From a virus: a stretch of DNA of 39,622 nucleotides. The stretch is taken from the IMG/VR virus record IMGVR_UViG_3300005613_000173, positions 1 to 39,622 of that record; one strand, 5' to 3'. Under the pieces are notes generated by a model. It saw only the letters and a list, made by a program, of their open reading frames with translations, made no database searches and was not told where the DNA came from. Position numbers and translations under genes: made by a program. The stretch's first letter is position 1. Each line of letters starts with the position of its first letter. This document shows, one piece after another, positions 1 through 39,622 of the stretch.

Positions 1-2
1 TA

Positions 3-1202
3 CGCAAATATCCATACGTAAGTCCATTTGGTGTCTTTGTAAGTTTCCAAAGCGAGAATATTAGAATACACTATAACGCAATTAGGAAGGCGATGACAAA
101 TGCGAAACAAGGGAAGTTTGGAACGGCACTTAAAGTCGGCTTAGGAGCTACAATTGATACTATATTATCGGATTACTCTAAATGGTTGTTCGATATTGAT
201 GAAGATTCTGCCGACAAACTACAGAAGGAGGGAATGAGATATTACAGGAGAAATGATAGCTTAGTCTGGGTTAAATGGCCATTCGATTGGCCGAAAGGGG
301 AAAAGGGAAACCAGTTTGCGTGGAATCTCAGTTATATTAATCCTCTAGGCGACCTAAAATCTATGGGGAAAAGCGTAGTAAATGGCGACTGGGAGGCGGC
401 ATTCGCAAGGTTTGGCGAAACTCCGCTCATAGATATATGGATGTCAATAAAGAAAGGCGTTAATCCTTTTACTCAAATTCCCGTAAGACACCCAAGGGAT
501 TCCTTTTGGCTTAAATTAGGAGATACCCTAGGGGCTATAATCCAAGACATGTATACGCCTTCATCACTCCCAATCCCTACAGCGGGGAAGATAAAGAAGG
601 AAAAAGACGGAGAAATGATAGAGCAATGGACAATAAAGCCGGGACTATCAGGCATTAATGTTAAGAATCTTATTAACGCATATAATGGCATAGAAAACAG
701 GTGGCGCCAAAGTCCATTTTTCTTGGGCGAGTTAATGAATAATATAATGGGTGTAAGATTGTGGCGTGTAGATGCAGCCCACATAAAAAGAAGAAAGATT
801 GGCGAACTTGAAAGAGAGGAAGACGAGGTTAAGTGGATATTTAAGAATTGGAAAAAGAACAATAGGCAAGCGCCAAACAGTGAACTTGAAAAGCAGAGAA
901 GACTAAGGGATAGCAGACTTGAAGCTATAAGGGAAGATTTAAAGTCGATTTCCGCCATTAAAGTTAGGGAAATAACAAACGAGCAAGTAAAGGAAGGTTC
1001 TTTTGCGGGAATGACCGACAAGGAACTAATCAACCATCTACTCAAGGGATACAAGGGCAAGCCGTTAGAAGACTTAACGGCCGAAGAAGTATATTTAAAG
1101 CTGTTTGAAACATCGCAAGGAAAGACAAAACTGGACGTAGAAGGGAAGGCAGAAGAAGCAATGAGCGAAGATGAAATACTTAGAAGTTTATTGGGAGAGT
1201 GA
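3..1202 (+). CDS. C-terminal part of a large phage protein (5' end outside window)
   Basis: The reading frame is open from base 3 with no stop before the ATG at 93, so that ATG is probably internal and the gene begins upstream of the window. The first visible residues (RKYPYVSPFGVFVSF) run smoothly into the later sequence. The visible 399 residues are tryptophan- and lysine-rich. There is a charged, helical stretch in the last third (around ERKREEDEVKW-like segments) and an acidic C-terminus ending SLLGE. I recognise no enzymatic motif. Its place just before a tail-fibre-like gene and the lysis genes, at the end of the late transcript, fits the C-terminal part of a large internal virion or polyvalent protein. 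That is inferred from position only. The stop overlaps the SD region of the next gene. Confidence 0.7.
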   Translation, partial: RKYPYVSPFGVFVSFQSENIRIHYNAIRKAMTNAKQGKFGTALKVGLGATIDTILSDYSKWLFDIDEDSADKLQKEGMRYYRRNDSLVWVKWPFDWPKGEKGNQFAWNLSYINPLGDLKSMGKSVVNGDWEAAFARFGETPLIDIWMSIKKGVNPFTQIPVRHPRDSFWLKLGDTLGAIIQDMYTPSSLPIPTAGKIKKEKDGEMIEQWTIKPGLSGINVKNLINAYNGIENRWRQSPFFLGELMNNIMGVRLWRVDAAHIKRRKIGELEREEDEVKWIFKNWKKNNRQAPNSELEKQRRLRDSRLEAIREDLKSISAIKVREITNEQVKEGSFAGMTDKELINHLLKGYKGKPLEDLTAEEVYLKLFETSQGKTKLDVEGKAEEAMSEDEILRSLLGE

Positions 1203-1207
1203 ATAAG

Positions 1208-2398
1208 ATGCCAAACATAGATTGTCCTGTAACAAAAGACGCATTCGTTTACTGGCAAGAACCATCTAATTTCGGCATAGACCCATACTTGTTAGCCGAA
1301 TCAACGCTGTGGACAAGGTCGTTTATTCAGTTTGATTTGGGAGAGATACCAGCAGGGACGATAATCATTGCTGCTCACATTGACTTCTACGCCGAAAACT
1401 CTATTGACACTACAAAGTATCCACAGTTTACTAACATTGCATTTCCTGACGGCATGTCAATCCACAAAGTTACTGAGGAATGGGTGGAAGGTTCAGGGAG
1501 TATAACACCATACAACCCGACACATGACGGTGTGGATTGGTATACAAAAGACGGAAGTAATAATTGGGCTATAGCAGGTGGCGATGTCGACGGTGAGAGT
1601 CTGTTAGACCATGTATCACAACTTGGTGATAGGCCATGCATACAAGAGATGCATCTCAATGGGACAGGTATAAACGTGATTCAAGCATGGATAAACGGGA
1701 CAGACACCAACAAAGGATTTTTGGTGAAAATGGAGGATTTCACAGAACATGATTGGGTCGCGCGTTCAAGACACGGTGATTATCCCCCTAAATTAATTCT
1801 TGAAACGGTACATCAATATCCTTATCCTCCAGTCCCCCCCATCCCTCCAGATGACTTAGCGAAAGTCAAGCACAGTCCCCCCCCGTGGCGCGATAGGTGC
1901 TGGAACAAAGGGCGACTTGTATGCTCAAAGAATTGGCAGAAAGCTCGAATATCCTGCGAATGTTTGCCTTCTCAGCTAATATTTACGGCGAAAATTACAG
2001 ATGAGCAAGGGATTAAATACTATGGAGAAGCCTCAACGGCGGTTTCATGGGCATCTAAACATAAATATTATATTAGTGTTGTTGCATGGAGTAACGGAGT
2101 AAATGATTGGTATCCGCTACGAGAGACCGAGGGTGATCCTCTGGAATCTATCTATTGGAGAAAAGATGACGAGTTACCCAGCAGTACAGGGTACAGTTTA
2201 GTTGCAACGGGTTTTTATCCACATGGCACAGTATTAGCATCAGAGACAGAAGTTGTTATAGATCATTCAAAGGGATATTATTTATGGGTGATGGACGACA
2301 TGGCAAACGAGACATTTGTAGGCTGGGAAAACGGAGCGCCAAAGAGCTATGACAACGAGGCTGAGGCTCAGGCGCATACAATCAAATTCACATTGTGA
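1208..2398 (+). CDS. DNRLRE-domain tail/carbohydrate-binding protein
   Basis: 396 residues. I chose ATG 1208 over GTG 1199 because GGGAGAG at 1193-1199 is a good SD for the ATG but would overlap the GTG. Residues 1 to about 205 follow the DNRLRE (CBM96-like) beta-sandwich pattern. That pattern shows an aromatic SFIQFDLGEIP strand, an alternating AAHIDFYAE strand, a VTEEWVEGSG segment, INVIQAWINGT, a GFLV strand, and a closing PPKLILETV strand. In other proteins this fold sits beside carbohydrate-active or surface-binding modules. A proline-rich linker (about 207-215) leads to a second domain of about 180 residues that I do not recognise; it is rich in aromatics and ends YDNEAEAQAHTIKF. It sits between a large virion protein and the lysis cassette, so a receptor-binding tail protein is the likeliest role (inference). 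Confidence 0.65.
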   Translation: MPNIDCPVTKDAFVYWQEPSNFGIDPYLLAESTLWTRSFIQFDLGEIPAGTIIIAAHIDFYAENSIDTTKYPQFTNIAFPDGMSIHKVTEEWVEGSGSITPYNPTHDGVDWYTKDGSNNWAIAGGDVDGESLLDHVSQLGDRPCIQEMHLNGTGINVIQAWINGTDTNKGFLVKMEDFTEHDWVARSRHGDYPPKLILETVHQYPYPPVPPIPPDDLAKVKHSPPPWRDRCWNKGRLVCSKNWQKARISCECLPSQLIFTAKITDEQGIKYYGEASTAVSWASKHKYYISVVAWSNGVNDWYPLRETEGDPLESIYWRKDDELPSSTGYSLVATGFYPHGTVLASETEVVIDHSKGYYLWVMDDMANETFVGWENGAPKSYDNEAEAQAHTIKFTL

Positions 2399-2406
2399 GG
2401 AGAGAC

Positions 2407-2616
2407 ATGGCAGACAACAATGGATTCGAGGAATACAAGAAATTGATAATGTCTAATATAGCAGACTTCAAAGAAGAACTCAAAGAGATGAACGAAAGTC
2501 TAACTGAAATTAAAATTGAAATAGGAATGCTTAAAGTCAAATCAGGGATATGGGGCTTGATAGGGGCTTGCGTTCCAGTGGTTGGAGGCATCGCTTGGCT
2601 ATCTCTAAAGAGGTGA
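2407..2616 (+). CDS. XhlA-like holin accessory protein
   Basis: 69 residues from ATG 2407, preceded by GAGGAGAG; a GTG at 2395 in the same frame lacks an SD. The N-terminal two-thirds is a charged amphipathic helix (FKEELKEMNESLTEIKIEI) suited to a coiled coil. A single hydrophobic segment (GIWGLIGACVPVVGGIAWL) ends in a short basic tail. This layout matches haemolysin XhlA-type proteins of Gram-positive phages, which act with a holin and endolysin in lysis. The next gene is the endolysin and the one after that a holin-like protein, which supports the call. Small coiled-coil/TM proteins vary greatly, so exact family membership is not certain. Confidence 0.7.
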   Translation: MADNNGFEEYKKLIMSNIADFKEELKEMNESLTEIKIEIGMLKVKSGIWGLIGACVPVVGGIAWLSLKR

Positions 2617-2621
2617 TAAAA

Positions 2622-2996
2622 ATGGAGAAGCTTAATAATTTCAAAGTGGCGGACAATTTCAACTTGCGTGAGTTTCAATGTCCATGCTGCGGAACGGTAA
2701 AAATCAGCCCGACACTTGTAGCGAAACTACAAGAAATGAGATTTGCGTGGGGGAAACCGATAAACATTAGTTCGGGGTATAGATGCAAGAAACACAACGA
2801 AGAAGTTCATGGACATCCTCAGAGTTATCATATGCAGGGGTTAGCTGTTGATGTCCCTTGCGCGAAAAAAAAATTAGTAAAAATGCGACAAGCAGCGATG
2901 GCTGTTGGTTTTCATGGTATAGGCGTATATATGAGGCGTTCGTTTGTACATTTAGATTTAGGTGAAAGCCACAAAACATGGGTAAAAGATAAATAG
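2622..2996 (+). CDS. Endolysin, peptidase M15 family (zinc D,D-/L,D-peptidase)
   Basis: 124 residues from ATG 2622, preceded by AGAGGTGA; the frame is open further upstream but the earlier codons have no SD. The M15 zinc-site pattern is clear: SGYRCKKHNEEV (51-62), then SYHMQGLAVDV (68-78) giving H70 and D77, and VHLDLG giving H110. These match the SxHxxGxAxD and HxD ligands of the M15_3/VanY-like peptidases that cut peptidoglycan stem peptides. Three cysteines (C20, C22, C23) near the N-terminus are unusual and could bind metal. There is no signal peptide, so export would depend on the neighbouring holin. The protein is single-domain, with no separate cell-wall-binding module. Confidence 0.9.
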   Translation: MEKLNNFKVADNFNLREFQCPCCGTVKISPTLVAKLQEMRFAWGKPINISSGYRCKKHNEEVHGHPQSYHMQGLAVDVPCAKKKLVKMRQAAMAVGFHGIGVYMRRSFVHLDLGESHKTWVKDK

Positions 2997-3007
2997 GAGG
3001 TGAGATC

Positions 3008-3187
3008 GTGAAGTTAGCACTCAAAAAGTTAATGAAAAAGCTGACGTCAAGAAAGTTTCTATTAGCAGCCGCTGGAGTAGTAACTGGCATAGCCAACAAC
3101 AACATAGAACTAATAATAGCATCTGTCTCGGCGTACATTCTCGGCGAATCAGCCGTAGACATAACGGGGCTGATAAAGAAAAAGTGA
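3008..3187 (+). CDS. Small holin-like membrane protein
   Basis: 59 residues from GTG 3008 with a near-perfect AGGAGGTGA SD at 2995-3003. A basic N-terminus (LKKLMKKLTSRKF) precedes a hydrophobic segment (LLAAAGVVTGIA) and a second one (IELIIASVSAYILGESAVDI), ending in KKK. The SRKF-x-A-AG...GE-x-VD pattern resembles small holins of Gram-positive phages. It follows the endolysin directly and is the last gene before the terminator at 3229. A class II holin with two short membrane segments is the likely role. Confidence 0.75.
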   Translation: MKLALKKLMKKLTSRKFLLAAAGVVTGIANNNIELIIASVSAYILGESAVDITGLIKKK

Positions 3188-3228
3188 ACCAACACCCAAG
3201 CGGGTAATTCCCTGCCACGCACATAAAA

Positions 3229-3256
3229 AGCCCTGCCGTAACAGCAGGGCTCTTTT
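3229..3256. terminator. Bidirectional Rho-independent terminator
   Basis: A perfect 8-bp stem, AGCCCTGC (3229-3236) with GCAGGGCT (3244-3251), encloses a 7-nt loop. It is followed by CTTTTT on the + strand and preceded by a run of A on the + strand, which gives TTTTTAT on the - strand. It lies exactly between the convergent late (+) and early (-) gene blocks and can stop both transcripts. Confidence 0.9.
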
Positions 3257-3314
3257 TCACACTAAATGCGGGGTAAGATATATTTAGAACTTATTTCATA
3301 GGCATCACCTCTCT

Positions 3315-3428
3315 TTATCCCCCTATCATAATCCACGAATACCGGATTAGCAAGCCCCAGATGAGGGCGAGTAAACCAGTAAGCATACACCAGAGTATTC
3401 TATTCTGTGTTTTTCGTTTGATTTTCAT
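3315..3428 (-). CDS. 37-residue single-span membrane peptide
   Basis: The start ATG (3428-3426) overlaps the TGA of the upstream Imm-5-like gene as ATGA. An SD (GAGGTGA) lies four bases before the start, inside the end of that gene. The product begins MKIKRKTQNR, then has one hydrophobic segment (ILWCMLTGLLALIWGLLIR), and ends SWIMIGG. It is the last gene of the leftward transcript before the terminator. I do not recognise a family. Coupling and SD support it as real despite its length. Role unknown; a small inner-membrane protein. Confidence 0.6.
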   Translation of the reverse strand: MKIKRKTQNRILWCMLTGLLALIWGLLIRYSWIMIGG

Positions 3429-4147
3429 TTGTTCACCTCATTTCCCTTTTTCAATAAGCTCAGCCCGAACTGAAATATTTTCTCATAGGCTACGTCACGA
3501 GCGGCATAATGAGCTGCGGCAGTCGCGGAACGAGCGTCACACGCGGCATCAGCTTCACGAATGGCTTTAGCTGCGGCATAATGAGCTGCGGCCTCAGCCG
3601 CAGCGGTAACGGCACGAATGGCATCATCAGTGTTACGAGTGGAATGAGAGACATCAGGCGCGGCATAATGAGCTAAGGCAGCCGCGGCACGAGTGGCACA
3701 AGCGGCACGAGCTGCGGCATAATGAGTGGCGGCATGAGCGTCACAAGCGGCCTCAGCTTCATGAATGGCTTTAGCTGCGGCATGAGCGTCATGAACGGCA
3801 TCAGACGCGGCATTATCAGCGGCATCAAAAGTGGCATAAGAGACGACATCAGTAGGCGTAAACAACCATTTCTGCGCGGCAACAATCGCATCCATAGGCC
3901 GCGAGTCGTCAGGATATTCCCGCTCAAATATCCCTATCACGCTGTTAGCAGCATATATTGCATATTCCACTTTTTGCCGCAAATTTAATTTATGCGTGAT
4001 TAGCCAATTCGCCCAAGGTTCATGATGCGCCTCAATTAATTTTGCCACCACCGTTTCAATTGGGAGGGAATCCTCCTTCAAGGAAAGGAAAAAATCAATT
4101 CCATCTTCACACGCGTTATTGGCCAACAACCATTCCTCTGTTATCAT
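3425..4147 (-). CDS. Imm-5-like putative immunity protein, alanine-rich (copy 1)
   Basis: 240 residues. Residues 1-95 carry the conserved block of the Imm-5-like family: CEDGIDFFLSL, a HEPWANWLI segment, KVEYAIYAA, IGIFEREYPDDSRP, then AIVAAQKWL. From about residue 100 to 220 the sequence becomes an alanine-rich helical repeat (AAAHYAA, AIREADAACDA and similar). The last 16 residues before the tail (DVAYEKIFQFGLSLLK) are identical to those of copy 2. The gene starts one base after the stop of copy 2, with SD GGAGG. 'Immunity' is a predicted family name only; phage and bacterial members lack an experimentally fixed role as far as I know. Confidence 0.7.
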   Translation of the reverse strand: MITEEWLLANNACEDGIDFFLSLKEDSLPIETVVAKLIEAHHEPWANWLITHKLNLRQKVEYAIYAANSVIGIFEREYPDDSRPMDAIVAAQKWLFTPTDVVSYATFDAADNAASDAVHDAHAAAKAIHEAEAACDAHAATHYAAARAACATRAAAALAHYAAPDVSHSTRNTDDAIRAVTAAAEAAAHYAAAKAIREADAACDARSATAAAHYAARDVAYEKIFQFGLSLLKKGNEVNK

Positions 4148-4148
4148 C

Positions 4149-5075
4149 CTAATCTCCCTCCGCTTTCAATAAGCTCAGCCCGAACTGAAATATTTTCTCA
4201 TAGGCTACGTCACGAGCGGCGTCACAAGTTGCGTTGCGAGTTGCGTCATAAGCGGCACGAGCTACGTCACGAGCGGCCTCATGAGCTTTGGCATCAGAGG
4301 CACGAGTGGCCTTAGCTATAGCACAAGCTGCGTCACAAGCAGTACAAGCTGCGTCACGAGCTGCGTTGCCAGCTACGTTGCGAGCAGTACAAACTGCGTC
4401 ATAAGCGGCACGAGCTGCGTCACGAGCGGCGTCACGAGCAGCCTCACGAGCGGCGTTGCGAGCTGCGTTGCGAGCTACGTTGCGAGCTGCGTCACAAGCA
4501 GTACAAGCTGCATCATAAGCGGCATAAGCTGCGTCACGAGCTACCTCACGAGCGGCGTCACGAGCAGTAAAAGTTGCATCATAAGCTGCGTCACAAGCAG
4601 TACAAGCTGCATCATAAGCGGCATAAGCTGCGTTGCGAGCTGCGTTGCGAGTTGTGTCACGAGCGGCGTCACAAGCGGCGTCACGAGCGGCGTCACGAGC
4701 TGCGTCACAAGCGGCCTCACGAGCGGCGTCATAAGCGGCGTCACGAGCGGCATTAGCGACGTCGCGAGCAACAGCATAAGTAGGCGTAGATAACCATTTC
4801 TGCACAGTAGCGATTGCATCCCTAGGCCGCGAGTCGTTAGGATATTCGCGCTCAAATATCCCTATCACACTCTTAGCGGCATATATTGCATATTCCACTT
4901 TTTGCCGCAAATTCAGCCTATGCGTGATTAGCCAATTCGCCCAAGGTTCATGATGCGCCTCAATTAATTTTGCCACCACCGTTTCAATTGGGAGGGAATC
5001 CTCCTTCAAGGAAAGGAAAAAATCAATTCCATCTTCACATGCTCGGTTGTTCAACAACCATTCCTCGGTTATCAT
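4149..5075 (-). CDS. Imm-5-like putative immunity protein, alanine-rich (copy 2)
   Basis: 308 residues from ATG 5075, chosen because it matches the start of copy 1 (MITEEWLL) and has SD GAGGAG. An in-frame ATG at 5102, overlapping the resolvase stop, is the alternative. The N-terminal 95 residues are nearly identical to copy 1. The middle is about 70 residues longer and built almost only from A, R, D, C, Y, T and N in a short period (AARDAACDAARD-like units). The same C-terminal motif closes it. The two copies differ mainly in length and phase of this repeat, pointing to duplication followed by repeat expansion. It is part of the distal early operon, downstream of recombination genes. Confidence 0.7.
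   Translation of the reverse strand: MITEEWLLNNRACEDGIDFFLSLKEDSLPIETVVAKLIEAHHEPWANWLITHRLNLRQKVEYAIYAAKSVIGIFEREYPNDSRPRDAIATVQKWLSTPTYAVARDVANAARDAAYDAAREAACDAARDAARDAACDAARDTTRNAARNAAYAAYDAACTACDAAYDATFTARDAAREVARDAAYAAYDAACTACDAARNVARNAARNAAREAARDAARDAARAAYDAVCTARNVAGNAARDAACTACDAACAIAKATRASDAKAHEAARDVARAAYDATRNATCDAARDVAYEKIFQFGLSLLKAEGD
4215..4790 (-). repeat. Low-complexity Ala/Arg/Asp/Cys codon repeat inside copy 2
   Basis: On the + strand the DNA is a long series of near-identical 12- to 15-base units of the type GCGTCACGAGCGGC and GCGTTGCGAGCTGC. They encode AARDAA- and AARNAA-like peptides. A shorter, more diverged series (about 3490-3835) lies in copy 1. Such arrays can expand or contract by replication slippage and recombine between copies. 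Confidence 0.8.
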
Positions 5076-5094
5076 CCTAATCTTCTCCTCAATT

Positions 5095-5601
5095 TTATTC
5101 ATAAGATATTTTCTCGTACCAATACGTAGCCACCGCAAGGGCTGACCACATATGCGTTTTCATTTTACCCTCTTTCGTCCCGTCCTCTCCATAATTCAGA
5201 TTGGGGGCTTTTTTTACGCCCGGCTTGCCATAAATGTCAATCAACGCCTGACGGACATTCCCCTTTTTCGCTTGAGTTGTACCGCACAAAAAAGACCTTA
5301 TATCTCGTGGATATGCCCTGTGAAATACGCCATCCCCCTTCCCGAACCATGCTTCACAGAATCGCCCAACCCAGTAAATTGTCTCGAAAACATCTTTTCC
5401 GACCGGCATCCCACGGGCTTCCGGCATTTCGATAACTAACTCTGTCTCAGTATTAAAACCCGAATCCGCAAAAGTATAAATGAACCCTAAAAACTCCTCG
5501 TTACTCATATCTACAGCTTTATGTTTAACTGTGCGTTCGGGTGTCAGCAATACATACGCAGAGTGCGTAGTTCCGGGGTCTACACCTAATATGTTTTTCA
5601 T
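5095..5601 (-). CDS. RuvC-like Holliday-junction resolvase (RNase H fold)
   Basis: 168 residues. The start is the RuvC-type ILGVDPGTTHSAYV strand with D8. Strand 4 supplies VIEMPEARG with E58, and a helix contains NVRQALIDIYG. The C-terminal helix is THMWSALAVATYW, where other members usually have acidic residues (D-x-x-D/H-A). Here H150 and S153 stand at or near those places, so the third and fourth metal ligands are not obvious. The conserved PEARGMPVG and FETIYWVGRF segments place it in a phage-specific subgroup. It probably cleaves branched replication or recombination intermediates before packaging. Its stop overlaps the alternative start of the next gene. Confidence 0.75.
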   Translation of the reverse strand: MKNILGVDPGTTHSAYVLLTPERTVKHKAVDMSNEEFLGFIYTFADSGFNTETELVIEMPEARGMPVGKDVFETIYWVGRFCEAWFGKGDGVFHRAYPRDIRSFLCGTTQAKKGNVRQALIDIYGKPGVKKAPNLNYGEDGTKEGKMKTHMWSALAVATYWYEKISYE

Positions 5602-5605
5602 TCAA

Positions 5606-7525
5606 TCACCTCATCCCCTCCGTAAAGTCCGGCAACCAGAAACGACTAACTACTTCGCCAATTTCCGTTCTTGCTTCATTAGCTGTAGCCGTCAGGATTA
5701 TTGTGTCGTAATCGTCCTGAATATCATACACAATGTCCTTAATTCTTTCCCTGTTAGTCTCATCAAGAATATCCATTCCGTCAAGCACCAACAAACGAAG
5801 ACCTGTAATTTGCGCCCACATATCTTGAATTGCAATAGCTACTCTGAACTTTGTAGAACCGCGTAATACGCCTATTGGAACGGGTTTCCCTGTCTCCGGT
5901 GACATAACTCGCACTCCGTTTCCGATAGAAATCTCTAAGCCGGTTAGTTCCTGAAAACGATCGGAAATTCGTCGCTCTATCGGGTTAAGCTTATCCTCTA
6001 CCAGTTTCCGCTTCAGCCCTTTAGCTCCGAAAATGTCACAGGCTGCGTTCATCGCTGCATATTCGAGCTCCGCTTCGGTAGACAGTTCTTCGTATGTCGC
6101 TCGCCGTTCGAATAATTTCTCGTTCTCAACGGCCTTTATCAGGTCATCTTCCAATACGGCTTCCTTTTCGGTGTAGCGAGTAATATCTGTTCTCATTTTC
6201 TCCATTTCAGCATCGTCAATAACAGCGGCCTTCAGTGACGCCGCTTTCATCTTGTCGAACTGTTTCCGTAAGTCTGCCTCCTTAGTTTTTTCGGCATCAA
6301 TTTTCTTGAGCGCATCTAAGTTGGGGGACATTTGGATATTCATCGCCTTAATGCGTAAATCCCGATCTTTTCTCTGCTCCAGCAGTGAACCAACGGTTTT
6401 TTTCAGCGGTGTTCCGATGTCGTTAATCTTCTGCTGTTCCTCTACCATCAATTCGATAGCAGACTGAAGGTTGGTAGTGCATTTAATTTTCTTATCCAGC
6501 ACACACTTACCGCTCTCTTTCTGTTTCTGCGTTTTAGCTATGAGATCGGATACACCTCGGAATTTAGTCCTCAGTCTATCCCGTTCTTTGTTGAGCGTTG
6601 CTATCTCCTCGTCAAACTTAATGATCTCCTCTTCCAGTTCTTCGATTCCGCCCTGTATGGAGGCCACCTCAGCCCGCAACTTTTCCTCGTCCAATTCTTT
6701 CAGGTGTTGAACGGCGGATTCTAAATCATTTGCTATCTTTTGAAACTCGGCTTCTACTGCCGATGCGTTGCGGCGTGATTCCTCCACCGCTGCAAGATAT
6801 TCTACAGCGCGGAGTTTGTCAGCGCGTATCTTTTTCAGCTTTTTCCTTATTTCGTCCGATGATTTTGGGCTTTCCTTGCCCTTCAACTCATCAACTATCT
6901 TGTAGCCCAACTCGTCCTTTTCCTTTTTCTTTTCTTTACGCCTATTATAAGCGGCGTTATAAATGTCCTCAAGGATCGCAGGTGTAACTATGTCATAAAA
7001 GTCATAAAGCTTTTCGATGCGCGGCAAAAGTTCTTTTTTAAATCTCATCGTCTGGACTTGTACCGTCAACTCCTTCGGTGTGATATTCATGCCGAGCATT
7101 TTCCACAGGAAGTTGTGCGCTTCCTTCGCGTTGAGGTCGACGAAATGCATACCGTTTAGCATGTGGTAAATAGCATCCTGATTCCCGAATGTTCCAGCAA
7201 TGTAATCATCAAACGATTTGATGGACACATTACTCCCGTTAATCATACATTTATGCGGTATACATCGTGTTAGCGTTGTGCCGTCTATGTCTATCGTGAC
7301 CTCGGCTCGCTCCTCGCCCCACATGACAAGCTGCTCCTTCTTCTTGTCGTCCCGTGATAAAAACTTTAGCAGCGGTGTTTCTCCAGTTAAAACGAAGCAA
7401 ATAGCGTCCGCCACTGAACTTTTTCCCGTCTCATTAGGTCCGGACAGAACATTTATCAAACTGAAGTCTATTCTGACATGCGGGAGACGAAGAAAATTAA
7501 TTGCTTCTAAATAGTTAATTTTCAT
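5606..7525 (-). CDS. Rad50/SbcC-like SMC-type ATPase
   Basis: 639 residues. The Walker A motif is SGPNETGKSS (28-37). A long charged coiled coil runs from about 190 to 480. The C-terminal half-site has RGSTKFRVAIAIQ (an ABC-signature equivalent) and LRLLVLDGMDILDE (Walker B, D582), where the residue after the Asp is Gly instead of the usual Glu. At mid-coil a C341-x7-C349 pair (KCVLDKKIKC) stands where Rad50 carries its CxxC zinc hook. Total length is shorter than cellular Rad50/SbcC. The ATG overlaps the preceding nuclease stop by one base (TAATG), so the two are made together. The pair probably forms an SbcCD-like DNA end-processing machine. Confidence 0.8.
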   Translation of the reverse strand: MKINYLEAINFLRLPHVRIDFSLINVLSGPNETGKSSVADAICFVLTGETPLLKFLSRDDKKKEQLVMWGEERAEVTIDIDGTTLTRCIPHKCMINGSNVSIKSFDDYIAGTFGNQDAIYHMLNGMHFVDLNAKEAHNFLWKMLGMNITPKELTVQVQTMRFKKELLPRIEKLYDFYDIVTPAILEDIYNAAYNRRKEKKKEKDELGYKIVDELKGKESPKSSDEIRKKLKKIRADKLRAVEYLAAVEESRRNASAVEAEFQKIANDLESAVQHLKELDEEKLRAEVASIQGGIEELEEEIIKFDEEIATLNKERDRLRTKFRGVSDLIAKTQKQKESGKCVLDKKIKCTTNLQSAIELMVEEQQKINDIGTPLKKTVGSLLEQRKDRDLRIKAMNIQMSPNLDALKKIDAEKTKEADLRKQFDKMKAASLKAAVIDDAEMEKMRTDITRYTEKEAVLEDDLIKAVENEKLFERRATYEELSTEAELEYAAMNAACDIFGAKGLKRKLVEDKLNPIERRISDRFQELTGLEISIGNGVRVMSPETGKPVPIGVLRGSTKFRVAIAIQDMWAQITGLRLLVLDGMDILDETNRERIKDIVYDIQDDYDTIILTATANEARTEIGEVVSRFWLPDFTEGMR

Positions 7526-8598
7526 TATATTTCCCTTTCCTTATACTTCTTATGCCGAAAAGATGTTTTCTCTGAAGGCACAGATGCCGCATCTATAATA
7601 TCTTCGGACAGTTTCTTGGCTTTAGTGTTGTTGACGCTCAGGTAATGAGAAGGGTCAGGACAGACCTGAAGAAATTTATCTACATCCCACGTTTTACCGT
7701 GTGAGATAAAATGCCCAAACTCCTGATCGTTCACTATAAGCGGCCCATGCTCAGCAGTGTATGCCTTTAGTTGAGACTTTAAGGCGTCCAGTTGCCCCTC
7801 CAGCACTAACACGGTCTTACATGCTAAAGTAGCGCTCGCTTCGTCCGTCACCATTAGCTCAGATGGCGGAGTAGAACACTGCATAACATACGGACACGTT
7901 TTACAACGGCCACCCGGAACAGCCTTATACTTGCCAGCTTTTACCGACGCTTCGATTGCGTCACAGCGTTTAAGTATTTTCTTTTCCCAATCATCCAAGT
8001 CTCCGCGATTAAACACGACCACGTCAGAAATTATATTTAGCCTAACATAGTCTTGCGTGACGCGGAAACTCTCGACGTGCGGGTATTGCTTAGAAACTAA
8101 CCACGCATACGTTTTAAGCTGCCGAAGGTCAACATCTACAGCCCAACCCGTTTTATAGTCAGTGATCAGCACGCTTTCATTGTCAATAGATTCGATTAAA
8201 TCTATTTTGCCGCGGAACCATGCTTCATTGCTGTACCACGGTGCGGGGAGTAGTTCCCTGTCAAAACAAACCTCCTCCTCTATCCCTATAATATTTTCAT
8301 GTGCAAACTTATGACTATCGACAAACTTTTTAACGAGCGCCATAAAATCGTCTTGTTTTTCAAGTGGAACTTTACTTATAACGGTCAACGCAATTTCTTC
8401 CGCTTTTGTGATGTCCGTTTTGACACGTTCGGTCAAGCAGTGCTTCCCGTACTGTGCTGCGAACTCGTGTAACGACCGTCCCGGCTCGAATACGTCCTGC
8501 CCTGCTGGCTCTTTCTTGATATACTGCATGTAATATCTCTTAGGGCAATCAAACGACTTCATTCTTGTGTGACTATGTGCTATTTTACCTTGTTTCAT
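7525..8598 (-). CDS. Cas4/RecB-type PD-(D/E)XK nuclease with four-cysteine cluster
   Basis: 357 residues, SD GAGGAGGT. The nuclease core is visible as GRSLHEF (motif I, H44), RGKIDLIE (D133), ITDYKTG (D147, K149) and QLKTYAW. C18 in FDCPKRY together with C232, C235 and C241 (GGRCKTCPYVMQC) forms the split cysteine pattern of Cas4/AddB iron-sulphur nucleases. A C-terminal helical extension of about 110 residues has no motif I recognise. Family members resect DNA ends with 5' or 3' polarity. The overlap with the Rad50-like ATPase suggests that it supplies the nuclease partner usually played by Mre11/SbcD, which is absent here. Confidence 0.85.
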   Translation of the reverse strand: MKQGKIAHSHTRMKSFDCPKRYYMQYIKKEPAGQDVFEPGRSLHEFAAQYGKHCLTERVKTDITKAEEIALTVISKVPLEKQDDFMALVKKFVDSHKFAHENIIGIEEEVCFDRELLPAPWYSNEAWFRGKIDLIESIDNESVLITDYKTGWAVDVDLRQLKTYAWLVSKQYPHVESFRVTQDYVRLNIISDVVVFNRGDLDDWEKKILKRCDAIEASVKAGKYKAVPGGRCKTCPYVMQCSTPPSELMVTDEASATLACKTVLVLEGQLDALKSQLKAYTAEHGPLIVNDQEFGHFISHGKTWDVDKFLQVCPDPSHYLSVNNTKAKKLSEDIIDAASVPSEKTSFRHKKYKEREI

Positions 8599-8609
8599 TT
8601 TTTACCTCC

Positions 8610-9596
8610 TCAAAAAAGTCTCTCGCGTCGTCCGGCTTTATTCTCTGCCGTGCGCGGCGCGGGCTTAGTTTTTTTTGTCTGTGGTCTCTGCTTCTGCTGG
8701 TCGTCCAGCTCAACCACTAAACCCCTGAGAAACTCCAACCGCTCGTATACGTCCGGGTGAGTTTTCTCTATCATCCGCATTTTAGCTGGCGCAAAACCTA
8801 ACCGTTTCCCTGCGTGGGCACATTCAGACTCCGCCTTTGGGTTATGTACCGGCTCGGCTTCCTCTACAGGCTCGTCTGCGGGTACGGTGTGCGGGAAAAA
8901 GTGCTCTTGCGTATCCACATCGTCGTCAGATGGAGCGGACAGAGCGAACTGTTGCCCTTTCTGTTTCATTTGTGACAACTGAACCAGCGAATGCGTTGAT
9001 GTTAATTGTAATACATACACATTCTTTTTTTTGCCGCTCGGAGATACCTCTTTAGGCACAACGGACAACTCCAACGGCACAAATGATATGCGCCCATACG
9101 CTGATTTTATCGTGGCGAGCCCCGAATTAACATTGATGATCGAATGAAAAGACGAGGTGTCAATTTGCCATACGCCAAGGCCCGGAACGTCTGGCAATAG
9201 AAATTGGAGCATCGCCACCTGTCTACATCGTGGAGGTTTAGCGCAATACTCCTCGCAATTTTCAGGTGAACATTCAATCTCTGTCATTTCCCCTGTCTTT
9301 TCATTCAGAAGCATGGCGGTTTCCCCGTTGCCTTTACACACCAAGCCCCGCGATGAAGAATATTTTTTCAGGTACTGCGGGAATATAATCTCCCATGGCG
9401 CTACGTCCTCGATGGGAAACATGACGTTAAGGGTGCGCGGCTTCTCGCCGTACACCGTTTGAACTTCTTCTGGGCACACAAAAAAATCCACAGCAGCAGG
9501 ATATTCCTTCCCTGTCCGCTCGGATTCCCGTTTTATCCCCAAATGTATCTTCCCTAATCTGGGGAGCCGTACTTTGTCTGATAATCCCTTTATCAT
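8610..9596 (-). CDS. Gp3-like protein (phiC31 Gp3 / recombination-directionality-factor family)
   Basis: 328 residues. The pattern LPRLGKIHLGIK, YPAAVDFFVCPEEV, KPRTLNVMFPIED, GLVCKGNG, then LPDVPGLGVWQIDTSSFHSI matches the Gp3-like family, which includes the phiC31 recombination directionality factor. A cysteine cluster (C-x4-C-x3-C, then C in PPRC, about 108-124) probably binds zinc. The C-terminal third (after about 230) is acidic then basic, low-complexity and poorly conserved in appearance. No serine integrase is in the window. In many lytic phages such proteins sit in recombination/replication blocks, as here, so a DNA-annealing or replication-linked role is more plausible than excision. 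Confidence 0.7.
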   Translation of the reverse strand: MIKGLSDKVRLPRLGKIHLGIKRESERTGKEYPAAVDFFVCPEEVQTVYGEKPRTLNVMFPIEDVAPWEIIFPQYLKKYSSSRGLVCKGNGETAMLLNEKTGEMTEIECSPENCEEYCAKPPRCRQVAMLQFLLPDVPGLGVWQIDTSSFHSIINVNSGLATIKSAYGRISFVPLELSVVPKEVSPSGKKKNVYVLQLTSTHSLVQLSQMKQKGQQFALSAPSDDDVDTQEHFFPHTVPADEPVEEAEPVHNPKAESECAHAGKRLGFAPAKMRMIEKTHPDVYERLEFLRGLVVELDDQQKQRPQTKKTKPAPRTAENKAGRRERLF

Positions 9597-9611
9597 CCTT
9601 TTGTCCCTCCC

Positions 9612-9842
9612 TTAAAATTTCGGTTTTAGTTTCAGTTTCTTCGCCGGTTCTGCTTGCGCTGGTTCTGCTTGCACATCTTCAGCTTCTTTAGGTGGCTGCT
9701 CGCCATAGCCATCAGCTTCTAATCTTGCATCCAGCGCGTTTCGTATGTACACGCTCATGTTTTCGCCTGTTTTCTTCATGGCTTTATACATTCGTTTTTC
9801 CTGATCCTCGTAAATGTAAACTGTTTTAAATATCAGACTCAT
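9612..9842 (-). CDS. Ribbon-helix-helix (CopG-like) DNA-binding protein
   Basis: 76 residues. A short N-terminal strand (FKTVYIYED) is followed by two helices (QEKRMYKAMKKTG and SVYIRNALDARLEADG), the RHH layout. The C-terminal 30 residues are a Pro/Glu/Ala linker ending in a Lys tail (KKLKLKPKF). Its ATG overlaps the preceding stop by one base (TAATG). As a small dimeric DNA binder it is a candidate repressor of phage promoters, possibly at the palindrome at 17479, but nothing in the sequence proves the target. Confidence 0.6.
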   Translation of the reverse strand: MSLIFKTVYIYEDQEKRMYKAMKKTGENMSVYIRNALDARLEADGYGEQPPKEAEDVQAEPAQAEPAKKLKLKPKF

Positions 9843-11395
9843 TATTTTTCACCTCCTTTCGCATACGCAAATCGGGGCGCATATGCAAACTCGGTTAGAG
9901 TATCGAGCCCCACACACTCCCAGTTCTCAGGCATAAACGTCATAAAGGTCTGCACATTATCAGGAGACCATGTTTGACCGTTCACGCCAACAAAGACAAA
10001 CGCCGGTAGATTGTTCCTGACCCCATTTTTAAGCCACTTAGCCCATATCTGATAATCAGAGACATCAATGGGCGGAGTTGGGAGCATGGTTTTCAGCGTG
10101 AGAAGTCCATTAACCTTTTTCGTTGCCAACTCGTACTCAAACGTTGGCATTGTCTCAAGTAACATGTTGCACTTGAGACTATTACGAATACGGGTAACAG
10201 TCTCATCTGTAGCCCACCAAATCCAAATATGTTTCATATCCGTTTTGTTCATGTGTTGCCTTGTAATCTCCAGATATTGACTCTGATATTTGTAGGCGTC
10301 AAGGTCAGTGTATCCCATGCCGTTACAAGCGCAGACATGGTAATCGTTAGGAGTGGATACCCCATAGTAATGGTACAAGACAGATGGGCACATGTCTATC
10401 ATTATAGGAATCCAATCCCATGCAATCGGTATTGACCGCGGTTTTTCCCAGTGCCTAATACGAGTGTACATATTCGCTGCTATATTACTACCCTCACTGA
10501 ATACCCACGCCACATATACCTTATCTTTCTCAGGGTATAACCGCTGCCATTTCTTCTGCTTCGGCAACTTAACTTTAAAGCCGCTATGCACGGATAAATT
10601 AGGTGAAGTGTGAGCTACAACAAGATAGTGACCATGCTCTGCTAAGTACCGGATTAAACCCCTCTCGTTATCAAAATCATCGCCGGGATGTATTAACCCA
10701 TCCCATTCGCGAGTGCCGCCAAATTTCCCGTATGGGTACCCGCATCTCTCCATTCCCCACACACCCAACACAGGGCAATTTCTGTCGGCATCATCAAGCA
10801 CGCGGTCAAACACACGCCTATCCTCATCTGTGCTAAAAAAGGTAAAGATTTTGTTAGCCGTTAGATAGTCCCACAATTCAGTGTAAGCGCGGGGATGATA
10901 ATGAGCCAACACTGTTTTACTACACTTAGGCCACAGGTGTTTATATGCCCATTTATAGCCGCGCTGAAGATTCCATTTATGCTTAACCGGTATCCGCAAG
11001 ACTTTATTTAACTCTGTGGATACCGGAATTAAATTTTCAATAGCGCACCACATATATAATATGTTTGCGTTTTTCCACTTTTTCGGGTCATAATACCAGC
11101 CGCCCGGATATTCTATAGCTCCCTGATAATCGGCCTTAAACCTTTTGAAGACTTGGCCCAAATCGGACATAGGCTCGAACTCTATGCCGTGTTCGGCTGT
11201 TAGTATATTAGGCCAAGGATCATTACCCGTGCAAGTATTTTCATACTTATCGTGATATACATACAGGCGTGGTTCCCGCCTGTTCACGAGTCCCTGTAAC
11301 ACAGATAGCGCTATTCGTTCGGGATATAATCCCGTTTTCTCTGTGAATAACACCATCTTTTTGGCTGGCTGTGGCTGTTTTGGAATTGCGCTCAT
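9842..11395 (-). CDS. GxGYxYP-type putative glycoside hydrolase
   Basis: 517 residues. The N-terminal part (ERIALSVLQGLVNRREPRLYV, split here around residue 40) matches the N-terminal module of the GxGYxYP family. That family's proteins carry a short 'LQG..NR..PRLYV' element followed by an acidic Trp-rich region. A CNGMGYTDLD segment (about 368) resembles the GxGY signature in a diverged form, with TD in place of YP. The centre is rich in Trp, Tyr and Asp, as expected of a sugar-binding beta/alpha barrel. There is no signal peptide, so the phage product would act inside the cell. Function in the family is itself predicted. Finding it in an early phage operon, coupled to an RHH gene, is unusual. 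SD GAGGG, four bases from the start. Confidence 0.55.
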   Translation of the reverse strand: MSAIPKQPQPAKKMVLFTEKTGLYPERIALSVLQGLVNRREPRLYVYHDKYENTCTGNDPWPNILTAEHGIEFEPMSDLGQVFKRFKADYQGAIEYPGGWYYDPKKWKNANILYMWCAIENLIPVSTELNKVLRIPVKHKWNLQRGYKWAYKHLWPKCSKTVLAHYHPRAYTELWDYLTANKIFTFFSTDEDRRVFDRVLDDADRNCPVLGVWGMERCGYPYGKFGGTREWDGLIHPGDDFDNERGLIRYLAEHGHYLVVAHTSPNLSVHSGFKVKLPKQKKWQRLYPEKDKVYVAWVFSEGSNIAANMYTRIRHWEKPRSIPIAWDWIPIMIDMCPSVLYHYYGVSTPNDYHVCACNGMGYTDLDAYKYQSQYLEITRQHMNKTDMKHIWIWWATDETVTRIRNSLKCNMLLETMPTFEYELATKKVNGLLTLKTMLPTPPIDVSDYQIWAKWLKNGVRNNLPAFVFVGVNGQTWSPDNVQTFMTFMPENWECVGLDTLTEFAYAPRFAYAKGGEK

Positions 11396-11610
11396 TTTCC
11401 CTCGGGATAAAATCCGGGCTGTTTTATACAGCTTTTGGAATCGCTATCACTCCACGTCTGGTATCTCTCCGCAAGATGGGGAGCGTGGGCAAAGAAGCTT
11501 TTTATGTCTATAGGCGTCTTTTGTTTGGTTTGTTTCCATCTCCCCTTTATAAGAGCCATCCCCCCCATCACCAACAGTATCGATACAGTCACTGCTATTA
11601 GTTTCTTCAT
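11392..11610 (-). CDS. 72-residue membrane-anchored small protein
   Basis: ATG 11610 is preceded by AGGAGGGA with ideal spacing; the frame is open further upstream but without an SD. MKK followed by a hydrophobic segment (LIAVTVSILLVMGGMALI) is a typical N-terminal anchor. The basic/polar remainder ends QPGFYPEGK. The TGA overlaps the ATG of the GxGYxYP gene as ATGA. No family recognised. About 164 bases overlap the 3' part of the 137-codon frame upstream. Confidence 0.65.
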   Translation of the reverse strand: MKKLIAVTVSILLVMGGMALIKGRWKQTKQKTPIDIKSFFAHAPHLAERYQTWSDSDSKSCIKQPGFYPEGK

Positions 11611-11860
11611 CGTTCCCTCCTGTTTTCTCCCCAAGATGGGGAGCAACGCAACAATACAATTCACACAGAAAACCCGACTTGTCGGTTGGGTTGTTCCGCC
11701 CCACTACAAGAGAAAAATCCCGCCGGCCGGCTCGATAGATGGCTACGCCCAGATTATATTTCTTGGACAATTGCCTACCGATATCTTTAGCGGTTTCTAA
11801 GTCTATGTTATGCGTATTTACGTGTGCCACTAAATGCCACTCAATTCCGTTTTTTTCCAT
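11447..11860 (-). CDS. Small orphan protein with long 3' overlap
   Basis: 137 codons from ATG 11860; a GAGGAGGGG SD lies about 11 bases away. The first 75 residues look like a folded alpha/beta protein (IEWHLVAHVNTH, AKDIGRQLSKKYNLG, FSLVVGRNN). The last 55 are Gly/Asp/Ser/Cys-rich and lie fully over the 72-residue membrane protein in another frame, so they may be a run-on after loss of an original stop near 11620. No family recognised. I believe the N-terminal part; the true C-terminus is doubtful. Confidence 0.55.
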   Translation of the reverse strand: MEKNGIEWHLVAHVNTHNIDLETAKDIGRQLSKKYNLGVAIYRAGRRDFSLVVGRNNPTDKSGFLCELYCCVAPHLGEKTGGNDEETNSSDCIDTVGDGGDGSYKGEMETNQTKDAYRHKKLLCPRSPSCGEIPDVE

Positions 11861-11878
11861 GCTTATGTTTACCCCTCC

Positions 11879-12151
11879 TCATAACAGAGCATCTATTAAT
11901 TGCCCTATGCCAGCATTAATTTTGTCATAGCTCATTATAGGTAATTCCATCACATTATCAGCTCCAGTATCTATCCATCCAGTATCATGATGATAGGCGG
12001 CCAGAACTATAGGCTCGTCGTGCTCGTCCGTTTCGAGGCTGTCAATTAACTCGACAGACTCACCCTGATTTAAACCGTTAATAATGTCGCGGAAATCGTC
12101 TATTTTTTTGATTGGACACCACTCTCCCTCAAGGTCTACTCGTTTTATCAT
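11879..12151 (-). CDS. 90-residue acidic orphan protein
   Basis: The start ATG overlaps the stop of the upstream gene as ATGA, so it is translationally coupled. The sequence is strongly acidic (ELIDSLETDEHDEP) with alternating beta-like segments (PIVLAAYHH, VMELPIMSYDKI). No family recognised. It belongs to a run of four small early genes (11879-13215). Such acidic phage proteins can be inhibitors or DNA mimics, but nothing here shows that specifically. Confidence 0.7.
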   Translation of the reverse strand: MIKRVDLEGEWCPIKKIDDFRDIINGLNQGESVELIDSLETDEHDEPIVLAAYHHDTGWIDTGADNVMELPIMSYDKINAGIGQLIDALL

Positions 12152-12480
12152 TTTTTATCCCTCTCTTCATTTGATAGTTCCACCGTTTTCATTCTCTTTA
12201 ACAGCGTTGATAGCTGGTTTCGGATGGATTCAAATTTCGTTTTTAATTCCGCATACGTCTCCAATGTTTCTTTCGCCTCCTTATACATCGGCGATACATA
12301 TAAATTAATCTTATTTCTGTTTATCATGTTCTGGTATTTATTCGTCACATCATTAAGCTGTTTGTTTAAATTTAGATCCTCAGCGAAACCAATCCAACCA
12401 TCAAAACCCGCCAATTGTACCAGCTCATCGGACGTCATTGTAACAATGAATTCTTCTTTTGTTGTTCCTATAATTTTCAT
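12148..12480 (-). CDS. 110-residue helical orphan protein
   Basis: AAGGAG SD before ATG 12480. A beta-like N-terminus (KIIGTTKEEFIVTM) includes a short DELVQLAGF element. The remainder is a long charged helix (TLETYAELKTKFESIRNQL), consistent with a coiled-coil dimer. No family recognised. It is coupled to the next acidic gene. Confidence 0.7.
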   Translation of the reverse strand: MKIIGTTKEEFIVTMTSDELVQLAGFDGWIGFAEDLNLNKQLNDVTNKYQNMINRNKINLYVSPMYKEAKETLETYAELKTKFESIRNQLSTLLKRMKTVELSNEERDKK

Positions 12481-12503
12481 AATAATTCTCCTTTTCGTTT
12501 CTG

Positions 12504-12944
12504 TTACGATACGCTGTCTGCCATCGCTATCGCTACACGTTTTGCGTCTTCGAGTGTACGCACCTGAAAGCCTATTGGTACTCGTCTATCTTCTTCTGGA
12601 TATTCTTCTAAATAGCCGTCAACAAATCCTGAAGTTGTTGGTAAATCTCCTTTCTTAGATATATAACCTATACCGAAACCACAAATAGCTCTATGACTCC
12701 AGCCGTACCATTTATTCTCTTTTTTGCAATATCCTATAGAACAAACCGTATGGTCCGGAGATGATAGTTCTGGCAATATTCCCTTTTTGGCACATAGGAA
12801 ATGTGCTTCTTTTGAAGTCCCGATATAATCTCCATTGTAATTATAGGCGGAAGTCATCTCGAAGCCGCCCTCAAAAACTTCTCGTCGCAGAATATATCCA
12901 GTTTTATATTTACGCGTCCATTTTATTTTATTTTCTTTTTTCAT
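12504..12944 (-). CDS. 146-residue phage orphan with Cys/Trp-rich core
   Basis: SD GGAGAGGTGA before ATG 12944. Conserved-looking core: AYNYNGDYIGTSKEA, FLCAKKGI, VCSIGYCKKENKWYGWSHR, FGIGY. The four cysteines (in FLCAK, TVCSI, GYCKK, AICGF) could bind metal but lack a standard spacing. The C-terminal helix (TLEDAKRVAIAMADSV) is amphipathic. I recall similar uncharacterised proteins in other phages. Function unknown; the 'WYGWSHRA' motif would be a good search handle. Confidence 0.7.
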   Translation of the reverse strand: MKKENKIKWTRKYKTGYILRREVFEGGFEMTSAYNYNGDYIGTSKEAHFLCAKKGILPELSSPDHTVCSIGYCKKENKWYGWSHRAICGFGIGYISKKGDLPTTSGFVDGYLEEYPEEDRRVPIGFQVRTLEDAKRVAIAMADSVS

Positions 12945-12960
12945 TGTTCACCTCTCCTTT

Positions 12961-13215
12961 TTATAATCGTTTCATAGTATCCGCATTAAACAGTCCGCGT
13001 GGTTGTCCACATCGCGGACTCTCTGGCGGGTAATAATCGATTATTATCCGTTCCCCGTGTTTACTGCCTAATCTACATATTGGCTCACTATCCCAGCCGC
13101 TAATCCTCCTAACTATTTTGCGCCAATGAGCTGCTGGGATAACATCTATTATCTCATTGGGGGCACATCCAATCTGCTTTCCATCACTAATAATATATAT
13201 TTTTTCCCCTTTCAT
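12961..13215 (-). CDS. 84-residue orphan protein
   Basis: SD GAGGTG, six bases before ATG 13215. Beta-rich start (KIYIISDGKQIGCAP), then EIIDVIPAAHWRKIVRRI, then a Cys/Pro/Gly-rich end. No family recognised. It is placed between the DUF5662-like and Cys/Trp-rich genes in the early operon. Confidence 0.65.
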   Translation of the reverse strand: MKGEKIYIISDGKQIGCAPNEIIDVIPAAHWRKIVRRISGWDSEPICRLGSKHGERIIIDYYPPESPRCGQPRGLFNADTMKRL

Positions 13216-13243
13216 ATTGCACCTCCATCATTCTGTATTATTT

Positions 13244-13891
13244 CTATTCGAATATTTTCTTCATTACCATTTCCAATGAACCGCAAAGGCGTTTAATCAT
13301 ACTATATTCACCTCTTACCGTTTTACCTTCGTCCTCATTTGTCAATTCCTCCGGGGGGATGTTAGCAGATTTAAAAATATTTCCTATTTGGATCATTAGA
13401 TTTTTAGTCTGCTCCCAGTCAAAGTCGTCAGAAAAATTCTTGGATTGTCTTTCTCGCCACACATCATTAAAATAGTTTAAAAAATTGCCCTCTTCAAGTT
13501 CTTCTGCCATAGCTTGTAAATCGCAGGCCATTTCAATTATTTCGATTTTAGACATTTGCCCACAATCCTCAACAAATCGTTCAGGATGATGATTCTCCAC
13601 AGTATAATGATTTTTCCATGCTTTATCGAAATTATATTGTTGTCCATCTGTAAGATCAGTATTTGTCTTTTTACACCACGAAAAATCGATGTAAGCTCTA
13701 AACTGTTGCATTTGAAATTTAGAGCTGTCGTGATGTAATACGTTCTTAAATAATTGTCTGCAATCCTCAACATCAAGCCCTAAGTCTTCCGTATGATTCA
13801 GTATAAGATACAACGCGCTTTTTTGAACCCGTTTGATGTGGTCAAACGTCCTTTGAAAATAATATCTTTCTGATGATAATAAATTGTTCAT
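13244..13891 (-). CDS. DUF5662-like protein
   Basis: 215 residues. The motifs HIKRVQKSALYLIL, LHHDSSKF, FRAYIDF and FDKAWKNHYTVENHH match the DUF5662 pattern, in which an HD-S-K-F element and a later HxxxNxHH element recur. The paired histidines/aspartates suggest a metal site on an all-helical fold, reminiscent of HD domains. The biochemical function is not established. The ATG overlaps the stop of the 36-residue gene upstream (ATGA). Confidence 0.65.
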   Translation of the reverse strand: MNNLLSSERYYFQRTFDHIKRVQKSALYLILNHTEDLGLDVEDCRQLFKNVLHHDSSKFQMQQFRAYIDFSWCKKTNTDLTDGQQYNFDKAWKNHYTVENHHPERFVEDCGQMSKIEIIEMACDLQAMAEELEEGNFLNYFNDVWRERQSKNFSDDFDWEQTKNLMIQIGNIFKSANIPPEELTNEDEGKTVRGEYSMIKRLCGSLEMVMKKIFE

Positions 13892-13998
13892 TTTCTCTCC
13901 TCCCCCGAACTATCTCGAACTATATTAATATTATCTTTCATCTTATCGCGAATAAAGACATATTCTATTATTACATATACACTAACACCTTTATCCAT
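13888..13998 (-). CDS. 36-residue coupled small protein
   Basis: ATG 13998 lies inside the last codons of the upstream gene. GAGGAG sits about ten bases before it, and the TGA overlaps the ATG of the DUF5662-like gene. The product is MDKGVSVYVIIEYVFIRDKM followed by a charged tail ending GEERK. The short hydrophobic N-terminal half is not long enough for a sure membrane span. Double overlap on both sides is the main evidence that it is translated. No family recognised. Confidence 0.5.
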   Translation of the reverse strand: MDKGVSVYVIIEYVFIRDKMKDNINIVRDSSGEERK

Positions 13999-14305
13999 TT
14001 TTCATCATCTCCTCAGTCTTACATTGAGCTTTATATCTCTCGTTCAGCCTATCATGTAAGACTTGCTGTATTATGGCTAATAATCTTTTAATGGTTTCTG
14101 GATAACTCATTTCTAACAAAGAATTAGCCGATATTATGATTTCTATTGGTTTTTCTGGTGGCGTTCTATAAAATAGAACGCCCTTTTTATCGTCATCCAA
14201 CAGTTCCCCACTAAATGGATTGATCAACATCACTGCATCACGGTGAGATCTCCTTGAAACACTTATGATATGAGAGAGCATATTTTCATATTTCGTCCTC
14301 TTCAT
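13991..14305 (-). CDS. 104-residue orphan protein
   Basis: AAGGAGGAG SD before ATG 14305. Basic N-terminus (MKRTKYENMLSHII), a central Asp-rich turn (ELLDDDKKG), a strand with PIEIIISAN, and C-terminal helices (TIKRLLAIIQQVLHDRLNER). No family recognised. It is the first gene after the internal terminator at 14330-14368, so its expression may depend on read-through. Confidence 0.65.
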   Translation of the reverse strand: MKRTKYENMLSHIISVSRRSHRDAVMLINPFSGELLDDDKKGVLFYRTPPEKPIEIIISANSLLEMSYPETIKRLLAIIQQVLHDRLNERYKAQCKTEEMMKNG

Positions 14306-14329
14306 CGTTTCGTACTCCTCCTTTCCATC

Positions 14330-14368
14330 AAAAAAAAGCCACAGCTACGTTATTCTGTAACTGTGGCT
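14330..14368 (-). terminator. Internal Rho-independent terminator / attenuator in early operon
   Basis: On the - strand, AGCCACAG-t-TAC and GTA-g-CTGTGGCT form an 11-of-12-bp stem (14357-14368 with 14337-14348) with an 8-nt loop, followed by a run of eight T. It lies between the genes starting at 14661 and 14305 and would end or attenuate the leftward transcript in the middle of the operon. No convincing promoter lies between it and the next gene. Confidence 0.85.
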
Positions 14369-14415
14369 GTGCGCCCTTAGCGCTGTGCCATTATATTATT
14401 TTAGGTGAGGTGGAG

Positions 14416-14661
14416 CTATGCCAATAATAGCTCCAGTTCTATTTCGTCGCCCGCCTCCGCGAGAGACAAGCGCATCATGGTGTCCTCATCGACCCCATGA
14501 GTATATCGGTCTCGGAGACGTATCCCCGATACCTTACTGAAATTATATCGTTTCTGGTGGTCGGCACTCTCCACCGGAAACGTGCGGAGCTCTCGCCCCG
14601 CGTTATCACATAGCCGACACCGGAGCCGGCCCGTGTCGTCCGTGAAGAAAACAGTTTTCAT
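14416..14661 (-). CDS. 81-residue orphan protein
   Basis: SD GGAGGTGA; the ATG overlaps the TGA of the upstream gene (ATGA). Begins MKTVFFTDDTGRLRCRLCDN, which includes an isolated CxxC. Rich in Arg, Asp and Glu, ending in an acidic/leucine tail (AGDEIELELLLA). No family recognised. Last gene before the internal terminator. Confidence 0.65.
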   Translation of the reverse strand: MKTVFFTDDTGRLRCRLCDNAGRELRTFPVESADHQKRYNFSKVSGIRLRDRYTHGVDEDTMMRLSLAEAGDEIELELLLA

Positions 14662-15128
14662 TCGTCATTCACCTCCTCACTTCCGCCGGTGTTCTCTCTC
14701 CGAAATAGAGCGGGACAAGCCTCAGCCGCGATGCGGCGGACATAAAGCCCTAACTCAGGGCCGTAACGATAGACCCGAAGAGTGTATTTCGACAGTAGCG
14801 CGTAAGTGACACCTTTCTTATAGTTACCTATCAGATAGGCAATTACTCCTATCTTTTCCTTCCTAGGACTATCACATTTGATGTTGACGGGATAAAACCC
14901 GTCTTTTTCCAGGCGGAATAGCCTGTCATTTTCCGTATCATCTTCTTCCGTTCTAATGTACATGTCATCCCATTCACAGGATCCATCTTTAGGGAGAAGG
15001 GAGAACTTCTCCGATAGTTTTTTTAGCCCCGATTCTGGGGCTTCACTCATGACTATTTCCTCCCATGTTGGGAGGGATATTTCTATCTCCTTCGCCTTCG
15101 CCTTTTTCGTTCCCTTTTTAGCTGTCAT
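14658..15128 (-). CDS. 156-residue orphan protein
   Basis: SD AAGGAGGT directly downstream of a two-hairpin repeat. A lysine-rich N-terminus (TAKKGTKKAKAKEIEI) leads to an acidic middle (RTEEDDTENDRL) and a mixed alpha/beta C-terminal half (KIGVIAYLIGNY, YALLSKYTLRVYRYG). No family recognised. It is coupled to the 81-residue gene. Confidence 0.65.
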   Translation of the reverse strand: MTAKKGTKKAKAKEIEISLPTWEEIVMSEAPESGLKKLSEKFSLLPKDGSCEWDDMYIRTEEDDTENDRLFRLEKDGFYPVNIKCDSPRKEKIGVIAYLIGNYKKGVTYALLSKYTLRVYRYGPELGLYVRRIAAEACPALFRRENTGGSEEVNDE

Positions 15129-15140
15129 TTTTACCTCCTT

Positions 15141-15179
15141 CCCGCTTCCGCGGGTGTGTGGCGTCGCCCGACATTGGGC
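15141..15179 (-). repeat. Two-hairpin GC-rich repeat, copy A
   Basis: On the + strand: CCCGC-ttcc-GCGGG (15141-15154), spacer TGTGTGGCGTC, then GCCC-gacatt-GGGC (15166-15179). In the transcribed (-) direction both hairpins come just before the SD of the gene at 15128. Related copies are at 16889, 17378 and (inverted) 19288. Confidence 0.7.
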
Positions 15180-15241
15180 TACTGCCGCCGCTGCCTCTGC
15201 CGCCGCGGCAACCCGATTTTATTTTCATTCTCTTCCTCCAT
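15179..15241 (-). CDS. Possible 20-residue mini-gene
   Basis: A perfect AAAGGAGGT SD stands five bases before ATG 15241, in the otherwise gene-free 126 bases between the DUF6573 gene and the next orphan. The frame encodes MEEENENKIGLPRR and then an Arg/Gln tail, stopping exactly where the hairpin repeat starts. A second frame (ATG 15228, 36 codons to 15118) is also open. The SD argues for some translation; the product may be a leader peptide or nothing. Confidence 0.3.
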   Translation of the reverse strand: MEEENENKIGLPRRQRQRRQ

Positions 15242-15254
15242 TTTTTACCTCCTT

Positions 15255-15539
15255 TCAATAATCTTCCGGCAACATTATTGTTATGTTGCCAGATATTTTA
15301 TCTGCTATTAACCACAACCGGACTTTCCGTTTCCGCCGACCGACAGAAAACAGAACATGATATTCTGTCAGCCTGTCCGGCTGTTTCCTGAACGCAAAAG
15401 CGCCCATAAACAGAACGTCCCACAGACGACCGTCTATGTCCTGCCCATTGAGCCGGTCTCTATCTGATGGCACAATCCACCGTTCCCACAGATTTGACGT
15501 TACCGCCACCGGCCAGTTAAAGCCAGTTTTGGCAGCCAT
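15255..15539 (-). CDS. DUF6573-like protein, probably the 3' half of a frameshift fusion
   Basis: 94 residues from the first ATG (15539), ending IMLPEDY. The pattern GFNWPVAVT, GRLWDVLFM, and NITIMLPED matches DUF6573. In the family the conserved segment begins earlier (AIEDGVLVDVSE). Here the matching residues TNDAIIDVSE lie upstream of the ATG in the same frame, with no start codon and no SD, back to an A10 run. That stretch overlaps the end of the zinc-ribbon gene in the 0 frame. A -1 shift on the A run would supply the missing N-terminus. If translation really starts at 15539 the protein lacks its conserved first strand. Molecular function of the family is unknown. Confidence 0.65.
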   Translation of the reverse strand: MAAKTGFNWPVAVTSNLWERWIVPSDRDRLNGQDIDGRLWDVLFMGAFAFRKQPDRLTEYHVLFSVGRRKRKVRLWLIADKISGNITIMLPEDY

Positions 15540-15553
15540 TTCACTAACATCTA

Positions 15554-15733
15554 TTATAGCGTCGTTTGTACTACAAGAAGCATTTTTTTTTTACAATCAT
15601 CACAAACTATTGTCCTTCTGCCTGCCAGCAAGCAATTATTTTTTATCCCGTAGACCCGCACTTTACATTTTTCGTCCGTCGTAATAGGGTCACCACAAAT
15701 TTCACAAAAAATAGCCTTTTTCTTTTTACTCAT
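15554..15733 (-). CDS. 59-residue zinc-ribbon protein
   Basis: AGGAGGT SD five bases before ATG 15733; the ATG overlaps the TGA of the radC gene (ATGA). The product begins MSKKKKAIFCEICGDPITTD, with CxxC at C10/C13, and has C47/C50 in IVCDDCKKK, a treble-clef/zinc-ribbon layout. C23 and C34 lie between. After CDDC comes AAA AAA AAA ATG and nine residues before TAA. The last part overlaps, in the -1 frame, sequence that looks like the missing start of DUF6573. Part of the gene (15618-15661) recurs as an inverted copy at 17537-17580. Confidence 0.65.
   Translation of the reverse strand: MSKKKKAIFCEICGDPITTDEKCKVRVYGIKNNCLLAGRRTIVCDDCKKKMLLVVQTTL
15583..15592 (-). other. A10 slippery run, candidate -1 frameshift or transcript-slippage site
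   Basis: Ten consecutive A on the - strand, read in the 0 frame as (TGT) AAA AAA AAA A(TG). A -1 shift continues as AAT GCT TCT TGT and on into the DUF6573 frame, which is open through the site for only a few codons upstream (a TAA lies just before). Both ribosomal slippage and RNA-polymerase slippage favour such runs. No clear downstream pseudoknot was found by eye. Confidence 0.5.
15618..15661 (-). repeat. 44-bp segment with inverted near-copy at 17537-17580
   Basis: The - strand here and the + strand at 17537-17580 agree at 42 of 44 positions. Both differences are C/T (GGATAAA versus GGACAAA, GCTGG versus GCCGG). Here it encodes residues 25-39 of the zinc-ribbon protein (VRVYGIKNNC...). 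Confidence 0.85.
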
Positions 15734-16197
15734 TTTTTACCTCCTTTTTCCCATAACTCCGGTATGCTTTCCCTGAATGAATAATAGTTATTGTCTCCTG
15801 TAATTATATGATCATTACACGGTATTCCAAGCAATTCCCCTGCCGATATGATATTGATTGTAATCCTTTTGTCATGTACAGACGGTTGCACGTCTCCGCT
15901 CGGATGATTATGGGCACAGATGACACTTGCCGCATTAGATATTAAGGCAGCCTTGTAAACGTCGGACGGAGAAACCAAAGAAGCGTTTATAGTGCCGATG
16001 TGTACCGTTTCTATCCCAACAACATTGATTTTGGAATCCAGCAATAAAACAATGAAATTTTCGCGCGGTTTCCCTGCCAAAAACTGCTGGGCAACTATCG
16101 CGGCTTTGCGCGGATCGTTCGGCCCATCGACATTAACGTCGTAGTCAACAACGTCTTCAACTACCATCTTCAATCTAACCGTTTTTATTTTCATCAT
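15730..16197 (-). CDS. radC: RadC-family JAMM/MPN-domain protein
   Basis: 155 residues, SD GGAGGT. Full JAMM signature: E46 in RENFIVL, H96-N-H98-P-S100-G-D102, and D109 in PSVHDKR, with DHIITG later. Cellular RadC has an extra N-terminal helix-hairpin-helix region; here only a short beta-like N-terminus precedes the JAMM core, as in phage and plasmid versions. The biochemical role of RadC is unsettled: it is not required for repair in the way first claimed, and mobile-element versions are often near anti-restriction or replication genes. An isopeptidase-like metalloprotease activity is possible. Confidence 0.85.
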   Translation of the reverse strand: MMKIKTVRLKMVVEDVVDYDVNVDGPNDPRKAAIVAQQFLAGKPRENFIVLLLDSKINVVGIETVHIGTINASLVSPSDVYKAALISNAASVICAHNHPSGDVQPSVHDKRITINIISAGELLGIPCNDHIITGDNNYYSFRESIPELWEKGGKK

Positions 16198-16480
16198 TTT
16201 TTACCTCCATCAGGTTTTTATACTGGGAAATCAGGGCTCGCCATCCGCAATTTGGCGGTAGCAATATTTGGAGCTGCCCATGGTTCTCTTTCCAGCGATG
16301 CGGTGTTTCTATTAGTAGAACATCATCAGAAAAATATGGAGATGACGCGAGTCTATCCCCTACCGTATCCCCCTCATGCTCATGTTGTAATCTCGCCTTT
16401 TCGTCTTCCGTTTGGTGCAGGTATATTTCCGTCTCCCCGTCTAATCTCATTGTCATGTCTGATAGTGTGGCCTGTCTCAT
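16175..16480 (-). CDS. 101-residue orphan protein
   Basis: The ATG overlaps the upstream stop (ATGA), and the 3' end overlaps the start of radC by 23 bases, including its SD. Acidic and His-rich in the middle (LQHEHEGDTVGDRL). C-terminal half has QLQILLPPNCGWRALISQY. No family recognised. The overlaps place it firmly in the coupled early operon. Confidence 0.65.
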   Translation of the reverse strand: MRQATLSDMTMRLDGETEIYLHQTEDEKARLQHEHEGDTVGDRLASSPYFSDDVLLIETPHRWKENHGQLQILLPPNCGWRALISQYKNLMEVKNDENKNG

Positions 16481-16872
16481 TTCAATTCCCCCTTCCGCTG
16501 CTCGGTCGGGTTAATAATCTGCCGGCCCCACGCATCTTCGGTGAGGCACCCCCCTTTGTACGTCAGGTCTATCACAGTGACATTTTCTTCCCGCGTCCCC
16601 GCCGATACGGTCTGTCCGTCCTCATTAACCTCGATGCTCTGCCCGTCCCAGTCCCAGTTGGGGCCGGAATACATGGCCTCCGCGTCTGCGTACACCGACG
16701 CGACGTCGTAATGGAGTTTTCCCGCCTGCGGGTACTCCACGACCTCAACACAGCCCAAATGTACCGCTACAGCGGGGCTTAAAAAGAAAGATGGTACTGC
16801 CGCCAGTCGATAGGCGGTTTTCCCCTCCTCATCCGTTGTTCTTTCGGCTATTATTATCAGTCTGCTATTCAT
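16477..16872 (-). CDS. 131-residue orphan protein
   Basis: SD AAGGACAGG before ATG 16872, just downstream of hairpin repeat copy B. Beta-rich sequence (RLIIIAERTT, YRLAAVPSFFLSP, CVEVVEYPQAGKLHYDVASVY) with an acidic Trp-containing loop (PNWDWDGQSIEV). No family recognised. More GC-rich than the structural genes, like its neighbours between 14.4 and 17.4 kb. Confidence 0.65.
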   Translation of the reverse strand: MNSRLIIIAERTTDEEGKTAYRLAAVPSFFLSPAVAVHLGCVEVVEYPQAGKLHYDVASVYADAEAMYSGPNWDWDGQSIEVNEDGQTVSAGTREENVTVIDLTYKGGCLTEDAWGRQIINPTEQRKGELK

Positions 16873-16888
16873 TTTTCCTGTCCTTTCT

Positions 16889-16925
16889 CCCGCTCCCGCG
16901 GGTCTATGGCTGTGGGCTTGCGCCC
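16889..16925 (-). repeat. Two-hairpin GC-rich repeat, copy B
   Basis: CCCGC-tccc-GCGGG (16889-16902), spacer TCTATGGCTGT, then GGGC-ttgc-GCCC (16914-16925). Same architecture and position (just before the next gene's SD in the - direction) as copy A. Confidence 0.65.
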
Positions 16926-16933
16926 GGCGCCGA

Positions 16934-17359
16934 TTATCTCCACCTGCGCTCTACGGTCGGCGCATTTTCTTGACGGTCTTGTAATGCGGTATATTCGCCC
17001 GCGCCTATCGCGCCAAGCAATCTCTTGCAATCATCACAATAATACGCGATGACCTCCACGCATCTACCATTGATGCGCGTTTTTTCTGTTTGGCTGTAGT
17101 TATTACTATTCAATATCTTGTTACATCTCTCGCATCTTATATCTTCTTTGGGCTGTGCGCCCGTGGTGGCGCTGTGCCCAGCAATTACCCTGATTATGTC
17201 CGGCATGGGGTGCCGGCCCAACGCGGCGCGTAACATATTAACACTGCAACGCAGGCATATATAGCAGTGACCATCTGTCCGATGGTCTATCTCTGCTATC
17301 TCCATAACCTCATTGGCCGCTGCTGCTCTCGCCTCCGTCAATGTCTCGTGTGTCGTCAT
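16934..17359 (-). CDS. 141-residue zinc-ribbon-containing protein
   Basis: An N-terminal Ala-rich helix (EARAAAANEVMEIAEI) is followed by HCYICLRC (C-x2-C-x2-C). A second metal site is made by CERC and CDDC (RCERCNKILNS ... YYCDDCKRLLGAI). The latter unit resembles the 59-residue zinc-ribbon gene at 15554, including the NGRC-x-EV-x-AYYCDDC strand. It is the first gene downstream of the leftward promoter at 17461-17489, so it should be among the earliest products. A nucleic-acid or protein-binding role is likely; no specific family recognised. Confidence 0.7.
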   Translation of the reverse strand: MTTHETLTEARAAAANEVMEIAEIDHRTDGHCYICLRCSVNMLRAALGRHPMPDIIRVIAGHSATTGAQPKEDIRCERCNKILNSNNYSQTEKTRINGRCVEVIAYYCDDCKRLLGAIGAGEYTALQDRQENAPTVERRWR

Positions 17360-17377
17360 CTGTGTCCCGTCCTCTCT

Positions 17378-17417
17378 CCCGCTCTCGCGGGCGTTGTGGC
17401 AGTGCCCAGCGTGGGCA
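17378..17417 (-). repeat. Two-hairpin GC-rich repeat, copy C
   Basis: CCCGC-tctc-GCGGG (17378-17391), spacer CGTTGTGGCAG, then TGCCC-agcgt-GGGCA (17403-17417). In the - strand transcript from the 17.46-kb promoter it lies in the 5' leader, just before the first start codon. Confidence 0.65.
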
Positions 17418-17433
17418 GTGCCGATATGCTATA

Positions 17434-17450
17434 GCCAGCATCGTGCTGGC
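17434..17450 (-). promoter_or_regulatory. 5'-terminal stem-loop of the leftward early transcript
   Basis: GCCAGCA (17434-17440) and TGCTGGC (17444-17450) form a perfect 7-bp stem with a 3-nt loop. The expected transcription start for the 17461-17489 promoter is near 17454, so the RNA would begin within a few bases of this hairpin. Such 5' hairpins stabilise mRNA. Confidence 0.55.
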
Positions 17451-17460
17451 AACACACACG

Positions 17461-17489
17461 ACTATACCATAGGTGCAGGTAGTTGTCAA
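17461..17489 (-). promoter_or_regulatory. Leftward sigma70-type early promoter
   Basis: On the - strand TTGACA (17489-17484), a 17-bp spacer, then TATAGT (17466-17461). This is consensus at -35, one mismatch at -10 and ideal spacing. It lies 100 bases upstream of the gene cluster beginning at 17359. Confidence 0.8.
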
Positions 17490-17493
17490 CTAC
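17479..17493. promoter_or_regulatory. Operator-like 15-bp palindrome over the -35 box
   Basis: GTAGTTG-T-CAACTAC is a perfect inverted repeat (7+1+7) that covers the TTGACA box of the leftward promoter. A dimeric repressor bound here would block RNA polymerase. The RHH protein at 9612 is a candidate; host regulators are equally possible. Confidence 0.55.
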
Positions 17494-17536
17494 TTTTTTC
17501 ATTTTTTTTTTGCCGACACCCGTAAACTCGCTCATA

Positions 17537-17580
17537 GTGCGGGTCTACGGGACAAAAAATAATTGCTTGCCGGCAGGCAG
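17537..17580 (+). repeat. Inverted near-copy (42/44) of the zinc-ribbon gene segment
   Basis: Matches the - strand of 15618-15661. Here it is not part of an intact zinc-ribbon frame: the equivalent frame hits a TAG within two codons after the copy. The cysteine motifs on either side are missing, so it looks like a gene remnant or a sequence conserved for another reason. Confidence 0.8.
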
Positions 17581-17628
17581 GTAGCGGCGATTGTGTGCGT
17601 CTTATATACGGCAGGTGCGCCTGTAGGT

Positions 17629-17652
17629 GTGCCGGCAGGTGTGCCGGCAGGT
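17629..17652 (+). repeat. Tandem 12-mer, two perfect copies
   Basis: GTGCCGGCAGGT at 17629-17640 and 17641-17652. Each contains the palindrome TGCCGGCA. A related GCCGGCAGGCAGGTAG lies at 17570. Confidence 0.75.
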
Positions 17653-17963
17653 AGCCCTGTCCGATGTGCTATTATACGCCGACATCGCAGCCACTATCCG
17701 GCACGGGATACAGCCAGCCGTCACCGTGACGTAGTGCCGCAGATGCCCGTGATAGCCATGACAGCGTGACGTATGACGACGTCCTGTATGGGCAGGTTGC
17801 GTTATCTCCCCGTTGCCCTATGTGGGCTATGCCTCAGCGGTCAAGATGGCTCTATGCCCCATTTACGGCCGTTTGGTGGCATTCTATGTTTTTGGGCTGC
17901 TTGTAGTAAGTTATCATGTGCAGATTTGTAGACAGTACTGACGCCCGGCTATGACATCAGCCG

Positions 17964-18257
17964 TCACCCGATTGAGGGGTGCGGTAAAATTGCCGCACTA
18001 CTGTATCCAGCCATAGATATAGTCTGTAATATTATACTCACAGGCCGGCATAATGCCGCATAATCCTGTCTGTAGTCGCCTCTGGAGTCGTCGTAATCCG
18101 GTTTTCTGTTGCGGTGGCTACACTTAGCGGGAGATTCGTAGTTTACATAATACCTGTTACGCGGCATTGAGGACATCTGTTGCAGGATAACGGGTGCGAC
18201 CCAGCCCCCCCCATGCATATATCTATCATGTTCCAGACGATAAATGGGATTTTTCAT
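17964..18257 (-). CDS. 97-residue orphan protein downstream of replication initiator
   Basis: ATG 18257 has a TAGGGGG SD four bases upstream; a TTG at 18281 lacks one. N-terminus MKNPIYRLEHDRYMHGGGWV looks protein-like; the middle is rich in Arg/Asp/Tyr (NRKPDYDDSRGDYRQDY). The end (ILPHPSIG) is encoded across a hairpin repeat (17979-17998), so the C-terminus is less sure. No family recognised. Confidence 0.5.
   Translation of the reverse strand: MKNPIYRLEHDRYMHGGGWVAPVILQQMSSMPRNRYYVNYESPAKCSHRNRKPDYDDSRGDYRQDYAALCRPVSIILQTISMAGYSSAAILPHPSIG
17979..17998. repeat. Hairpin GTGCGG-N8-CCGCAC, shared with 20010
   Basis: GTGCGG (17979-17984) and CCGCAC (17993-17998) with loop TAAAATTG. The same block GGGTGCGGTAAAA..GCCGCA recurs at 20008-20028 at the 5' end of the rightward late transcript. 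Confidence 0.6.
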
Positions 18258-18281
18258 TAAACCCCCTAAAAATCGCCGCAA

Positions 18282-19175
18282 TTAGCATTTTTTCCCCTGT
18301 TCCTTTAGCACAAGTTTTCGTTCCTCTCGTTCCTGTAGTTTCTGTAGAGTAAGCTCGTCGGTAGGGGATTCCAACTCACGAGGGAGCTTGGGTTGCTGAG
18401 AGATATTCATATTAGCAATGGCGTTGGCCACCAGTTGTTTCACGTTTTCTTGTATTTCCTTTGCTGGGGCAGAGTTATTTTCCAGTTTCTGCCATTCCTG
18501 TTTTTGGTTAGCCAAAACCTGTTCATTTTTCCACTTTCTGTAGGCCTTAAATTGAGCATGCCATTCAGCCTGTTTTACGGGTGACATTTTAGATAGCTCG
18601 AACTCGGTTAAATTCATGTTCGGTTTAGGTGGTTTTGTATTTTGATTTTCGGTTTTCACTTCAACCTTATCGCCCAACGGCGAAAATGCTTTTTTTCTCT
18701 CTGTAAGCTTTTTCTCTGTAAGTTCTTTCTCTGTTGTAGTTAAAGATAGGGGCGTGGGGGAAGAAGGTCCACATATGTGTACCCCCTTAGTCCACGGATG
18801 TGTACCCCCTTTTTCCACATATGTGGACTGTCCACGGATGTGTACCCCTTTCCATTGCTCGTAACTCTTGTTAAATGAGTAAATATTTGACTTTGAGGTA
18901 CACAGATGTGTACCCTTTTTAGCCTGTTTTTTGATAATAATGTTCTTTTTTAAAAGACCGTTGACGGCGTTAAATACACCTGACCGAGAGAGGTCTGTCC
19001 AGCGCTGAAATTGGGCGTAAGTTATCGCGGCTTTTTTACGTCTTTTCCAGCCGTAAGTTTGCACCCAAATACACCACAATATTTGATGCTCTGCGCCGGA
19101 CAATTTTACGCGTCGAAAATGCTTCGCCCATTCAAGGAAAATAGGCATAAATTGGTCATCAATTTTCTTTTTCAT
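18282..19175 (-). CDS. Replication initiator with lambda-O-like N-terminal domain
   Basis: 297 residues. Residues 8-95 follow the phage replication protein O pattern: FLEWAKHFRRVKLSG, ILWCIWVQTYGWKRR, ITYAQFQRWTDLSRSGV, LLKKNIII, then SNIYSFN, a winged-helix DNA-binding domain. The low-complexity stretch at about 108-140 (KGVHIRGQ, GGTHPWTKGVHICG) is the translation of iteron-like DNA repeats. The C-terminal half is Lys/Glu/Gln-rich and helical, suited to contact a host helicase loader or helicase. No phage helicase or polymerase is in the window, so host replication proteins are presumably recruited. SD is weak (AAGGG, 12 bases). Confidence 0.7.
   Translation of the reverse strand: MKKKIDDQFMPIFLEWAKHFRRVKLSGAEHQILWCIWVQTYGWKRRKKAAITYAQFQRWTDLSRSGVFNAVNGLLKKNIIIKKQAKKGTHLCTSKSNIYSFNKSYEQWKGVHIRGQSTYVEKGGTHPWTKGVHICGPSSPTPLSLTTTEKELTEKKLTERKKAFSPLGDKVEVKTENQNTKPPKPNMNLTEFELSKMSPVKQAEWHAQFKAYRKWKNEQVLANQKQEWQKLENNSAPAKEIQENVKQLVANAIANMNISQQPKLPRELESPTDELTLQKLQEREERKLVLKEQGKKC
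18768..18914. other. Putative replication origin: iterons inside the initiator gene
   Basis: Four copies of TCCAC(A/G)(T/G)ATGTG(T/G)ACCCC-type repeats start at 18768, 18791, 18814 and 18831 (+ strand), the first three at a 23-bp spacing. The third ends differently (GTGGACTG). A fifth, related site at 18897-18914 is the palindrome GGTACACA-GA-TGTGTACC. Between them, 18860-18895 is AT-rich (GTTAAATGAGTAAATATTTG), a possible unwinding element. Iterons within an O-type gene followed by an AT-rich tract is the arrangement of the lambda origin. Confidence 0.7.
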
Positions 19176-19226
19176 ACATTCTTTACCCTTATTGCCTTTC
19201 TTTCTTTTTTTCCTCTAATACTTTTG

Positions 19227-19385
19227 CTACTGCTTCTTTTTCGTTATTACCTTAATTATCTCATCTGCAACTTCTTCTGCTTTTTTCCGCATCGGGCGAC
19301 GCCACAACACCCGCGAGTCCGCAGAAAAGGCATTAGCTATTATAGCTATTATCTTTCTTCTCTGTTTTGCTCTTTTTTCGCTCAT
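19227..19385 (-). CDS. 52-residue basic small protein
   Basis: AAGGAG SD seven bases before ATG 19385. The product starts MSEKRAKQRRKIIAIIANAF, passes through an inverted copy of the hairpin repeat (ADSRVLWRRPMRK) and ends KVITKKKQ. In the -1 frame the sequence stays open for another 18 codons to 19189 with equally protein-like content (EAVAKVLEEKKKE), so a frameshift or a recent indel is possible. No family recognised. Confidence 0.5.
   Translation of the reverse strand: MSEKRAKQRRKIIAIIANAFSADSRVLWRRPMRKKAEEVADEIIKVITKKKQ
19288..19324 (+). repeat. Two-hairpin GC-rich repeat, copy D (inverted orientation)
   Basis: The complement of 19292-19315 reads CGCGGGTGTTGTGGCGTCGCCCGA. This equals copy A (15150-15171) except for one extra T. 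It lies inside the 52-residue gene and in the opposite orientation to copies A-C. Confidence 0.75.
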
Positions 19386-19420
19386 CTTTTACTCCTTTCT
19401 TTCATTTCTCGTTTCCCTTC

Positions 19421-19750
19421 TTATTCAACTATTTTATCTAATATATTTTTATACAACTCTATTTCCATTTCCAATTTAGTAATAAATCGCCTTATATATT
19501 TTTTAGGTTTTTCTTCTTTGATATATTTCATATCATCAGTAATAGAAACTATTATCTCTACGCAATTTCTACATACAGTCACCTTCTTTCCGAATAAAAT
19601 AATTAACTTCTTTGCGTCATCATCAACCATTATATCTTCACATTTTTTACACATTTCTTTATTACAAAAATGACAATTAAAAATATTTTTCTCCGATAAA
19701 TGAAGAATCTTGCAACTACTGCATTGATAAACTTCTCTTATCTTTTTCAT
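19421..19750 (-). CDS. 109-residue multi-cysteine zinc-binding protein
   Basis: AAGGAG SD before ATG 19750. Cysteine pairs in order: YQCSSCK, NCHFCNKEMCKKCE and VCRNCVE, giving eight or nine ligands in a FYVE/treble-clef-like cross-brace spacing for two zinc ions. The C-terminal 40 residues are a Lys/Glu helix (KPKKYIRRFITKLEMEIELY). It is the first gene of the leftward transcript from the 19.9-kb promoter and sits behind the structured leader. Likely a nucleic-acid or protein adaptor; no exact family recognised. Confidence 0.7.
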   Translation of the reverse strand: MKKIREVYQCSSCKILHLSEKNIFNCHFCNKEMCKKCEDIMVDDDAKKLIILFGKKVTVCRNCVEIIVSITDDMKYIKEEKPKKYIRRFITKLEMEIELYKNILDKIVE

Positions 19751-19777
19751 TTTTTAAACTCCTTCTTAGAATCCCGT

Positions 19778-19842
19778 GCTTCCCGGCTTAGGCTCATAGG
19801 TGAGCCTTGCAGTAAAGAGGTTTGTGGTGATAGCCGGGAAGC
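19778..19842 (-). ncRNA. Candidate structured 5' leader RNA
   Basis: On the - strand an 11-bp perfect stem, GCTTCCCGGCT (19842-19832) with AGCCGGGAAGC (19788-19778), closes a domain. The domain contains a second perfect 7-bp stem, AGGCTCA (19807-19801) with TGAGCCT (19796-19790), loop CCTA, plus a 24-nt single-stranded stretch (19808-19831). It is about 75 bases downstream of the predicted start of the leftward promoter and 28 bases upstream of the zinc-protein start codon. No T-run follows, so it is not a simple terminator. It matches no riboswitch I recognise. Confidence 0.55.
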
Positions 19843-19922
19843 TACAAGGATATTTATAACGCCTTCTATGTGGCTTAGTGATATTAAGTTCGAATAGGGT
19901 TTTTCTCCTTACTGCTCTTTAA

Positions 19923-19950
19923 ATTTTATACCAACTTTTAATCTTGTCAA
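19923..19950 (-). promoter_or_regulatory. Leftward promoter for the replication unit
   Basis: On the - strand TTGACA (19950-19945), 16-bp spacer, TAAAAT (19928-19923). It would transcribe the leader at 19842-19778, the zinc protein, the 52-residue gene and the replication initiator. Confidence 0.65.
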
Positions 19951-19970
19951 GCAAAAAATTAAAAAAAAAT

Positions 19971-19998
19971 TTGACAAATATAATTTTTGAGTTATAAT
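19971..19998 (+). promoter_or_regulatory. Rightward promoter for the late/structural block
   Basis: TTGACA (19971-19976), 16-bp spacer, TATAAT (19993-19998): perfect consensus boxes in an AT-rich context. Start expected near 20005. Its -35 box lies 20 bp from the -35 of the leftward promoter, so the two polymerases would compete or be co-regulated. Confidence 0.75.
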
Positions 19999-20009
19999 CA
20001 AAGCTAAGG

Positions 20010-20029
20010 GTGCGGTAAAAAAGCCGCAT
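20010..20029 (+). promoter_or_regulatory. 5' hairpin at the start of the rightward transcript
   Basis: TGCGG (20011-20015) and CCGCA (20024-20028) with loop TAAAAAAG; a G-T closing pair is possible. Begins about five bases after the expected transcription start. Near-identical to the hairpin at 17979-17998. Confidence 0.5.
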
Positions 20030-20075
20030 GTATGTTTTTATATACACGCATATCTTTATATATAGGGGTGACGGT

Positions 20076-20594
20076 ATGGCTATTCCTAAACATAGACCTT
20101 CAGATATGAAACGCGCTAAAATTCTGTCTCAAAAATTCGGAAAGGCTCTAACTATAGAGGAAGCAAAGGAAATTGATGAGGAGGTAGAGATTGAGCTTAC
20201 GGATAAAGAGCGTAAATTGGAGCATAGGACGGTACAGCACCAGCAAGATTCTTATGATGCTGAAAAATTAGATGAGTTAATCGCAGATGCGAGAAAGAAA
20301 GCTGAAGCTGCTATTAAAGACCCATCAAAGCTTAATGAGGAAGTCTTGAGTGATTTGCTCGTAGCTAAGCATTTCCTTATGGGTGATATTGCTGGGAATT
20401 CACGGTCTCGCGGGTATAGTGCGCGTGCATTGCAGGTTATAGCTAATGCTATAAGGCTTTTTACGGAACAGAGTACCGAAGATATTAAGGTTCGCGCTGA
20501 GGAATCGGCTCGGGCTCTTTTTGAGCATATGGATCAATTAACTCCTGATCAGCAAAAAGCGTTCGTAGAAAACTTGAGGGAACAAGTAAATTAA
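20076..20594 (+). CDS. Candidate terminase small subunit
   Basis: 172 residues from ATG 20076 (SD TAGGGGTGA); 16 earlier in-frame codons have no SD. Charged and helical throughout (KRAKILSQKFGKALTIEEAK, DELIADARKKAEAAI, ALQVIANAIRLFTEQ, ARALFEHMDQLTPDQQKAF). The internal helices could form an oligomer. There is no clear helix-turn-helix. It is the first gene of the rightward late transcript and lies 217 bases before the large terminase, the usual place for the small subunit. Assignment rests on position, length and helicity. Confidence 0.5.
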   Translation: MAIPKHRPSDMKRAKILSQKFGKALTIEEAKEIDEEVEIELTDKERKLEHRTVQHQQDSYDAEKLDELIADARKKAEAAIKDPSKLNEEVLSDLLVAKHFLMGDIAGNSRSRGYSARALQVIANAIRLFTEQSTEDIKVRAEESARALFEHMDQLTPDQQKAFVENLREQVN

Positions 20595-20798
20595 ATGGAA
20601 TCTATTACATCTATTACAGATGAGTATAAGAACTTCTTAACCTTTTTCGAACTTGATTCCCTTTTGTCTCAAGTATACCACATGCTTATAGTTAATAATG
20701 ATTTAGCTAAATACATAGATAGGAAGTTTAAAGACGGCCATGATGGAGATGAAGTTAATTATCAACTGATGCTTGCTTTAGATGCTTGGCTGAATTGA
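20595..20798 (+). CDS. 67-residue orphan between terminase subunits
   Basis: ATG follows the previous TAA without a gap. Mostly helical, acidic (NFLTFFELDSLLSQVYHML, YIDRKFKDGHDGDEVN). No family recognised. The short distance on either side supports a real gene; the SD is weak (GAGGG about 15 bases away), suggesting re-initiation after the upstream gene. Confidence 0.6.
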   Translation: MESITSITDEYKNFLTFFELDSLLSQVYHMLIVNNDLAKYIDRKFKDGHDGDEVNYQLMLALDAWLN

Positions 20799-20811
20799 AA
20801 GGTAAATAAAA

Positions 20812-22338
20812 ATGCCGAATTTGGCTGAAGTTATAGATACATCTACCCCACTGGGTTTTGAAACGGCACGCTCTTTTATATCTTTATACGATGAGAAACA
20901 GCTTAATCTTAAATATGAAGATGACCCTCTCCTTTTTATTCGGGATAGATTGGGAATAAAAAAGAGGTCAAAGCATCCTTTGTTAAAAAACTGCCGAACC
21001 GGTTTATGGTGGAAGCAGGAAGAAATAATAGAGACTTTGTGGCAAAAGCGTAAAGTTGTGGTTAAATCGGGGAATGGCCCTGGTAAATCTTTTGTTGCGG
21101 CCATTGCTGCTTTGACTTTTTTGAATACTAAAACACCATCTATTGTAGCTACTACGGCGCCGACTGAACGTCAGGTAGAAGACATCTTATGGCGGGAAAT
21201 TCGCGACCTTCACATGAGGGCAGGATTGCCCGGCACTTTAAAAAAGGCGTCATTGGAGATATCTGAAAGACATTTCGCTATTGGTTTAACGTCGAATCAA
21301 GCCGATAAATTTAATGGCTTTCACCAGAAGAACATATTAATAATTTTAGATGAGGCCAGTGGGATAGCGGAGGATATTTGGGAAGCTTGTAGAGGTTTTA
21401 TGACTTCCGCTAATGCTTATATATTGGCGATCGGCAATCCCCTATCTCCTCAAGGACATTTTTACAATTTATTTCAGGGCGGAAAAAATTGGGCTACTAT
21501 TACAATTAACTGTGAAGAATCACCGAATGTTGTAGCAGAAGAAATAATTATACCGGAGATTGTTACTCTGAATTTCGTAGAGGAAATGAAAGAGGAGTAT
21601 GGTGAAACCTCACCATTATATCAGTCTCGTGTTAAAGGTGAGTTCCCTGAAGAAGGGGAGAATCAATTAATCCCGCTGTCTTGGGTAGAGCGTTCAATGG
21701 CTAACGATAGCACAGAAGATGGCCGTTCTTCTCTTTTCTGGGATGTTGCCAGAGGTGGAGGAAACTATACCGTTTTTGCTATGATGCAAGGTAGTAAACT
21801 AAAATTTATGCGATATTTTAATAATAGGGAACCAATGCAAATTGCAGGACAGGCTGTGAAGATGATAAAAAAGGAAGAACCCGATGTTTATGGCGGTGAT
21901 GATACGGGTTTGAGCGGAGGCGTAAACAGTAGATTAAGGGAACAGGGGTTTGCGCCGGTCTCCGTAAACTTTCAGGCAACGCCTTCTTTAGAGGTATACA
22001 AGAAGAAGTTTGTAAACTTGAGGGCTTGGATGTACTGGAAATTGAGAGAGGACATGGAAGATAATAAAATCTCCCTGCTGGACGATGACGGACTTAGGAT
22101 TGGACTTGTGAAATTGAAATATGAATTTCGTTCCGAAAGCAAAATAAAAATAATAGATAAGGAGAAAATTAAATCTGATTTGCCTCCAAAGCATAAAAAC
22201 GCGATGGATTTTACGGATGCTGTTGTTATGGCAAATTGGGGACGTGAGTTTGGGGCAATTCATAATAGAGAGAAAAATAAACAATATTTCAAAAAGTATT
22301 GCAACCGTTTTAAGAAAAGAAACTCTCTATATAATTAA
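20812..22338 (+). CDS. terL: Terminase large subunit
   Basis: 508 residues, SD GAAAGG. ATPase: Walker A SGNGPGKS (86-93), Walker B ILIILDEAS with D180-E181, and a motif III-like LAIGNP. Nuclease (RNase H-like): FWDVARGGGNYT with D311, YGGDDTGLSGG with D363/D364, and AMDFTDAVV with D466/D469. The enzyme pumps DNA into the procapsid and cuts the concatemer. Its length and lack of an extended N-terminal domain fit headful or cos packaging equally; end type cannot be told from the sequence alone. Confidence 0.92.
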   Translation: MPNLAEVIDTSTPLGFETARSFISLYDEKQLNLKYEDDPLLFIRDRLGIKKRSKHPLLKNCRTGLWWKQEEIIETLWQKRKVVVKSGNGPGKSFVAAIAALTFLNTKTPSIVATTAPTERQVEDILWREIRDLHMRAGLPGTLKKASLEISERHFAIGLTSNQADKFNGFHQKNILIILDEASGIAEDIWEACRGFMTSANAYILAIGNPLSPQGHFYNLFQGGKNWATITINCEESPNVVAEEIIIPEIVTLNFVEEMKEEYGETSPLYQSRVKGEFPEEGENQLIPLSWVERSMANDSTEDGRSSLFWDVARGGGNYTVFAMMQGSKLKFMRYFNNREPMQIAGQAVKMIKKEEPDVYGGDDTGLSGGVNSRLREQGFAPVSVNFQATPSLEVYKKKFVNLRAWMYWKLREDMEDNKISLLDDDGLRIGLVKLKYEFRSESKIKIIDKEKIKSDLPPKHKNAMDFTDAVVMANWGREFGAIHNREKNKQYFKKYCNRFKKRNSLYN

Positions 22339-22349
22339 AGGAGGAACTA

Positions 22350-22976
22350 ATGAAAGATGACACGTTGTTCTATGGATATTGCCATTGGGAAGGTATTATT
22401 GCCGGTGGAACAAACTACTACACAAACGATAGTAATTATCCGACTACGGTAGAATTCTTATCGGGGATAACTAATCACTTTGCTATTCCTGATATGTTGT
22501 CCAATTCCGTGGCGGAAGATAATATAACACAGGTGATAGAACCTATTCCTACCGGTAATTTCTATCGGCGTGGAGTTGTTTTGCCGAATGCTATTGATAT
22601 TCATCACAGTTTCCCATATAGAGTGTTAGCCGATAACATTGATACGGAAGCTGAAGCATTGTTAAAAGAGAGGCAATTTAATAGCGAAGCCAACATTCTC
22701 GTAGTGCCTGATACTTTGAATGATGGGAAATATATGGTTGTCACTAAGTATCAATGGCGTAATGCGCGTGGCTTCTTTATCAGGAATGCATCGACTGATC
22801 AGACGTTGTTGTTTAAGATTAATGATAGACGGGCTTGCGAGCGGTCTTTGTTGCCCGGTTATAGTTGGGCTTTAAATGAGACTGATAGACTCTGGGTTCA
22901 ACGATTGTACTTGAAAACTTCGGGCTATGGTGGCTCAGAAGATGCGGATTGTAGTGTTGTTATATGGGCTACATAA
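22350..22976 (+). CDS. Unknown, probably virion-associated protein
   Basis: 208 residues, strong SD AAAGGAGG. Beta-rich and aromatic (LFYGYCHWEG, NYYTNDSNYP, FFIRNASTDQTLLF), ending VQRLYLKTSG..VVIWAT. The ending resembles small head-decoration or adaptor domains whose last strands read 'WV-x-LYL..V..W'. It lies directly after the terminase and before the sugar-modifying genes. No family recognised. Structural role inferred from the late-operon position. Confidence 0.6.
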   Translation: MKDDTLFYGYCHWEGIIAGGTNYYTNDSNYPTTVEFLSGITNHFAIPDMLSNSVAEDNITQVIEPIPTGNFYRRGVVLPNAIDIHHSFPYRVLADNIDTEAEALLKERQFNSEANILVVPDTLNDGKYMVVTKYQWRNARGFFIRNASTDQTLLFKINDRRACERSLLPGYSWALNETDRLWVQRLYLKTSGYGGSEDADCSVVIWAT

Positions 22977-23004
22977 GGGAGATTCAATCAAGGGGGGAAA
23001 CATC

Positions 23005-23544
23005 TTGGGTTTATTTAAGGGAATTCCGGCTATTTTGGAGGGTATGGATACAAAGTTGGATGATATTCAGCAAGATTTCGCTGAAGAAGGAACAAAAGAT
23101 TATAAAACTATGAATTTAGATGGGAGTGGCGCTTACGATTTGTTCCAAGTTCAAGAAGATGTTGTTGTACTATATTTATGGGGGCATGTGACCGAAGCTA
23201 TTCCCAATAACACAACTGCTGTTAGTTTGCAATTGTTTCCCGTCGGAGGGCCTCCTGTTCAATTGACAAATGTTGCAGGCGAAAATATTAGCAATTTTGC
23301 TGTTTATTCTATGTTAATAAAAGACCAACCTGCAATGGCTAATATCCACGCGCTTAATTCTTCTACAGGTTGGGTCGCGGACGCTGCTGGTTTGTCATTC
23401 TTGCCTTTCGCGGTAGGACAAAAATTTGGCGTAGATACTTTCATAAGATTTGTAGCAACTGAATTAGGTGCTTCCGTCGCCATTCATTGGCATATAAAAT
23501 GGAAAACAATGACAGAAGACGGCGGCCTTATTACGCCAGTGTAG
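23005..23544 (+). CDS. Unknown, probably virion-associated beta protein
   Basis: 179 residues from TTG 23005, which has AGGGGGG seven bases upstream; earlier in-frame starts lie inside the previous gene. N-terminal amphipathic helix (GLFKGIPAILEGMDTKLDDI), then a beta-sandwich-like C-terminal part (VVVLYLWGHVTEAIPNN, FVATELGASVAIHWHIKW). The helix-plus-sandwich layout recurs in the next gene, so the two may be paralogous virion spikes or decorations. No family recognised. Confidence 0.6.
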   Translation: MGLFKGIPAILEGMDTKLDDIQQDFAEEGTKDYKTMNLDGSGAYDLFQVQEDVVVLYLWGHVTEAIPNNTTAVSLQLFPVGGPPVQLTNVAGENISNFAVYSMLIKDQPAMANIHALNSSTGWVADAAGLSFLPFAVGQKFGVDTFIRFVATELGASVAIHWHIKWKTMTEDGGLITPV

Positions 23545-23601
23545 AGTTTTGTCTTTGCAATATGAGAATAAACCAGATGAGTAAAAATGGGGAGGCTAAT
23601 T

Positions 23602-24165
23602 ATGCCAACAGAAGGAACAACAATAAACACCGATGAAATAATAACTGCTGTAAATCAGGTTGATACTGCCGTTCAGATTGTACAGGCGCAAAATGTAGGT
23701 ACGCAAATGGAGATGTATAATATGAGCGCCAACATAATCTCTGAGGTGCAAAATGCAACCGTTCGGATACTAGACCAAACAAAGGTTGATTACGAACATG
23801 AAGACTATGTAGCCGGTGTAAATTTGTTTGCGGGATATTCTTACCCGCAAAACATCGGGCTTTTGCCCGGACTTACCGGAGATGTTATGATTGAACTGCA
23901 CGTTGACGGCTTGGACGGAACAGGCGGTAATTTTGAAGTTAGGCTTTCCAAGTTTAGCACATATACCGGTTATGCATCTGAAATATCGGCCGTTTCCACT
24001 ATTCCGGTAAGGGCTGGACTTACAAAGACATGGTTCTTGAGCGATTTAATGTCGTTTGAGAGTGATGACCATTTAAATGTGTATATTAAATCTCCCAATG
24101 CTGCCGACACAAGCATAGATTTGATTGTGAAGATGTCGGTTAGAAATCAGTTGAATCCATTATAA
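23602..24165 (+). CDS. Unknown, probably virion-associated beta protein
   Basis: 187 residues from ATG 23602 (SD GGGGAGG); an ATG five codons earlier overlaps that SD. N-terminal helix (DEIITAVNQVDTAVQIVQAQ), then a Ser/Thr/Asn-rich beta domain (GDVMIELHVDGLDGTGG, FEVRLSKFSTYTGYAS, STIPVRAGLTKTWFLSDL). It is Ser/Thr-rich enough to be an acceptor for the sugar-transfer genes that follow. That is speculation from adjacency. No family recognised. Confidence 0.6.
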   Translation: MPTEGTTINTDEIITAVNQVDTAVQIVQAQNVGTQMEMYNMSANIISEVQNATVRILDQTKVDYEHEDYVAGVNLFAGYSYPQNIGLLPGLTGDVMIELHVDGLDGTGGNFEVRLSKFSTYTGYASEISAVSTIPVRAGLTKTWFLSDLMSFESDDHLNVYIKSPNAADTSIDLIVKMSVRNQLNPL

Positions 24166-24199
24166 TGCCTAACGAAATGGGTTTGGGGAAATATAAGAG

Positions 24200-26464
24200 A
24201 TGGCAAAAATTTTAGCGATAAATAAAGAGACAAAGAGAATATGTGACATAATGGGATTCCCTGTTCCAAAAATTGATAATATCTTTGTGGACTTAGTTAA
24301 AAGTAGATTTAAGGATAAAATCGGAGTTGAGCTTTTAACTAATCTGAAAGATATTAACGCATGGAGTAAAGGTCTTATTTTGTGGCGGGGTTCTTTTGGA
24401 TCAGAATGGAGTCTTGGAACTTTTAGTGCGCAGAATGTCATAGCTCTTGGCGCCTACGGTTTCCCTGTTTATACTGATGGCAAGTTTAACGGAAACACCA
24501 CGGATGCTGTTAAAAAATATAAGGGAAATGGCAAGATAAGGTCTATAAGAAAGAATATGTTTATGCTACAGGAGGCTCGTTCTCAGCCGTATACTCCACA
24601 GCATGACGGCAAATACGGGCTGTTTTATATGTGCGAAGGCACTCAAATAAATAGTTCCGTGGTTAATGTTTTGAATGACGCTGATATTACCTATACGCCT
24701 TCTCATTTCTGCCGGAAGGTATTAATGAATTGCGGAGTTAATAATGTAAACCTGTGGTCGCATGGGATAAATCCTGAAACTTATCCATTTAAAAAGAGAG
24801 ACAGAAGCAAGAAGTTTTTCACATTCTTGATCGTCGGTTCGAGTACACCGAGAAAATACACGAAAAGAATGGTTTCAGCTTTTGTTGATGCTAACGTTCC
24901 TAATACAAAGTTAATAGTGAAAAGTGTGAAGAACGAAGGATTCAACCGAGAAATTAGAGATGCTTATCCTCAATCAAATATTGAATATCAACATGGGTTT
25001 TTAAGTGATAGTCAGTTATTGAAATTATATCAACGCGGAGATTGCATACTAGAAGTTAGTCGTGGCGAAGGGTTTGGAATGCCCCCCTTGGAAGCTATGG
25101 CGACTGGAGCTGTCCCTGTGGTTACTAATTATAGCGGTATGGTTGATTTTGTTACGCCTGACGACGGTTATTTTATACCCGTTGACCGAATGGTAAGCGT
25201 TCATGGTAATGATATTATGGACGAGGGATTATGTGCCGAACCTTCTTATTCCGCATTAGTTGATAGGATTAGATACATAGGAAAAAACAGAGACGAGGCT
25301 TGGGATTACGGCGAAGCATCCGCTAAGAGGGTGCATCGAGATTGGACGTGGATAGAAAAGACACGAGAGATATTTCCGTCATTAAATAAATTGGTACCAT
25401 TTGATTTGTTAGAAACGGGGTTAAAGTTTCATCACAAAGGCAGTCCTCGGGTAACTTTTCTCTCAAGCAATTTTTATCCTGAAGTTATAGGGGGTGGGGA
25501 GATTTCCAATATGAATCTTGCGAAGTCTCTATCGGAAAGAGGCTATTGGGTTGATGCAATATATTACAAAGCAAACTACGAGATAATGACGCAACGCAAT
25601 AATGTTTGGATATGGGGGATAAAAACCGAGCGCAGATGTCGAACGAGAAATTTATGGTGTGATTATCTGGATCGAGTAAAACCGAACTTGGTTTTTAATA
25701 ACTCAATAGAGAACGAGTTTGGCGTTGTTTTGTTAAGGGAAGCAAGGAATAGAGGAATTAAAATTATAGATTTAGAACATTCCGATGTGAACTTGCGGGG
25801 GGTTGGTAAGCGCATAATGGAGATGTCGGATAGAGTCTTTGCTAATTCGATTGCGTTACAGCATGGTATAAGAGAAAGGCATCGCATTGAAGTTGATATT
25901 TGCCGTCCGCTAATTGATTTCTCGAAGACAACCGTTAAGCAAAACACCCGAGAATATATTACCTGCCTTCACCCATCAAAACAGCGTAATCTGAAGGAGA
26001 TGAAGCAATTAGCCCAACGCAACAAGAACGAGAAGTTCCTTTTTGTCGATGTAGATAACACGTCGAAACCTGAAGATTTTGCTGATATTCCTAACATTAC
26101 TTGGTGGCCGTTTCAGAACGATGTTAGAAATGTGTATTCCGTTACAAAAGTCTTATTGTATCCAGCTATAAATAAAACATACAACATCGGTATGGCAACA
26201 GTAGAGGCGTTAATGAATAATATCCCCGTGATCTTCTCGGGGTGCGCCGCTGAAGCTCAGAGCTTATCTGATGCCATCTACTACATAGAGGACGAAAACG
26301 ATGTAGACGAGTGGAGTTGCTCATTGCGGTCGGTTATAGATTCTTATGATGAATGTATTAAAAGATGTGGTTTTGTCGGGGAGCAATACAAAATGGAGCA
26401 TTCCGTTAATTTGATTGATGCGGCAATAAAGGGAGAGTTGAGTGATAATATCACACAAGCATAA
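24200..26464 (+). CDS. Two-module GT4/GT-B glycosyltransferase
   Basis: 754 residues. The N-terminal module (1 to about 405) has the GT4 nucleotide-sugar motif SRGEGFGMPPLEAMATGAVP (about 284-303), the E-x7-E element, after TFLIVGSSTPRKYTKR. A second module begins near 415 with VTFLSSNFYPEVIGGGEI, an N-terminal GT-B strand-loop with the glycine-rich turn. It ends with NIGMATVEALMNNIPVIFS, a weaker version of the same C-terminal motif. So two GT-B folds are fused, as in some O-antigen and S-layer glycan enzymes. It opens the sugar-modification island. Its C-terminus (LSDNITQA) overlaps the start of the first sulfotransferase by 23 bases. Confidence 0.8.
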   Translation: MAKILAINKETKRICDIMGFPVPKIDNIFVDLVKSRFKDKIGVELLTNLKDINAWSKGLILWRGSFGSEWSLGTFSAQNVIALGAYGFPVYTDGKFNGNTTDAVKKYKGNGKIRSIRKNMFMLQEARSQPYTPQHDGKYGLFYMCEGTQINSSVVNVLNDADITYTPSHFCRKVLMNCGVNNVNLWSHGINPETYPFKKRDRSKKFFTFLIVGSSTPRKYTKRMVSAFVDANVPNTKLIVKSVKNEGFNREIRDAYPQSNIEYQHGFLSDSQLLKLYQRGDCILEVSRGEGFGMPPLEAMATGAVPVVTNYSGMVDFVTPDDGYFIPVDRMVSVHGNDIMDEGLCAEPSYSALVDRIRYIGKNRDEAWDYGEASAKRVHRDWTWIEKTREIFPSLNKLVPFDLLETGLKFHHKGSPRVTFLSSNFYPEVIGGGEISNMNLAKSLSERGYWVDAIYYKANYEIMTQRNNVWIWGIKTERRCRTRNLWCDYLDRVKPNLVFNNSIENEFGVVLLREARNRGIKIIDLEHSDVNLRGVGKRIMEMSDRVFANSIALQHGIRERHRIEVDICRPLIDFSKTTVKQNTREYITCLHPSKQRNLKEMKQLAQRNKNEKFLFVDVDNTSKPEDFADIPNITWWPFQNDVRNVYSVTKVLLYPAINKTYNIGMATVEALMNNIPVIFSGCAAEAQSLSDAIYYIEDENDVDEWSCSLRSVIDSYDECIKRCGFVGEQYKMEHSVNLIDAAIKGELSDNITQA

Positions 26465-27095
26465 ATTTATTTATATAAAAGCAAGAAAGGTTGCGTCTAC
26501 ATCGGTGGGTTGTCTTCTAACTCAACATTGCGGCGAAAACGATATTCTTGGCCAAGATTGCGGCTCAGCTACAATTATGCCAGTCCATGCTGAAGTAGAG
26601 CGTGTGAAATTAGTGGCAGGTATAAAGGCGTGGCGTGAGTATTTCAAGTTTTCTATAGTCAGAAATCCGTGGGATGTAGTCGTCTCTGAGTTTTGGCATC
26701 GGAAATGGACATCTAAAATTAGTGAAAAAATGATGCCCCCTTCGGAGATGTTTTTGCCTTTTGATGATTTGGTTAAATGGATAATTAAAGCAAGACCCCT
26801 TGGAATGAATTATAAATATTATTTCGATTCAAAAGGACGCCCTGCTCTAGATTATTATATTCGATATGAAAACTTAGATATCGGCTATCAAAAAGTGTGC
26901 GAAAGAATTGGGATTCCGTTTGAGAAATTGCCTCGGTTAAGAGGGCATACGAGAAAAGATAAAAGGCATTATTCTACGTATTATAACGATAGAACGCGAA
27001 AAGCAATAGGTCAAGTTCACAAGAAAATGATTAATTTTTTCGGGTACGAATTTAAAAAACAAGAGGCTCTGAATGATAATATCACACAAATATAA
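26442..27095 (+). CDS. Sulfotransferase family 2-like enzyme (copy 1)
   Basis: 217 residues from GTG 26442 (GGGAGAG upstream). The PAPS 5'-phosphosulfate loop is KARKVASTS (13-21), matching K-x-x-S-T-S. The 3'-phosphate site is FSIVRNPWDVVVSEF with R74 and S82. The rest follows bacterial Sulfotransfer_2 proteins that sulfate sugars. A cytoplasmic enzyme using PAPS from the host; no PAPS-synthesis gene is in the window. Its 3' end (LNDNITQI) overlaps the second copy by the same 23-base junction by which its own start overlaps the GT. Confidence 0.8.
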   Translation: MIISHKHKFIYIKARKVASTSVGCLLTQHCGENDILGQDCGSATIMPVHAEVERVKLVAGIKAWREYFKFSIVRNPWDVVVSEFWHRKWTSKISEKMMPPSEMFLPFDDLVKWIIKARPLGMNYKYYFDSKGRPALDYYIRYENLDIGYQKVCERIGIPFEKLPRLRGHTRKDKRHYSTYYNDRTRKAIGQVHKKMINFFGYEFKKQEALNDNITQI

Positions 27096-27714
27096 GTTTA
27101 TTTTTGTTAAGGCTCAGAAAGTGGGCGGCACGTCGATCGAGGATGCTCTGTCTAAGCATTGCGATAAAAATGACGTTATAGCTCGCCGCAAGAAGACAGC
27201 TACAACGCTTGGCTATCATGCATCAGCGATGGAGATAAAGCGGAAAGTTGGATATCCGATCTGGAATAGATATTTTAAGTTCTCTATAGTTCGGAATCCG
27301 TGGGACGTTCTTGTTTCCGAATTTTGGTTTCGGAAATGGAGAAACGAGAACAATAAAAGGAAGCTTTCTAAGCGTGACTGGTTTTTACCTTTTAATGAAT
27401 TAGTAAAGCGTCTTTCAGAGAATGCGCGAGGCGGAATGAATTATAGGTATTACTTCAATCCTGCCGGCGACCCTCTTTTGGATTTCTATATTAAGTACGA
27501 AAATTTAGAACCCGACTATAAAAAAGTATGCGGGCGCATTGGAATTCCTTTTGAGCTTCCGCCGCGGCGTAATGCTTTTCAGAGATTAAATAATAGGCAC
27601 TACTCAACATATTATGACGCTGAATATCGCAACATTGTAGCTGAAAACCATAAAAGAATAATCGAATTCTTTGGATATGAATTCGAGGATAAAGGAGGGC
27701 GACTTGAAGATTGA
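27073..27714 (+). CDS. Sulfotransferase family 2-like enzyme (copy 2)
   Basis: 213 residues from ATG 27073. Phosphosulfate loop KAQKVGGTS (13-21), a K-x-G-G-T-S variant; 3'-phosphate site SIVRNPWDVLVSEF with R74 and S82 at the same positions as copy 1. Identity with copy 1 is clear at both ends and around the active site, and weaker in the middle (residues 30-60), where acceptor specificity would lie. This points to an old tandem duplication with divergence to a second acceptor. Confidence 0.8.
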   Translation: MIISHKYKFIFVKAQKVGGTSIEDALSKHCDKNDVIARRKKTATTLGYHASAMEIKRKVGYPIWNRYFKFSIVRNPWDVLVSEFWFRKWRNENNKRKLSKRDWFLPFNELVKRLSENARGGMNYRYYFNPAGDPLLDFYIKYENLEPDYKKVCGRIGIPFELPPRRNAFQRLNNRHYSTYYDAEYRNIVAENHKRIIEFFGYEFEDKGGRLED

Positions 27715-28288
27715 CCGCATAAAAATTGCAATGAAGATAGAGGGGAAAATAAATAGAAATGAGTGTTCGTTGCTTTACGATTTGGCCTCGAAGGTTCAAT
27801 GTGCAGCTATCGTTGAGATTGGGAATTATAGGGGGAGGTCTACGGTAGCGTTAGCGATGGGGTCTCTTGATGGGTCGAACGCACCAGTATATACGATAGA
27901 CCCTCATCGGGGCGCAGCGGGTCCGCGGACACCCAACCGCATGCATTCGTGGAGAGACAGAGAAGTTTTTCTCAGGAATCTATGTAAAACCGGATCGTGT
28001 AGGGTTGTGAAACCTATAGACCTAATGTCTGAGGAGGTTGCTCGTGGATGGAAAGAAAAAATAGAACTCTTCTGGGTGGATGGCCGACATGATTACGAAC
28101 ATGTTAAAATGGATTTTAAAGCCTTCTCGCCTTTCGTAATTAATGGTGGCCTTATAGTTTTACACGACTCGTTTAATACTCGGTTTGAAGGTCCCGCGCG
28201 AGTTGTGCAAGAGGCGCTTAATACCAGACGGTTTGAAAAGGTGAACGAAGTGGGATGCTCCACCGTGTTAAGGAAAAACAAAGAATGA
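27704..28288 (+). CDS. Class I SAM-dependent methyltransferase (Methyltransf_24-like)
   Basis: 194 residues from TTG 27704, which has AAAGGAGGG just upstream inside the end of the sulfotransferase gene; an earlier ATG at 27671 has no SD. AdoMet motif I IVEIGNYRGRSTVALA, motif II YTIDPHRG, motif IV LFWVDGRHDYEHV, and LIVLHDSF. The VDGRHDYE and HD residues fit metal-dependent O-methyltransferases of glycan clusters (TylF/CmcI-like). Probable role: O-methylation of a sugar in the glycan built by the island. Confidence 0.75.
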   Translation: MKIDRIKIAMKIEGKINRNECSLLYDLASKVQCAAIVEIGNYRGRSTVALAMGSLDGSNAPVYTIDPHRGAAGPRTPNRMHSWRDREVFLRNLCKTGSCRVVKPIDLMSEEVARGWKEKIELFWVDGRHDYEHVKMDFKAFSPFVINGGLIVLHDSFNTRFEGPARVVQEALNTRRFEKVNEVGCSTVLRKNKE

Positions 28289-28980
28289 AATGTAGTTTGA
28301 TATTGTGTTGCTATAACAGAAAAAATATAGTTAGCAGCGCTATTCAATCTGTTATTGACCAAGATTGCCGTGATTTTGAGTTAGTATTTATTGATGATGG
28401 CAGCGAAGAAAATCTTTATTCTCTATGGAGAGAGATGGAGAACAAAATGGATTTTTCTCATACATACATCAGAATAAAAAATGATGGAACATGCTCAGTA
28501 TCAAAAGCTGCTAATGCTGGTTTGAGAATAGCAAGAGGTAAGTATATTGCTTATTTAGCTTCCGATGATATTTTGACAAGCAATTCCATATCTTGCAGAG
28601 TTTCTTTTTTAGATGCTCATCCGGATATTTATGTAGTAGCAGCCAAACGCCATGTAAGAGGAGAGAATTTGAGGGATTGGGAAAAGTATGATGGGAATTG
28701 GACTAAAAGATTTGGAACGGATAAACTGTCGATAGATGAAGCAAAGCGTCAGCAAATTAAAAAGAATATAATAGGGTGTGGTACGGCAATGTGGCGAAGG
28801 GAGTGTACATCTATTATAGGTTTTTTTAATGAGAATAGAAAACATGCGGAAGAATGTGATTATTGGAATAGAATGGTTGAAAATAATTTGCCAGTACAGT
28901 TTTTGAATGAATATGTGTATATTATAAGGAAACACTCAGGAAGTAAATCAAGGGGGAAAAGAAATGCAAAAAAATATTAA
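28285..28980 (+). CDS. Family 2 (GT-A) glycosyltransferase
   Basis: 231 residues from ATG 28285, which overlaps the methyltransferase stop as ATGA. GT2 motifs: SLILCCYNRKNIVSSAIQSV, FELVFIDDGS, NAGLRIARGKYIAYLASDD (the D-x-D-type SDD), and a late W/E-rich acceptor region (HAEECDYWNRM). It lacks membrane segments, so it acts in the cytoplasm on a nucleotide sugar and a soluble or lipid-linked acceptor. AT-rich codon use compared with the first half of the island. Confidence 0.8.
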   Translation: MKCSLILCCYNRKNIVSSAIQSVIDQDCRDFELVFIDDGSEENLYSLWREMENKMDFSHTYIRIKNDGTCSVSKAANAGLRIARGKYIAYLASDDILTSNSISCRVSFLDAHPDIYVVAAKRHVRGENLRDWEKYDGNWTKRFGTDKLSIDEAKRQQIKKNIIGCGTAMWRRECTSIIGFFNENRKHAEECDYWNRMVENNLPVQFLNEYVYIIRKHSGSKSRGKRNAKKY

Positions 28981-29704
28981 TAATCTGTATGATGGAATAG
29001 GTGATGAAATCGTCACTAAACCAGCGTATAATGGTGGAGAGTATCAGGCACATTGTTCTGCGGTTATTGAAAAGGGAGCTAAAATTGGTAAGGGTACAAA
29101 AATATGGCATTTTTCACACATTATGAAAGGGGCAGTAATTGGCTGTGATTGTAGGCTTGGGCAAAATATTAATATTGCAAGCAGGGCACTTCTTGGTAAT
29201 AACGTTAGTTTACAGTTCAGTATTTCTGTGGGTGATGATACCACTATAGAGGATGATGTTTTTTGTGCCCCTCATGTATGTTTAACTAATGTAATTAATC
29301 CTCGTGCTTTTATTAATAGAAAGAATGAATATCAACCTACTTTAATTAAGAAGGGGGCAACATTAGGAATAAACTCAACAGTCCTTTGCGGGAATACTGT
29401 AGGGAAGTATGCGTTTATTGGGGCTGCGGCAGTAGTAACAAAAGATGTTTCTAATTATGCCCTTGTGCTGGGTGTGCCCGGAAAAGTAAGAGGCTATATA
29501 TGTAAATGTGGCATTAAGTTAGAATTTGGAATGACACAAATGGAAGAAAGGGGAAACTTATATGAAGTTGCGCTTTGTAAGGAATGCGGGGACAAATACA
29601 TTAAGTGTGGAAATATAGTCAATTCTCTTTCGCAAGGTGAATGGCACAGTTTAGAGGGAACATTTATGGAAAACTCACACACAAGAATAGGAGATGAAAT
29701 ATGA
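28964..29704 (+). CDS. WbpD/WlbB-like sugar N-acetyltransferase (left-handed beta-helix)
   Basis: 246 residues, SD GGGGGA. Hexapeptide repeats from AVIEKGAKIGKGTKIWHF through GATLGINSTVLCGNTVGKYAF, with the family-typical GTKIWHFSHI, FCAPHVCLTNV, INPRAFINRK, YALVLGVPGKVRGYICKCG. WbpD-type enzymes acetylate UDP-2-acetamido-3-amino-glucuronate in bacterial surface-glycan pathways. A C-terminal cysteine pair set (CKCG, CKECG, KCGN) may bind zinc. Its likely product is a rare acetamido sugar for the glycosyltransferases of the island, unless the host supplies the substrate. Confidence 0.8.
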   Translation: MQKNINNLYDGIGDEIVTKPAYNGGEYQAHCSAVIEKGAKIGKGTKIWHFSHIMKGAVIGCDCRLGQNINIASRALLGNNVSLQFSISVGDDTTIEDDVFCAPHVCLTNVINPRAFINRKNEYQPTLIKKGATLGINSTVLCGNTVGKYAFIGAAAVVTKDVSNYALVLGVPGKVRGYICKCGIKLEFGMTQMEERGNLYEVALCKECGDKYIKCGNIVNSLSQGEWHSLEGTFMENSHTRIGDEI

Positions 29705-30120
29705 AATATGCAATGTTCATAGGCCGATGGCAACCATTTCATAATGGACATAAATATATTATCGACCAAGCTCTAAACGCTGGGAAAAATGTGGTTGTAG
29801 CTCTAAGAGATACTTCTATTAACGATAAAAATCCGTACTCTATATTGGAAAGAAAAATGATGATCAGGAAGGTTTATCCAGATGGCGATAGAGTTAAGAT
29901 TATTGTTATACCTGACATAGAAAGCGTTAATATAGGCCGCAAGGTTGGCTATGACGTGAATAGGTATGATGCGCCGGAAAATATAGAGGGAATATCGGCG
30001 ACGGAGATACGGGACTTAATGAGCAAAGGGAATCATAAGTGGAAAGAGTTTGTTCCGGGTGCTATGCACTTATTATTGAAAAATTTAGAAGATGTAAGGG
30101 GGAATAAAAATGCCATATAA
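29701..30120 (+). CDS. Nucleotidyltransferase (HxGH superfamily)
   Basis: 139 residues, ATG overlapping the previous stop (ATGA). GRWQPFHNGHKY (8-19) is the HxGH nucleotide-binding motif and ISATEIR (98-104) the ISxTxxR motif. The closest pattern is NadM-type NMN adenylyltransferase, though the protein is shorter than usual (about 170). Either NAD synthesis or activation of a sugar or alcohol phosphate is possible; its place at the end of the glycan island favours the latter, the motif favours the former. Confidence 0.75.
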   Translation: MKYAMFIGRWQPFHNGHKYIIDQALNAGKNVVVALRDTSINDKNPYSILERKMMIRKVYPDGDRVKIIVIPDIESVNIGRKVGYDVNRYDAPENIEGISATEIRDLMSKGNHKWKEFVPGAMHLLLKNLEDVRGNKNAI

Positions 30121-30277
30121 AAGAAAAGGCACTACGGTGTACAAAGTAACCCCAACAGGTTTAAAGAAGAAAGGAGCTTCGAGTAGCATTGAAGGAGCAA
30201 AAAAATATTTAAAGACTTTGAATGCGATAGAAGCCGGATTTAAACCAACAGGTAGACCATCCAAAAAGAGGCGGTAA
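30110..30277 (+). CDS. 55-residue basic protein
   Basis: ATG 30110 with AAGGGGG eight bases upstream, overlapping the end of the nucleotidyltransferase by 11 bases. Starts MPYKRKGTTVYKVTP and ends KPTGRPSKKRR; nearly 30% Lys/Arg. Small basic proteins of this type often precede the portal gene in podovirus-like phages. Possible DNA- or RNA-binding role. No family recognised. Confidence 0.6.
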   Translation: MPYKRKGTTVYKVTPTGLKKKGASSSIEGAKKYLKTLNAIEAGFKPTGRPSKKRR

Positions 30278-30280
30278 GCT

Positions 30281-32053
30281 ATGGATTATAATGTATATAC
30301 TCAAGATGAAAGATTAAATCTTGGCCTCTCCAGATTCAGACGTAGCAAGAATTTTTGTGAGCCGTATTTTGATAGAGCCAAGACTCACTATAAAATGTTT
30401 AGGTCGTACAGAAATAAAGCACAGCATCCGTGGCAGCATAATGTCTTTCTGCCAAAGGTGTTTGAGCACGCATCGACCAAAATAGCAAGAATGATACAGA
30501 CTTTATTTGCGGTTGATGATTTGTTTGCGTTTTTGATGAATGAGCGAATGGATGAATATGTCGCGAGAATCTGTGAGCGGGTGGCAAACCAACAAATAGG
30601 TCATCCTAAAGCAGAAGCACTATCAGAATTAGAAGCGTCTTTTCAACAATCGTGTGTCTTTGGCTTGGGATATTTAGGGCTATATCCTCAATTTGATTCA
30701 AGTATGAACTATAAATATCCCCGATGTGATGCCCCTGACTTTTTTAGTATATATCCTGACCCGAATTGCAAGCGATTGTCGAGAGCGGGATGGCTCGTTC
30801 ATAGAACTGAAATAGACCATAAAGAGCTAATAAATAAAATGGATCAGGGTATATACAAACGAGTAAATGTTGAAGAGATTAAAAAACTACCTCAAGTGGT
30901 AGACGATAATGAACATAAAAATGCGATGCAGGCAATTGGATTGACAACAGATTCGGGCGTCTGGACTGACCCTTCTGACCCAAAGTCAACTTTGGTTGAA
31001 CTCCTTGATATTTATGAGGATGGGCATATTATGACCATAGCAGGCCGTTCTTTAATTATAAGAGATACTTCCAGAGACATTGGGTCTGCGCCCTTCCCAT
31101 ACAAAATTCCTGTTTTGGATAACCGATTATGGACTGTAGCTGGAGAATATTTCGGAATAGGTTTACCGGAAGCTATGCAAGATGTTCAGGAAAACATAAA
31201 TGAAATAATGAACATTTTCCTCGATAACGCACAGTTTGTTATCAACAGAGGTTATATTGCCAATGATACTGCTAATATTAATTTGGATACATTCTTTAGC
31301 GCACCGGGTATAATTAATACTGTTACAGACATTAACGGGATTAAAGCGATGGATGCAACATCTCAAGGGATGGAATTAGCGCCATTAATAATGGATAGAC
31401 TAACGTCTGAAGCTGAGGAAATCACCGGTGAAACGAGGTATGCTCGGGGTTCTACGCCGGAACGTCGAGAAACGGCTACTGCTATAGTTAGGTTACAACA
31501 AATGGCGTTAAGTTTATCGGATTTACAAATGAAGAATGTGGAGTATAACGTTCTTCGCAAATTGGGAAAATGGACGATTCAATTGGTGCGAGAGTATACA
31601 GATGTTGATTGGATGGTTCGTTTCATTAATCCAAATCCAGAAGACCCAAAAGTAATGGAGGCCATAGAACAACTGTACGGTATGACGCAAGAGGAAATAG
31701 ATGATGAAGTGGACTTTAAGGCGGTAGGTGCCGCAGTTACCAGCACAAAAGAACTTCGAGCTGAACGTTCACATCAAATAGCAACTACTCTTCTTGAGTT
31801 GCCTCCTGAATTAACGCAAAATAATGTCACACCATATGTAATAGATACGGAAGCGGTAATTAGAATGTGGTTAAATGCATTGGAGACAAGGGAAGTAGAT
31901 AATATTATACGTCTCCTGCCTAAACAAAGAGAAGGTGGTTTGCCGGCAGGGCAAATGACGGGCGGAGCGCCGCCGATGGAAGCAATGGCTGAAGCGGCCG
32001 GCGCCGGCGGTATGATGCCGCTGGGTGCTGGACTGGAAGGGGGATTAATGTGA
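30281..32053 (+). CDS. Portal protein
   Basis: 590 residues, SD AGGCGG. Podovirus-type portal features: an early YFDRAKTHYKMFRSYRNK helix, QHPWQHNVFLPKVF, DFFSIYPDPNC, and the long-helix region LPEAMQDVQENINEIMNIF followed by SEAEEITGETRYARGS. Gly/Ala-rich C-terminal tail (AAGAGGMMPLGAGL). As a dodecamer it is the DNA entry/exit vertex and docks the terminase. Position after the terminase block and before scaffold and capsid confirms the order of a head module. Confidence 0.85.
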   Translation: MDYNVYTQDERLNLGLSRFRRSKNFCEPYFDRAKTHYKMFRSYRNKAQHPWQHNVFLPKVFEHASTKIARMIQTLFAVDDLFAFLMNERMDEYVARICERVANQQIGHPKAEALSELEASFQQSCVFGLGYLGLYPQFDSSMNYKYPRCDAPDFFSIYPDPNCKRLSRAGWLVHRTEIDHKELINKMDQGIYKRVNVEEIKKLPQVVDDNEHKNAMQAIGLTTDSGVWTDPSDPKSTLVELLDIYEDGHIMTIAGRSLIIRDTSRDIGSAPFPYKIPVLDNRLWTVAGEYFGIGLPEAMQDVQENINEIMNIFLDNAQFVINRGYIANDTANINLDTFFSAPGIINTVTDINGIKAMDATSQGMELAPLIMDRLTSEAEEITGETRYARGSTPERRETATAIVRLQQMALSLSDLQMKNVEYNVLRKLGKWTIQLVREYTDVDWMVRFINPNPEDPKVMEAIEQLYGMTQEEIDDEVDFKAVGAAVTSTKELRAERSHQIATTLLELPPELTQNNVTPYVIDTEAVIRMWLNALETREVDNIIRLLPKQREGGLPAGQMTGGAPPMEAMAEAAGAGGMMPLGAGLEGGLM

Positions 32054-32379
32054 ACGACCAAAGCAATACAGATTTTAGAGTTGAAGCTATTGTAGAAGAT
32101 AACGAAGCAAGAAAAAAGCCGCATATCCCGAATATGCCTCCTGATAAGGAAGCACTTTATATCCAAGTCGGAGCATTGATGGAGGAAATGCTAAAAGGAG
32201 GTGGTTGGAAGGCTTTAGTCGTAAGTGCGGAAGAAGAAATTGGGCGTATAATTGATTCTGGAGGCGATATCTCTTTTTTGAGGGGTATCCGCTGGATACT
32301 GACGCATCCGTATTCTATAATCAAAATACGAGACCAAATTCTAAAACGAAAGAAACAAATCGAACCCTCCACTGACTAA
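32050..32379 (+). CDS. 109-residue orphan in head module
   Basis: GTG 32050 overlaps the portal stop (GTGA), SD GGGGGA. Helical, with EALYIQVGALMEEML and VSAEEEIGRIIDSGG; C-terminus basic (KRKKQIEPSTD). A 7-bp inverted repeat (TAAATGG / CCATTTA, 32377-32404) spans its stop codon. No family recognised; a minor head or assembly factor is likely from position. Confidence 0.65.
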   Translation: MNDQSNTDFRVEAIVEDNEARKKPHIPNMPPDKEALYIQVGALMEEMLKGGGWKALVVSAEEEIGRIIDSGGDISFLRGIRWILTHPYSIIKIRDQILKRKKQIEPSTD

Positions 32380-32432
32380 ATGGATACGGAATTACCCCCA
32401 TTTAGACGTGGAACACGGAGAGAGAGGGAAAA

Positions 32433-33254
32433 ATGCCAGAACCAAAAGAACAACTTGGAGTAGACGCCTTAACAGATCAAGCTTTATTAGGGGATGACAC
32501 TAAGCCCCCAGAGCCGGAAGACGGACACGGCGACACTGCCCCCGGGACATCGGAAGACGGACACGGTGAAGAAGTATCTCCAGACGTCCAACAGATACTT
32601 GAAAAAACAGGGTATGAATCACTTGAGAAGCTGGCAGAAGCTCATTCTGAATTACGAAAGCATGACACTCAAACCAGTCAACAGAATTCTGAATTGCGAC
32701 AACGAATTAGTGAGGCTGAATTAGGCGGCGCAACAGGGATGCCTATGGCGCGGGGTCGGAGTGCAGCGCAGGAAATAGAGCCAATAGATGATGCTAAAGT
32801 ATTTGAGCAACCTGTTGAATCTATTCGTCAAATTGCATCTACCGCCGTGCAGGAGGCAATCCTTCGCACGGAAATTGATAGAGTGCGGAATGACAACCCA
32901 CAGGCCTTTGAGAGATTAAGACCTTCTATGATAGAGCTGTCAAGAGCCTATCCTAATGCTTCGCCTTCGGCTTTATTTAATAAAGCTAAAGAAGATGAAG
33001 CTAAAAGCAATTCTGATTTGATAAACACCTTCAAAAGTGAACTTCTCAAAGACCCTGAGTTTTTCAAGGAAGCAGCTAAAAAACATGGGCTAAGTGTAGG
33101 AATGCCCGAAGATGAAAACGAGAGACGAAAAGCTGCCGCTGCTGCCGGATTGGGGCAACAGGTAGCTGCAAAGGGCAAGCAGAAGCAAGACCTCGGTGAG
33201 ATTTTATTAGCGCAAATGAATGAGTCAACGCTAAAAAATTCGCCGTGGGCTTGA
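32433..33254 (+). CDS. Putative scaffolding protein
   Basis: 273 residues, SD GAGAGGG. Very acidic, Pro/Gly-rich N-terminus with a doubled EDGHG motif (residues 30-46). A coiled-coil region follows (LEKLAEAHSELRKH, SELRQRISEAEL), with further charged helices and a basic C-terminus near KGKQKQDLGEI. It lies between portal and capsid, with no conserved enzyme motif, typical of internal scaffolds that bind capsid through a basic C-terminal helix. Function by position and composition only. Confidence 0.65.
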   Translation: MPEPKEQLGVDALTDQALLGDDTKPPEPEDGHGDTAPGTSEDGHGEEVSPDVQQILEKTGYESLEKLAEAHSELRKHDTQTSQQNSELRQRISEAELGGATGMPMARGRSAAQEIEPIDDAKVFEQPVESIRQIASTAVQEAILRTEIDRVRNDNPQAFERLRPSMIELSRAYPNASPSALFNKAKEDEAKSNSDLINTFKSELLKDPEFFKEAAKKHGLSVGMPEDENERRKAAAAAGLGQQVAAKGKQKQDLGEILLAQMNESTLKNSPWA

Positions 33255-33263
33255 TGAACTGAA

Positions 33264-33283
33264 CCTTTCGTCTCTGCGAAAGG
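33264..33283 (+). promoter_or_regulatory. Hairpin upstream of the capsid gene
   Basis: CCTTTCG (33264-33270) and CGAAAGG (33277-33283) form a perfect 7-bp stem with a 6-nt loop. The 3' side touches the GGGGG SD of the major capsid gene, 11 bases before its ATG. Could stabilise processed mRNA or modulate initiation. Confidence 0.5.
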
Positions 33284-33293
33284 GGGAGTTATT

Positions 33294-34481
33294 ATGATAC
33301 GAGGACAGAGAGATACCGCGAATACGTTAGCAGATCGTATAGTGGTAGAAATGGAAGATAAAATCTGGCGTTTAGAAGGTGCTGCCGATGTAGCACCTTT
33401 AACCGTTCTAACAATGGGAAACATTGGAAAGAAGAAACAGCAGGTTTATGATGATGAATATCACTGGCTGGAACAGTTACCGATGCCGAGAACTGACGCT
33501 ATAAACAATGTGGCAGGGTATGGCGCTGGCGCTGTTAATTTAGTCGTTGATAATTCCAACATTTTCAATGGTTCAGCCGTAGAGGGTGGTCAGGTAATCC
33601 GCTTCGCGAGAACCAGCGAACAGGCATTAGTAACGGGTACAAATGATGTAACCAATACCATTACTGTAATTCGCGGCTATGGACAAACTGCCGCAGCGCC
33701 GTTAGTGGATAATGATGTTATCCAAGTGTTGGGAACTGCATATAAAGAGGGTTTTAATGCCCCTGAATCTGTAGTTATGCAGCCTGATAAGGTTAGTAAT
33801 TTCGTCCAGCGTTTCAGTGAAACCGTAACAGGAACGGCTACAGCCGACAGTTTAAAGGCGTATGGAGGTAAAATCCGGCCTGAAGACCGTGCTGAAAAAG
33901 GACGCGAATATTTAAAACAGATGGAACGCAATTTCCTATTAGCGGAGCCTTATCAAGATAATACCAATTTTAATCATCCCAACAATATTACCGGTGGTTT
34001 GAATTATTTCGTTCAGACTAATAGATTTAATTCAGCCGGAGCACTAACCGCGGATTTGTGGGAACAGTATCTGTTAATGGCTTTTCGATATGGCGCTAAA
34101 AGGAAACTTTTTGTAACATCTGATTTGGTGGGTAGCCAAATTAATAAGTTTGGGCGACAAGCTTTGCAGGTTGTACCCAAAGAAAAGAGTTTTGGTGTTG
34201 CTATCAATACGTATTACATGGGGCCTTATATCGTAGATGTTGTCATTGATAAAATTTTGTCCGATGATGCCTATTTGTCCGGTATGGGATTCATGGTACA
34301 ATTAGACCATCTCGATATGGTTTACATGAAAAGCGATGACGGTAAAGCTGGTGATACTCGGTTGAGAATCGGAATAGAACCGGAGGCTTCACATGGATAT
34401 ATAGATGAGTGGTGTGGCGATCTTGGTTTTAGAATTAGACTCGAATTGCTACACTCCCTCATTTATAACGTAACAGCGTAA
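33294..34481 (+). CDS. Major capsid protein (SU10/DUF5309-type HK97 fold)
   Basis: 395 residues, strong SD GGGGGAG. N-terminal arm (LADRIVVEMEDKIWRLE), YHWLEQLPMPRTDAINN, a long extended loop with ITVIRGYG, FVQRFSETVTGTATADSL, and a P-domain helix region (AEKGREYLKQMERNFLL). C-terminal beta strands include YYMGPYIVDVVIDKIL and LDMVYMKS. These match the SU10 major-capsid family, which also has RGYG and VSNFVQRFSETV-type segments. No cleavage site or delta domain is obvious; a separate scaffold precedes it. Flanked by hairpins on both sides. Confidence 0.8.
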   Translation: MIRGQRDTANTLADRIVVEMEDKIWRLEGAADVAPLTVLTMGNIGKKKQQVYDDEYHWLEQLPMPRTDAINNVAGYGAGAVNLVVDNSNIFNGSAVEGGQVIRFARTSEQALVTGTNDVTNTITVIRGYGQTAAAPLVDNDVIQVLGTAYKEGFNAPESVVMQPDKVSNFVQRFSETVTGTATADSLKAYGGKIRPEDRAEKGREYLKQMERNFLLAEPYQDNTNFNHPNNITGGLNYFVQTNRFNSAGALTADLWEQYLLMAFRYGAKRKLFVTSDLVGSQINKFGRQALQVVPKEKSFGVAINTYYMGPYIVDVVIDKILSDDAYLSGMGFMVQLDHLDMVYMKSDDGKAGDTRLRIGIEPEASHGYIDEWCGDLGFRIRLELLHSLIYNVTA

Positions 34482-34488
34482 AAAATGT

Positions 34489-34523
34489 GTTATGTGGGGT
34501 GAGATATTCTTGCCCCACATAAC
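34489..34523 (+). promoter_or_regulatory. 11-bp hairpin downstream of the capsid gene
   Basis: GTTATGTGGGG (34489-34499) pairs perfectly with CCCCACATAAC (34513-34523); 13-nt loop. No T-run follows, so it is not an intrinsic terminator. It more likely guards the 3' end of capsid mRNA or marks an RNase site, letting capsid be made in excess of the downstream tail genes. Confidence 0.7.
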
Positions 34524-34545
34524 TCACTAAAGGAGGAAATGCCCA

Positions 34546-35052
34546 ATGGCAATTAGAAATTATGAGTCTTATGCCGGTAATCAGACATATGTGGTGGAGA
34601 GGCCAAAAACCACAAAGCATATTGTGAATGGGGATATCGTAGAGGAAACATTTGCAGGAGTTCTCATTCAATTTAAGCGTTGTCGATTATCATTGGATGA
34701 CAGTAAGCCGATTGACAGAAAGAAAATAGAGTTCCTTGATAATAATGTATCTGGAGAGCTAAACATGCCGAAAGGTTATTGGGATATAACTGGCATGATT
34801 GGACGCACACAGACCAATATTCAAACAACGAGAGGTGGAGTGGATAGCAAGAGCAGGAAAGGTGCTATTGGTTCCCCACCTCTGCTTAGCAAAGCACGTC
34901 CACAACCACGATGTAAAGGGAAAAACAAGGATGGGTCTCAATGTGGCCGCTTGGCTGCTAAAGGTAGTGACCTATGTGGCCCTTGTCAAAAAAAGGAGTC
35001 CGCGAATGCAATTTCAGGAGATAGTGACGCAAGTAGCGACATTGCTGAATAG
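34546..35052 (+). CDS. Unknown head protein with C-terminal zinc knuckle
   Basis: 168 residues, SD AAAGGAGG. Residues 1-100 are beta-rich (ETFAGVLIQFKRCRLSL, WDITGMIGR). After a basic linker comes RCKGKNKDGSQCGRLAAKG, then CGPC: a C-x8-C-x11-C-x2-C zinc site like that of DUF5763-type knuckles, ending in an acidic Ser-rich tail. It lies between capsid and adaptor. The zinc site could bind RNA or DNA or simply be structural. The gene overlaps the adaptor by 47 bases. Confidence 0.6.
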   Translation: MAIRNYESYAGNQTYVVERPKTTKHIVNGDIVEETFAGVLIQFKRCRLSLDDSKPIDRKKIEFLDNNVSGELNMPKGYWDITGMIGRTQTNIQTTRGGVDSKSRKGAIGSPPLLSKARPQPRCKGKNKDGSQCGRLAAKGSDLCGPCQKKESANAISGDSDASSDIAE

Positions 35053-35710
35053 GGATGACATAGAGGATGAAATACCATCATGGATAAACATGGTCAGACT
35101 TGAAATGTCTCAATTAGACCCTTTGCCTGAAGATTTTGTGCGTGCAACTATGAACACTACGTCAACGAACTATCAAACGATATCGGGTGAACATATCTAT
35201 TCGTATCCATGTGATTATCTATGGCATTACAATTTAACAATAAGAAAGCCTGATAATGATGAGTATGCGCTGACCAAACTTGATGGTAGACGTTTCGATA
35301 ATTTAAAGAACAGTGGCTTCGCGGATTCTCAATTAACGGCTACGGGACAAGGCGCACCAACTTATTATGTTGAGCGTGGGCTTGGCTTTAGGCTTGTTCC
35401 TGATGCTAATAGCGAGGACTATACCTTGGTTTTACAGTATTATTCCACACCTGTTGAAGTCAGCGGGCCTGCGGAACCGTCTCAGTTTGTAAGATTCTAT
35501 AATGCTATTATTATGGGTGCTTGTAAATTTGGAGCATTAGCGCTTAAAGACGCAGAATTGTTGCAACTGTACAACGCAGAATTCGGCGCAGTTTTAAGAC
35601 GCTTAGTGCGTATTACCCGTCACAATAGACACGCAAACAAGATGTCCAGAGTGAAAACTTTGTATGATATGCCGCTTGCGGGTGCGCAACGGTTTATGAA
35701 TGTAACGTGA
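35006..35710 (+). CDS. Head-tail adaptor (SU10 adaptor-like)
   Basis: 234 residues from ATG 35006, with AAGGAG upstream; a longer frame lies antisense-like inside the preceding gene and is not used. N-terminal helices (QEIVTQVATLLNRDDIEDEI, PSWINMVRLEMSQL) followed by a beta region (YLWHYNLTIRKP, LVLQYYSTPVEV) and a terminal helix bundle (FYNAIIMGACKFGALALKD). The pattern resembles phage adaptor proteins found with SU10-type capsids, which ring the portal and dock the tail. Confidence 0.7.
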   Translation: MQFQEIVTQVATLLNRDDIEDEIPSWINMVRLEMSQLDPLPEDFVRATMNTTSTNYQTISGEHIYSYPCDYLWHYNLTIRKPDNDEYALTKLDGRRFDNLKNSGFADSQLTATGQGAPTYYVERGLGFRLVPDANSEDYTLVLQYYSTPVEVSGPAEPSQFVRFYNAIIMGACKFGALALKDAELLQLYNAEFGAVLRRLVRITRHNRHANKMSRVKTLYDMPLAGAQRFMNVT

Positions 35711-35719
35711 GGTGATAAT

Positions 35720-36469
35720 ATGGCAATAAATTGGGACGAAACCGTACCACAAGGTACTCAACCGGTCAATGTCTTGGACAAATTGGGACGCGAGGTCAGG
35801 ATTGCTCTTAGGCAAAGGTTGGAAATGGAACACAACTTCCCCGGTTCAACACCCACGTCGGATGATTGTTATCACAAGTTCCCGCATAGTAATTATGCTG
35901 ATTTTCCTGCTGCTAATGATGAATATATCGGACGTGTTCGGTGGGCTGATGATCACGGGATGCTTTACATGGATTTAGGAGTTGCTACGGGCTGGCTCCC
36001 TGCTGGTGGGATATTAAATGCTGATAGGGACACTTTGACTGATGGTAGCGATGCGTCTTCGTTACATAATCACGACGCAATTCATGCGCCATTAATAGGG
36101 TTTTTGTCTCGGGAGGGAGACCTTGAAAATTGGCTTGCGTGGACAGACGTTGACACTCATGTGGTTGCTTATTCGTATACTCGCTATTTTAATGTAGGCG
36201 CAGCTTATTATCCTTTATATCCGGCTATTACATTAGATGGAACAGAGCATTTATTTTTTGCGGGTGGTCTTGGGAGAATATGTGAAGACGAAACGGAAGA
36301 TCCGGCAACTGAGGATATCCCCAGAGCTACGTTTAGGGTGTTGCATTCTACATGGGATGGAGCTAATAATAGATGGAGAATATTGTTGGGATTAGAAGCA
36401 TCGGCAGCAGATGATTCATGGAGAGGGACAGATGTTATTGGACAACTTATGGTGGTGGCCATAAAATGA
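35720..36469 (+). CDS. Tail fibre/appendage-like protein
   Basis: 249 residues, SD GAGGTGATA. The N-terminus (INWDETVPQGTQPVNVLDKLG then VRIALRQRLEMEHNFPG) matches the short domain that starts many phage fibres and appendages (WDETxPxG..., RxRLxxEHxF). A histidine-containing loop (SLHNHDAIHAP) and a beta-rich C-terminal part (FRVLHSTWDGANNRWRILLG) follow. It sits between adaptor and nozzle genes, so it could be a head-tail appendage. No catalytic motif seen. Confidence 0.6.
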   Translation: MAINWDETVPQGTQPVNVLDKLGREVRIALRQRLEMEHNFPGSTPTSDDCYHKFPHSNYADFPAANDEYIGRVRWADDHGMLYMDLGVATGWLPAGGILNADRDTLTDGSDASSLHNHDAIHAPLIGFLSREGDLENWLAWTDVDTHVVAYSYTRYFNVGAAYYPLYPAITLDGTEHLFFAGGLGRICEDETEDPATEDIPRATFRVLHSTWDGANNRWRILLGLEASAADDSWRGTDVIGQLMVVAIK

Positions 36470-38007
36470 GAGAACAATTCTATCCGGTATTTAATGTGGT
36501 TACAGGTTTAAACGTAGACGCAGCGGCGGACACAATAGCCGATACCGATACGCCCGACGCTAAGGATGTCTGGTATTACAACAGGATGATACAGGCAAGA
36601 CCCGGGCTAAACTCGTCTCCGTATCAGAATTTTAACAATTTTGTTGTCGGTATGTATCAATATACTCGAATGTCGGGCGAGAGTTATATGGTTACAGCGA
36701 CAACCAAATATATATATAAGTGGAATACGATAACGGGTGTGTGGAATAAACTTAATCCCGGCGCTACAAGCTTTTCGGGTTCAGACTTAACTATAGGGGA
36801 TTTCACAACGTTTGTTGATGAACTAATATTCACTAACGGAGCAGACCCTATCTTTGCGTGGGACGGATTGGCGGCGACTGGCGGTGATTTGGCCTGTGAT
36901 TATAAGGCTGAGTTCTGCCTAACTCATGCGAATCATCTTTGTCTCGGGTTTACTTATGAAGGTGGAGGCCGGTTTCCGCAACGCGTAAGGTGGTCTGACG
37001 CTGGTGACGCAACAGTGTGGTCAGGAGCTGATTCGGGCGGCTTGAATCTTGTAGAAAAGCCCGACTGGATTACCGGCATGGAACTTTTGGGTAATTATTG
37101 GGTTGTGTTCAAGCAGAAATCTATTGTGCTTATGAGCTTTGTCGGCGGCCCGTTCTCGTACAATCAGAGGACAGCAGTAACGGATGTCGGAAACATAGCG
37201 CCTAAGTCTATAGTTGATGACGGTAGAGGCTCTTTGCTGTTCTTTAGCGGCGATGATTTTTGTGTTTTCCGCGGAGGCACAGAAGCTCCAGGTATAGGCT
37301 CTGATAGAATTAAGGGAATAATCCGAAACTTCAGCAACGATAAAATGCAGAAGATAGCCGGAATGCACATACCCGAATACAATATAATTCTGTGGGCTGT
37401 GCCAGAAGGGAGAACGGCTACGACGAACCAAACTATATTGTGTTATAGCACAATATATAAATCTTGGGCTACGTGGCAGATGCCGTCCGCTGTGCATGTT
37501 ACGGGGTTTGGAACTCTCAGGGAAACGGAAGAAGATGTGTCCATAGATAGCATAAGCACTCCGATAAAAGACTGTGACAGAGCAATAGACAAGGCGTTTT
37601 ATTTATCACAACGGCCTACATATTTAATATCCGGCGTAACGGGTGGCGTATATAATATAATGGACATTAATCAAAAAACAGATTTTGGTCAATACATGCA
37701 AGCGTATTGGACAAGCAAGTGGTTTTGGTTGAAAGATGCAACATTGAATAAAGAGGTAGTCTTTATTTATTTGCATGTTATACCGCAAGATGATGGGTAT
37801 ATGTACGTAGACTTGGCGAGCGATTTTAACGAAACATATGCCAAAACGAAGAAGGTTCATTTGAAGGTTACGGGGACAGAACATCGCATCAAGGTTGATA
37901 TGCGATTATCGGGACAATGTTTCAGATTGCGATTTCGTCAAGACAAAGATACACGATTCCAAGTTATAGGTTTTAATGTAGCGTATACAATAAGGGGTGA
38001 AAGATGA
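36466..38007 (+). CDS. Tail nozzle-like protein (tubular protein B-like)
   Basis: 513 residues from ATG 36466 overlapping the previous TGA (ATGA). Repeating beta-propeller-like strands (YMVTATTKYIYKWNT, FTTFVDELIFTNGADPIFAWDG, YWVVFKQKSIVLMSF, NIILWAVPEGR) fit the propeller of podovirus nozzle proteins (T7 gp12/P22 gp10). C-terminal region YMYVDLASDFN. Position after the adaptor and before internal proteins matches the tail-tube end of a short tail. Confidence 0.65.
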   Translation: MREQFYPVFNVVTGLNVDAAADTIADTDTPDAKDVWYYNRMIQARPGLNSSPYQNFNNFVVGMYQYTRMSGESYMVTATTKYIYKWNTITGVWNKLNPGATSFSGSDLTIGDFTTFVDELIFTNGADPIFAWDGLAATGGDLACDYKAEFCLTHANHLCLGFTYEGGGRFPQRVRWSDAGDATVWSGADSGGLNLVEKPDWITGMELLGNYWVVFKQKSIVLMSFVGGPFSYNQRTAVTDVGNIAPKSIVDDGRGSLLFFSGDDFCVFRGGTEAPGIGSDRIKGIIRNFSNDKMQKIAGMHIPEYNIILWAVPEGRTATTNQTILCYSTIYKSWATWQMPSAVHVTGFGTLRETEEDVSIDSISTPIKDCDRAIDKAFYLSQRPTYLISGVTGGVYNIMDINQKTDFGQYMQAYWTSKWFWLKDATLNKEVVFIYLHVIPQDDGYMYVDLASDFNETYAKTKKVHLKVTGTEHRIKVDMRLSGQCFRLRFRQDKDTRFQVIGFNVAYTIRGER

Positions 38008-38252
38008 GAATCAACGAACAGTTACGTTTGCCAGATTCTTTGGAAGGTCAAGAGCAATATCAGGAAGTTAAGAGACTACTCGAAGATATGTACTCTGTAT
38101 TAGCACAGGCGAATAACAACAGTAAGTATGAATACACACCCACCGGCACACCAGACGTTAAGGGTGACGCGGGTGATTGGGCTTATGATGCTGATTATAT
38201 TTATATCAAGACTGAATTAGGTTGGAAGCGAACCGCTTTAGCTCTGTTTTAA
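38004..38252 (+). CDS. 82-residue tail-associated protein
   Basis: ATG overlaps the nozzle stop (ATGA). N-terminal helices (EQYQEVKRLLEDMYSVL), then DVKGDAGDWAYDADYIYI and KTELGWKRTALALF, a short beta domain seen at the ends of fibre-like phage proteins. Too small for a fibre by itself; may cap or decorate the nozzle. No family named with certainty. Confidence 0.6.
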   Translation: MRINEQLRLPDSLEGQEQYQEVKRLLEDMYSVLAQANNNSKYEYTPTGTPDVKGDAGDWAYDADYIYIKTELGWKRTALALF

Positions 38253-38264
38253 GGAGGGATTGTT

Positions 38265-39188
38265 ATGGCATTCTGGAAAGGAGAGAAACTCCAAAAAGAG
38301 TCAGTTGAAGACCCTGCCACAAGGTCGCGACGAGAAGCCTTGACTGAGGCATTAGGCAAAAGAGCTCTTGGCTATCTTGGCGCACCACAAGCAGGTTCTA
38401 TGAGAGGACAGTTAGAAGACGTAACTAAGCAGATTATGGCTGGACGAGCACCTCTCGGCGGTGAGGCTGTTAAAAGCCGGTACTACGAAGGCGTTAGGCG
38501 TCCTATGATGGAAGAATTAGAGCAAGCCAAAACCCGCTTAGGCCAGAAGGCTACGCTTGGCGGTGCTTTTTATTCTACTGGTAAAGGTGGAGAAGAACGC
38601 AAGCTTGAAGAACGTACACTTACAAAGCTCGGCGATATTCTGGCTCAAATGGAGTATCAAGACCTTGGAGCTCAACGTCAGATGCAACAGTACGGGATGG
38701 GCATGGCTCAGCAATTAGGTGCGCAAGAAGCCGGTCTTTTATCTCCTTATATGCAGTTAGCTACATATCAACCGCCGATGGAGTATGCTCAATATGCTCC
38801 AAGTGAGTTTGAAAGAATGATTGGATATGGACAGGACATAGCTAATATCTGGGGAACAATTAAAGGCGGCAAGCCTGTGCAAAGATCTACGACGCAACAG
38901 CCGAAGGGGACTCCGTTTCAGCCGGCAGAGTACGGGTCAACGGCGTATCAAGGGAAGGCGGGAGAAACTTACTATCCGGGTGGAGTACCCGTAAAAACAC
39001 CATGGACGCCTTCGTCCCAATATGAGACGCCGGAAACTTCTTTCGGAGGGGGGGTGGAAGGCTATGAAGGAGGTCTCCCGGGTTTTTCAGGTACACCATG
39101 GACGCCTTCGTCCCAATATGAGACGCCGGAAACTACACCAGCGTTCACCCCCAAACCGTATGAGCTGTTAGCGGAATATGGAGGTTGA
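38265..39188 (+). CDS. Probable internal virion protein with 42-bp direct repeat
   Basis: 307 residues, SD AAGGAGGG. N-terminal half is helical, Ala/Gln/Leu-rich (ALGKRALGYLGAP, LEQAKTRLGQKATLGG, DLGAQRQMQQYGMGMAQQ). The C-terminal third is Pro/Gly/Thr/Tyr-rich and contains two identical 14-residue copies of TPWTPSSQYETPET (DNA 38997-39038 and 39093-39134). Ala/Gln-rich proteins after the nozzle gene are often ejection proteins packed in the head. Function inferred from place and composition. Confidence 0.6.
   Translation: MAFWKGEKLQKESVEDPATRSRREALTEALGKRALGYLGAPQAGSMRGQLEDVTKQIMAGRAPLGGEAVKSRYYEGVRRPMMEELEQAKTRLGQKATLGGAFYSTGKGGEERKLEERTLTKLGDILAQMEYQDLGAQRQMQQYGMGMAQQLGAQEAGLLSPYMQLATYQPPMEYAQYAPSEFERMIGYGQDIANIWGTIKGGKPVQRSTTQQPKGTPFQPAEYGSTAYQGKAGETYYPGGVPVKTPWTPSSQYETPETSFGGGVEGYEGGLPGFSGTPWTPSSQYETPETTPAFTPKPYELLAEYGG
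38997..39134 (+). repeat. Perfect 42-bp direct repeat, 96-bp period
   Basis: ACACCATGGACGCCTTCGTC... occurs identically at 38997-39038 and 39093-39134, in frame, so each copy encodes the same 14 residues. The intervening 54 bases code for a Gly-rich loop. No third copy seen. Confidence 0.9.
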
Positions 39189-39192
39189 CAAC

Positions 39193-39622
39193 ATGCCAAA
39201 TGGAATGCAAGGAACAAGACCATATCAAATAAGCCCCTTCGAGACTCTCGTTGGGGGAGGAGCAAAAATTGGACGCAGTTATATAGACGCATACCAAAAA
39301 GCAAAAAGAGAGGCCTTAGCCGAACAAAGAGCCGAAGAACGATTCAAGTTAGAAAAGACATCGTTGAAGCTTCGAGAAGACACCTTTAAGGCGCAGCAAG
39401 AAGAAAAAAAGAGACAGAGAGAAGAACTTCAAATGGAGAGGGACGCTGCCCAAGCGGCTTTGGAAAAACAGCACGAAGCTCGGATTCAATTTGGACAACT
39501 TATGCAGCAGGGAAAACCTATTGAGGCTTGGCAAGCGTTAGCGGTTGGTGGTGGCGAGAACGGAGAAAGAGCAATAAAAAAGATCGCGGAGCTTCAACGG
39601 CAACAGCAAGAGGCGGCTTTAG
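39193..39622 (+). CDS. Coiled-coil internal virion protein, N-terminal part (3' end outside window)
   Basis: From ATG 39193 (SD GGAGGTTGA) the frame is open to the window end: 143 codons plus one base. Starts MPNGMQGTRPYQISPFETLV with GGGAKIGRSYI, then a long Lys/Glu/Arg/Gln coiled coil (REALAEQRAEERFKLEKT, QQEEKKRQREEL). Such a protein after the nozzle gene is typical of the helical ejection proteins of podovirus-like phages. The stop lies beyond the window. Confidence 0.75.
   Translation, partial: MPNGMQGTRPYQISPFETLVGGGAKIGRSYIDAYQKAKREALAEQRAEERFKLEKTSLKLREDTFKAQQEEKKRQREELQMERDAAQAALEKQHEARIQFGQLMQQGKPIEAWQALAVGGGENGERAIKKIAELQRQQQEAAL

Follow-up and report, generated by a model that had tools for sequence, protein, structure and literature searches.

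Virion glycosylation has been described in mycobacteriophages, in which phage glycosyltransferases act on capsid and tail proteins (cited in PMC12619734, as excerpted). APS kinase genes are also found in phage genomes, and excerpts of two reports (PMC10914622, PMC9529941) present cysC and cysH there as genes of "assimilatory sulfate reduction". Searches of the open-access literature retrieved no study of the function of phage sulfotransferases and none of an NMNAT-like ATP sulfurylase. Here, we analyzed a 39,622-nucleotide stretch of viral DNA (IMG/VR record IMGVR_UViG_3300005613_000173; hereafter, the window) that carries glycosyltransferase and sulfotransferase genes together with a gene for a small nucleotidyltransferase, NT.

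ORF calls placed seven overlapping genes on the plus strand at 24200-30120, between the terminase and portal genes (Table 1), and all six gene-gene junctions overlapped, by 4 to 44 bases. Families were assigned by Pfam matches above the curated cut-offs, with PHROGs in agreement; judged from these scores, the assignments are not chance matches. The initial annotation had described a same-strand, head-to-tail run of a two-module GT4 enzyme, tandem sulfotransferases, a methyltransferase, a GT2 enzyme, an acetyltransferase and an HxGH nucleotidyltransferase between terminase and portal, and it was borne out in positions, flanks and families. Profile searches of each enzyme, which could have exposed false motif matches, upheld the assignments instead.

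Table 1. Genes of the island and its flanks in the window.
Feature	Coordinates	Strand	Supporting match
Terminase large subunit, left flank	20812..22338	+	phrog_2 1e-42
Three ORFs just upstream of the island	22350-22976, 22927-23544, 23587-24165	+	no known family
GT4x2 glycosyltransferase, two modules	24200..26464	+	PF00534 3e-22, 79 bits, two stretches; phrog_2170 5e-35
Sulfotransferase 1 (ST1), GTG start	26442..27095	+	PF03567 31.2 bits (cut-off 22); phrog_3347 2e-17
Sulfotransferase 2 (ST2), tandem duplicate of ST1	27073..27714	+	PF03567 33.3 bits (cut-off 22); phrog_3347 2e-15
SAM-dependent methyltransferase, Methyltransf_24/CmcI type, TTG start	27671..28288	+	PF13578 3e-19; PF04989 above cut-off
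GT2 glycosyltransferase	28255..28980	+	PF00535 8e-21, 75 bits
WlbB/WbpD-type left-handed beta-helix N-acetyltransferase	28964..29704	+	Hexapep PF00132 8.5e-14; PDB 3mqg 3.4e-54
NT, HxGH nucleotidyltransferase, 139 aa	29701..30120	+	PF01467 5e-9; model pLDDT 92
Portal protein, SU10 type, right flank	30281..32053	+	PF23899 2e-16

In Caulobacter phage Kuura, 0.4 kb separates terminase from portal, whereas here the interval measures 7.9 kb and is filled with the island genes; this comparison of gene order is with distant phages, because terminase and virion-protein queries from the window recovered no relative of its own lineage among viral contigs. The three ORFs preceding the island (22350-24165) had no match in Pfam or PHROGs, and two of them had no tblastn match among 50,697 phage records. 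They are possibly virion proteins and, as such, candidate acceptors of the modification.

Among the sugar enzymes, translation of the GT4 gene showed an intact EX7E motif in module 1 (EGFGMPPLE) and replacement of its first Glu in module 2 (YNIGMATVE). The acetyltransferase resembled the WlbB/WbpD UDP-sugar N-acetyltransferases, its match to the LPS biosynthesis acetyltransferase 3mqg extending across residues 29-216. It differs from these enzymes in an extra Cys-rich C-terminal tail (CxC...CxxC) and in that the preceding pathway enzymes were not recognized in the window. Translations, Pfam and PHROGs revealed no companion enzymes for an amino-uronic precursor among the island ORFs, acetylation being the only step of the acetamido-uronate pathway present. 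Neither a flippase, a polymerase nor a lipid-carrier initiating enzyme was recognizable in the island; therefore, the host would have to supply the precursors.

ST1 and ST2 matched PF03567 with E-values of 3e-7 and 7e-8, respectively, and both matched phrog_3347, annotated as "Galactose-3-O-sulfotransferase". Both retained the PAPS-site motifs, namely the 5' loop, which contains a Lys and ends in TS, and FSIVRNPWDxxxS; the loops were intact, as the initial annotation had stated. K16 of the 5' phosphosulfate loop and R74 and S82 of the 3' phosphate site were conserved in sulfotransferase alignments, and R74, P76 and S82 were invariant in the alignment of 32 sequences. The ST2 model (pLDDT 90) had a sulfotransferase fold, and its top PDB matches were PAP-bound sulfotransferases (E 2e-4, TM about 0.5); a PDB search with the single ST1 sequence gave only a chance match, and structural matches came through profile and fold searches. 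ST1 and ST2 are predicted to be PAPS-dependent sulfotransferases. They were 50% identical, and the start junction TGAxTGATAATATCACACAA was duplicated along with the gene, a sequence pattern indicating that the pair is one duplicated gene. The ST-ST-methyltransferase order was repeated in loci L018/L019, whose island also contains an APS kinase gene and a relative of NT. Of the phage records, 47 had sulfotransferase relatives, as did 27 IMG/VR contigs, and a few contigs had at least five copies; thus, such enzymes are not especially rare in phages, and the earlier statement that they are was too strong.

NMN adenylyltransferases were the best sequence and fold matches of NT. The scores of NT, however, were below both NMNAT cut-offs (55.1 vs 181.2 bits for TIGR01527 and 62.4 vs 127 bits for PRK01153), and the NMNAT substrate region was shorter in NT by about 30 residues, with five residues in place of residues 78-107 of MJ0541. 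NT was also rejected as a member of the Sat family, its score against ATP sulfurylase PF01747 being 17.4 bits (cut-off 24.3) over 50 of 212 positions. Phage NadM proteins (Stenotrophomonas phage Moby, Vibrio phage nt-1) have the GRxQPFHxGH and ISxTxIR motifs and the fold in common with NT, but NT lacks their Nudix domain as well as the substrate-region residues.

We compared the surroundings of viral NT genes with those of 84 loci of genuine phage NMN adenylyltransferases (NadM). An APS kinase gene was within 2 kb of NT or fused to it at 75 of 80 viral NT loci, as opposed to none of the 84 NadM loci. A sulfotransferase gene was within 5 kb at 27 of the 80 NT loci, about two thirds having no recognized sulfotransferase in that range, and at none of the NadM loci. 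Conversely, NAMPT was a neighbor at 71 of 84 NadM loci and at no NT locus. Among 25 non-redundant long records, an APS kinase was within 2 kb of NT in 23 and a sulfotransferase within 5 kb in 13, compared with 1.8 expected under random placement, a test that takes no account of the general tendency of phage metabolic genes to cluster and is weaker than the NadM control. Following this control, NMNAT and cytidylyltransferase identities for NT were rejected. The best matches of NT would agree with a conventional phage NMN adenylyltransferase that serves NAD supply and sits at the end of the island incidentally, but this reading is quite improbable given the score far under the equivalog cut-off, the absent substrate-region residues, a neighborhood that is the reverse of that of phage NadM, and fusions with APS kinase in both orders.

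In these fusions (NT-APSK and APSK-NT), the APS kinase domains were full. In the tree, the window's NT fell within a supported clade consisting mostly of NT/APS-kinase fusions, and its closest cellular relative was a fusion followed by a downstream sulfotransferase gene (L130). Two observations fit this linkage less well: phage DLP_6 has its kinase-NT fusion close to replication genes, with no sugar island visible around it, and an APS kinase was looked for in the window and not found. Among 40 NT-bearing cellular genomes, 39 had APS kinase, three had Sat and five had CysD; 31 had APS kinase with neither Sat nor CysD, many of these genomes being incomplete assemblies. In Dadabacteria, NT was accompanied by APS kinase and by a reductase of CysH type, and Sat and CysD were absent.

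The kinase partners bear on a further reading, in which NT and its partner make another activated donor, such as a nucleotide-linked phosphoramidate, rather than PAPS. In Campylobacter capsule synthesis, a CysC homologue phosphorylates a nucleotide other than APS, which provides a precedent, and some of the NT partner kinases were short and diverged, their matches being confined to the initial portion of the APS kinase profile. Other partners, however, were full APS kinases (1e-54 to 1e-69), the recurring neighbors of NT were sulfotransferases, and the Dadabacteria combination without Sat and CysD also argues against such a donor, which we regard as unlikely.

Because of the linkage and fusion to APS kinase, the NadM control, the missing Sat and CysD, and the tree, we favor NT as a compact sulfate adenylyltransferase, although its sequence and fold, taken by themselves, point to NMN adenylyltransferases. 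The best explanation of the island, and one that is reasonably probable, is that it produces a glycan modification that is sulfated and probably also methylated and N-acetylated, with NT feeding the sulfation. The reading of a sulfation-plus-glycosylation island in the late operon thus stood, but the HxGH enzyme (model pLDDT 92) more likely serves sulfate activation than nucleotide-sugar synthesis. The genes present, their folds, the position of the island as an insertion among conserved head genes and the strong linkage of NT to APS kinase and sulfotransferases are observed, whereas the reaction of NT and the order of the steps are inferred; the acceptor may be either a protein of the virion or a glycan of the host surface. 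Sugars from the nucleotide-sugar pools of the host would be attached by the GT4 and GT2 enzymes, and an amino-uronic sugar made by the host would be acetylated by the WlbB-type enzyme. Different positions may be capped by the methyltransferase and by the two sulfotransferases, which have diverged from each other. NT would convert ATP and sulfate to APS and PPi, supplying the sulfation step; APS would be converted to PAPS by an APS kinase, presumably the host CysC, and the PAPS would be used by ST1 and ST2.

The location of the glycan can also be read differently. That the glycan is placed late in infection on the envelope of the host, where it would mask receptors or exclude superinfecting phages, rather than on the virion, is a real but less than even possibility: O-antigen and capsule are made by the same enzyme families, and a related sulfotransferase of cyanophage ACG-2014f sits in a nucleotide-sugar/glycosyltransferase cluster, but no flippase, polymerase, acyltransferase-type serotype-conversion or lysogeny gene was recognized here, and the island lies among head-assembly genes beside the three putative virion-protein ORFs. 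Modification of the phage DNA, as base hypermodification with sulfated sugars, is unlikely, its probability being very slight. Phage glycosyltransferases are able to glycosylate DNA, and phage nucleotide glycosylation and sulfation systems are cited in an excerpt of PMC10829341; against this, base-hydroxylating or modified-nucleotide synthesis enzymes were not recognized in the window, the island is among late assembly genes, and its acetyltransferase and methyltransferase are of sugar type.

More broadly, the NT family is on balance likely to represent a new ATP sulfurylase class alongside Sat and CysDN, present in phages and in bacteria (among them Dadabacteria, Marinimicrobia and marine Bacteroidetes), and phage NT, APS kinase and sulfotransferases would together form a virus-encoded sulfation pathway. 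Phage cysC genes would therefore often serve sulfation, not assimilatory sulfate reduction. If NT makes APS, a sulfate-activating enzyme is now annotated as an NMN adenylyltransferase or cytidylyltransferase; a pathway gap would be closed in several bacterial lineages, a gene family common in phages would be given a function, and many phage "sulfur auxiliary genes" would be recast as sulfation machinery. Many phages would then sulfate virion or host glycans, a surface chemistry that is seldom looked for.

Several known systems resemble this arrangement in part. As in PAPS synthases, which are ATP sulfurylase-APS kinase fusions, NT occurs fused to APS kinase, in both orders, or as its partner gene, near sulfotransferases; in contrast to them, the partner domain is not PF01747 but an NMNAT-like domain of about 120-140 aa, and the window's NT stands alone. 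Synechococcus phage ACG-2014f carries the same sulfotransferase family amid glycosyltransferase, methyltransferase and nucleotide-sugar genes. Its sulfotransferase, however, is single-copy and 24-25% identical to those of the window, and its cluster is near photosynthesis and tail fiber genes, has many precursor-synthesis genes and is not a terminase-portal insertion. The excerpted phage cysC/cysH reports (PMC10914622, PMC9529941) do not tie these genes to NT or sulfotransferases, whereas here genes for APS kinase, NT and sulfotransferase make up a linked set. The excerpted account of mycobacteriophage virion glycosylation (PMC12619734) reports no sulfation.

The seven overlapping same-strand genes that the initial annotation had described between terminase and portal were recovered by ORF calls and profile matches (see table). 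Because a major capsid protein and an SU10 adaptor lie downstream of the portal, the region is the late operon. The window (39,622 bases) is a virus record from IMG/VR, and reading frames extend past both of its ends.

Features of the window
Feature	Position	Strand	Remarks
Two adjoining related proteins	3425-4147, 4149-5138	-	Long alanine-rich repeats (ARDAA-like); similar to phrog_38757
GxGYxYP putative glycoside hydrolase	9842-11395	-	PF14323, 3e-21; within the early genes
Terminase large subunit	20812-22338	+	Left flank
Three ORFs, no known family	22350-24165	+	Terminase side of island
Seven-gene overlapping island	24200-30120	+	After the three ORFs of no known family
Portal, SU10-type	30281-32053	+	Right flank
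Major capsid protein	33294-34481		After portal; phrog_1328
SU10 adaptor	34799-35710		After portal

Every enzyme family assigned in the initial annotation scored over a curated cut-off or passed an equivalent test. The two sulfotransferases, ST1 and ST2, are a tandem duplication: they were 50% identical in protein and 63% in DNA, and the junction at the start codon was itself repeated. Alignments bore out their description as tandem PAPS-type enzymes, the PAPS-binding motifs being kept in both, and the predicted structure of ST2 (pLDDT 90) matched PAP-bound sulfotransferases. The acetyltransferase matched an LPS biosynthesis acetyltransferase (PDB 3mqg, WlbB; 3.4e-54). The GT4 protein consisted of two modules, with both EX7E Glu residues present in the first only. 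An APS kinase was looked for in the window and not found; PAPS formation must therefore rely on host CysC or on a gene beyond the contig.

Relatives of ST1/ST2 were found in 27 IMG/VR contigs and 47 phage records, the latter including 45 from Synechococcus phages, and many records with such relatives also held glycosyltransferases. Contigs of 222, 52 and 62 kb had 10, 8 and 6 phrog_3347 matches, respectively, a few matches being split pieces of one gene. Diverged sulfotransferase arrays among glycosyltransferase-like genes were seen at loci L030 (G008, the 52-kb phage contig, at least 8 matches), L031-L032 (G004, 222 kb) and L033 (G007). The order ST-ST-methyltransferase recurred in two closely similar contigs (L018 and L019), as part of a longer sugar island with capsid genes on one side and tape-measure genes on the other. 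Since a homologue of NT, the HxGH nucleotidyltransferase ending the window's island, is present there alongside a full APS kinase, NT was surveyed more widely.

NT relatives were very common in viral contigs (at least 566 confirmed, of which the best 80 were retained). A CysC-like kinase gene lay within 3 kb of NT in 74 of 86 NT loci, window counted. Among 41 long NT records, PF01583 (counted as APS kinase) was present in 39, within 2 kb of NT in 38 of these; a sulfotransferase (PF13469 or phrog_3347) was present in 29, within 5 kb in 26, compared with 4.1 expected by random placement. With near-duplicates removed, the APS kinase was within 2 kb in 23 of 25 records, and the sulfotransferase within 5 kb in 13 of the 15 records holding one (1.8 expected). 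NT/APS-kinase fusions occur in either domain order, several with a full APS kinase domain. Phage DLP_6 has an APS-kinase-like/NT fusion (L046, 5593-6324), and a Clavibacter phage 33 product annotated 'kinase' matches NT (L047, 5587-6324); no annotated sulfotransferase or sugar gene was found within about 6 kb of either. Phage C72C1, whose terminase is distantly related to that of the window, has an annotated phosphoadenosine phosphosulfate reductase gene (L193, 8418-9092).

In database searches NT falls next to NMN adenylyltransferases. It lacks about 30 residues of their substrate region. The genuine NadM-type enzyme of Stenotrophomonas phage Moby adjoins NAMPT, and a control scan anchored on it (84 loci) was compared by the same procedure with 80 NT loci. 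NAMPT was within 5 kb at 71/84 NadM loci and 0/80 NT loci, whereas APS kinase was within 2 kb at 0/84 and 75/80, and a sulfotransferase within 5 kb at 0/84 and 27/80, respectively. A maximum-likelihood tree placed the window NT in a supported clade composed in the majority of NT/APS-kinase fusions; its nearest relative by tree path was a fusion on an Omnitrophota contig, followed by a sulfotransferase gene.

NT was also found on 60 bacterial and archaeal contigs. Among 40 genomes checked from this set, 39 had APS kinase, 3 Sat and 5 CysD, and 31 combined APS kinase and NT without either ATP sulfurylase. Most of the Dadabacteria-type genomes searched had APS kinase and a single CysH-size PAPS-reductase-family protein, yet none of the known ATP sulfurylases was found in them. 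In one Dadabacteria genome (G104, present as one contig under the label 'chromosome 1'), APS kinase and NT were present, Sat and CysD were not found, and a CysH-type reductase adjoined a permease that looks PiT-like by sequence (L194, 4690-6426). In marine Bacteroidetes, APS kinase, NT, metK and ahcY were near one another; the row APS kinase, (TagD-like), NT, metK, ahcY was observed at L165 (6975-11023) and L149 (7391-10993), and it pairs sulfate activation with methyl activation.

The simplest reading of this genomic context is that NT forms APS. No description of NT as a sulfate-activating enzyme was found in the open-access literature. One paper calls it unclear what phage sulfotransferases do (PMC10580990), and two papers interpret phage cysC as assimilatory sulfate reduction (PMC10914622, PMC9529941). 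NT would be the sulfate activator for the island, and sugars drawn from host pools would be acetylated, methylated and sulfated. Once NT is taken in this role, the island has a coherent logic. Its late gene position slightly favours the virion over the host envelope as the glycan site. Caulobacter phage Kuura has the same terminase-portal-scaffold-capsid layout as the window, and in it a gap of 0.4 kb, occupied by a single small gene, separates terminase from portal. In the window this gap measures 7.9 kb, so the island, together with the three ORFs without a known family, appears to be inserted in a conserved order of head genes.
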